42,229 nucleotides of DNA from a bacterium (lineage in GTDB: Bacteria; Chloroflexota; Chloroflexia; Chloroflexales; Kallotenuaceae): NCBI GenBank assembly GCA_016781525.1, contig JADDQE010000007.1:1-42229 (forward strand), given 5' to 3'. The notes under the pieces are model-generated. The model had not been told where the DNA came from. It saw only the letters and a list, made by a program, of their open reading frames with translations, and searched no databases. Both the position numbers and the translations under genes were made by a program. Positions 1 through 42,229 of this stretch are shown here, piece after piece; the stretch's first letter is position 1; each line of letters begins with the position of its first letter.

Positions 1-5
1 ATGGG

Positions 6-791
6 ATGTCGAAGATAAAGGTCCTACTGGCCGTGCTTGCTCTGGGTGTATCGCTCCTCACAATTGGCTCCTTACAGGGACAACCTGTGCTGCTAAGGGG
101 TGGGACCGCTTCCACGATGGTTCCAGGACAGACAGTCGTGGGGGCGACTGAACAGGCTTCGACGGTCGGGTCGGGGGCGAGTAGTGGCGCGAGTTCTGCG
201 GCATCTCATCAAAGTGCGACCGCCTTCGAGAGCGCACCGCTGAGGGCGTATGCTAATTCCCGCCTTGATTTCCAATCGCCGCCGGTAGGTGCCGTGACGC
301 TTGGCGGGGTTCCGTTTGAGCTCTCGGAACAAGCTTTTAAGACCCAGTCGTCCTTTCCGCCCGGCGACGCTGCGCCTACGCAGGTTACGATAGGGGTGCA
401 GGTGCCGCAAGCCTATCGCCTGCATCTGCTTCTGAATACAGGTAACGGCTTTACGCTCTACCAGGACAAGGTCGTCGGCGAAGTCAATGTCGTCTGCAGT
501 GGCGTCCGGTCCAATGTTGCATCGCTGCAGCTCGGCCGCGAGGTCCGTGAGTGGCACAGCGAGGGTAAAGTAGTCGATCAGGCTTCCCGCCCACGTGAGG
601 TATGGCGAGGTGTCCGAACCGATGCACCAGCTCTGGAGGGGCATATCGATCTGTTGAGCCTCGACCTCCCGCCGGTCTGCCGGGAAGAGGGGCTCTCGGC
701 GGTCGAAATCGTCGACGTATCCGCATCTTCGCTCAACTCACTCGATCCGGCGCTTAATCTTGTCGGCCTGACAGTCGAGCATTACCCATAG
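6..791 (+). CDS. Secreted protein of unknown function
   Basis: A 261-residue protein that I do not recognise. Residues 5-24 form a hydrophobic segment after a short basic start, which reads as a signal peptide or membrane anchor. Residues about 50-75 are rich in Ser, Ala and Gly and look like a flexible linker. The rest alternates beta-strand-like stretches, with two cysteines, suggesting an exported beta-sandwich domain. The start lies five bases from the window edge, so no ribosome binding site can be judged and a start further upstream is possible. It is convergent with the glycosidase-like lipoprotein gene and the two overlap by 38 bp at their 3' ends. Export is inferred from the N-terminus; no function can be assigned. 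Confidence 0.6.
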   Translation: MSKIKVLLAVLALGVSLLTIGSLQGQPVLLRGGTASTMVPGQTVVGATEQASTVGSGASSGASSAASHQSATAFESAPLRAYANSRLDFQSPPVGAVTLGGVPFELSEQAFKTQSSFPPGDAAPTQVTIGVQVPQAYRLHLLLNTGNGFTLYQDKVVGEVNVVCSGVRSNVASLQLGREVREWHSEGKVVDQASRPREVWRGVRTDAPALEGHIDLLSLDLPPVCREEGLSAVEIVDVSASSLNSLDPALNLVGLTVEHYP

Positions 792-2130
792 CTAGCCGAG
801 CAAAGGCTGGGTAGGTGCCGACTACGGCACCCTGCGGGTCCAGGATCAACCAGTTGGTATGGCCCCACTCGGACGGGTGCCCGTTAAAGGCAAAAGGCGT
901 AACGGCAACGACACGTGGATCCGAGAGCCACGGCGTCCAGCCCTGCTCGGGAAAGTCGGGGTATCGCCCATGGTTGCCGCGCAGGGCCAGGTCGAGGAAG
1001 GCGGCCGTTGTTTCCGCATCAGGCAAAGCCTTGCCGGTATCTTTCGCCGCGTGAGCGATTGACTCGGCGTGACGCCAACCTGTTTCCGTAATCATGACCG
1101 GTAGCGACACGCCGTACGTAGATAGCTTGAAGAGCTCCCATGCGTAGCCGTTAATTCCACGATTGTGGACATGCTGCGGCGGCTCAATATGCGCTGGATT
1201 GACCGCGTCGTTTAACAGGTCGACGGCAAACGTTTGCTGCCAAGGCGGCGCAGTGAACGGACCGAGCGGGTATGCATGGCTGCTCCACACATCGATAGCG
1301 CTGAAGACCTCGGGATGAGCCGCGTGCATCTGATCGAGAAAGCTTTCCGCGTCCATATAATACTTGCCGTCGAAGGCCGGCCGGCTCCCGCTGTGGGGCG
1401 CAAACAGATCGAGGCCCGCGTTCAAAATTACGGCGTTGGAATCACGATCGCGGATCGCGCCTGCGACGTCAAGCAAAAATTGTGCGTAAGCGGCCGGATC
1501 GGGGCGTCCACCCCATTCATCGCCTCGATTTGGCTCATTCGCTATGATGACATAATGTTGGTTGGTCGGCCAGCGCAGTGCTCCTAGAAAGGCGGCGTAT
1601 CGTGCCGCTATCTCGTGATATCTGCCGTTCCCGTCTGCGGCGGGTGCCCGCCACCAACCGGCGTTGCGGTCAAAGGTCGTCGCAAGGCGAATGATTGGTA
1701 TCAGTTGGTGCTCGGCGCAGAGGTCCATAAATCGCTGCCAGCGGATGAGATCGAGATCGTCATCTCGAACCAGTTGAACGACATAACCTCCGGCCCCGAC
1801 CGCCTGTCGTGCGTAGCGCATATGCTCGCTCCAGCGCTCCATCGGCCACTGGTTGCGGCCATCGTCCAGCAGGAGATGCACGCCCAGCTTAGTGGCAGCC
1901 TGCCTATCGGTTTCAGCGGTGGCCGGGTTTGCCGTTGTGGCTGCTCCCGTTTTTTCCGTGGGCGGACTTGCCGTTGGCGTTACAGGAGTAACGGCTGACG
2001 CAGTGGTGGGCGTCCTGAATACGGCGGTGGCGGTTGGGCGTGTCACGGCGGTCGGCTCCTGGCACGCGTTTAGCAGCACCAAGACGATGACTAACCATAA
2101 GGAGCAAACGTACGATCTAACCTGGGGCAT
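754..2130 (-). CDS. Lipoprotein with glycoside-hydrolase-like (clan GH-A type) TIM barrel
   Basis: About 458 residues from the chosen ATG at 2130. A lipobox (LLNAC, Cys23) ends a hydrophobic signal sequence, so the mature protein should be lipid-anchored outside the membrane. A Thr/Pro/Ala-rich linker follows to about residue 78, then a barrel-like domain. NEP (Glu199) and ITETGW (Glu349) sit where clan GH-A enzymes place the acid/base and the nucleophile. The polysaccharide substrate cannot be named. The frame stays open to 2232 with an earlier ATG at 2181, but the shorter form gives a normal signal peptide. The gene follows the secreted protein gene ending at 2240 on the same strand and may share its transcript. 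The lipoprotein call is firm; catalytic activity is inferred from the two Glu motifs. Confidence 0.75.
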   Translation of the reverse strand: MPQVRSYVCSLWLVIVLVLLNACQEPTAVTRPTATAVFRTPTTASAVTPVTPTASPPTEKTGAATTANPATAETDRQAATKLGVHLLLDDGRNQWPMERWSEHMRYARQAVGAGGYVVQLVRDDDLDLIRWQRFMDLCAEHQLIPIIRLATTFDRNAGWWRAPAADGNGRYHEIAARYAAFLGALRWPTNQHYVIIANEPNRGDEWGGRPDPAAYAQFLLDVAGAIRDRDSNAVILNAGLDLFAPHSGSRPAFDGKYYMDAESFLDQMHAAHPEVFSAIDVWSSHAYPLGPFTAPPWQQTFAVDLLNDAVNPAHIEPPQHVHNRGINGYAWELFKLSTYGVSLPVMITETGWRHAESIAHAAKDTGKALPDAETTAAFLDLALRGNHGRYPDFPEQGWTPWLSDPRVVAVTPFAFNGHPSEWGHTNWLILDPQGAVVGTYPAFARLAMGNARLSGRQD

Positions 2131-2239
2131 CGGTCGTCTCTTATGCTTTTCTTTGCCTTGAAGGCGGACGGGGGAGGCCATGCGATGTTCGTCTTGCTGG
2201 CCTCCCTGCCGGGCGCATTCTTTGCGAACCAAGGTGGGA

Positions 2240-3505
2240 CTACATCCGGTACCGCTCGATAAAGGTGCGGCCGCCGTCGTATGAGCTTTTGATCGTCACG
2301 CCTACACCGCGCCCTGCACTTGGGCTATCCACACATTGAAGCGCCAGCCCAATTCTGCTTACCGCGGAGTCCGGTGTAGCGGGAGGTAGCAAGGCTACGT
2401 TGACCGTATAGCAGCCCCCGATATACCCCGTGTGCCGTAGCTCACGTGGAGCGTCTGTGTGCGGCGCGTAGTAGAGACGATAGGTCGCGCCTCGTTTTGG
2501 CGGAGGGCCGCTGCCTGCTGGAGCCCCGCTCGGCGTCTCCGTCCACTCCACCTCAAGGCTATAGATCGCGGCGGAATTAGCCTTGGGGCGCACTTCGTGG
2601 GTGTTCCAGTTCCACGCGCCCCATTCGCTCACCTGCTCACGATGGTAGCGCCACTGGTAATAGTGCTGGCCGACGTTGCCCATCTCGACCCGGAATGCTC
2701 TTTGGTTTGCCGGGTTATAGGTCAAGACGCGCCGCTCGAAGACCTGAAACAGAACGGGTTGCTCGGTTCCTCCAACGCGGGTGTTGACCCACACTGCGGG
2801 AGTGATTGGAAGCCCAAAGACGAAGAGCGGATCGAAGACGTTGCGTCTCACGTAGCCGCCGTTCTCATAGACCGGGCCCTGCTGGTTCTGGAAATCGATA
2901 AAGGCTTGCGGCACACCATGGTTGTTGGCGCCCCGGACGATGATCGTGGCTGGATCGGCCTCGTAAGCCGTGAAGCGTGTGATCCGCAGGTCTTGGTTGA
3001 GGAGATCGGTAGCGGGCCGGCCGATCTCGCTCGGCTCGATTGTTCCAGGATTTTCATACAGCGGCAGCAGATCGGGGTACGCCGGGAAGCTGCCTGGGTC
3101 GCCAATCGCCGAAATATACGAGTCGCGCCGCGGTGCAAAGTCGTTCGTTCCGGTTTGCATCGCGCCCGTCATAAGTTCGCGTGGAAGCAGGCCACTCGTG
3201 ACATACCAGGGGTGGTTAGGATCGCCCGCGGGGTTGTTGATTTCCATGCGGCCCTTGTCGAAATACTGCACCATTCGGCTGCTCTCGGGAAGCTGTGCGT
3301 CGACGTATGCCTCAGGCATAGGGGCTGTGTTCGGGCCCGGCCCCCATGTCCACGATCGATCAGCCCGCCCGGCCGCAACAGGTTTGTCATTACGCTCCCA
3401 GACACGGTTGAAGCTCTGCTTCGCGTCGACCGCTGCCAATGCTGGCTGCGCGGTGATCGGGAGCAGTACCAACAGGCCGACTATTCGCCACAGCATTCGT
3501 TGCAT
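2240..3505 (-). CDS. Secreted protein of unknown function (Chloroflexia-type family)
   Basis: 421 residues with a clear signal peptide (residues 1-25, cleavage likely after ALA). The start ATG at 3505 has AGGAGAG just upstream. The body contains phrases I associate with secreted proteins common in Chloroflexota genomes: RMVQYFDKGRMEI, WYVTSGLLPREL and, later, FERRVLTYNPANQ followed by NVGQHYYQWRY. These proteins occur as repeats or accessory domains in exported proteins and have no established function. Residues after about 300 look like a separate beta-rich domain. A TATACT hexamer at 3620-3625 on the same strand could be a -10 box, but no good -35 accompanies it. The gene lies just upstream of the glycosidase-like lipoprotein gene, so both may act outside the cell together. 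Confidence 0.75.
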   Translation of the reverse strand: MQRMLWRIVGLLVLLPITAQPALAAVDAKQSFNRVWERNDKPVAAGRADRSWTWGPGPNTAPMPEAYVDAQLPESSRMVQYFDKGRMEINNPAGDPNHPWYVTSGLLPRELMTGAMQTGTNDFAPRRDSYISAIGDPGSFPAYPDLLPLYENPGTIEPSEIGRPATDLLNQDLRITRFTAYEADPATIIVRGANNHGVPQAFIDFQNQQGPVYENGGYVRRNVFDPLFVFGLPITPAVWVNTRVGGTEQPVLFQVFERRVLTYNPANQRAFRVEMGNVGQHYYQWRYHREQVSEWGAWNWNTHEVRPKANSAAIYSLEVEWTETPSGAPAGSGPPPKRGATYRLYYAPHTDAPRELRHTGYIGGCYTVNVALLPPATPDSAVSRIGLALQCVDSPSAGRGVGVTIKSSYDGGRTFIERYRM

Positions 3506-3555
3506 TGTGCTCTCCTGATATCCAGGGTTTCTCGAGTTGCCTCAATGCAGGCTGC

Positions 3556-3589
3556 CAGCCACAATTTGCACGGAAAGTGTCGGTGGCTG
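3556..3589. other. 7-bp inverted repeat between deoB and the secreted protein gene
   Basis: CAGCCAC at 3556-3562 is complementary to GTGGCTG at 3583-3589, with a 20-base loop. It lies downstream of deoB on the minus strand and upstream of the next gene. No T-run follows, so it is only a weak candidate for a terminator or operator. Confidence 0.25.
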
Positions 3590-3763
3590 AGCTCTCGAGT
3601 AGTGCTCCTGCGTGGCCTCAGTATAGGGGGAAGTACTGCGGGTGCCTATCGCGTAAATTGGGGATGAGTAGGGGATGTTAAAGCAATGCACGAGCGCGGT
3701 GTGCTGAGGTGCCGTGGTGTCGCGGCAGCCTCAACAGGTATCGGACAGCGTCGGCCGCCATGG

Positions 3764-4948
3764 TCATGCTTTGAGAATTTGGGACACAAAGCTGGTTCCA
3801 CGCTTTGGCCCCTGCACGCCCAACAGCTCCGCGATGGTAGCGCTCAGATCTGAGAAGGTCTCACGCGTCCCCAGATTGACGCCTTTTGAAACGTGGCTTC
3901 CGACTACCATGATCGGGACATACTCGCGCGAATGATCGGTGCTGGGCGTGGTCGGGTCGTTGCCATGATCGGCGGTAATAACTAGAATGTCGTCATCCCG
4001 CAGTGCGGCAAGGAGCTCCGGCACGCGCTGATCGAACTCTGCGAGGCAGCGTGCGTAGCCCGCGGGATCGTTGCGATGACCATACTTGGCATCAAAGTCG
4101 ACCAGGTTTGTAAAGATCAGGCCATGCTCACGCCGCTCTCGCATCACGGCGAGAGTCTTGTCCACGCCATCCATGTTGTGCTCGGTATGCACCGCGTCGG
4201 TGATGCCGCAGCCAGCGAAGATATCCTCGATCTTGCCAACCGCGTAGACCATCCGACCGGCGTTCTTGAGGAAGTCCAGGAGGGTTAGCTCAGGCGGCGT
4301 AACCGAGAAGTCGCGGCGATTGGCCGTGCGCGTCCAGCTACCTGGTGCTCCGACAAAGGGTCGGGCAATGACGCGGAGAACCTCGTGCTCGCCACGCAAA
4401 ATCGCGCGCGCTCGACTACACATGTGGTAGAGCGCGTCGACGGGGACAACCTCTTCATGAGCCGCGATCTGGAAGACACTATCGGCGGAGGTGTAGACAA
4501 TCGGTTTACCCGTTTGAACGTGGGTCTCGCCTAGCTCGTCGAGAATGACGGTGCCCGACGACGCATAGTTTCCCAGGGTTTCCCGTCCAATCGCCGCCTC
4601 AAACTGCTGCATCACGGCGCGCGGAAAACCTTCGGGGTAGACCGGAAACGACCGGGCCAGGTGCACGCCCATCAGTTCCCAGTGTCCCGTCGAGGTGTCT
4701 TTGCCGGCTGATACCTCGGCCAGCTTACCAAAGGCCCCCGCCGGCTGCTCTTGCGGTCGGACACCCTCCAGCGGCGCAATGTTCCCCAGCCCTAGCGTGG
4801 CCATGTTTGGCAGTGCAAGCCCGCCCACGGCGCGAGCGGTATTGCCAAGCGTGTTGCTCCCGGTATCACCAAAGCTGGCCGCGTCGGGTGCTTCGCCAAT
4901 CCCAACGCTATCCATAACGATGACGATGACGCGACTAACGTGCATCAT
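3764..4948 (-). CDS. deoB: Phosphopentomutase
   Basis: About 394 residues, the usual length of bacterial DeoB, a cytoplasmic alkaline-phosphatase-superfamily enzyme that interconverts (deoxy)ribose 1-phosphate and 5-phosphate in nucleoside salvage. Visible signatures are the N-terminal metal and nucleophile region [12 protein letters not shown] with [49 protein letters not shown] and the second metal cluster ITADHGNDP with [10 protein letters not shown]. Two adjacent ATGs (4948 and 4945) follow GGAGAGG at 4 to 7 bases; the longer open frame to 4987 lacks a binding site. No other deo gene is adjacent. It is divergent from the cupredoxin gene. Confidence 0.97.
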
Positions 4949-5198
4949 AGGTCCTCTCCATGCGGACGTCGAAGCTCCTGGTTGCATTATAGGCGATCCA
5001 AGCTGGAGTGATCTTCGGCAGCGGCTGTGCAGCTGGCTTCATGCTTGACGATTGCGCTTGGACGCTGCGTCGCAAGACCACTTGGCGGTCGTATGTGCAC
5101 TGTAGGCTCCTCCCTTCCCGGTTAGTAGCTACCAAGTTTCGTGGCGGAGCGTACCGGAGGCATCGTAGCTGGGTTGCGACGCTGCAGATCTCGGTGCT

Positions 5199-5243
5199 CG
5201 TAACGCTCGTCGTAACGCCTAGGAGACGGACGAGGGTTAGGCT
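5199..5243 (+). promoter_or_regulatory. Tandem CGTAACG promoter element, copy A
   Basis: CGTAACG occurs at 5199-5205 and again at 5211-5217, a period of 12 bp. A conserved block with AGGAGACG follows, and a -10-like TAGGCT lies at 5238-5243, 27 bp after the second repeat starts. Transcription would begin near 5250, giving a leader of about 37 bases before the cupredoxin ATG. Copies B (6546) and C (20808) share the same order and exact spacing. The repeats cover the -35 region, as expected for a directly repeated activator site. It accounts for most of the ordered sequence in the 338-bp gap after deoB. The regulator is unknown. Confidence 0.6.
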
Positions 5244-5286
5244 TGTCCCATCACCAATCCCGGGTTCAGCCCTCAGGAGGATTCCT

Positions 5287-6096
5287 ATGGAAGCTACGAT
5301 CACTGCACCGCGACGGATGGGTCGGCGCCCTTTGGCAGCCCTCGGCAAAGTTGCCGCCGGCGCGCTCGTCGGATTGGCAGCACTCTTCGGATATGTACAG
5401 CTGGTTGTATTCGGGGCTTTCATACCGGTCGTCACCGGCTTCGCGGCTGTGGCCGTGCTACTCGCAGGCCTTGTCACGATGGGCTGGCGCTGGTCGCCGC
5501 TGGTAGCGACGCTTGCGTGCGGCGCGCTACTGGCGCTTATGCTCGGACCAGCATCCGGCGAAATCTTCTATATCTTGTCGCGTCCACATGATGTCGGGCT
5601 ATTCGCGCTGATTGTGCTGCTGCTGCCGGTGCTGGCTATCGGTGCCGTAGCCGGGATTGCCGCGACGGTTCAAAATTATCGCTATGCGGCTGCTGATCGC
5701 CGCACCCCCCTGGGTCTGCGCAGCGGTCTGCTCCTGCTGCTGGGTCTGGTGGCGGGCGCGATTGCAGTTGCCGCCGCCCCGCAAAGCAGCGACGCGGGCG
5801 GCGTTAGCCCTGAAGCACTCGCCTCCCTTCCGGCCGTCACCCCGGAACATTTTATGCCTGGCAAGGAGATTAAGGTCAAGGCAGGTGAGCTTGTCGCCCT
5901 GCGGTTGGAAAACTCGGACGGCGTCGGGCACACCTTTGATATCGACGAGCTTGGCGTCCACGCGCCGATGCCTAACGGCAAGCCCGGGCTGGCGCTGTTC
6001 CGTCCGACGAAGCCAGGTACCTATACATTCTACTGTGTGCCACATTACAACAAGGCGACTGGGGAAGGCATGCAAGGCAAGCTGATCGTCGAGTGA
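5287..6096 (+). CDS. Polytopic membrane protein with C-terminal cupredoxin domain
   Basis: 269 residues. The ATG at 5287 has AGGAGG six bases upstream; the frame stays open to 5008, but that extension looks non-coding and contains promoter copy A. The N-terminal part has about four or five hydrophobic segments (roughly 20-45, 47-66, 70-88, 103-128 and 145-163). A plastocyanin-like domain covers about 180-269 with a complete type 1 copper ligand set by position: His215 (VGHTF), Cys250 (FYCVPHY), His253 and Met262 (GEGMQGK). It most likely carries electrons at the outer membrane face or binds copper. The multi-spanning anchor before a cupredoxin is less usual than a single helix. No oxidase or nitrite reductase gene is nearby. 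The ligand set is seen; the redox partner is unknown. Confidence 0.85.
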   Translation: MEATITAPRRMGRRPLAALGKVAAGALVGLAALFGYVQLVVFGAFIPVVTGFAAVAVLLAGLVTMGWRWSPLVATLACGALLALMLGPASGEIFYILSRPHDVGLFALIVLLLPVLAIGAVAGIAATVQNYRYAAADRRTPLGLRSGLLLLLGLVAGAIAVAAAPQSSDAGGVSPEALASLPAVTPEHFMPGKEIKVKAGELVALRLENSDGVGHTFDIDELGVHAPMPNGKPGLALFRPTKPGTYTFYCVPHYNKATGEGMQGKLIVE

Positions 6097-6114
6097 GTGG
6101 TAGCCTCGGTAGTT

Positions 6115-6162
6115 GCAGTGAGCGCATATGTTGACGCAACCTCGTCAGTGTGCGCTCGCTGC
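6115..6162 (+). terminator. Long imperfect stem-loop after the cupredoxin gene
   Basis: Twelve bases at 6115-6126 pair with 6151-6162 through eleven Watson-Crick pairs and one G-U pair, around a 24-base loop. It starts 19 bases after the cupredoxin stop codon. There is no T-run, so this is either a weak or factor-assisted terminator or a mRNA-stabilising stem. Confidence 0.4.
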
Positions 6163-6545
6163 AGTGTCCGATCGTCGGGAGCCCCACGTGAGAAGTGGGC
6201 CTCGGCAGCACCATACGCTTCCAGGCGTTCCCGAAGGGTCCAATGGAAGCTATTGACGGCATGGGTAGAATGAAAACAGGCATGAGCGACCCCGTTATCC
6301 GCACGCCTTCATCTTGCCGCCGGGTCAGTCGGTAACTCCCGAGATCATCTCAGATACACGTGCTGGTCAAGCCACATTGTCCTGCCGTACACCGGCGACC
6401 GTGGACGGCCTGAATACCCTTATCGCTCACGAATTATAGGCATCTGGCTGATCCCTGCTACAGCGGGCTAGCCATCAGCCAGCGGGTAATGTTACCCACC
6501 GGAGCGAAAAGCTGGGACGCGTGCAAGTAATTAACCCCGGCTGTT

Positions 6546-6590
6546 CGTAACGTCCTCCGTAACGCTTAGCAGACGCTTACAAGCTAGACT
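6546..6590 (+). promoter_or_regulatory. Tandem CGTAACG promoter element, copy B
   Basis: CGTAACG at 6546-6552 and 6558-6564 (period 12), then AGCAGACG and a -10-like TAGACT at 6585-6590, again 27 bp after the second repeat starts. The predicted transcription start (about 6597) nearly coincides with the first usable GTG of the SpoIIE gene at 6598, so that message may be leaderless. Confidence 0.6.
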
Positions 6591-6597
6591 TGCTCCA

Positions 6598-8283
6598 GTG
6601 ACCTACCGAACGGGAGCTGAGACGGCACTCCGATTACATAATTTTTGGCAGGTGTTGACGCGGCGGGGCCGCCGTGTTGTTCCAGCCCAGCCCGCTCCTG
6701 CAGTGCAACCTGCACCACAGGCTGCACCGCCAACAATCGAAATCGCGCCGAACGATCCATTGATCGCCTACTTTCAAAGTGTGACGGGCGCCGTCGATAT
6801 TCAAAAGCTCGATCTGGACTCGCCGGCGCTGCGGTCGATGAAAGCGGCCGGTGTTCAGACCGCCGTGCCACTCGTCAGCCAAGGGGAGCTGATTGGCTTG
6901 CTCAACCTTGGGCCGCGGCTGAGCTCGCAAGATTATTCCGCCGACGACCGCGCCTTGCTCAACAACTTGGCGACCCAGGCAGCACCCGCACTGCGGGTGG
7001 CGCAGCTGGTTCGTGAGCAGCAGGCCGAGGCGCAGGCGCGTGAGCGCATCGCGCAGGAGCTTCGAGTCGCGCGACTGATCCAGCAAACTCTGCTGCCGAA
7101 AGAGCTTCCTGCGCTTCAAGGTTGGCAGATCGAGCGCTACTATCAGCCGGCTCGCGAGGTCGGCGGAGATTTCTACGATTTTATTGATCTGCCGGATGGG
7201 CGGTTAGGCATCGTCGTCGGCGACGTCACCGATAAAGGAGTACCTGCCGCGCTCGTGATGGCGACGACCCGCAGCATTATGCGCGCGGCCGCCCCGTCAG
7301 CTGCCTCCCCCGGGCAGGTGCTGGCACAGGTAAACGACTTGCTGGTCAACGACATTCCGCCCAACATGTTTGTCACCTGCTTGTATGCGATCTTCGACCC
7401 GCGAACTGGCCTGCTCGAGTACGCCAATGCGGGGCATGATCTGCCGTACCGCCGCTGTGTCGAAGGGATCCAAGAGTTACGGGCAACGGGCATGCCGCTT
7501 GGCCTCCTCCCGGGCATGATGTACGAAGAAAGAACCGTGACGCTGCAGCGCGGCGACCAGGTGCTGTTCTACAGCGACGGTCTCGTAGAGGCACATAACC
7601 CAGAGCGTGAAATGTTCTCGTTTCCGCGGCTACGTGAGCTGCTGGCAAGTCGCCCCGCCGACGGTGGTCCAGCACTTGTCGAGTTTCTGCTCAACCAGCT
7701 GACGGAATTTACTGGCCCCGGCTGGGAACAGGAAGACGACATTACCCTTGTAACGCTCCACTCCACGGCGGGAGTGGCGGACGTTGATGTCACAGCGGGC
7801 CAGGGAGAGCGTCCCTCAGGGAATGGGGTTGGCGAGTGGCGTGAAATCAGCGCGTTTACTGTTGCAAGCGAGCCAGGCAACGAGCGCATCGCGATGAAGC
7901 AGGTCGGGGAGGCGCTGCAAGGCTACAACCTGTCGGCAAAGCGTTTGGAGCGCCTCAAGACCGCCGTCGCCGAGGCCACGATGAACGCAATCGAGCACGG
8001 GAACGAAAACCGTGCCGAGCTACCGGTCGCAATTCAGCTTTTGGCATCGGATGAGGCCGTCAAAGTCCAGATTACGGACAACGGCGGTAAACAGATTGAG
8101 CCGAACTCGAGCGTGCCGGACCTAGAGCTCAAGCTTGCGGGTGAGCAAACACCGCGTGGCTGGGGGCTGTTTCTGATCCAAAATCTCGTCGACGAAATGC
8201 ATGTCATCAGCGACGCGGCGCATCATACCGTCGAGCTGATTTTGTATCTACAAGGAGACCGTCATGCCAGCCAAGCAACTTAA
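6598..8283 (+). CDS. SpoIIE/RsbU-type phosphatase fused to an anti-sigma-type kinase domain
   Basis: 561 residues. A partial GAF-like region covers about 50-135, a helical linker 135-170, a PP2C/SpoIIE phosphatase domain about 175-390 (VGGDFYDF with Asp191 and Asp194, GDVTDKG with Asp209, YSDGLVE with Asp327, EDDIT with Asp380/381), and a GHKL ATPase domain about 420-555 (N-box EATMNAIEHGNE, Glu459 and Asn463; DNGG; G-box PRGWGLF). This arrangement lets one protein both phosphorylate and dephosphorylate a STAS antagonist, the core of a partner switch. Two STAS genes follow at once, the first overlapping by 20 bp. The start is a GTG with no binding site, placed at the predicted transcription start; GTG 6652 is the alternative. 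The final target (sigma factor or other) is not in the window. Confidence 0.9.
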   Translation: MTYRTGAETALRLHNFWQVLTRRGRRVVPAQPAPAVQPAPQAAPPTIEIAPNDPLIAYFQSVTGAVDIQKLDLDSPALRSMKAAGVQTAVPLVSQGELIGLLNLGPRLSSQDYSADDRALLNNLATQAAPALRVAQLVREQQAEAQARERIAQELRVARLIQQTLLPKELPALQGWQIERYYQPAREVGGDFYDFIDLPDGRLGIVVGDVTDKGVPAALVMATTRSIMRAAAPSAASPGQVLAQVNDLLVNDIPPNMFVTCLYAIFDPRTGLLEYANAGHDLPYRRCVEGIQELRATGMPLGLLPGMMYEERTVTLQRGDQVLFYSDGLVEAHNPEREMFSFPRLRELLASRPADGGPALVEFLLNQLTEFTGPGWEQEDDITLVTLHSTAGVADVDVTAGQGERPSGNGVGEWREISAFTVASEPGNERIAMKQVGEALQGYNLSAKRLERLKTAVAEATMNAIEHGNENRAELPVAIQLLASDEAVKVQITDNGGKQIEPNSSVPDLELKLAGEQTPRGWGLFLIQNLVDEMHVISDAAHHTVELILYLQGDRHASQAT

Positions 8284-8621
8284 CGTGAAGGTTCGGCACC
8301 AGCCTGCCTCTGCGATCATCGATCTGCACGGCGAGATCAATGCTTTCGCTCAAAGCTCGCTGAGTGCGGCCTATGCCGATGCGGAGGCGGGTAAGCCCGA
8401 CGTCATTTTGCTCAACTTTAGCGATGTGGAGTACATCAATAGTACCGGAATTGCCCTGATTGTCAGTCTTCTGGCGCGCGCGCGCCGCCCGCCGCCGTCT
8501 GATCGCGTGTGGATTAAGCGAGCACTACGTCGAAATCTTCAATATCACCCGCTTGGCCGACTATATGACGGTTTATCCCGACGAAGCGACAGCGCTGAAT
8601 GAGGTTCCCGAAGCAGCCTAA
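8264..8621 (+). pseudogene. STAS-domain anti-sigma factor antagonist, frameshifted near its C-terminus
   Basis: The ATG at 8264 has AAGGAG six bases upstream and overlaps the phosphatase gene by 20 bp, so the two are translationally coupled. Residues 1-72 form a STAS domain with the phosphorylatable Ser60 in EYINSTGIAL. As it stands the frame ends at 8602 with an Arg/Pro-rich tail unlike any STAS protein. Dropping one base within the GC-repeat stretch 8472-8497 restores a tail containing GLSEHYVEIFNITRLAD, which closely matches GLSEHYQHIFELTRLTD of the next gene, and extends the stop to 8621. So one base was inserted, either by mutation or by a sequencing or assembly error in a slippery GC run. 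Ser60 lies before the break. Confidence 0.8.
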
Positions 8622-8685
8622 CGCTGCTACCGGATTGTGTTTTCACCGCAGCGATTACGTCCAGCACCCAGATAGGAGGGCTTCC

Positions 8686-9045
8686 ATGGCTCCAGCGAAC
8701 GTGTCGATGAACGTTCGAAAGGTAGGCGATACCGTCAGCATCGTGGATATCGAGGGCGAAATGACGGCAACCGCGGAAAGCGCGCTCATGGACGCGTACA
8801 CCGCTGCCATGTCGCCGCAAACGCGCGCAGTTATCCTTAACTTCACCGGCCTCGAGTACATGAACAGTAGCGGCATCGGGTTGCTCGTGACACTACTGAT
8901 TCGGGTCAATCGCCAAAAGCAGCGGCTGCTCGCATACGGGCTCAGCGAGCACTACCAGCATATTTTCGAGCTTACACGACTGACCGACGCGATCAAACTG
9001 TTCGATTCCGAGTCTGAGGCTGTTGCCGCTGCTCGTGGCGCATAG
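8686..9045 (+). CDS. STAS-domain anti-sigma factor antagonist
   Basis: 119 residues, a typical length for a stand-alone STAS antagonist. The ATG at 8686 follows AGGAGGG at five bases. The phospho-acceptor is one of the serines in EYMNSSGIGLL (Ser61 or Ser62); the fold ends with GLSEHYQHIFELTRLTD and a helix. In partner switching the dephosphorylated form binds the kinase and frees its target; here the kinase and phosphatase activities probably both sit in the protein encoded from 6598. It is a paralogue of the preceding gene, 64 bp upstream, so the operon carries two antagonists for one phosphatase/kinase. Confidence 0.93.
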   Translation: MAPANVSMNVRKVGDTVSIVDIEGEMTATAESALMDAYTAAMSPQTRAVILNFTGLEYMNSSGIGLLVTLLIRVNRQKQRLLAYGLSEHYQHIFELTRLTDAIKLFDSESEAVAAARGA

Positions 9046-9068
9046 GGTTGTGCGCAAAGGGGGCTTTT

Positions 9069-9820
9069 ATGACGACGCCATCTCCGCAAACATCGGAAGG
9101 TCAGCCGCGTGATGCTGTTAACTGGGCCGAAAGTGTTTCAACGCTCAAGGTGCAGGCGGTGCCGGCGAGCGCTGTCAATCTGAACGTCGACGGTCGCCGC
9201 GTGAACGCCGCGCTGCAGGGCTTCGGGCAGCTTTGGCAGAAAACGTATCGCATCAAGCTGTCGGGCGCGGCGGTAACGTCGAAGGAGCTTATGCAAGTCT
9301 GGAAGCAGCACTTCCCAGAGTTTCATCCGCCGCAAAGCCGCTTCTATCCTTCGTTCGCGGGCGTACAACCAGGCGAGCTATTGTTGATCAACGCCTCGCT
9401 GACCGGCTTGCCTGTGTACACGGGTGTCATGGTCATCTACGCCGACGAGAGTGTTTTACGGTTATGACGGCCGAGGGTCTGCCTGAGGCTGGCTGGAACA
9501 CCTTCAGCGTCTATGAAGAAGACGGATGTACGGTTGCCCAAGTCCAGTCGATGGCGCGGGCCAACGATCCGATCTATGAGATCGGCTTCCGGCTGATAGG
9601 CTCGCGGGCCCAGGAAAAGATTTGGAGGCATGTGCTTACTCAGCTTGCCGCGCGCTACAACGTGCAGGGCGAGGTTGAGCTCACCAAGCAGTGTGTCGAT
9701 CCAAAGCTGCAGTGGGCCAATACCAAGAATATATGGCATAATGCGGCGCTGCGGTCGATGCTGTACATGCTGACGAGCCCAGCTCGCAAGCTGCGCCGGG
9801 TCGGACGTCGACCAAGTTAA
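9069..9820 (+). pseudogene. Conserved protein of unknown function, split by a one-base deletion
   Basis: The ATG at 9069 follows AAGGGGG at five bases and lies 23 bp after the second STAS gene, so it belongs to the partner-switching operon. The first frame gives 132 residues and stops at 9467. The frame one base earlier continues directly with VMTAEGLPEAGWNTFSVYEE and runs to 9820. Adding one T to the TTTT run at about 9455-9458 joins both parts into a protein of about 251 residues. I recall similar full-length proteins of unknown function from Chloroflexota; the fold may resemble the SRPBCC/polyketide-cyclase type, but that is a guess. The loss is either a real frameshift or a homopolymer sequencing error. 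Confidence 0.75.
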
Positions 9821-9874
9821 CTACATCGCTGTCAACCGTGCTTCAGGAACGGTTGGGCGTGTACCACGGACACT

Positions 9875-11302
9875 ATGGCTCAACATCACGCCTATGATGC
9901 GGTCGTCGTCGGCGCCGGACCGAACGGTCTCGCGGCGGCAATCACGCTAGCTCAAGCCGGACGCTCGGTACTTGTGCGGGAGGCGGCACCAACGCTTGGC
10001 GGCGGTACACGCTCGGCCGAGCTGACGCTGCCCGGCTTTATCCATGATATCTGTGCTGCGATTATGCCGCTGGGGGTCGCCTCGCCCTTTCTGCGCACGC
10101 TGCCGCTCCACGAGCACGGTCTGGAATGGGTCTACTCGCCCGCGGTGCTAGCGCACCCCTTCGACGATGGAACGGCTGTGGTGATGGAACGCTCGGTTGA
10201 GGCAACCGCCGCGTCCCTTGGGTCCGACGCGGGCGCATACCGGAAGCTGATCGAGCCAATCGTGCGGGATTGGCCCCGGCTGGAAAGAGGTGTGCTGGGT
10301 CCGTTTACGATCCCGCGGCATCCCTTCGCAATGGCGCGCTTCGGGCTGGTCGGTCTGCGCTCAGCCGATGCCGTGGCGCGGCGTGCCTTCCAAAGTGACC
10401 GCGCGCGCACGTTCTTTGCGGGTCATGCGGGTCATGCGATCCAGCCGCTTGAGTTTCCGGCCACGGCTGCATTTGGTCTGCTGATCGCCGTACTAGGGCA
10501 TGTGGTCGGCTGGCCGCTGGCCGGCGGTGGCTCGCAGCGCGTTGCGGATGCAATGGCCTCATACCTCCGGTCACTCGGCGGTGAGATTATCACCGATGCG
10601 CGGGTGAATACGCTGGCTGAGCTACCACCGGCCCGTGCGCTTCTACTTGACGTAACGCCGCGGCAGCTGCTCGAGATCGCAGGGGAACGCTTGCCTGCAG
10701 GATATCGTCGCAAGCTCCAGCGCTACCGCTATGGTCCCGGCGTCTACAAAATCGATTGGGCGCTCGACGGCCCGATCCCCTGGCGGTCGCAGGAATGCTT
10801 GCGCGCCGCTACGATCCATCTCGGCGGGAGCTTCGACGAGATCAAGGCGTCGGAGCGCAAAGCCTTCGGCGGCGAGCATGCCGAGCGGCCCTTTGTGTTG
10901 CTGGCACAGCAGTCGCTCTTTGACCACACGCGCGCGCCCGCCGGCAAGCACACCGCTTGGGCCTACTGCCATGTTCCCAACGGTACCACCTGGAACATGA
11001 CCGAGCGGATCGAGGCACAGGTGGAGCGCTTTGCGCCCGGCTTTCGGGATCGTATTCTGGCGCGGCATACCTTCAGTCCGGCGGAGATGGAGCGCCACGA
11101 CGCCAACTATATCGGCGGCGACATTAACGGTGGCGTACAAGACCTGCGCCAGCTTTGGACGCGACCGACCGCACGTATTGTGCCCTATAGCACCCCAGCA
11201 AAGGGTATCTATATTTGCTCGTCGTCGACACCGCCAGGAGGAGGCGTCCATGGCCTCTGCGGCTACTTCGCAGCCAAAGCGGCATTACGGGCGGATCCGT
11301 AG
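9875..11302 (+). CDS. Phytoene-desaturase-like FAD-dependent oxidoreductase
   Basis: 475 residues. The N-terminus is a dinucleotide-binding motif, AVVVGAGPNGLAAAITLAQAG (GxGxxG at 14-19 region), followed by an acidic strand end and a GGGTRS segment typical of CrtI-like amine-oxidase-superfamily flavoproteins. The C-terminus has the FAD-contacting GIYICSSSTPPGGGVHGLCGY pattern shared by this family. The substrate is not clear: relatives include carotenoid desaturases and isomerases, but many are uncharacterised, and no carotenoid gene is adjacent. There is only a weak binding site before the ATG, 54 bp after the split gene ends; whether it is part of the upstream operon is open. Confidence 0.85.
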   Translation: MAQHHAYDAVVVGAGPNGLAAAITLAQAGRSVLVREAAPTLGGGTRSAELTLPGFIHDICAAIMPLGVASPFLRTLPLHEHGLEWVYSPAVLAHPFDDGTAVVMERSVEATAASLGSDAGAYRKLIEPIVRDWPRLERGVLGPFTIPRHPFAMARFGLVGLRSADAVARRAFQSDRARTFFAGHAGHAIQPLEFPATAAFGLLIAVLGHVVGWPLAGGGSQRVADAMASYLRSLGGEIITDARVNTLAELPPARALLLDVTPRQLLEIAGERLPAGYRRKLQRYRYGPGVYKIDWALDGPIPWRSQECLRAATIHLGGSFDEIKASERKAFGGEHAERPFVLLAQQSLFDHTRAPAGKHTAWAYCHVPNGTTWNMTERIEAQVERFAPGFRDRILARHTFSPAEMERHDANYIGGDINGGVQDLRQLWTRPTARIVPYSTPAKGIYICSSSTPPGGGVHGLCGYFAAKAALRADP

Positions 11303-11422
11303 CGGACGAGGGACTGGCTGAGGCGCTGGCGCAAGTCTTCAAGAAGGGACGACAAGGCGTTGCTACTGAGAGACACCGGAAGTGAGCCCAGGCCTGCACA
11401 GGATGTTCATCAGAGAGCAGCC

Positions 11423-12652
11423 ATGCGCTTGCACGGCTGGAGTCTAGTCGTGGCGCGTGTTACATGGCTTGTGGTGACAATCATCACCGTTGGCCTGACT
11501 CTGGTCGCCCTGCCGTTGCGTTACACCGAACTTTCAACCGTCTGCACCGGTGAGGCGGACATCTGCGAGTACTCTCGGCTCCTCACTCCTAAGCAGGTTG
11601 GGGCGCTTGAAGCGGCCGGTATCTCAATCGGTAGCTATGGAGCCTACATATTCGCCATTAGCGTCATCTTTACGGTAGTGTCATGGCTGATTGGCCTGGT
11701 GATCTTCTGGCGCAAATCCGATGACCAAATGGCACTCCTCGCGTCGCTGATGCTCGTCACCTTTGGCTCCTTCTATATGGGGTCGTTGAATTCGCTTACA
11801 AACGCCTTTCCTGTAACGGCCCTTGCTGCCAAGCTCATTGCCGTCCTCGGATTTACCTCGATTATTCTCTTTCTTTATACGTTCCCCCACGGATCCTTCG
11901 CGCCGAGATGGACAGCTTGGCTTGCGATCATATGGATTGTAAACGATATCATCTCGGTGCTTTTTCCTGCGCTGATGCAAGAGTATGCCGGCATCGGCTT
12001 TCTGTCGTTCTTCATCCCAGCACTCGGCTGCATCGGAGTTCAAATTTACAGGTACCGGAGAGTGCGGGATCCCGTCGAGCGACAGCAGGCCAAGTGGGTT
12101 GTTTTTGGTATCGTCGCGTGCTTTAGCTCGCTACTTTCATTTCTGGTCATTGCTCGAATGATTGGCCTTGAGGCCACCAGCCCCATGGGGCTTATCCTCC
12201 ACCCGACAGTCTTGATGGTCTGCGTGATGGCGATTCCTATCTCGATCGGCATGGCAATCCTGAAGTCTCGGCTCTGGGACATCGACGTCGTCATCAACCG
12301 CGCTCTAGTCTACGGCTCGCTCACTGTCACGCTTCTGCTTGTCTACATTGGGAGCGTGGTGCTGCTGTAGGGGGCTCTCCGTCCGCTTGTTGGAACGAGC
12401 TCCGAGCTTGCGACGGTCGTCTCGACGCTCGCAATCGCCGCGCTTTTTCAGCCGCTGCGTCGCCGCATTCAGCAGGTGATCGACCGGCGCTTCTTTCACA
12501 GAAAGTACGACGCCGAAAAGACGCTTGCCGCCTTCAACGCACGACTTCGTGACGAAGTTGATTTGGATCAGCTGACGATTGAGCTGGAACAGCTCGTGGA
12601 CAAGACCCTTCATCCGGTACACGTCTCAGTTTGGCTGCGGCCGAGGCAGTAG
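11423..12652 (+). pseudogene. Membrane sensor-like protein interrupted by an in-frame TAG
   Basis: The ATG at 11423 follows a GAGAG stretch; a TTG at 11360 is possible. About 315 residues follow with some eight hydrophobic segments, ending YIGSVVLL and a TAG at 12368-12370. The same frame then continues without a stop to 12652 and encodes family-like sequence: GALRPLVGTSSELATVVSTL, IAALFQPLRRRI, IDRRFFHRKYDAEKTLAAF and HPVHVSVWLRPRQ. I know this pattern (membrane region, then FxRRKYDAxKTLAxF, then a short C-terminus) from Chloroflexota membrane proteins and sensor kinases, where Gln commonly stands near the TAG. A single CAG to TAG change explains the break. No kinase catalytic domain follows. 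Function is unknown. Confidence 0.75.
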
Positions 12653-12978
12653 GAGTCTTGACGATGGTCGTGCGCGGACGGCTCATCGCCTCTCGTCGAC
12701 CGACGTTTCTATCGCAAATAGTACAATGCAGCTCAGACACTTCATAAATTCCGCGAGCGCCTAGTGAGGCAGTCCGCCTACTGCTTGTGCGCCCGGATCC
12801 GCGCTATGTATCTCGATTTGTACCGGTACGGCTAGCCATTGGTAAACCTGTCTACAGCACCAGGGCGTGGTGCAGCATGAGGCACCCGGGATGGGCAGAC
12901 ACGGGTCAGAAAATGAGGTGCTCAATTTTCGCAACTTGTACTGGCGCGAAGTGGTGGCGTTGAACGTAGAGCCGCTGT
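12653..12978. other. 326-bp gap without a recognisable gene
   Basis: It lies between the convergent broken membrane protein gene and the GH116 gene. Only short structures are visible: a GTACCGGTAC palindrome near 12820 and a CACCA/TGGTG hairpin near 12860-12875. I see no gene and no clear terminator. Confidence 0.4.
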
Positions 12979-15414
12979 TTAAAGTACCCATTCCTTGGCA
13001 CACGCCCGGACGCGTACGCCTTCTGCATCACCGCTCAGTACCTCAACTCGTGGGTGCCACACGCCATCTGTATCGCGCTCTTGGATGTACACGCCCCACG
13101 CCCGGCCGGTTGACCACAACGTTTGGAACCTGTTTTGCTCGGGGGAGACGCCAACAGCCGGAGCAAAAGCAAGCTCTTTACGACCCATGTCGGCGTGTAC
13201 ACCGCTCAGCGCGAGCAGCAGCGCCCAGCTCGACATGCTGCGGGCATAATGATGCCCACATTCAACTTCATTCCATGGGTTGCGACGGACACCGTCATGT
13301 CGAGCACGTACGGCCTCAACGATCTCCAGCCCCTCCATGAATCGGCCTTCGTACATCAGGTGGGCCGCAACCTGATACTCAACGCCTGTCCAGGCTTCAT
13401 CCGAGTACACAAAAGGGTACCTTGGCCGCCCACCGTTGGGCCAGGAGCACATCAGCAGTCCCGCCTCATCATTGAGGACGTAGGTTCGTTGTGTATTGGT
13501 GTGGTGACTGAAACGGCGCTTGAAGTTGTGAGCGAAGATCGAGTCCAGCGCGACCTGGCCATGCTCGCGGGGAATCAGGTTGCCCAGGTTAAGGATCCGC
13601 GCATGAAGTTGGCCGAGCAGCTGATCGGCGAGGCATCCTGCGCCGTGCTGGTATTTGTACGCATCGACGTCTGCGAGCCGCTGCACGTAATAGGCGCCGT
13701 TCCAGAGCATCTCATCCAGCCGCCGGCTGCCTTGCTCAAATGTTGCCCGACAGCGTTCGGCAAGCTCCGGCTCGTTCATGACGCCTGCCAGCTCTTCGAC
13801 CGCCCGTAAACCGGCAAGGTAGTAGATGCCACACAGCGGGTTTTCGCCATAGAACTCGATATCGTACGTGTTGTGCTGGCGTCCGTCGAGCACTCCATCG
13901 TTGTTTTTGTCCCACTGCTGCGTGGCGTACGTGAGGGCACGCTTTACATTGGGCCAGACCTCCTGTAGCCATTCACGATCGCCACTGAGCTGCCATTCGC
14001 GCAGCACGCGCAGAATGCTGCCCATCTGGCCGTCCACGGCGGCTTCCGGCTGCTGATCGCCCCAGGCCCAGATGAAGTGTTCGCCGAACGTCTGGTAGGT
14101 TCGGAAGAACATATAGCCACTCTCATTGGTCTCGACCTTAAACTCGATGCGTCGCATCTCGCGTTCGAGGCTCGGGAAGAGAAATGCAACCGTCTGGGCA
14201 TAGCTCCACACGTGGGTACACGTTCCGTCGCAACAGCCTCGATCATCAAAACAGCCCTCGTAGCCAAAGAACTTTCCGTCTTCTAGCCAGAAGCAGGTCG
14301 TGCTGCGAACCGGAACGATGTTGGCCGATATGGCATCCAATACAGACGCGGGCAGCGTACTGCCGAATAATGCCGCATGAAACTGGCGCGTTTGCTCGGC
14401 TAAGCGGGGCTGGTTCTCGATGACGTAGCGCGCGACGGCCCAGGCATCATCGAAGCGGGTCGCATAGTGATTGCGAACCAGCGAGCGCGGCTCTGCGCTC
14501 CAGCTGTTGGGACGATTGGGAAAATACCACGTGAGAATGAATTGGTACACTTGTTGCTGCCCGGGCGCGAGTGTATCAAGCAGTCCGAGTGAGGCCGTAT
14601 CGGTCTTGCCCAGCTGGGACGGCGTCTCGTAGCCCAAATCGGTCAAACGACCGTCCGTGCAAAAATCGTCCCAAAATTCTTGGAGAAAATCAAACCACGC
14701 GCCGCGTATCCATGCTCGCTTGGTGGTGATATGGGGATGGGTTGTCACTAAGCCAAGGCTGCCGGTCTTGAGATCATGCGGCGCGTACTGCTGCGAATAC
14801 AAAAACAGACCACGACCATAGCTCTCATCACGCACCTCGTTTACATTCAGCCCGGTACCACCGGAGCTGAAATTACCGAACCGGTCCGTCTCCAAGCCGC
14901 CGACCGGATTACTGATCGACCCAACCAGTGTTAGCTGAACCGGTTGATCGGAAATATTGGTCACGGTATAGCTGAAGATGGCACACGGGATACCTGAATC
15001 TTCGGGATGGAGCGGGATCAACGGCGTGTATGCTTCAAGCTGAACGTGAACGGGCAGATCACGATCATCAAAGTCGATCCAAGCAAACGGATACTCTCCA
15101 CGAAAGGTGCTGCCGGCAAGGCGAGGCAGACCGGCAGCAGTTGAGGGATGGTAGCCATGGGAAAGGGTGTGGGGCGGCTGGAGCGGAGCTTCCAGCACTT
15201 TTGCCACAGCCTGGCCTGTCCCGCTTTGCACGCGAATGGCGAAGAAGGTGTTCGGCAAGCTGGTGCCTTTACCAGGATGGTTAAAGATTTCCCAATCACG
15301 GAGTTCGCCGCGTGCTCCCAGCGAAACATTACCGGTCCCGATGCCGCCAAGTGGAAAGGCGACGGCGCTGGCTGTGTGCGGGAATGTGCGTAATGGTTCA
15401 AACGGCTTCGTCAT
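12979..15414 (-). CDS. GH116-type beta-glucosidase / glucosylceramidase-like enzyme
   Basis: 811 residues from the ATG at 15414, which has GGAGG four to five bases upstream; the frame is open to 15588 but the extension has no binding site. The N-terminal half carries FPLGGIGTGNVSLGARGELRDW and the catalytic half contains CTHVWSYAQTVAFLFPSLE, DGVLDGRQHNTYDIEFYG and ECGHHYARSMSSW, the pattern of the DUF608/GH116 family that includes bile-acid beta-glucosidase (GBA2) and bacterial beta-glucosidases. The Asp of HNTYDIEF is the likely acid/base. There is no signal peptide, so it probably acts in the cytoplasm on an imported glucoside or glycolipid. The substrate is not determined. The SARP-type regulator gene lies directly upstream on the same strand. 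Confidence 0.9.
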   Translation of the reverse strand: MTKPFEPLRTFPHTASAVAFPLGGIGTGNVSLGARGELRDWEIFNHPGKGTSLPNTFFAIRVQSGTGQAVAKVLEAPLQPPHTLSHGYHPSTAAGLPRLAGSTFRGEYPFAWIDFDDRDLPVHVQLEAYTPLIPLHPEDSGIPCAIFSYTVTNISDQPVQLTLVGSISNPVGGLETDRFGNFSSGGTGLNVNEVRDESYGRGLFLYSQQYAPHDLKTGSLGLVTTHPHITTKRAWIRGAWFDFLQEFWDDFCTDGRLTDLGYETPSQLGKTDTASLGLLDTLAPGQQQVYQFILTWYFPNRPNSWSAEPRSLVRNHYATRFDDAWAVARYVIENQPRLAEQTRQFHAALFGSTLPASVLDAISANIVPVRSTTCFWLEDGKFFGYEGCFDDRGCCDGTCTHVWSYAQTVAFLFPSLEREMRRIEFKVETNESGYMFFRTYQTFGEHFIWAWGDQQPEAAVDGQMGSILRVLREWQLSGDREWLQEVWPNVKRALTYATQQWDKNNDGVLDGRQHNTYDIEFYGENPLCGIYYLAGLRAVEELAGVMNEPELAERCRATFEQGSRRLDEMLWNGAYYVQRLADVDAYKYQHGAGCLADQLLGQLHARILNLGNLIPREHGQVALDSIFAHNFKRRFSHHTNTQRTYVLNDEAGLLMCSWPNGGRPRYPFVYSDEAWTGVEYQVAAHLMYEGRFMEGLEIVEAVRARHDGVRRNPWNEVECGHHYARSMSSWALLLALSGVHADMGRKELAFAPAVGVSPEQNRFQTLWSTGRAWGVYIQERDTDGVWHPRVEVLSGDAEGVRVRACAKEWVL

Positions 15415-15517
15415 TGTCCCTCCAATCTGCCACAGAACCCACGGGGCCGGGGTCACACCCTGGCCTATCACCTCAGCCTTTGCACTTATGCAAAGGATCC
15501 TATGCCGGCATGCCGCA

Positions 15518-15943
15518 TTAAGAAGCATACGCTGCAAGGGCAGCTTCCGCCAGCTCAATTGCTCGCACGGCGTCACTATCGGCCCCATACGCGAGGGCTA
15601 GGTTGTTGAGCGCTGCAACACGTGCCGACGGATCGGTGAGCTGCTGAGCCAAATGCAGGCTTTGTTCGCCGTGGTGGCGCGCCCTGACAAAGTCCCCGCC
15701 CTTGCTCGAAATAATGCTGAGGATATTGTGCACTTGGGCGAGCGCGCGTTGGTCGCCGGACGCTTGTGACAGCTCAAGGGCCTGCTGCGCCAGCTCGATG
15801 GCGCGGTTAGAATCGCTGAGCTGCTGGGCAACCAGGCTTCGGTCAGCTTGAAGGCGTGCTCGCTCTGCGACAGCTCCCGTCGCGGGGAGCGCGGCGAGGG
15901 CATTTCCGAGGTGCTCTTCCGCTAGCTCCCATTCGCCGCGCCG
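15518..15943 (-). pseudogene. Detached C-terminal TPR remnant of the SARP regulator
   Basis: After the TAG at 15944-15946 the same frame runs on for 141 codons to a TAA at 15518-15520. It begins RRGEWELAEEHLGNALAAL and continues with helical repeat sequence (RAIELAQQALELSQ, ARHHGEQSLHLAQQL, AALNNLALAYG), the normal continuation of the TPR region of such regulators. CAC-CAG-CGG would restore the reading frame, so one CAG to TAG change explains the first stop. The end at LAAYAS is also earlier than I would expect from the family, so the C-terminus may have been lost as well. Confidence 0.7.
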
Positions 15944-18289
15944 CTAGTGCACATTGCCAAGCTTATGCTCGATCGCCGCACGTGCCTCCGGTGGGCGTTG
16001 ACGCGCGGCGGCTTCGTACTGCGAGAGCGCAGCGGCGTAGTCCCCCAGCAGTGTCTGCAAATCCCCCAGCGCTTCATGTAGCACGGCCGTGTCGGGGTGC
16101 CCGAGGGTAAGTGCGGCCTGGAAATGGCTCAATGCCTCCGTATTCGCATAAAGCGTACGGGCCTGCTCTCCCGCAAGCATAAAGTAGTGCGCTGCGTCAG
16201 CTGGCTGGCGGGCGAGCTGATAGTGGCTGGCAATCTTGGCAGCGACTGTCGAACGCTCGCTGCGGGCTCGACTCCGGGCAACGAGCGCCTCAGCAATCCG
16301 GCGATGGAGCAGCCGCCGACGCGCGAGGCTTGTCTCATCGTAGACCAGCACGCGCAGCTTCTCGTGGCTGAAGTCATACATCAGGCTGGACGCATTGTCG
16401 CCGACTTCGACAACAAGTCCCTGTGCGATAAGCTCTTCCAGCGCGGTAATCGCTTCTTCTTCGCTGCGGCCGCTGGCCTCGCGCAAGGTGTCGAAATCAA
16501 AGGAACGACCAATGGCGGCCGCCGTGTTCAGCAGCTGCCAACCTGTTTCACTGACAGCACTCAGCCGGCCCCGCAAAAGGTCGCGTACTCCTCCCGGCAA
16601 TGACCACGGCGCATGATCGGACGTTAGTGCTCCTTGTGTCAACGCCGCAAGATATTCCCCAACAAAGAGGGGCAGTCCTTCCGTCTCCTGATACAACCGC
16701 CCGGCAAAATCCGCTCCCATGCCGCTCAGCTGCGCTGGACGGGCTAGCTCAAGCACGGCACTTTGATCGAGGCGGCGCAGCGGCAAGAGCCTGCCTACTT
16801 CCGCCCGCTGTGCTTCCGCAACCAGCAGGCGCAGTCGATGACCGCTCGGTACCTGCTCGCCGCGCCACGTAGCGATGATGAATAGTGGCCGGCCGTGAAG
16901 TCGACGGACCAAGTACGTCAGGAGGTCGAGTGATGCAGCATCTGCCCAGTGTAGGTCGTCCAGGAAGAGCACGCTCGGAGGTGTGCTGCCGCAGGCAAGC
17001 AGGAGCGCTTGGCTCAGGCCTTCGAAGAAGCGTGCCTGAGCACCTGGAGTTGCCTGAGGGCGGTCTTGCACCTGGATCACGGGCTGATCAAAGCCGTTGA
17101 TCTCGGGAAGCAGACGACCGAGCTCGCCGAGCGCATGAGCTGGGAGCTGTGCAATCCATGCTGGACGCTCTCCTTGCCGTAGGACCGCTGCAAAGGCGCC
17201 AATAAACGGGCTGTAGGCGAGCCCGGCCTCGCCAGCGTAGCAGCGACCCGACAGCGCGCGAACTCCGCTTGCCTTCAGGTGGGCAATAAATTCCTCCGCC
17301 AGGCGGGTCTTGCCAATCCCAGCCTCACCCTCCAGCACAATCAGCTGGCCATCAGTTTCGACACCTTCGTACGCTGCCTCGAGCACTGCCCATTCCAGGG
17401 CACGACCAACCAATGGGCTTGATTCCTTGACATGTGGCTCCACTGTCGCTCGTGCAGGACTGGCTTGCGCGGCTGGGCGTTCCGTCGACGGGGCCGATGG
17501 TGCTGCGGGAAGCGGCAGCCGGTTCTCCTTGATCGACGTGTGCAGCTCGAGCGTGGCCTCAAGCGGTGTGACTCCAAGCTCCTGCTCGAGCACGCGCTCG
17601 CACTCGCGGAACTGCCGCAGCGCAGCCGCACGGTCCCCTGCCCAGGTGTAAAGCTGCATGAGGCGGCGGTGAGCTGGCTCGTGCAGGGGGTCGAGCAACA
17701 GCCAGCGCCGAGCGCAGCCGATCGCCTGCTGCCAGTCGCCGCGCTGGCTGTGTCCCTCCGTCAATCGCTCTAACGCATCCGCCAGCTCACGACGAAGTGT
17801 ATCAGCTTGAAAGTATTGCCACTCGTCGAAGGTGGGGCTATCGCGGAGCGTAAAGCCAGCCAAGAAATCGTCGCGGTACAGCTTCACCGCCTCTTCAAGC
17901 AGTGGGAGGCAGTCGCTGCACACAGCTTTTTCAGAGTGACCGTGATCCGCACAGGCCTCAAGCAGCTGGTGGAATTGGTCGATGTCGACAACCAATCTGG
18001 GATGGTCGCCCTGAGCGCGGCCGAGTGCAAGGTTGTCGCGGTCGATTACGAGTGCACCACCACCTAAAGCCGCGTTCAAGGCTGATAACGTCCGGCGCAG
18101 AGCAGCCCGTGCCCGGGTCTGCCCGTAGTCCGGCCAGAGCAGCGCGGCCAGCGCGTCACGACTATGTGGCTGGCGGGTCACGGCAAGATAGGCTAGCAGC
18201 GCAATGGCCTTGCGCGTGTCGACTTCGACGGGCTGTCCATCGCGCTCCAAGCGTGGTGGCCCTAGCAGTAGCAGAAAAGGATGCCCCAC
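15944..18289 (-). CDS. SARP-family regulator: winged helix, BTAD, AAA/STAND ATPase, truncated TPR
   Basis: 781 residues. An N-terminal OmpR-type winged-helix domain (about 1-95) leads into a bacterial transcriptional activation domain of helical repeats (about 96-255). A linker rich in Ala and Pro precedes an ATPase domain with Walker A GEAGIGKT (321-328), Walker B SVLFLDDLHWAD and sensor-like regions, then TPR-like helices from about 640. Such proteins are cytoplasmic, ATP-dependent transcription activators. The start is a GTG at 18289 with AGGAG nine bases upstream. The frame ends at a TAG after GNVH, while TPR-like sequence continues in the same frame to 15518, so signal sensing by the C-terminus may be impaired. 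Its regulon is unknown; the downstream GH116 gene is a candidate by position only. Confidence 0.88.
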   Translation of the reverse strand: MGHPFLLLLGPPRLERDGQPVEVDTRKAIALLAYLAVTRQPHSRDALAALLWPDYGQTRARAALRRTLSALNAALGGGALVIDRDNLALGRAQGDHPRLVVDIDQFHQLLEACADHGHSEKAVCSDCLPLLEEAVKLYRDDFLAGFTLRDSPTFDEWQYFQADTLRRELADALERLTEGHSQRGDWQQAIGCARRWLLLDPLHEPAHRRLMQLYTWAGDRAAALRQFRECERVLEQELGVTPLEATLELHTSIKENRLPLPAAPSAPSTERPAAQASPARATVEPHVKESSPLVGRALEWAVLEAAYEGVETDGQLIVLEGEAGIGKTRLAEEFIAHLKASGVRALSGRCYAGEAGLAYSPFIGAFAAVLRQGERPAWIAQLPAHALGELGRLLPEINGFDQPVIQVQDRPQATPGAQARFFEGLSQALLLACGSTPPSVLFLDDLHWADAASLDLLTYLVRRLHGRPLFIIATWRGEQVPSGHRLRLLVAEAQRAEVGRLLPLRRLDQSAVLELARPAQLSGMGADFAGRLYQETEGLPLFVGEYLAALTQGALTSDHAPWSLPGGVRDLLRGRLSAVSETGWQLLNTAAAIGRSFDFDTLREASGRSEEEAITALEELIAQGLVVEVGDNASSLMYDFSHEKLRVLVYDETSLARRRLLHRRIAEALVARSRARSERSTVAAKIASHYQLARQPADAAHYFMLAGEQARTLYANTEALSHFQAALTLGHPDTAVLHEALGDLQTLLGDYAAALSQYEAAARQRPPEARAAIEHKLGNVH

Positions 18290-18569
18290 CCTGGATGCTC
18301 CTCTCTAAAAGCAGTGTGAGCCTGTGCTGAATTCGACGTTTCGACGATGGCTAGATTTCGAGCCGTATCCCGGGAGCAGCTCGGAGCGGATAATCAAGAT
18401 ACTTAATGCTACCGCAGCTTCCACGCCGACGCAACGGGCGAATAGTTATATCGGGGCTAGGGCTCGATGCTGCTCCGACAGCTGCCACTTCCACGTATTG
18501 CTTCGGGACTGTCTGTTCAGTACAATCCCTTGGCGGCTATCTACCGCGGTTCGATGAAGGCACAGGGCA

Positions 18570-20462
18570 ATGCAAATTTTATCAGCTGAGACGCTCAGCA
18601 AGCAATACGACACGCGAATACTTTTTAACGGGGTCTCGTTTGGGATCGCGCAGGGGGCGCGGATCGGCCTGATCGGCGTTAACGGCAGCGGTAAAAGTAC
18701 CCTGCTTAAAATCGTCGCCGGTCGCGAGGAGCCCGATCAGGGTCGCGTCACACTTCGCTCTGGAACCCGCATCGCGTACCTGGCCCAGCAGCCCGTCATG
18801 GATGCCGAGCTTACCGTCCGCGACTATATGTTCACGGGTGCGGGCGAGCGCCGGCATCTCCTGGCCCAATATGAGACGCTGGTGGCCCAGCTGGAGAATG
18901 AGCCAGATAACTCCGCCGCGCTGGAGCAGCTGAGTGAACTGAGCACCCAGCTCGACGCGGGCGGTGGCTGGGATGCCGACATGGAGGTCGAAGCGATCCT
19001 TACACGCCTCGACGTCTCCGACCTTGATCGACGGCTTGGCGAACTTTCCGGTGGCCAGCGGCGCCGCGTCGCGCTAGCGCACGCGCTGATCGAGCCGGCG
19101 GACCTGTTAATCCTGGACGAGCCCACCAACCATCTCGACGCCGACACCGTCGATTGGCTCGAAACTGTACTGGCCCGCACGCCGGCGGCCCTGCTGCTGA
19201 TTACCCATGATCGCTATGTGCTTGACCGCCTCGTCACCCAAACATGGGAGCTGGATGGGGGTGGGCTGTACCAGTATGAAGGGGGCTACAGCACATTTTT
19301 GGAGCAAAAGCTCGCTCGTAATGCGCAGCGGGCACTCGACAATGCCCGCCACAAAAGCATTTTGCGGCGGGAGCTTGCGTGGCTCCAGCAGGGACCTCAG
19401 GGGCGCGGCACCAAGCAGAATGCCCGGGTCGAGCGAATCATGGCACTGCGCGAAACGCCCACGGATGCGCCCGATCGAGAGCTCGTTCTGACGCCAATCT
19501 CGCAGCGACTCGGTACGCGCGTTGTGGAGCTGGAGCACGTTACGAAGCAGTACGACGAGCGCGTTTTGCTCGACAATTTGACGTTAAGCATTGGCCGAGG
19601 TGACCGGATCGGGATTGTCGGTCCGAACGGGGTAGGCAAGTCGACGCTGCTTAATCTCGTCGCGGGACGGCATCAGGCCGACAGCGGGATTGTCGAGCGC
19701 GGCGAGACGGTGCACCTTGCCTACTACGATCAAGAAAGCACTGCGCTCGTCGACAACATGCGTGTGATCGACTATGTGAAGGAAGGCGCGGAGCTGATCC
19801 GAACAGCGGATGGCGAGGTTGTCACGGCTGGCCAGATGTTGGAGCAGTTCTTGTTTGCGCCGCAGATGCACTACGCGTTGATCGGCACGCTCTCGGGCGG
19901 CGAGCGCCGACGTCTTTACCTGTTGCGGACCCTGATGTTTGCCCCCAACGTGCTGTTGCTCGACGAGCCGAGCAATGACCTCGACGTACAGACGCTGGCG
20001 GCGCTTGAGGCTTACCTCGATAACTTCGCTGGAACGCTGGTGATCGCCTCGCACGACCGCTATCTGCTCGATCGTACGGTTGACCAGCTGCTCGTCTTCG
20101 AGGGCGAGGGCCGTATACGAACCTTTCCTGGCAGTTATTCCGCCTATGCAGCAGCCCGGGCCCAGCAGCGCGCGCACACCCCGCCGCCGCGCCGTCCCGC
20201 CGAGCGCGAGGCCCCACCGAAACGCCAACCCGAGGGCCGGCGTGGTATCTCTTTCAAGGAACGGAAGGAGCTAGCAAGCCTCGAGGCGCGCATTGGCGAG
20301 CTGGAAGCGCGGCAGGCCGACCTAAACGCTAAGCTCACGCAGCCGGCCTCATATACCGAGCTCCAGCAGCTTTCGGAGAAGCTGTCCGCCACGGGGGTGG
20401 AGCTGGAACGGGCCTTTGAGCGCTGGGCCGAGCTTGCGGCCCTTGCTGAGGGCACTGCCTAA
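18570..20462 (+). CDS. ABC-F family ATPase (Uup-like)
   Basis: 630 residues with two ABC cassettes and no membrane segments. Cassette 1 has Walker A GVNGSGKST (36-44), signature LSGGQRRRVALA and Walker B LLILDEPTNHLD. Cassette 2 has GPNGVGKST, LSGGERRRLYLL and VLLLDEPSNDLD. The cassettes are joined by a helical linker rich in Arg and Leu, the part that inserts in the ribosome in ABC-F proteins. After the second cassette, a Pro/Arg-rich stretch leads to a C-terminal coiled coil (about 560-625), as in Uup. ABC-F proteins act on translation or, for Uup, DNA and ribosome-related processes, rather than transport. It is divergent from the SARP gene across a 280-bp gap in which I see no further gene. 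Confidence 0.93.
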   Translation: MQILSAETLSKQYDTRILFNGVSFGIAQGARIGLIGVNGSGKSTLLKIVAGREEPDQGRVTLRSGTRIAYLAQQPVMDAELTVRDYMFTGAGERRHLLAQYETLVAQLENEPDNSAALEQLSELSTQLDAGGGWDADMEVEAILTRLDVSDLDRRLGELSGGQRRRVALAHALIEPADLLILDEPTNHLDADTVDWLETVLARTPAALLLITHDRYVLDRLVTQTWELDGGGLYQYEGGYSTFLEQKLARNAQRALDNARHKSILRRELAWLQQGPQGRGTKQNARVERIMALRETPTDAPDRELVLTPISQRLGTRVVELEHVTKQYDERVLLDNLTLSIGRGDRIGIVGPNGVGKSTLLNLVAGRHQADSGIVERGETVHLAYYDQESTALVDNMRVIDYVKEGAELIRTADGEVVTAGQMLEQFLFAPQMHYALIGTLSGGERRRLYLLRTLMFAPNVLLLDEPSNDLDVQTLAALEAYLDNFAGTLVIASHDRYLLDRTVDQLLVFEGEGRIRTFPGSYSAYAAARAQQRAHTPPPRRPAEREAPPKRQPEGRRGISFKERKELASLEARIGELEARQADLNAKLTQPASYTELQQLSEKLSATGVELERAFERWAELAALAEGTA

Positions 20463-20562
20463 GGTGGCAGCGCTGGCGGTGTCCCATGCACCGCAGCACA
20501 ATGGTTGAGGGCTGAAAGCATTGTCAGTACGGCTCCGTGGTCCGACCGTAACTGTAAGCGGC

Positions 20563-20614
20563 GAGCGGCAGAATAGTCAGCCTGGACCGGACGTGTGCCG
20601 CCTGCCGCTCTTTT
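20563..20614 (+). terminator. Putative rho-independent terminator after the ABC-F gene
   Basis: GAGCGGCAG at 20563-20571 pairs perfectly with CTGCCGCTC at 20602-20610 and is followed by TTTT. The loop is long (30 bases), which lowers confidence. Confidence 0.5.
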
Positions 20615-20807
20615 AACCCCCTCAGCCCTTCATGTTCGGTGTGCTGCCGCCGGTTAATCTGTTCCGGAGGCAGCCGCGATCCACAGCTGGCCCTCCCGTC
20701 CATACTCTCCAAAACATATTGGCCTGACCGACACCTGCCGATCCGCTGGAGCGCGACTAGGCGCGTCTGTCAGCACAGGGGGGGAAACTGCGGCCGTGCT
20801 TGATGCT

Positions 20808-20852
20808 CGTAACGCTCTCCGTAACGCTCAGCAGACGGGCAAACCGTAAAGT
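20808..20852 (+). promoter_or_regulatory. Tandem CGTAACG promoter element, copy C
   Basis: CGTAACG at 20808-20814 and 20820-20826 (period 12), then AGCAGACG and TAAAGT at 20847-20852, again 27 bp after the second repeat starts. The first 34 bp resemble copy A at 29 positions by my count. It precedes the pair of small membrane protein genes. Confidence 0.6.
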
Positions 20853-21063
20853 GGGGCATCAACAAGGAAAATGGTACCGAGGCTGACCAATCATCCGCCG
20901 TTGTGCACACCCGCTCGGCGTAGGGGCAAGCGTCCGCGGCCGCTCATCGGCCAGTTCCTCCGTCACGGTTTGCATACCGACCGTCAGCTGCTGGCCTGCC
21001 TGCGCAGAGACTTTTTACTAAGGTCGCGAGAACACGCGGCCGATATCGAAAGTGGGGCCAATC

Positions 21064-21531
21064 ATGCGCGAAAGCAAGTCGTTGTTGTACCGTGGCAGGA
21101 AATTGTCGGATGTCATCCTCGATGGGCTGTTTGGTGGCTTAGCCGGCGGTGTCGTGCTGGGGGTTTACTTGGTGCTATGGGGTTGGATGGCTGGGCAATC
21201 GCCCGAAACGGTGCTGGGGCTCTTTGACCCCGGCCAAAGAGGTGTGGCGACGGCAGGTGCACTAACCCATCTGGCTGTCTCGGCAGTCTATGGTATTTTT
21301 TTCGGGCTGCTCTGGTGGACGCTGCGCTGGTCGCTGCACCTTGCCGTGCCAGCCTCGCTCGCAGGTATCGCCTATGGCCTCGCACTTCTGTCTGTCGCCA
21401 AGGCGGTGATACTCCCGCTATCAGGTACACCGCTTGCCGAGATACCCACCCTCCACTTCGCACTGGCGCACATGATGTACGGAGCAGTCCTTGGCTGGGT
21501 GTGCGAGCGAACCGGAGCACAGGCCGCGTAA
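21064..21531 (+). CDS. Small polytopic membrane protein, unknown function
   Basis: 155 residues with about four hydrophobic segments: roughly 20-42 (VILDGLFGGLAGGVVLGVYL), 65-90, 95-115 and 130-150. It has a small cytoplasmic basic N-terminus (MRESKSLLYRGRKLSD). The ATG at 21064 is preceded only by GTGGGG; a GTG at 21052 is an alternative start. I do not recognise the family. Glycines in the first helix and the overall pattern resemble the next gene, so the pair may be distant paralogues or partners. Promoter copy C lies about 210 bp upstream. Confidence 0.75.
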   Translation: MRESKSLLYRGRKLSDVILDGLFGGLAGGVVLGVYLVLWGWMAGQSPETVLGLFDPGQRGVATAGALTHLAVSAVYGIFFGLLWWTLRWSLHLAVPASLAGIAYGLALLSVAKAVILPLSGTPLAEIPTLHFALAHMMYGAVLGWVCERTGAQAA

Positions 21532-21723
21532 AGCGCTCGGTATGGCGGGAACCGGCGGGTCGGACCGGGGCATGGCGGTCATTGGTTCAGGACGCCCTGG
21601 AACTGTGGCGCGACCTCGGATGGGTAGGCGGCCTGCTCGTGGCCCTAGCTGCTGGCACCAAGCTTGCGACGACCTCTTGCGACGCTGCAAAAACGTAAGA
21701 TGATATGCCGCGGGAGGATAGGC

Positions 21724-22191
21724 ATGATTGGGGCCAAACTGCTATCAGGAGCGCTGGCGGGCTGTATCGCAACAGCCCCGATGACAATCGTTATGGAACT
21801 GCTGCATCAACGGTTGCCGCAGTATGAGCGGTACCCGTTGCCGCCCAGTGAAATTACGGCCGAGCTGACCGAAGAGGCCGGCCTGAACAATCAGCTTAGC
21901 TCCGAGCAGCATCTTGCACTAACGCTTGTAAACCATTTCGCATATGGTGCCGCCGCTGGGGCGCTCTACGGCGTTTCCGCTGAACGCCTGTCAACGCCGC
22001 CTGCGGTCAAGGGCATTGGCTTCGGCCTAATCGTTTGGACAGTTAGCTACCTGGGTCTGCTGCCAGCACTCCGTATCCTCCGACCAGCCACGCAGCATCC
22101 GGCCGAGCGTAATCTGCTCATGATTGCCGCCCACGTGGTCTGGGGTTCCGTCACCGGCCTCATCACCAGCCAGCTGAACACTCGATCCTAG
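21724..22191 (+). CDS. Small polytopic membrane protein (YagU/DUF1440-like pattern)
   Basis: 155 residues. The ATG at 21724 follows GGGAGG at seven bases; the open frame to 21664 has no such site. The first helix LLSGALAGCIATAPMTIVMELL is typical of small membrane proteins of the YagU/DUF1440 kind, followed by a loop with PPSEITAEL and further helices around 70-92, 100-120 and 132-150. Function is unknown. It follows the preceding membrane protein gene by 192 bp on the same strand, and the strong hairpin at 22199 closes the unit. Confidence 0.8.
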   Translation: MIGAKLLSGALAGCIATAPMTIVMELLHQRLPQYERYPLPPSEITAELTEEAGLNNQLSSEQHLALTLVNHFAYGAAAGALYGVSAERLSTPPAVKGIGFGLIVWTVSYLGLLPALRILRPATQHPAERNLLMIAAHVVWGSVTGLITSQLNTRS

Positions 22192-22198
22192 ACAGCAG

Positions 22199-22232
22199 GC
22201 GGGCGTGGGCCTATCCTATGGCCCACGCCCGC
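22199..22232. terminator. Strong bidirectional terminator hairpin
   Basis: A perfect 13-bp GC-rich stem (22199-22211 with 22220-22232) and an 8-base loop begin eight bases after the stop of the + strand membrane protein gene. They lie 35 bp from the stop of the minus-strand esterase gene, so the hairpin can end both convergent transcripts. It lacks a T-run. Confidence 0.7.
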
Positions 22233-22266
22233 TGATTACCCCTACGTAATCCTTAACCAACCTATG

Positions 22267-23613
22267 CTAGAGGCTTGATGGAAACGTCTCCGGCAGCTCG
22301 TCGGTCTGCCACTTCGAGGTAGGCTCGAGTGGTTCGACCGCCCGTGTTTCGTCGAAGTGCAGGATTGCGTCAAACTGATCGGACAAGCGCGCGTGGAAGT
22401 AGTGGCTCATCCGTTCGGTCTCAGGTCGATAGATGACCCCAATCGCCCGCTCTAGCCGGCGCTTGCGAAGCGGCTCTTCGACCCGTTGATCGTGCAGGGG
22501 CAGCCAGAAGCGCGGCAGCCCGACATCATGGAAGAGTGCTTCGTAGCTGCCGTTGAGGCCGGGGCGTACCCGCTTAAGCTCGGCGGGCGCCCCCCAATCG
22601 GAGGCCGCGGTCACAGTGCCAGTGTAGGTGCTAAAGCCGACGAGGAATGAGTCCGCGCCGTAGCGCTCCCGTACGAGCTGGCCCAAATTGAGCTCGCCCA
22701 TATCCCCCATCTCGGTGGCGCGCGCATCACCTAGGTGCGAGTTGTGAGCCCAGACCACGACCTTTGAGCGACCGCCATGCCGATCAAGATGTGCAATCAG
22801 TGCGTCAAGTGTCTCGCCCATATGGGAATCGCGGACATTCCACGACGACACGCGGCCTTCGAACATCGTGCGGTAATAATCTTCGGCATTCTTCGCTAGG
22901 CGGGCGTTCTGCTCGGCGTAGAAAAACTCGTCCTCGGCAACCTGACCGTCACGGCCAGCGAATTCTGGCGCGCGCCCTTGGAGCTCTTGCAGCTGGTTGA
23001 CGACTTCGCGCTGGCACGATTCGGTGAGGTTGAAGCTGGCCGCGTAGCCATATGCCTGCGGATCCTCGCCATGATGATCGAAGCAGCCGTAGCGAAAACG
23101 GGCACGCTGCGCTGCCTCTGGGTCAACCCGGTCGAGGTAGTTGATCACGGCCTCGATCGACGTATGCAGGCTATACAGGTCGAGGCCGTAGAAGCCGGTC
23201 TTGGTTGCCTGTGCCGGCAACGCGAGGTTGTGTGCCCGTAGCCACTCCGCGAAATCACGCACAACCGTATTTCGCCACATCCAGGCGGGAAAGCGGGTAA
23301 AGCCGCCCAGTGCTTCCATGGCATTTTTCGCATTGCCTGTGCCGTGCACGTAGTGGTTGACGCGGTAGGCGTCGGGCCAGTCGGCCTCTACCGCAACCGC
23401 GGTGAAGCCTTTCTGTTCGATCAGGAGCTTGGTGATGTTGGCTCGCTCCTGGTAAAAATCATGGGTGCCATGGGATGCCTCGCCGAGCAAAACACAGCGA
23501 GCATCGCCGATGAGATCGAGCAGTGGAGCATAATCGTTGCTGGCGCCGGTCAACGGGCGGGCCGCCGACCGCACCGCCTCCAGTAGCTCGGCGGGATATG
23601 CGGTACTCATCAT
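22267..23613 (-). CDS. Erythromycin-esterase-family protein
   Basis: 448 residues from the ATG at 23613, which follows AAGGAG at seven bases. The family signature GEASHGTHDFYQER lies at about 44-57 (Glu45, His48) and WAHNSHLGDARATEMGD near 280, matching the metal-independent catalytic Glu and His residues of EreA-type esterases. Classical EreA/EreB open the macrolide lactone ring, but most chromosomal members of this superfamily have unknown substrates, so resistance should not be assumed. There is no signal peptide; it should be cytoplasmic. It lies 108 bp after the formyltransferase gene on the same strand and may be cotranscribed with it. Confidence 0.9.
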   Translation of the reverse strand: MMSTAYPAELLEAVRSAARPLTGASNDYAPLLDLIGDARCVLLGEASHGTHDFYQERANITKLLIEQKGFTAVAVEADWPDAYRVNHYVHGTGNAKNAMEALGGFTRFPAWMWRNTVVRDFAEWLRAHNLALPAQATKTGFYGLDLYSLHTSIEAVINYLDRVDPEAAQRARFRYGCFDHHGEDPQAYGYAASFNLTESCQREVVNQLQELQGRAPEFAGRDGQVAEDEFFYAEQNARLAKNAEDYYRTMFEGRVSSWNVRDSHMGETLDALIAHLDRHGGRSKVVVWAHNSHLGDARATEMGDMGELNLGQLVRERYGADSFLVGFSTYTGTVTAASDWGAPAELKRVRPGLNGSYEALFHDVGLPRFWLPLHDQRVEEPLRKRRLERAIGVIYRPETERMSHYFHARLSDQFDAILHFDETRAVEPLEPTSKWQTDELPETFPSSL

Positions 23614-23721
23614 GCTTGCGCTCCTTTCATACATCACTCGCCCGCCTCAGGCGCGTGTACGGCGCCGGCGAGCAAGACATGTACCTACATATCACTCAAT
23701 AAATTAACGTGTCGACGCCGG

Positions 23722-24675
23722 TTAAAACGTTGTTGCGTCCAGCACACCATCGGCAAGCTGAATTCGTACGACGTCGCCCTTAAGCTGAAATGGGACCGCC
23801 AGCTGATCGTCAACTGAAAAGGCTAGGGCGGAGCCGAGCAGCAGCCGCTGCGCACCAATCTGGATTAGGTACGGCCGGCCCCACTCGGCGGTCGCACACA
23901 TGAAGTTGTAGGCACGCCGAACAGACCAGGCGGCGCTGATTTCAAAGTCGGAATCGTGGGGCCAGGGCGCTGGCGTCCCGATCTCTGGCTGCGGCTGCCG
24001 AAGGAGCGGCCCACACTGCAGTCGCTGCAGCACGTCGACCAGCAGCTCGCCGCCGACGGAAGCGAGCATACGGTCGGCTTGATCGGCATCGCTGCCGTCA
24101 GGCAGCTGAACCGGCCGCTGTGCCAGGATATCTCCCGTATCCATGCCCGCGTTCATAGCGTGGACTGTTACGCCCGTCTCGGCACCATCGTGCAGCGCCC
24201 AAAAGAGCGGCGCCGGCCCACGATAGGCTGGAAGCAGCGACGGATGGACGTTGAGGAAGCCATATCGCGGTAGCTCTAACAGCGGAAGCGGCAACCGCCG
24301 GGAAAAGCACGCCACGCAGCCGACGTCGGGCCGGAGCGCCGCCAAGACATCAAGCGTCGCAGGGCTGTTGAGCCGGAGGATCTCGAAGACGGGAAGGCTG
24401 TGCTCCCAGGCAAGCTCTTTAATCGTGCGCGAGAGATACGGGTTGACAATCGGCAGGGAGCCGAAGGTCGGCGCCGGCTTCAGCTCGCTAATATCTCGCC
24501 GCTGCTTATCTGACCAGCCGGCAGCCGGTACAACAACCCCCGCGACGTCGTGGCCACTTTTCAGCAGTGCCTCCAGCGGGGGCATCGAAAACAGACCGGT
24601 CATCCCGAGGTAGACAATCCGCTGCGGCGCCCCTACGTGGGGCGCCTGTGAACCGGGTCGGTTGGAGGCTAGCAT
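23722..24675 (-). CDS. Methionyl-tRNA-formyltransferase-like enzyme
   Basis: 317 residues, close to the usual length of Fmt. The ATG at 24675 has AAAGGAG four bases upstream. The catalytic Asn, His and Asp of formyltetrahydrofolate-dependent formyltransferases are all present: Asn142 and His144 in LNVHPSLLPAYRGPAP, and Asp179 in MNAGMDTGDIL. The C-terminal domain from about residue 220 is Fmt-like. It could be the housekeeping Fmt that formylates the initiator tRNA, or a paralogue that formylates another amine. The neighbours (esterase-like, YggX, ATP-grasp, DsrE-like) are not the usual def/rsmB context, which favours leaving the symbol open. It is divergent from yggX with 83 bp between the starts. 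Confidence 0.85.
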   Translation of the reverse strand: MLASNRPGSQAPHVGAPQRIVYLGMTGLFSMPPLEALLKSGHDVAGVVVPAAGWSDKQRRDISELKPAPTFGSLPIVNPYLSRTIKELAWEHSLPVFEILRLNSPATLDVLAALRPDVGCVACFSRRLPLPLLELPRYGFLNVHPSLLPAYRGPAPLFWALHDGAETGVTVHAMNAGMDTGDILAQRPVQLPDGSDADQADRMLASVGGELLVDVLQRLQCGPLLRQPQPEIGTPAPWPHDSDFEISAAWSVRRAYNFMCATAEWGRPYLIQIGAQRLLLGSALAFSVDDQLAVPFQLKGDVVRIQLADGVLDATTF

Positions 24676-24758
24676 CGCTCTCCTTTGACATGCGTTTGAA
24701 AGGGCCTATAATCCATGTACTGCTCGCAAATGTGAGCTTCGGAGAGGACAAACATTGT

Positions 24759-25088
24759 ATGGCCCGGATGGTATTCTGTGCAAAACTACAGCGCGAGCTG
24801 CCCGGCCTCGAAAGACCGCCGTTTCCAGGCGATCTCGGCCAGCGTATTTATGATTCGATCTCGCAGACGGCATGGGCCATGTGGCCGGCGCAAGAGCGTA
24901 TCATCATGAATCATTATGGCCTGAACATGGCCGATCCCGCGGCGCGTAAGCTTGTGATGGAGCAGATGGAGCAGTTCTTCTTTGGCGAGGGCGCGCAGAT
25001 GCCCGAGGGCTGGACGCCTCCCGCGCCTGGTGGGAAAGGTGGCGGCGCGGCGCCAAGCAAGGGCGGCGCGGCTCCTCGTCGTAAGTAA
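24759..25088 (+). CDS. yggX: Fe(2+)-trafficking / oxidative damage protection protein
   Basis: 109 residues. The YggX fold is clear: MVFCAKLQREL with the conserved early Cys, FPGDLGQRIYDSISQTAWAMW, NHYGLNMADPAARKLVMEQM and EGWTPP. In E. coli YggX limits oxidative damage to iron-sulfur clusters and is thought to handle ferrous iron in the cytoplasm. Typical proteins end near residue 90; this one adds a tail of about 20 residues rich in Gly, Pro, Ala and Lys. The ATG at 24759 lies 11 bases after GGAGAGG, a rather long gap, but no better start exists. It is known mainly from Proteobacteria, so its presence in a putative Chloroflexota genome is notable. Confidence 0.93.
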   Translation: MARMVFCAKLQRELPGLERPPFPGDLGQRIYDSISQTAWAMWPAQERIIMNHYGLNMADPAARKLVMEQMEQFFFGEGAQMPEGWTPPAPGGKGGGAAPSKGGAAPRRK

Positions 25089-25111
25089 AACCTACGCTTG
25101 AGTGGGGCTAG

Positions 25112-25142
25112 GCCGCCGTAACTAACGGGCTGATACGGCGGC
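25112..25142. terminator. Terminator hairpin between yggX and the ATP-grasp gene
   Basis: GCCGCCGTA at 25112-25120 pairs perfectly with TACGGCGGC at 25134-25142 around a 13-base loop. It sits in the 57-bp gap between the convergent genes and probably serves both directions; there is no T-run. Confidence 0.6.
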
Positions 25143-25145
25143 TTG

Positions 25146-26429
25146 CTATGCAAGCTGTAGCGCGATGCTAGGCTGAATTGTAAAGCGTAGTCGACGGTGC
25201 GCCTCACGCAATGCCTGCTCCACTTCGGCAGGTGTTGCTCCATGCGCGAAGATAAACCCCAGGTAGCTGTCACCCTCCGGCAGCGGGACGATCGGGTACT
25301 GCGCCTTCGCGGTGATTGTGACTTCCTCGATTCCCGGTACCGCCTGTGCCTCCTCGACTCCGGTGGCACACTTGAATATGCCGCCTTCGGGAATGGGAAT
25401 CATCATTACCCCGCCTGCTCCCTGGTCGGGCGCGGCTGTGGGTATTTCAAGGCCGCAAGCCTGTCGCAAAATCAGCTCCTCAAGCGATGCCGCGCTGCCA
25501 AAGCGCAGCGTCTTTGAGCACAATCCTCCGATCGAGCGGCCCGCCAGCTCGACAATCCAAGGTCCTTGCTCGTTCACCCGTAGCTCGGCATGCATCGGTC
25601 CTTGGCGTAGGCCGAGAGCCGCTGCCGCCGCCGCCGCACAGTCACGGATTGCCCGCTGCACCTCCGAGGGCAACCGTGAGGGAGTAATGTAGAGCGTTTC
25701 CTCGAAGAAGGGGCCGTCTAGCGGGTCGGGCTTGTCGAAGAGCGCCAATACTTCGAGCTCGCCGTCGTCAAGCAAGCCTTCCAGCGCAACCTCAAATCCC
25801 GGAATAAATTGTTCAATCAGGAACGGCTTCGGCTCGGGTGTCGGCTCCAGGTTGTGGAGCAGCGCCGTCAGCCGAGCGATTGCGGCGACGCACTCCTCTC
25901 GGTTGTTCGCGCGGATGACGCCGCGGCTACCCGACAGTCTGAGCGGCTTGACCACACAGGGATACGCGGTTGCAGCGGCGATGGCGTGTGGGTCCTCAGA
26001 GCTAAAGTGCCGCTCGAACGGCGGCGACGGAACGCCCGCGGCGCGGAGCAGCGTACGCATAATGAATTTGTCACGCGCCGCCTCCGCCACTTCCACGCCG
26101 TTATGCCGCAGCCCTAGGGCTGCGCTGGCTCGCGCCGCTACCAAGCTTCCACTATCATCCACCGCGAGGATCGCGTCAAGCGGCTTTGTAGCCGCTAAAT
26201 CCGCGATGATTCGAGCCGCGCCGTCTGGGTCGCCAAAGTCGACGCCGAGAGGCTGGTGCCAAAACTCGGCAAGCTCACGCGGCATGTCGGTCGCTGCGAC
26301 CACTTCGATGCCGAGACGGGCTGCGGCGTCGACAAAAGCTTGGGATCGATACGTCGTCACCGTCAGCAGTAGCAGTACACGCCGCGCGGGTCGCGACACG
26401 TCTACCAGCGTATCTTCCTCGGTAATCAC
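25146..26429 (-). CDS. ATP-grasp-domain ligase of unknown substrate
   Basis: About 427 residues from a GTG at 26429, nine bases after AAGGAAG; the open frame to 26606 is Arg-rich and overlaps the upstream gene, so I exclude it. A Rossmann-like N-terminus (RRVLLLLTVTTYRSQAFVDAA) is followed by a central ATP-grasp fold: CVVKPLRLSGSRGVIRANN in the ATP-binding subdomain, LIEQFIPGFEVALEGLLD, then metal-ligand positions in MHAELRVNEQGPWIVELAGR. The C-terminal part (GGVMMIPIPEGGIF) resembles the end of biotin-carboxylase-like ATP-grasp proteins that join a carboxylate to an amine. The substrate is unknown. It starts 23 bp after the DsrE-like gene on the same strand, so the two form a tight operon. 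Confidence 0.88.
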   Translation of the reverse strand: MITEEDTLVDVSRPARRVLLLLTVTTYRSQAFVDAAARLGIEVVAATDMPRELAEFWHQPLGVDFGDPDGAARIIADLAATKPLDAILAVDDSGSLVAARASAALGLRHNGVEVAEAARDKFIMRTLLRAAGVPSPPFERHFSSEDPHAIAAATAYPCVVKPLRLSGSRGVIRANNREECVAAIARLTALLHNLEPTPEPKPFLIEQFIPGFEVALEGLLDDGELEVLALFDKPDPLDGPFFEETLYITPSRLPSEVQRAIRDCAAAAAAALGLRQGPMHAELRVNEQGPWIVELAGRSIGGLCSKTLRFGSAASLEELILRQACGLEIPTAAPDQGAGGVMMIPIPEGGIFKCATGVEEAQAVPGIEEVTITAKAQYPIVPLPEGDSYLGFIFAHGATPAEVEQALREAHRRLRFTIQPSIALQLA

Positions 26430-26452
26430 TGTCGTACACTTCCTTGCGCTGG

Positions 26453-26818
26453 CTACAGCGTGATGACCTGGTCGGGCGGGTTGCCGGCTAGCGCTCCGTA
26501 CAAATCCGGGAAGCAGCCGACCTGCACGCCGGCCACTACACCGGCTGGCTCGCACGCGCCAGGCTCGCCGGTGGCTAGCCCGCGTTCCAGCGCGCACTGG
26601 TCGCACTTCATCAGCAGAATTCCTTGCTCCTGCGCTACTTTCGACAGCCGCTCACTCAAGGGATCGCCCTGACGAAGGATGTAATTGTTGTCGTCAAAGA
26701 ACATCATCCCGACGACCTCCGCGCCGTGGCGGCGCTCCTCCAGCTGGGGCAAGATCATTTTGCCGAGCTTGTAGCTGGCGGTGTGGCCCGACGTGCTGAA
26801 AATGTATGCGACCTTCAT
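26453..26818 (-). CDS. DsrE-like small protein with CxxC motif
   Basis: 121 residues. The ATG at 26818 has GGAGA six bases upstream; a TTG six bases earlier is less likely. The N-terminus MKVAYIFSTSGHTASYKLGKMIL matches the DsrE/TusD fold of small sulfur-relay and redox proteins. Residues around 67-76 carry KCDQCALERG, a CxxC motif, and a further Cys follows in VQVGCFPDLY. I recall close relatives named SaoD/DsrE family, a set linked by annotation to selenium-associated operons; I hold this only as a lead, notable since selD in this window is itself a selenoprotein. It precedes the ATP-grasp gene by 23 bp. Confidence 0.8.
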   Translation of the reverse strand: MKVAYIFSTSGHTASYKLGKMILPQLEERRHGAEVVGMMFFDDNNYILRQGDPLSERLSKVAQEQGILLMKCDQCALERGLATGEPGACEPAGVVAGVQVGCFPDLYGALAGNPPDQVITL

Positions 26819-26972
26819 CACCAATCTCCGTAATGGTCGTGGATATCCCGGCTGGCACCACGTTCACTCGCAACTAGCTGCGAGGACCGCGAGTCTTTCT
26901 ACGCTGATTATGCCACATTCCACGACCACCGGCGGCAATTCCCGCTCGACCTCCGCGTTGATGCATTGGCGC

Positions 26973-27362
26973 TTAGGAGCGTGGCACCTCGCTCATCAGG
27001 CCCAAGTAGTTGTCCTCAGAATCGCGAAAAAAGACCATCCACAGGTCATATGTATCCATGTTCGCAATCAGGTGCGGCTCGTCCTCGAACCGCACACCTC
27101 GGTCGGCGAGCTGGTGATAGGCCGCGTCGATGTCGTCGACGGTGAAGTAGATGATTGAGCTGGGATGGTCGAACTCGCCTTTTTCCGGAATGCTCAGCAT
27201 GAGCCGCACGCTGCCACACTGGAAGAATGCGCTCCGTGGGATTGAAAAGAGATGCTGCATACCTAGTGCGTCGCGGTAGAAGGTCACCGCCCGCTCGACA
27301 TCCTTAACTCGGATGACTATCTGGCCGATACGTGAAAGCACAGCTTGGCTGTTGTTCGTCAT
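26973..27362 (-). CDS. VOC-family (glyoxalase/bleomycin-resistance fold) protein
   Basis: 129 residues, one VOC domain (two beta-alpha-beta-beta-beta units): IGQIVIRVKDVERAVTFYRD starts the first half and SIIYFTVDDIDAAYHQLADR the second, ending in FFRDSEDNYLGLMSE. Members bind a metal and act as glyoxalases, dioxygenases or antibiotic-binding proteins; the substrate cannot be told here. The ATG at 27362 follows GGAG at seven bases. It lies 104 bp after the AraC-type regulator gene on the same strand, so it is a likely target or operon partner of that regulator. Confidence 0.9.
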   Translation of the reverse strand: MTNNSQAVLSRIGQIVIRVKDVERAVTFYRDALGMQHLFSIPRSAFFQCGSVRLMLSIPEKGEFDHPSSIIYFTVDDIDAAYHQLADRGVRFEDEPHLIANMDTYDLWMVFFRDSEDNYLGLMSEVPRS

Positions 27363-27466
27363 GCTTGGTCTCCATACTCCGCTGGGTTGGTTTATGAGCC
27401 GGACGGTCGGTTCGCGCCGGCGCTAAAGCAGTATAGACCAGCACAACAGCCGAAGCTTCTCGAAAA

Positions 27467-27811
27467 TCACCGCGTTTGCTGGCGGTAGTCTTGCGGCGAG
27501 ACGCCGACATGGCGGCGAAAAAGGGAGCTAAACGAGCTTGCACTTGCAAAGCCGACGGCAATACAAATTTCCAGGATCGAGGCGTCCGTGGTTTGCAGCA
27601 GCTTCCGTGCACGCTGCACACGCTGCTGAGTGAGATATTGATGGGGTGTTTGCCCAAACAGGTCGCGCAGAGAGCGTAGAAAGTGGTTGGGCGAAAGGCA
27701 GGCAACCGCAGCCATATCGTCAAGCGTGAGCGGCTGGTCGAAGGACGCAGCCGCAAAATCTCGCGCTTGGTGCAGCCGACGATACAGCTCCTGCCGGGTT
27801 GCGTGGCGCAT
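27467..27811 (-). CDS. AraC-family regulator, DNA-binding domain only
   Basis: 114 residues holding just the two helix-turn-helix units of AraC-type proteins: LTLDDMAAVACLSPNHFLRS (about 28-47) and ILEICIAVGFASASSFSSLF with RHVGVSPQDYR at the C-terminus. No sensor domain precedes it. In-frame sequence upstream of the ATG reaches a stop at 27899-27901 without ATG, GTG or TTG, so a longer form is unlikely. Such short members often act like MarA/SoxS, controlled by their level instead of a ligand. The VOC gene follows on the same strand. Confidence 0.88.
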   Translation of the reverse strand: MRHATRQELYRRLHQARDFAAASFDQPLTLDDMAAVACLSPNHFLRSLRDLFGQTPHQYLTQQRVQRARKLLQTTDASILEICIAVGFASASSFSSLFRRHVGVSPQDYRQQTR

Positions 27812-28029
27812 GTACGGCAGCGCTTCCGCCGCTTGGCGGCGTCGGCTCGGATGCTGCTGGAGCCAGCGACTGCTGTGCTCGGCAGTGTCGCGGCTGCCTC
27901 ATGGTAAGATGGGCCTTGATGTGCGACTGGGTGACGCACCCGCCGCTAGTTTTGCGGTCCGATGGAGGATTACGAGTCAGCTACTACGCGGTCTAAAGAC
28001 CGGTAGCTTGTCCTTCCAGGTTTCGTAGC

Positions 28030-28047
28030 ACTCGTTGAAGCACGAGT
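28030..28047. promoter_or_regulatory. Dyad 1 upstream of pulA
   Basis: ACTCGT at 28030-28035 and ACGAGT at 28042-28047 with a 6-base spacer. It shares its half-site with dyad 2. It may be an operator for the pullulanase gene or the flanking AraC-type gene, or a hairpin before the short open frame. Confidence 0.35.
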
Positions 28048-28062
28048 CTGACGGAGAAACGT

Positions 28063-28200
28063 ATGCTTCGACACGTTGACACCACAGACGTATCACGACG
28101 GAGGACCATCGGCCTGCTGACAGTGGCCGAAGTAGTACGGCCCGTCACGGTTTTACGCGGCAACGGATCGTACTTGCCGCAACCAGCAACCGCAAGTTAG
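28063..28200 (+). CDS. Possible 45-residue small protein
   Basis: ATG at 28063 with GGAG six bases upstream and a stop at 28198-28200. The protein starts MLRHVDTTDVSRRRTIGL and resembles nothing I know. The ribosome binding site is the main argument for it; the length and the surrounding non-coding sequence argue against. It could be a leader peptide of the pulA transcript. Confidence 0.3.
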   Translation: MLRHVDTTDVSRRRTIGLLTVAEVVRPVTVLRGNGSYLPQPATAS

Positions 28201-28218
28201 AAAGGTGCGAAACCGTTA

Positions 28219-28239
28219 ACTCGTGCGTACCTCACGAGT
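28219..28239. promoter_or_regulatory. Dyad 2 upstream of pulA
   Basis: A perfect 7-bp inverted repeat, ACTCGTG at 28219-28225 and CACGAGT at 28233-28239, with a 7-base spacer. The half-site is the same as in dyad 1 about 190 bp upstream. Two related operators could support looping by a dimeric regulator. Confidence 0.4.
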
Positions 28240-28388
28240 GCCTAACGCATCACCAGTCTATCAGTCTGTTGTGTCAGGTACGGTCACAACGTATGATGGA
28301 GGGCGGCTTTCCTCTGCTGGCACTAAAGTGCCGCAGCTTCCAGCCGCATTTTTCTGTGAACGTTGGCGACGATGTGGGACAGACAGAT

Positions 28389-31040
28389 ATGAGCGACGGT
28401 GGTCTACGGGCGCGGCTCCACTCCATGCGGGCGCACTGGGTGACACGTGATACGATTCTTTGGCAGGCTCCACCGTTTCATGGCGCGGTCTATACGCTCC
28501 ATTACGACCGCTCGGCAGCGTTGACACTAGGCCCGGATGGACCACGAGGCGGTAACATGATTGGCCTGCGCTATGTCGACGGGGCAGTCGATCCTGTAGT
28601 TCTGGCTAAATTTCCGCATCTGCGCGGGCTCGCGACCTTTAAGCTTGATGCCGCAGATCTTGGGCAGGTTGGCGATGCCCTTAAGAGCCAGCTCGCCGTC
28701 TCGCTCCGCGACCATGACGGGCGGCTCCTCGACATTACCGGCATCCAAATCCCGGGTGTTCTCGACGATCTCTACACTTATCATGGTGACCTTGGCATTG
28801 TCTACGATGGCACCGTGCCAATCCTCCACTTGTGGGCGCCCACGGCGCAATCTGTGATGCTGCACCTGTATGATGCGCCCCAAAACCGATCAGTGAGCTC
28901 TGTCGCGATGCTTGCGGACCCGGCAACCAGAGTCTGGAGCATTCGCGGCGCATCCGAGTGGACCGGAAAATATTATCGCTACGAGGTGGAGGTCTATGCG
29001 CCGACAACGGGCAAGATCGAGCGTAACTTTGTTACGGACCCCTACTCGATCAGCTTGTCTACGAACAGCACGCACAGCCAGATCGTCGACCTTCGTGATC
29101 CCGCGCTGATGCCTCCAGGCTGGAACGAGCTCCAGAAGCCGCCCCTTGCCGCCTTCGAAGATATCGTGCTCTACGAGCTCCACGTCCGGGACTTTAGCAT
29201 CAATGATTCCAGCGTCACACCGCTCCACCGCGGTACGTATCGCGCTTTCGCGGAGCCCGAGGCGGTGGGTATGCGGCATCTGCGGGGGCTTGCCGAGGCC
29301 GGTCTGACTCACCTTCACCTACTGCCGGTCTTCGATATTGCTTCGGTCGACGAGGATCGCGATGCCCGCATGGAGCCGGATCCCGTGGAGCTCGCGAGCT
29401 ATCCTCCCGCGTCAGACCGGCAGCAGGCGGCAGTAATGGCGCTGCGCGACCGCGATGGCTTCAACTGGGGCTACGACCCGTATCACTACACTGTTCCTGA
29501 GGGCAGCTACGCGACCAACCCCGCGGGGTCCGCTCGGATACGAGAGTTTCGGGAAATGGTGCAGGCCCTGAGCGGGATTGGGCTGCGGGTGATCATGGAT
29601 GTGGTCTACAACCATACCCATTCCGGCGGTCAGAGTGAGAAGTCAGTGCTCGATAAAGTGGTGCCGGGTTACTACCATCGACTGAATGCGGAAGGCGGGG
29701 TGGAAAAGAGCACCTGCTGTGAGAACACCGCCAGCGAGCACGCGATGATGGAGAAATTGATGGTCGACTCCCTGCGGACCTGGGCGACCGCGTACAAGGT
29801 CGACGGGTTTCGCTTCGACCTTATGGGCCATCACATGGTCGCCAATATGCTCAAGATCCGCGATACGCTGGGGTCGCTCACGCCCGCGCAGGATGGTGTC
29901 GACGGATCGAAAATCTATCTCTACGGCGAGGGCTGGGATTTCGGCGAGGTCGCCTATAGTGCGCGCGGCCTGAACGCGACTCAGGCCAATCTCGCGGGCA
30001 CCGGGATCGGGACCTTCAACGACCGGCTGCGGGATGCCGTACGTGGTGGGGGTGCGTTCAGCGGTCTCCAAGATCAAGGATTTATTACCGGCTTGTTTAC
30101 CGCGCCGAATCATATCGGGCACACGAGTCTGGAGCATCAGCGGCACACATTGCTGCACCAGATGGACCAAATTCGTGTGGGTCTGGCCGGCAGCCTGCGT
30201 GATTACCAGCTCATTAATCTGTGGGGCAACTGGGTCCGCGGCGAGGAATTGCGCTACAACGACAAGCCCACCGGCTATGTGTCCGATCCGCACGAGGTCA
30301 TCAATTACATTGAGGCGCATGACAATGAGACGCTGTGGGATGCAATTCAACTTAAGGCGGCACCGTACATTGGCCTAGCCCAGCGAGCCCGCATGCAGAT
30401 GGTTGGCAACAGCCTCGTCTGCCTGGCTCAGGGCGTCCCATTCTTTCACGCGGGGCAGGAGCTGCTCCGATCCAAGTCGCTCGACCGTAACAGCTACAAC
30501 TCGGGCGATTGGTTTAATAAGCTTGACTTTAGCTATGAGACGAACAACTGGGGCGTCGGCTTGCCGCCGGGAGAAAACCGGCATCACTGGCCACTGATGG
30601 CGCACCTGCTTGCCAACCCGGCACTTAAGGCGGGCCGCGCCGAGATCGAGGGCGCGCTGGCGCATTTCAAGATGCTGCTGCGTATTCGGAAGAGCTCCAA
30701 GCTCTTTCGACTTGAAACGGCCGCCGAGATTCGGGCCAAGGTTCGCTTTGCCAACGTCGGCCCCGGTCAAATCCCGGGGCTGATCGTGATGTACCTCGAC
30801 GACACAACCCAGCCAACGCTGGACGAGGTCTACGCGCAGATCGTCGTGCTCTTTAATGCGGCACCACACGAGCAGACGTTTCGGGATGCTGCCTTTGGCG
30901 ATCGGGCGTTTGAGCTTCATCCAGCCCAGGCCGACAGCGCGTTCATGGATGACGGCCTGTTTTTGGCTGACCAAGCAGGATTTCGCGTCGCGCCATTCAG
31001 TACAGCGGTTTTTGTCAGCCGTCGCGGCAGAAACGGGTAG
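28389..31040 (+). CDS. pulA: Type I pullulanase (GH13 debranching enzyme)
   Basis: 883 residues from the ATG at 28389. The frame is open to 28269, with ATGs at 28293 and 28296, but homologues as I recall begin near [18 protein letters not shown]; the binding site is weak at every candidate. A starch-binding and N-terminal beta region leads to a CBM48-like domain ([17 protein letters not shown]), then the GH13 barrel with the pullulanase hallmark [18 protein letters not shown]. The catalytic residues lie in [10 protein letters not shown] (nucleophile Asp), YGEGWDFG (acid/base Glu) and [11 protein letters not shown] (stabilising Asp). It hydrolyses alpha-1,6 branches of pullulan, starch or glycogen. 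There is no signal peptide, so it probably debranches glycogen or imported dextrins in the cytoplasm. Confidence 0.95.
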
Positions 31041-31042
31041 AT

Positions 31043-31069
31043 AGCCGGCAACCCTCATGGTGGCCGGCT
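31043..31069. terminator. Hairpin between pulA and the DUF1499 gene
   Basis: Arms 31043-31053 and 31059-31069 form seven GC-rich pairs, one mismatch and three more pairs around a 5-base loop. It begins two bases after the pulA stop codon and lies between convergent genes. There is no clear T-run. Confidence 0.5.
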
Positions 31070-31143
31070 TCGCCGTCTCCCATAAGTGCTGGCGGCGGGC
31101 CTGGCCGGCGACCGCTATTCGTACCGGTGCGGCGCCCCGGTCG

Positions 31144-31635
31144 CTAAGGTTGGGTTGGAGGCGATGCACTCGCCTCCGCAAAAGCACGGTTGAGCGCTTC
31201 CATCCGTGCACGATTCACACCTAAGTCGCTGCGTCCGAGTCGTGATGTCGACCGGAAGTGGATCACCTTGGCGGTATCGTCGAAGCGGAACTCGACATCG
31301 TCGATAAAACCAATCAGGGGTGTGCGGAATTCCACAGCGACGTAGCCCGGCTCCTCCGTGATGATGGTGGTGCGCGGAGTGCTGCGTATCAGTGCTGTCA
31401 GCCGCGCTTGGGCCTCCTGCTGGGTCCCCCTGTACGGCAGCGGTGCCGTCAGCTGCGATGGCGCCGCTTGCTCAGTTGCGACACAGTTGGGTGTCGACGG
31501 ACATGGTGCTAGGCGGCCGCTGGTTAGACCAAGGCCGCTCGGACGCTCGGCAGTCCGAGCCCAGGCGGCGAGGCCGAGCCAGATTACCAGGAGGAGGGTA
31601 GCTCCGGCTAGAGCAGTTGTTCGCAGTCGCCGCAA
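31144..31635 (-). CDS. DUF1499 family membrane-anchored or exported protein
   Basis: 163 residues. A hydrophobic segment at about 6-27 acts as signal or anchor. The family signature LAPCPSTPNCVATE follows, then a beta-rich domain (TIITEEPGYVAVEFRTPLIGFIDDVEFRFDD) and the ending SRLGRSDLGVNRARMEALN, all typical of DUF1499. The molecular function is unknown. The start is uncertain: TTG at 31635 lies about 11 bases from the AGGGAGG site, while only ATT codons lie closer, which would be a very rare start. The gene is divergent from the metallopeptidase gene. Confidence 0.85.
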   Translation of the reverse strand: MRRLRTTALAGATLLLVIWLGLAAWARTAERPSGLGLTSGRLAPCPSTPNCVATEQAAPSQLTAPLPYRGTQQEAQARLTALIRSTPRTTIITEEPGYVAVEFRTPLIGFIDDVEFRFDDTAKVIHFRSTSRLGRSDLGVNRARMEALNRAFAEASASPPTQP

Positions 31636-31746
31636 AATAATATATGCCTCCCTCGACCTCCACGGGTAGCGCTTTGGGTTGGTCTCGCGGGCCGCCGACT
31701 AGGACGGGCAGCTTGCCTACCTCGACGCTACGACTTCGCTCCGCTA

Positions 31747-31767
31747 CCCTCGCTGATTGAGGGTAAA
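31747..31767. promoter_or_regulatory. 7-bp dyad in a divergent promoter region
   Basis: TACCCTC at 31747-31753 and GAGGGTA at 31761-31767, spacer 7 bases, between the divergent DUF1499 and metallopeptidase genes. Its length and position fit an operator, but no regulator can be named. Confidence 0.35.
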
Positions 31768-31817
31768 GCGTGGTGGAATGCCGCTGCAACAGTTGAATGC
31801 CATAGTACACTAACGCT

Positions 31818-32417
31818 ATGGCATCACCATCAAAAACAATTGTAGTTGACGGAATGACGCTTACCCTTGTTGTCGAGCGCAAGCGGGTTAAGAACGTGAA
31901 TGCTCGGCTGCGTGCGTCGACGCTTGCGGTTAGCGCGCCGCAACGGATGGCCGACGACGTGTTGGACGCGGCGATCCACACGCTGGCGCGTAAGCTGGTG
32001 CGGCGGGTACGTGCGCGGGAGGCAAACTCCGTCGAAGATGCGCACCTCACTGCCAAACGCATTGCCGACCGCTTTCATAAGCCGCCCCAGGTACGGCGGG
32101 TCATCTTTGTAACAACTCAGGTCAGGCGGTGGGGTAGCTATAGTGCCGCAACCCGAACCATTCGACTCCACGCCGCCCTACGGCTAATGCCGCGCTGGGT
32201 GCTCGAGGCGGTTATTGCGCATGAGCTAGCCCATGCGTTCCATCTCGATCATTCGCCGGCTTTCTGGTCGCTGGTGCGCGAGGTCTGCCCCGATACTGAT
32301 CGCGCCCATGCATTTCTTGACGGCGTTAGCTGGCTGGCTGCCAGCTGGCAACAGCTGCCTGCCGTCGAGCGGGCGTTGCTCGCCGAGGCAAGCAGATGTG
32401 TCGACACGCCCGAATGA
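31818..32417 (+). CDS. YgjP-type (DUF45/WLM) zinc metallopeptidase
   Basis: 199 residues. The zinc site is HELAH (His135, Glu136, His139), with the probable third ligand His145 in LDHSPAFW, matching the YgjP/SprT-like M48-related group. Before it, RRWGSYSAATRTIRLHAALRLMP is the usual lead-in (normally RxRWGSC). The N-terminal third (about 1-60) forms the small beta domain of the family. Cytoplasmic; the physiological substrate is unknown. The ATG at 31818 has no ribosome binding site, so the message may be leaderless or weakly translated. Confidence 0.9.
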   Translation: MASPSKTIVVDGMTLTLVVERKRVKNVNARLRASTLAVSAPQRMADDVLDAAIHTLARKLVRRVRAREANSVEDAHLTAKRIADRFHKPPQVRRVIFVTTQVRRWGSYSAATRTIRLHAALRLMPRWVLEAVIAHELAHAFHLDHSPAFWSLVREVCPDTDRAHAFLDGVSWLAASWQQLPAVERALLAEASRCVDTPE

Positions 32418-32487
32418 GCGCCGTAGCTTTAATTGGCCACGCCTTGCTTTGCACGGCACCACCAGCAATTTCCCGGCGCTAGCCAGC

Positions 32488-32919
32488 CTATACCGAAAGC
32501 GGTCGATCGCCTGGGCCGTCGTCGGGGCCCTGCCAGCCAGCGCTGCGGCGCAGTAAGCGCAGCCCCAGCCCAATCATAAGCAGCGCTGCTCCGAAGCGCA
32601 ACGCATTGCCAAGCATGAGGAATGGGCCAAAGAAAGGCCGGTCGTGCCGCTTGTGCCCAAATCCGAAGCCTCCATGGCCGTCTCGGTCGTGCCGCGGTCC
32701 AAAGTGAGGCGCACGGTGCCCACGCTCGTGGCGTTCAACCTCATGAGACGGAGCGAAAGGCGGATCTGGCTTCATCGGAGCGTCGATCGATCGAACATGC
32801 TCGATTCGTGCATGTCGTCCGAACGGGCCAAGCGGGCCACGCCCACCAAGGGCAACAACGAGGGCCAGCGCGCTCAAACAAACCGCAATTATGCCGAGCC
32901 TGTTGTTCCATGACCCCAT
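32488..32919 (-). CDS. Small membrane protein with a charged His/Gly/Arg-rich loop
   Basis: 143 residues from the ATG at 32919, which has GGAGG six bases upstream; the open frame to 33156 is a poor extension. There are two hydrophobic segments: about 8-28 (IIAVCLSALALVVALGG) and 98-120 (FFGPFLMLGNALRFGAALLMIGLGL). Between them lies a polar loop rich in His, Arg, Gly, Asp and Pro (for example HDRDGHGGFGFGHKRHDR), which could bind metal or be disordered. I do not recognise the family. Convergent with the metallopeptidase gene. Confidence 0.75.
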   Translation of the reverse strand: MGSWNNRLGIIAVCLSALALVVALGGRGPLGPFGRHARIEHVRSIDAPMKPDPPFAPSHEVERHERGHRAPHFGPRHDRDGHGGFGFGHKRHDRPFFGPFLMLGNALRFGAALLMIGLGLRLLRRSAGWQGPDDGPGDRPLSV

Positions 32920-33082
32920 GGCGGTCCTCCTCCTATGTTCTCTACTGAATGCTGCCTGCCAGATTACACGACGGCGAGGAGCTAAGTGTTGCACCTTGGA
33001 GCCGGCAATCCGGCACGTTGTGTCCATGGTTGACGGGGTAAGCGGAGGTGGCGGGTTGAGCGGCTTGAACGGAGAGATCCAG

Positions 33083-35209
33083 CTACTTTGTGTTGATGGA
33101 AACAGGCTGATCGGGGCGCCCGCTCGCAACGCCGGCGAGAACCCGCACGACGACAAGTGTCATATCATCATGTTGATCGGCTCCTGCACTATGCCGTCCA
33201 ACGGCTTCAAGCACACTGGTGAGGATGCCGTAAGCATCTTGGTGCGGGCCGAGGCCGCGGACAATATCTGCCAGCCGATCGAAGCCAAATAGCTCCCGTT
33301 CAGCGCTCATCGCCTCGACGATCCCATCGCTGAGCAGCAGCACGACATCGCCGGGTGCTAGCTTGACGCACACTTCTTGATAGCGCTGGGTTACCAGTGC
33401 TCCCAGCGGAAAGCCTACCGTATCGAGCCATTCCACCTCGCCGGTGGCTCGCCTTAGCAATGGTGGTACCGCTCCAGCGCCAATTGTGCGTAACAACCAG
33501 CCGTCGCGCTGCTGCACCAGCAACGTGTAGCAGAGCGCGATATTCATCTGGCTGCGGCTCGTGTAAGGTTGCATCGCAAGGTGCAAGGCTTCCGCGACTT
33601 CCGGTGGTCCCGCGGCGGTGGTCGTGACCGTGTTGAGCGCGACGACCGTGCCACTCAGGAGCAGCGCCGCGCCTAGTCCCTTGCCGGAAATATCCCCGAC
33701 CGCGATGCCGATCTGGCGTTGGACCCCGTCTTCCGGCACGGCCCCCTGGGGATAGTATCCGACAAAATCTCCGCCAACTTCGACCGCGGGAAGCACCCGC
33801 CCTACGATATCGAGGTCGGGCATGACTGGAGGTAGCTCCGGCAGTAAGATTTGCTGCACCCGGCTGGCAATCTCCAGCTCCGCTGTGCGATGCGCCGAGC
33901 CAGCCGGATACCATGCCGCGGCACCAGCCGAAAAGCGCGCCTCGAGCAGGCGCTGGGCCCACCCCACTTCTATGCCATGCTGCAAGGCGAAGAGCAAGAG
34001 GGGCCCGATGAGCTCGGGCATCCACCAGGCGGAGGTAAAGACCTCTTCACGTGCCGCGAACTGCAGATAGTGGGCGATACCCTCCGTGACTAGCTCGGCA
34101 CGACCGAGGGCCAGGCCTGCCGCAGCGCGGTATAGCTCGGCCGTCGCCACGTAGTGTTGATAGCCCTGCTCTGCATAGATTGCAATGGATTGCTCAAGCA
34201 GTGCAAGCGCCGCCTCCGGCTGACCACTCACCAGCTCCACCAAGGCCAGCAGCAGCTTGGACTGCGGCACACTCATCCAGCCTTTGCCCTCTTCGGCGAG
34301 CGCCAGGCAAACCTCTCCACTCCACCGTGCCTCGGCCAAGCGGCCCTGCCGAATCTGAATGAAGGCCGGGCCCTCGGGCTCTTCCGCCCAGCAGCCGGCA
34401 AGCTGGTAAGCAGCGAGCGCGGCGTCTAACCGGTCTTGGTCACGCAGCACGTGTCCTTGTGCGGCGACCGCCCACGTCCACAATTTCTGATGCTGCCACG
34501 TCTCGGCTAGCCGCCGCGCCATGTCGAGGACTTCACTCGCCGCGTCAAGCTGTCCCTGGCGCCAGTAGGCTAGGCCGAGCTCGTAGGCACACCACGGCAA
34601 CATGTAGGCGGTCTCGTCATCACCCTGCGCCAGCTTCATCGCATAGGCAGCCGCATAGACCGCCCGCCGCATCTGGCCGGCGTAGTGGTAACCGGAGGCG
34701 ATGTTTCGCAGCATCTGAATCCGGCCGATGCGTTGAAGCCACAGGTCCTCCTCGTTGTCCAGCGCGGCAAGCGCCGCCTCGCCAGCTTTCACCGCATCCT
34801 GAACGCGTCCTTGCCCGATCAGGCAGAGAAACGCTCCGAAGTGGAGCTCGGCGCTCAGATAGGGTAGAGCGGTCTGCTCAAGCATGGGTGCGATGCCTGC
34901 GAGCCCGGTCGCAAACTCGTGCTCATGGTAGCGCATGACGACCCATTCCGCGAGTGCCCAAACCTCACCTTCCGCATCGCCGCGCTCTCGGAACAGTGTC
35001 AGCGCTTGGTCAATCAACGGGGTTGCATCTGCAAAGCGGCTGTGCATACGGCAAAGGCGCCGCCCTTGAAAGAGTGCGAGCCAGGGTTCATGCACAAGCG
35101 TATTCTGGTCTAGCGCGTCGAAGCGCTCCAAAAGCGCCGGGGGGTAGCGTCGGTGCCGGAGCGCATCGCGTGCGGCGGAAACAAGGTCGGTTGGCGGTGT
35201 TGCGCTCAT
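33083..35209 (-). CDS. TPR-repeat protein with C-terminal SpoIIE/PP2C phosphatase domain
   Basis: 708 residues. Residues about 1-430 are tandem TPR-like helical repeats (LHFGAFLCLIGQGRVQDAVK, QLDAASEVLDMARRLAETW and so on). ELEIASRVQQILLPELPPV links to the SpoIIE/RsbU phosphatase domain with VGGDFVGYY, AVGDISGKGLGAALL, LLSDGIVEA and DDMTLVVV supplying the metal-binding Asp residues. It should dephosphorylate a STAS protein in response to a protein-protein signal read by the TPR part. No STAS or kinase gene is adjacent; the module at 6.6-9.0 kb is a possible partner. The ATG at 35209 has GAGG five bases upstream. Confidence 0.92.
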   Translation of the reverse strand: MSATPPTDLVSAARDALRHRRYPPALLERFDALDQNTLVHEPWLALFQGRRLCRMHSRFADATPLIDQALTLFRERGDAEGEVWALAEWVVMRYHEHEFATGLAGIAPMLEQTALPYLSAELHFGAFLCLIGQGRVQDAVKAGEAALAALDNEEDLWLQRIGRIQMLRNIASGYHYAGQMRRAVYAAAYAMKLAQGDDETAYMLPWCAYELGLAYWRQGQLDAASEVLDMARRLAETWQHQKLWTWAVAAQGHVLRDQDRLDAALAAYQLAGCWAEEPEGPAFIQIRQGRLAEARWSGEVCLALAEEGKGWMSVPQSKLLLALVELVSGQPEAALALLEQSIAIYAEQGYQHYVATAELYRAAAGLALGRAELVTEGIAHYLQFAAREEVFTSAWWMPELIGPLLLFALQHGIEVGWAQRLLEARFSAGAAAWYPAGSAHRTAELEIASRVQQILLPELPPVMPDLDIVGRVLPAVEVGGDFVGYYPQGAVPEDGVQRQIGIAVGDISGKGLGAALLLSGTVVALNTVTTTAAGPPEVAEALHLAMQPYTSRSQMNIALCYTLLVQQRDGWLLRTIGAGAVPPLLRRATGEVEWLDTVGFPLGALVTQRYQEVCVKLAPGDVVLLLSDGIVEAMSAERELFGFDRLADIVRGLGPHQDAYGILTSVLEAVGRHSAGADQHDDMTLVVVRVLAGVASGRPDQPVSINTK

Positions 35210-35348
35210 AGTAACCTCATTCTAGCACGCATCATGGTTTGATATACGAGCTTCACGTTGGGGTCTGGCGCGACAAATACGTGCACAAGGTGACTTCCAG
35301 ATGGATTGGTCGACCAAGAATTACACCGAGTAGGCAAGCGCAAGCAAA

Positions 35349-35374
35349 GGGCCACGCCCTGAGGAGCGTGGCCC
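35349..35374 (-). terminator. Rho-independent terminator of the receiver-like gene
   Basis: A perfect 9-bp stem (GGGCCACGC at 35349-35357, GCGTGGCCC at 35366-35374) with an 8-base loop lies 35 bp after the stop codon. On the minus strand TTTGCTTG follows the stem. Confidence 0.75.
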
Positions 35375-35408
35375 TAGCCAATGGCAAAGTCGGGGTAAAG
35401 CATGAGGC

Positions 35409-35891
35409 TTAGGCCGCGTGCGATGAACGGATGTGGGGGCCGACCGCTCTTTGGGCGGGAACAAATGCTGCGGGTGCGACGAGGCGGCGCAGAAATTGCG
35501 CCGCGCTTCCACGGACCGGCGCTTGAAGCAGATGACAGCCGGCTTCCTGCGCGACTGCTTCGGCTGCCACCGTCGTGCGTTCGACGAGTCCGACGATCAC
35601 AGCTTCGCGCAGTAGTCCTGCGTCCATCCGTTGCCGCAGCAGCTGCACGAGCTGAAGGCCAGGGAAGGGCTCGTGGTCCGTTGCACCCGTCGTGATGTTG
35701 ATGAGCAGAATGGCGGTGGACATCGGCCGATGCGGCTCCAAGAGCATCTCCGCAGAGCGCAGACCATCCTCAAGGGAGCGCGCCAGCGTCACCTCGAAGC
35801 CCGCAGCGTCTAGCTCGGCAGAGCTAAGCAGCGCGTAGACCGGCGTAGGCTCGACGATCAGAACCTGTGGCGGTGAGATGACATGACGCAT
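35409..35891 (-). CDS. Receiver-like protein lacking the phospho-acceptor (pseudo-receiver)
   Basis: 160 residues. The start PPQVLIVEPTPVYALLSSAELDAAGFEVTLA has the layout of a response-regulator receiver (first strand, helix, second strand), and STAILLINITTGATDHEPFPG sits where the third strand and phospho-acceptor loop belong. Asn65 takes the place of the usual Asp, and the acidic pair at the end of strand 1 is reduced to Glu14. So phosphorylation is unlikely; the protein may act by binding instead. The ATG at 35891 follows GGAG at seven bases. No kinase is adjacent. The receiver assignment is inferred from the pattern and is less sure than for the gene at 37585. Confidence 0.65.
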   Translation of the reverse strand: MRHVISPPQVLIVEPTPVYALLSSAELDAAGFEVTLARSLEDGLRSAEMLLEPHRPMSTAILLINITTGATDHEPFPGLQLVQLLRQRMDAGLLREAVIVGLVERTTVAAEAVAQEAGCHLLQAPVRGSAAQFLRRLVAPAAFVPAQRAVGPHIRSSHAA

Positions 35892-36030
35892 CGGTAGACT
35901 CCGTTGGGTACTGGAGAAACGGTTATAACATGCAGCACTGTACCAGCCCCAAAAATCGTGTGCTTCCCCGATGAGTCCAGCCCTGCGCTGGCTCTTTTGC
36001 GTAACCGAGCCTAGGAGTGCCGCTGTATAT

Positions 36031-37443
<1,413 letters not shown>

Positions 37444-37449
37444 AATGCC

Positions 37450-37487
37450 CCCATACAGTACACTCGCTTGCTAGTGTACTGTATGGG
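37450..37487 (-). promoter_or_regulatory. Perfect 15-bp inverted repeat at the gnd start
   Basis: Arms at 37450-37464 and 37473-37487 are exact reverse complements (half-site AGTGTACTGTATGGG) with an 8-base spacer. In mRNA the 3' arm includes the first G residues of the gnd ribosome binding site. It may be a DNA operator (two half-sites fit a GntR- or LacI-size dimer) or an RNA hairpin that hides the ribosome binding site. With no T-run after it, a terminator is unlikely. Confidence 0.65.
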
Positions 37488-37584
37488 AGCAACGTGGCGC
37501 GGCTATCAGCTTGCGCAACCCGTAGGGGCAAGCTCCAGGGCGCGCGGAAGCTGTTATACACGGGCCGGAGACGGAGCTGCCAGG

Positions 37585-37953
37585 CTACCCAGAGCAATAG
37601 CGGGCAACGGTCTTCATCAATCGGTCGAAGTCAAGCGGCTTGGGTAGGAAGGCCTCGGCTGGTATCTCTGCAGTAACCTCCTTGGTCACATGCGCTGTGA
37701 TCACCGCCACTGGAATCGGGGCGAGGTCGGGGTCGCGCAGCTGCTCGGCTCGGAACTCTTGCCCATTCATGATCGGCATCTTGAGGTCGAGTACAATCAA
37801 GCCCGGCCGCGAGCCAGCTCGCAGGTAGTCTAGCGCGTCGAGCCCATTTGCTGCCGTCACTACCCGGTAGCCTTCATCTGTTAAAACCATCGTCAATACC
37901 TGCCGGATCGCCACATCGTCGTCAACGACTAGAACTGTATTCGGAGTGTGCAT
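37585..37953 (-). CDS. Single-domain response regulator (CheY-like receiver)
   Basis: 122 residues, one receiver domain without an output domain. The acidic pocket DDD is at 11-13, the phospho-acceptor Asp56 in LIVLDLKMPIMNGQEF, the Thr/Ser position in AVITAH, and the conserved Lys105 in FLPKPLDFD. It should be phosphorylated by a histidine kinase encoded elsewhere and act by protein contact. The ATG at 37953 lies three bases after AGGAG, a tight but usable gap. gnd lies 110 bp further upstream on the opposite side and need not be related. Confidence 0.94.
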   Translation of the reverse strand: MHTPNTVLVVDDDVAIRQVLTMVLTDEGYRVVTAANGLDALDYLRAGSRPGLIVLDLKMPIMNGQEFRAEQLRDPDLAPIPVAVITAHVTKEVTAEIPAEAFLPKPLDFDRLMKTVARYCSG

Positions 37954-38617
37954 CTCTCCTGTCCTTTCTTCCGTGTAAGCTGCTAAAGCGCTGACCGGGA
38001 TGTGGGCCAGGCTGCTTGAGCCACCCCGCCGGCAGTCTCCAACCCTTCCACTCCAGGTTCAGTGTACTTCCTTAGTGTCGATAACAAGCGGACGCTCGGT
38101 AGCCAGGCCGGCGTGCCCCACGTACTTTGGCGAAGGGTCGTTGGGGAGCCGGTACACAAGTAGGCATGACAGCCCTTTTTGATGCAGTGATGCGACCCGA
38201 AGGGTACCGGCATGGCCTGGTTGTTCGAGCAGTCCAACATCCTCCAGCTAGATGACTTTGGTACCGAAGTCTAGCCGAAGGTTGTGCGAGCAAGGGAGGA
38301 GGTTAAGGAGATATTAAGAAGAAATGCAGGGAATAAGGAGACCTTAGGCCAACTCTCAATCTGGCAATAGCTCCCGGAGCTGGCCAAGCGTTCCGGAGAA
38401 ACGCCGCAAGTTTACACTGGTGCTTTCACCGGCAGCTGGCCTGCTTCTCGCGTTATGGTGATACGCGACGGGTAGCCGAGCTGCCCACGGGGGTTGCCGA
38501 TCCGTCGCCGCCTAGACGCAGTGCCCAGCACGCTGACACGGGTAGCACTCGGCATGGTCGGCGCGGAGCGACTGGTGGCCGCGCGGCTGCGTGCGTCGTC
38601 TCTGAGCGAAAGCACAG
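37954..38617. other. 664-bp stretch without a convincing gene
   Basis: Open frames here (for example minus 37983-38240 and 38412-38615) have odd composition, no ribosome binding site and no recognisable motif. I see no clear RNA gene, repeat or mobile element remnant. The stretch before 37954 on the minus strand should hold the promoter of the receiver gene. Confidence 0.4.
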
Positions 38618-38872
38618 CTAGGCCGGCGCTGCTAGCAGCTCATGGATAAAGGTTGTCATGTCGTGGCGAAAGTTAACGCGCTCGCGAGGATCGGCGTACC
38701 GCCGCATGATCGCGTTGGCGAGCTTAATCACTGTCTGGCTATCGGCGACCTCGCCAACGGCCAGGGGTGTGTTGGATACCCATGGAAACGCGATACGCCA
38801 TGAGTTCGATGCAACCAAGTCGACGTTCACGCCGAGCTGACGTAAAACCGAGACGGCCTCGTGCGGAAGCAT
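38618..38872 (-). CDS. Small protein of unknown function
   Basis: 84 residues from the ATG at 38872, which has GGAG seven bases upstream. An ATG at 39004 would add 44 residues, but that stretch contains the selD terminator hairpin and has no good binding site, so I prefer the shorter form. The start MLPHEAVSVLRQLGVNVDLV and the charged C-terminal helix (NFRHDMTTFIHELL) suggest a small globular cytoplasmic protein. Not recognised. It lies downstream of selD on the same strand, behind its terminator. Confidence 0.55.
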   Translation of the reverse strand: MLPHEAVSVLRQLGVNVDLVASNSWRIAFPWVSNTPLAVGEVADSQTVIKLANAIMRRYADPRERVNFRHDMTTFIHELLAAPA

Positions 38873-38957
38873 TGGGGGGCTCCATTTCAGCCCTCTGCTC
38901 GAGTGCCGCAGCACCTGGAGGGCGGGGTAATGTTTGTACTCACTATAACGAGACGAA

Positions 38958-38993
38958 GGACCAGCCGTTACGGCTTTCGGCCGCGGCTGGTCC
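38958..38993 (-). terminator. Terminator of selD
   Basis: A 10-bp stem (GGACCAGCCG at 38958-38967 with CGGCTGGTCC at 38984-38993) encloses a nested GGC/GCC pair. It lies about 105 bp after the selD stop, and the minus strand continues TTCGTCTCGTT. Confidence 0.65.
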
Positions 38994-39098
38994 AGAATAG
39001 ACATAGTCGCTTTAGCAAGGCCCTAAATGACGGGATGTCTCCCCGAGACGGCTATGCCTAGTTAAGGGCGGGCCGCCTGATTGAGCTAGGACCAAGGA

Positions 39099-40166
39099 CT
39101 AGCTAACTTCGATGCCGCTCCCAGCGACGACCTCTCCGATGCACCAGCACCCGTGATTTGCCGCGACGTAGCGTGCTTGTAGCTCGTCTGCCGCTTCTGC
39201 CGCCACCGCGAGAAAAAGCCCACCTGAGGTTTGCGGATCGAACAACAACAGCTGTTGTCCCTCGTCGATATTCGTGCTATAGCGCACATAGCCGTCCTGC
39301 TCAAGAAAAGCCTTGTTACGATATAAGCCACCCGGAGCGATACCGCGACGAGCGTAGTCCAGTGCGCCTGGCAGAAGTGGTACGGCGGACGCCGTGATCC
39401 GCAAGCCGACGTCGCTGTTCCGGGCGACCTCGGCAGCGTGCCCTAACAGGCCAAAGCCGGTAATATCGGTGGCGCTATGGACCGCGCTCGAGCCATCAGC
39501 GGCAGGCCGTAAGCCTTGCGCGATCTCAGCTCCCACCTTGTTCAACATCAGCATGTTTGCAACCGCGGCGTCGAGATGTGCCGTATCTCCCACGTTGCGC
39601 TTGATCGCGGTGGTAATGATGCCGGTACCGAGGGGTTTCGTCAGGAAGAGCACATCGCCTGGCTGCGCGTTCGCTTTCGCCGTGACCTGCGAAGGCGCAA
39701 GCAGCCCCGTGACACAGAGCCCGTATTTCGGCTCGTTGTCGACGACCGTATGTCCGCCCGCCAGAACCGCTCCGGCCTCGGCAACCTTGTCGGCACCGCC
39801 CTGCAGGATCGCCTGCATAACCGCCGACGGCAAGTCCTCGGGAAAGGCGGCGATTGCCAACGCCAAGATCGGCCGTGCGCCCATCGCGTAGATGTCGCTC
39901 AGCGCATTAGCAGCTGCAATCGCACCATAGGTGTAGGGGTCGTCGACAACGGGCGGAAAGAAGTCCACCGTCTGGACGATCGCCTGCTGCGCGTTGATCT
40001 GGTAGACTGCCGCATCATCGCTCACGTCGAGACCGACCAGCAGGTTTGGATGCGTTGGCAGCCGTAACCCAGCAAGCACTGTTGATAGGGCACCCGGCCC
40101 CATTTTGGCTGCTCAGCCAGCGCACGAGGCTAGGTCGGTTAGCCGGATTTGTTCGCGTGTCTGCAT
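39099..40166 (-). CDS. selD: Selenophosphate synthetase, selenocysteine-containing (TGA = Sec18)
   Basis: SelD makes monoselenophosphate from selenide and ATP, the selenium donor for selenocysteine. The body is canonical: VDFFPPVVDDPYTYGAIAA, NALSDIYAMGARPI, AEAGAVLAGGHTVVD, TKPLGTGIITTA, DVTGFGLLGH, FDPQTSGGL. A start at the internal ATG 40103 would leave out the whole catalytic N-terminus. The in-frame ATG at 40166 has AAGGA six bases upstream and reads MQTREQIRLTDLASCAG, then TGA (40113-40115), then AAKMGPGALSTVLAGL. This matches the known SelD N-terminus, where Cys or Sec precedes the catalytic Lys by three residues (Sec18, Lys21). With Sec the protein has 355 residues. A SECIS-like hairpin follows the TGA. 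selA, selB and selC are not in the window. I consider the Sec reading very likely. Confidence 0.93.
40085..40115 (-). promoter_or_regulatory. selD UGA codon and candidate bacterial SECIS hairpin
   Basis: The UGA is at 40113-40115. Nine bases later the mRNA folds AUGGGGC (from 40103) against GCCCUAU (to 40085), seven pairs including one G-U, with apical loop CGGGU. The loop starts 16 bases after the UGA and has G as its second base. This agrees with the described bacterial SECIS pattern: a short stem close behind the UGA with G among the first two loop bases. The fold was worked out by hand. Confidence 0.75.
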
Positions 40167-40412
40167 CTACGTTCCTTATAACTGACAGGAGTTACGCGGC
40201 CAGATCAGAGCTGGTCATTCAACTCGTGACAGCCACGTCCGTTCTCTTACTTAGGTGTGCCTGATTACACCTACGGGTCCACACAAGCACACCACAAAAA
40301 CTCCACCGCTCGATGCTGCCGCAGGCATCTCGACTCGAGCTCTGGAACGACGGCGTACGTACCTGTATTTAACGATCAGGGTCGGCCGCCCACAGGTCGC
40401 GGACGTTTTCCT

Positions 40413-41255
40413 CTAGTTTCCGGCGATCAACTCTGCCGCGACTGCCCGCGCCTGTTTTTGTAGCGTTGCAATATCGGAGGCGTCCGGCCGAAGCCGAGCA
40501 TAGCGATCCAGATCTTCGAGGCCGCTATGAAGCTGCCCCACTCTTATGCGAAGCAGCCCACGGTCGCGTACCTCGCTAGGGTCATTGCGCTCCACTAGGA
40601 ACAGTCGCTCCACGGCTGCTAGGGCTTTGGCAAAGGCCGCGCGCTCCACATATGCCACTTTGAGGTTGCGCAGCATCCGTACCAGAATCTCGCGCTTGGT
40701 CGGCGGCTGCATCACCCGGGCCATCAAGGTCGAGGGCGCTCCTCCAAAATAGGCCGCGAGGTGGTCGGCACATTCGGATGCGCTCCACATGCGCCCGCGG
40801 TGAAATGGATCAATTACAAGATCACCGCTCGGACTTGGATATCGAACCAAAAAATGTCCCGGCATCGCGAACCCGACCAACGGAAGCTCGAGGCGCCACC
40901 CAACTTCAAGATAGACGAGTGCAAGCGTGATCGGTAGACCCGTGCGCCTCGCTAAAACGCGGTCGAGATAGCTGTTGGCCGGGTCGTTGTACTCGCTGGT
41001 GTTGCCGGTGAACTCGAGCTCGTCAAAGAGGTAGCCATTCAGTGCGCCGACCTGCTCACCCGGCGTGTCCAGCCCTCTGAGCCGCAGCCGTACGTCGGCG
41101 GCAAGGGCATCCAGCTGCTCGAGCACAGGCGGCAGCGCCTCCAGCTCCTGGTCTTCCCACGCGATACACGCCGCCGCCTCGCCAAGGTTGAGCTGCTCCT
41201 CGGGTAGCCGGATCAATGCGCGGAAGTGCCGCCGGGCTGGTAACTGGGATCTCAT
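40413..41255 (-). CDS. SirB1 / transglutaminase-like family protein with TPR-like C-terminus
   Basis: 280 residues from the ATG at 41255. The N-terminal helical part leads to a transglutaminase-like core: LNGYLFDELEFTGNTSEYNDPANSYLDRVLARRTGLPITLALVYLEVGWRL holds the standard SirB1 run, followed by FAMPGHFLVRY and LVIDPFHRGRM. The C-terminal third is helical and repeat-like (ALAAVERLFLVERNDPSEVRDRG). In this family the active-site Cys of transglutaminases is usually absent, so enzymatic activity is doubtful; the role is unknown. The ATG has no binding site, but TACAAT at 41266-41271 lies 10 bases upstream, so the mRNA may be leaderless or nearly so. A TTG at 41318 is possible. Confidence 0.85.
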   Translation of the reverse strand: MRSQLPARRHFRALIRLPEEQLNLGEAAACIAWEDQELEALPPVLEQLDALAADVRLRLRGLDTPGEQVGALNGYLFDELEFTGNTSEYNDPANSYLDRVLARRTGLPITLALVYLEVGWRLELPLVGFAMPGHFLVRYPSPSGDLVIDPFHRGRMWSASECADHLAAYFGGAPSTLMARVMQPPTKREILVRMLRNLKVAYVERAAFAKALAAVERLFLVERNDPSEVRDRGLLRIRVGQLHSGLEDLDRYARLRPDASDIATLQKQARAVAAELIAGN

Positions 41256-41519
41256 GCTGTCTACGATTGTACCACGCCCTCGGAACGGCGAATGACGTCC
41301 TGACTGATTTTCGAGCAAGGAACAGCCGACCAGCGGTTAGGCCGAGGCAGCTACAGACTGAGCATGGATGCGGCGAATCGAGGAGTGCGCGGAAAACTTG
41401 GTACTGAGGTACTATTCAATGTGCAGCCGGTGCGTGTTATACTCTGGTTGACCGTAGGGTCGAGCTGACTGGGGGGTGGGCTCGAACCTGCGGTCACTTG
41501 ATTCCGGCTAGAACGTGGT

Positions 41520-41942
41520 CTAGGCAGGCAAGTGAACCACCGACGGCGCCGTTGGTCGAGCGACCGTGGCGTGGTGTGGGACTGAACGTCCGTCTTCGCC
41601 GAGCTTCGCCAGAATTTCTTGAAGCTCATACAGGCTGCTTACCAGCGTGAGCCCTCCGCTGCTTTGAGCTACCTGCCCACGCCAGTTTTCCCTTGGCAAA
41701 ATAAGAACGGGCAGCCCCGAGCGCATGTTGCTGACTGCCGTCAATAGTGCCTCGCCCGGCCCCGCAAGCATTCTCGAGTCAATGATGATTGCCGCGATCT
41801 CGCTCTGTGCGATGACCTTGACTGCGACCTCACGACTATCGGCCTCGAGCACTGCCGCCCGACTGAGCGAGGTGATCATGCGCCGAAGTACGTGCCGCAT
41901 CGTTGCTTCAGGATGGCAGATAAGGATGTTCAAGGGTTCCAT
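41520..41942 (-). CDS. Receiver-like (CheY-type) protein
   Basis: 140 residues. Strand 1 NILICHPEATMRHVLRRMI, a following helix and the segment IAAIIIDSRMLAGPGEALL fit a receiver fold, with Asp55 in the phospho-acceptor position. However, the usual acidic pair after strand 1 is replaced (HPE), and no conserved Lys is evident in the C-terminal part, so classical phosphorylation is uncertain. Residues after about 110 form a flexible tail rich in Pro, Ala and Val. The ATG at 41942 lies about nine bases after GGAAA. It is the third receiver-type gene within 7 kb without a histidine kinase nearby. Confidence 0.7.
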   Translation of the reverse strand: MEPLNILICHPEATMRHVLRRMITSLSRAAVLEADSREVAVKVIAQSEIAAIIIDSRMLAGPGEALLTAVSNMRSGLPVLILPRENWRGQVAQSSGGLTLVSSLYELQEILAKLGEDGRSVPHHATVARPTAPSVVHLPA

Positions 41943-42203
41943 GATGTGATTTCCGCAACTCAGCGGCTTACCTACGATTGTATCTCGTAGTATAGGCCCA
42001 CTACCTTACCGCCTACCTAACCATGCCTTCTGGCACGGCCTGCCATGATCCGGCGACCGAGACCATGGCTGCACGCACCTGCGGGGAAAAGTGCCCGATG
42101 CGGCGGTGGTCCCGTCGGCGCGGCCAGCAGGCCCGCTGGTAGGCAGCGACCGAGCTGCACTAGCTTGCGCGCATGGCGTTAGTAGTCGTGGGACGCGTGT
42201 GGG

Positions 42204-42209
42204 TATAAT
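42204..42209 (+). promoter_or_regulatory. TATAAT -10 hexamer before a gene leaving the window
   Basis: A perfect TATAAT at 42204-42209 lies nine bases before an ATG at 42219. The ATG is followed by only three further codons before the window ends. The -35 is weak. If real, the message would be leaderless or have a very short leader. Confidence 0.4.
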
Positions 42210-42229
42210 CACGGTGAGATGACGGCCGT

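Follow-up and report, generated by a model that had tools for sequence, protein, structure and literature searches.

A triple-heptamer promoter element in Chloroflexota is a probable operator of an AfsR-type SARP activator

Which regulator reads a promoter element that is repeated before several genes of a single Chloroflexota contig? The question is raised by the 42,229-nucleotide stretch analyzed here (the window; Kallotenuaceae, contig JADDQE010000007.1), in which CGTAACG-N5-CGTAACG occurs exactly three times (positions 5199-5217, 6546-6564, and 20808-20826), always on the plus strand. Each copy lies upstream of a same-strand gene, encoding a cupredoxin protein (copy A), a GAF-SpoIIE phosphatase (copy B), or a DUF6789-like protein (copy C). 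The original prediction of three copies with one layout, on one strand and upstream of genes, is borne out by these exact matches; dinucleotide-shuffled sequence gave 0.33 matches per window even with two mismatches allowed, and no shuffle reached 6. It had also placed the hexamer TAGGCT at a fixed distance of 27 bp. The spacing was found in 3/3 copies, with the first base of a TANNNT hexamer lying 27 bp past that of repeat 2, which leaves 20 bp between them, but literal TAGGCT is confined to copy A, the corresponding hexamers being TAGACT in copy B and TAAAGT in copy C. In all three copies, AG[GC]AGACG follows 3' of both repeats, and the AGGAGACG block holds a degenerate third repeat, 11 bp past repeat 2, that had been overlooked. 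The layout is one of three heptamers at spacings of 12 and 11 bp, then 9 bp, then a TANNNT −10 element. Its parts, read from the sequence (heptamer 3 also from the site pool described below), are as follows.

5199-5205 (+): copy A, heptamer 1, CGTAACG
5211-5217 (+): copy A, heptamer 2, CGTAACG, 12 bp past heptamer 1 and over the −35 region
5222-5228 (+): copy A, degenerate heptamer 3, GGAGACG, 11 bp past heptamer 2
5238-5243 (+): copy A, −10 element TAGGCT; transcription start predicted near 5250
6546-6590 (+): copy B, whole element
6546-6552, 6558-6564, and 6569-6575 (+): copy B, heptamers, the third being GCAGACG
6585-6590 (+): copy B, −10 element TAGACT; start predicted near 6597
20808-20852 (+): copy C, whole element
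20808-20814, 20820-20826, and 20831-20837 (+): copy C, heptamers, the third being GCAGACG
20847-20852 (+): copy C, −10 element TAAAGT; start predicted near 20859

At spacings of 15 to 19 bp, none of the three window copies has a TTGACA-like −35 hexamer (at most 2/6 matches), which agrees with the earlier proposal that the repeats replace the −35 element, as for a class II activator. The start that had been forecast near 5250 also fits the position of the −10 element.

Across 400 Chloroflexota genomes, the strict pattern CGTAACG-N5-CGTAACG-N20-TANNNT gave 46 matches in 19 genomes, compared with 1 match for the reversed control pattern. Allowing up to two mismatches in a looser pattern gave 86 matches in 24 genomes versus 15 scattered single controls. 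The sample consists mostly of draft metagenome assemblies, and the named hosts Burkholderiaceae, Trueperaceae, and Pleurocapsa may be binning errors. The distribution of sites is patchy; across at least nine families the heptamers and the −10 spacing are kept, while linkers and flanks diverge. The consensus of 71 nonredundant sites reads CGTAACG, CGTAACG 12 bp on, [CG]G[AG]GACG 11 bp further, 9 bp, and TANNNT, with linkers biased to NTTNY; most of the 3' ACG and −10 letters were demanded by the search pattern, so that their conservation is partly built in, whereas the pattern left both the linker bias and the G(A/G/T)G that precedes ACG free. For this reason, the three-repeat geometry was tested separately without the motif, as given below. 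Copies inside genes or in random orientation were not the picture obtained: for 70 of the 71 sites, a same-strand open reading frame of at least 80 amino acids begins no more than 450 bp downstream, and these starts mostly fall within 100 bp.

Within the same 4.9-Mb draft genome, an extended pattern with up to three mismatches found only one further copy, on contig C26. A slightly looser pattern that included the −10 element added two copies, a good one on contig C92 and a weak one on C257; the latter, with two mismatches, a convergent spacer, and no gene downstream, is probably due to chance and was discarded. The C92 site (positions 2465-2509, +; locus L068 of genome G000) is the fifth good site in the genome, and an apparent truncated 7TM-type N terminus fused to other sequence lies 3' of it.

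The genes downstream of the window copies, together with the proposed regulator, are listed here.

5287-6096 (+): copy A target, membrane protein with a C-terminal cupredoxin domain (Cupredoxin_1, 3.9e-10)
6598-8283 (+): copy B target and first gene of its operon, GAF-SpoIIE(PP2C)-HATPase protein (SpoIIE, 1.2e-51; HATPase_c_2, 3.6e-20), start codon uncertain
8264-8602 (+): STAS-domain protein of the copy B operon (domain match)
8599-9045 (+): second STAS-domain protein of the copy B operon (domain match)
9069-9800 (+): DUF1990-like gene, kept in the operon of relatives and frameshifted here (weak DUF1990 match of a homolog)
9875-11302 (+): FAD/NAD-binding oxidoreductase, kept in the operon (neighborhood families and domains)
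11360-12370 (+): 7TM sensor-like protein with an in-frame TAG (12368-12370); homology runs on to about 12637
15944-18289 (−): AfsR-type SARP (DNA-binding domain, BTAD, AAA_16, and TPR), proposed regulator (domains and model)
21064-21531 (+): copy C target, a small membrane protein of DUF6789-like type; in relatives its gene and the SARP gene are directly divergent

The gene order of the copy B operon (GAF-SpoIIE-HATPase, STAS, STAS, DUF1990-like, FAD oxidoreductase, and 7TM) recurs in relatives. Among the 71 sites, the first downstream gene encodes a GAF-SpoIIE protein (n = 18), a member of the 7TM family (n = 13), a DUF6789-like protein (n = 9), or a DUF1990-like protein (n = 2); these families were built from the site neighborhoods themselves, with domains assigned separately. 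The 7TM family to which the product of 11360-12370 belongs is the commonest single-gene target. Relative to its relatives, the DUF1990-like gene is split over two frames around positions 9450-9464. Elsewhere in the window, the product of a gene at 33083-35209 (−) resembles SpoIIE phosphatases in its C-terminal part (31% identity, catalytic region), and this gene has no site upstream.

The SARP is encoded 12 kb from the element and contains a BTAD (PF03704, 1.5e-20; protein P0001), an AAA_16 domain (7e-28), and a TPR_12 match. Its N-terminal DNA-binding part gave no Pfam match. The first 256 residues were modeled at pLDDT 94, and the best solved matches of this model were AfsR (8k60, Z 21.3; 8hvr, Z 20.3) and EmbR (Z 19.0), followed by a next match at 13.6. 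A phmmer search likewise aligned residues 6 to 250 with EmbR. By these matches, the N terminus is an OmpR-type winged-helix DNA-binding domain, and the protein as a whole fits a large AfsR-type SARP with BTAD, ATPase (NOD), and TPR region. An ABC-F-like ATPase gene (18570-20462, +) separates the window SARP from the copy C site and its DUF6789 gene; in relatives, the SARP gene and this pair are adjacent.

SARP and site also travel together. Orthologs of the SARP (at least 268 bits) occur in 26/400 genomes overall and in 15/19 strict-site genomes (hypergeometric p 4e-17, kinship ignored). Of the four strict-site genomes lacking an ortholog, two (G269 and G330) are fragmented or incomplete drafts, G330 being 58% complete, and two (G264 and G043) have the site with a distant SARP only; that of G043 is 42% identical and lies 15 kb from its site. 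In several Ktedonobacteria (G061, G151, G358, and G370) a SARP is present and the exact site was not found, and a scan of additional intergenic sequence showed the motif only in G342, as a 13/11 variant. By eye, G397 shows the proximal two heptamers only.

An alignment scan for SARPs in named genomes yielded 80 loci (Ktedonobacteria, Anaerolineae, Rubrobacter, and others). The 1.1 Mb around these SARPs contained 31 sites and 0 reversed controls, and 16/80 loci carry a site in the divergent promoter, at most 300 bp from the SARP start. In G334, for example, the site begins at a distance of 31 bp from the start of the SARP gene, in front of a DUF6789 gene. The motif-free test counted triples of like heptamers in the 350 bp upstream of the 80 SARP genes, with every spacing between 8 and 16 bp considered. 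On the divergent strand, 24 loci showed 12/11 triples, whereas a typical spacing occurred at about 3 loci and the runner-up at 15. In L078-L107, a scan for generic 12/11 triples followed by a −10 element gave only two matches because these loci are short. When 21 site neighborhoods were clustered, the SARP was the sole recurring candidate DNA-binding regulator.

Diverged SARPs appear to keep the geometry and change the heptamer. Variant triples at 12/11 with TANNNT were found as CGTGACG-type repeats in G013, CATRACG in L183, GGGACG in L133, and TGGGACG in L165. In a tree of 86 SARP domains, L133 and L165 fall in a branch nearly without CGTAACG sites (the sole exception is L149, which sits at the base). 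These observations fit one protein that would read all three repeats, with a specificity that shifts along the SARP tree. Such joint divergence of motif and SARP is rare, and SARP DNA recognition could be read from this natural variation.

The layout can be compared with known operators. SARP sites are heptameric direct repeats with spacers of 4 to 15 nt (PMC10972967), and the repeats follow a rule of 11- or 22-bp distances, the last one lying 8 bp from the −10 element (PMC10936776). In the 71 sites the spacers measure 5 and 4 nt, inside the former range. Repeats 2 and 3 are 11 bp apart; repeats 1 and 2, at 12 bp, are one off the 11/22 rule. Repeat 3 ends 9 bp from the −10 element in the CGTAACG register and 8 bp from it if read one base later (GAGACGG). 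At the afs box, which extends from −40 to −19 and has no good −35 element, two 11-bp repeats are occupied by an AfsR SARP dimer, which docks sigma region 4 in place of the −35 element (PMC10936776). AfsR of Streptomyces coelicolor (PDB entries 8hvr and 8k60) shares with the window protein a SARP domain, an ATPase (NOD), and TPR, and in both systems direct repeats replace the −35 element; heptamers 2 and 3 start at −39 and −28, within 1 base of the afs repeats at −40 and −29. In contrast, the heptamer here is CGTAACG, an extra distal repeat stands 12 bp further up, and a signaling operon and cellulases take the place of the AfsR target afsS. SARP operators with three heptamers are known (PMC5930380 and PMC10972967), and PimR has been described with 10-bp units (PMC5930380). 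PimR-type operators resemble the element in their three tandem heptamers and their location next to the regulator gene, between divergent genes, but the spacers are 5 and 4 nt here versus 4 and 4. The main PimR operator also does not cover the −35 region, whereas the element does, and PimR is linked to an antibiotic cluster, a link not seen here. EmbR of Mycobacterium tuberculosis (PDB entries 2fez and 2ff4) has the same DNA-binding domain and BTAD fold (Z 19.0), with an FHA domain where the SARP has ATPase and TPR.

Taken together, the sequence comparisons make it very likely that an AfsR-type SARP activator uses the element as its operator-promoter. The tandem heptamers, on one DNA face at about −51, −39, and −28 (first −10 base taken as −12), would be bound either by three SARP protomers or by two protomers at the proximal heptamers together with a helper; the role of heptamer 1 is putative. 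The two proximal heptamers would cover the −35 region and the spacer, with the SARP dimer docking sigma region 4 as in AfsR, and RNA polymerase with the housekeeping sigma would open the TANNNT −10 element. By this route, the SARP of 15944-18289 (−) would activate transcription of the cupredoxin gene, the GAF-SpoIIE-HATPase/STAS operon, the DUF6789 gene, and the 7TM gene on C26. The original prediction knew of no described regulator with this site. That statement stands as far as the sequence of the heptamer goes; the layout, however, closely resembles the sites of SARP activators, and a probable regulator is encoded in the window itself. Our literature search found no paper on this site or on SARP targets in Chloroflexota (Ktedonobacter and SARP occurred together only incidentally) and nothing relevant on GTAACG direct repeats.

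The strongest competing explanation is that the site is bound by a different activator of the direct-repeat kind, for instance a PhoB/OmpR-type response regulator, that travels with the SARP by chance. OmpR-type regulators bind tandem repeats of about 11 bp over the −35 region, on one face and with a short gap to the −10 element, and SARP DNA-binding domains belong to the same fold class. The linked regulator here has BTAD, ATPase, and TPR and no receiver domain, and no receiver-domain regulator recurred near the sites in the 21 neighborhoods. The SARP as the only recurring candidate DNA-binding regulator there, the many lineages in which the site is part of the divergent promoter of the SARP itself, and the variant heptamers at diverged SARPs argue against this explanation, which we consider unlikely. 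The original prediction had also allowed for an alternative sigma factor. Such a promoter (ECF or SigB type) might be read by a sigma factor under the partner-switching operon, given that the copy B operon resembles anti-sigma/antagonist modules (SpoIIE phosphatase, HATPase, and STAS). Sigma factors read two short elements about 16 to 17 bp apart, whereas the sites have three co-varying direct repeats at 12/11 and a 20-bp gap from repeat 2 to a sigma-70-like TANNNT; with no sigma factor recurrent among the 21 neighborhoods, this possibility is very slight. A dispersed repeat or mobile element devoid of regulatory function, as the near-identical 19-bp cores (three in one window) might suggest, is scarcely credible for sites that face genes closely and preserve only the heptamers and the −10 spacing.

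The partner-switching proteins are candidates for a circuit shared with the SARP. The GAF-SpoIIE-HATPase protein is present in 36/400 genomes, of which 29 have a SARP of at least 180 bits (3.3 expected). The two genes are divergent neighbors in G146, G257, G342, and G397, and the 13/11 variant of G342 lies between them. Control of the SARP by these proteins, like the signal itself, is something we infer. We tentatively suggest, as a possibility of rather low probability, that the SARP and the GAF-SpoIIE-HATPase/STAS proteins form one circuit, in which partner switching would gate the SARP and the SARP would drive the module and 7TM receptor arrays through the 12/11 promoter, with a sister branch rewired to cellulose degradation.

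The TPR part of the window SARP is interrupted by an in-frame TAG (15944-15946, −), with homology running on to about 15572; the TPR region is complete in P0003. The SARP may be damaged here because of this TAG. In vitro, AfsR lacking the TPR part remains able to bind and activate (PMC10936776). For the in-frame TAGs in the SARP and 7TM genes, sequencing error, decay, and amber read-through are all possible, and the damage to the operon and its regulator (these TAGs and the frameshift in the DUF1990-like gene) may reflect assembly error or decay; thus, this particular genome may lack an intact regulon.

The sister branch has other targets. In G013, six triple-repeat sites (CGTRACG; L190-L194 and L196-L200) all precede genes for secreted proteins (6/6), namely, GH5-CBM64, CBM2-GH6, CBM2, GH9-CBM3-CBM2, GH5, and LPMO10-CBM2. 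The sites of G005 precede a GH9 cellulase and an LPMO10-CBM2 protein, and a weaker site lies 160 bp from the SARP start in that genome. In the SARP tree, the G013 and G005 proteins group as sisters (support 97/88), separate from the window SARP. The G013 set represents a predicted cellulose-degradation regulon, and its SARP would be a candidate for a master regulator that controls how Chloroflexota break down cellulose. To our knowledge, SARPs are known almost only as activators of antibiotic clusters in actinomycetes. An exact, searchable operator would tie an AfsR-type SARP branch of Chloroflexota and Rubrobacter to targets that can be listed from sequence: the partner-switching module and 7TM proteins and, in two relatives, secreted cellulases and LPMOs. 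In the window, a GH116-type glycosidase gene (12979-15588, −) lies directly 3' of the SARP gene on the same strand and may be cotranscribed with it; if so, this arrangement would parallel the control predicted for cellulase genes in G005 and G013.
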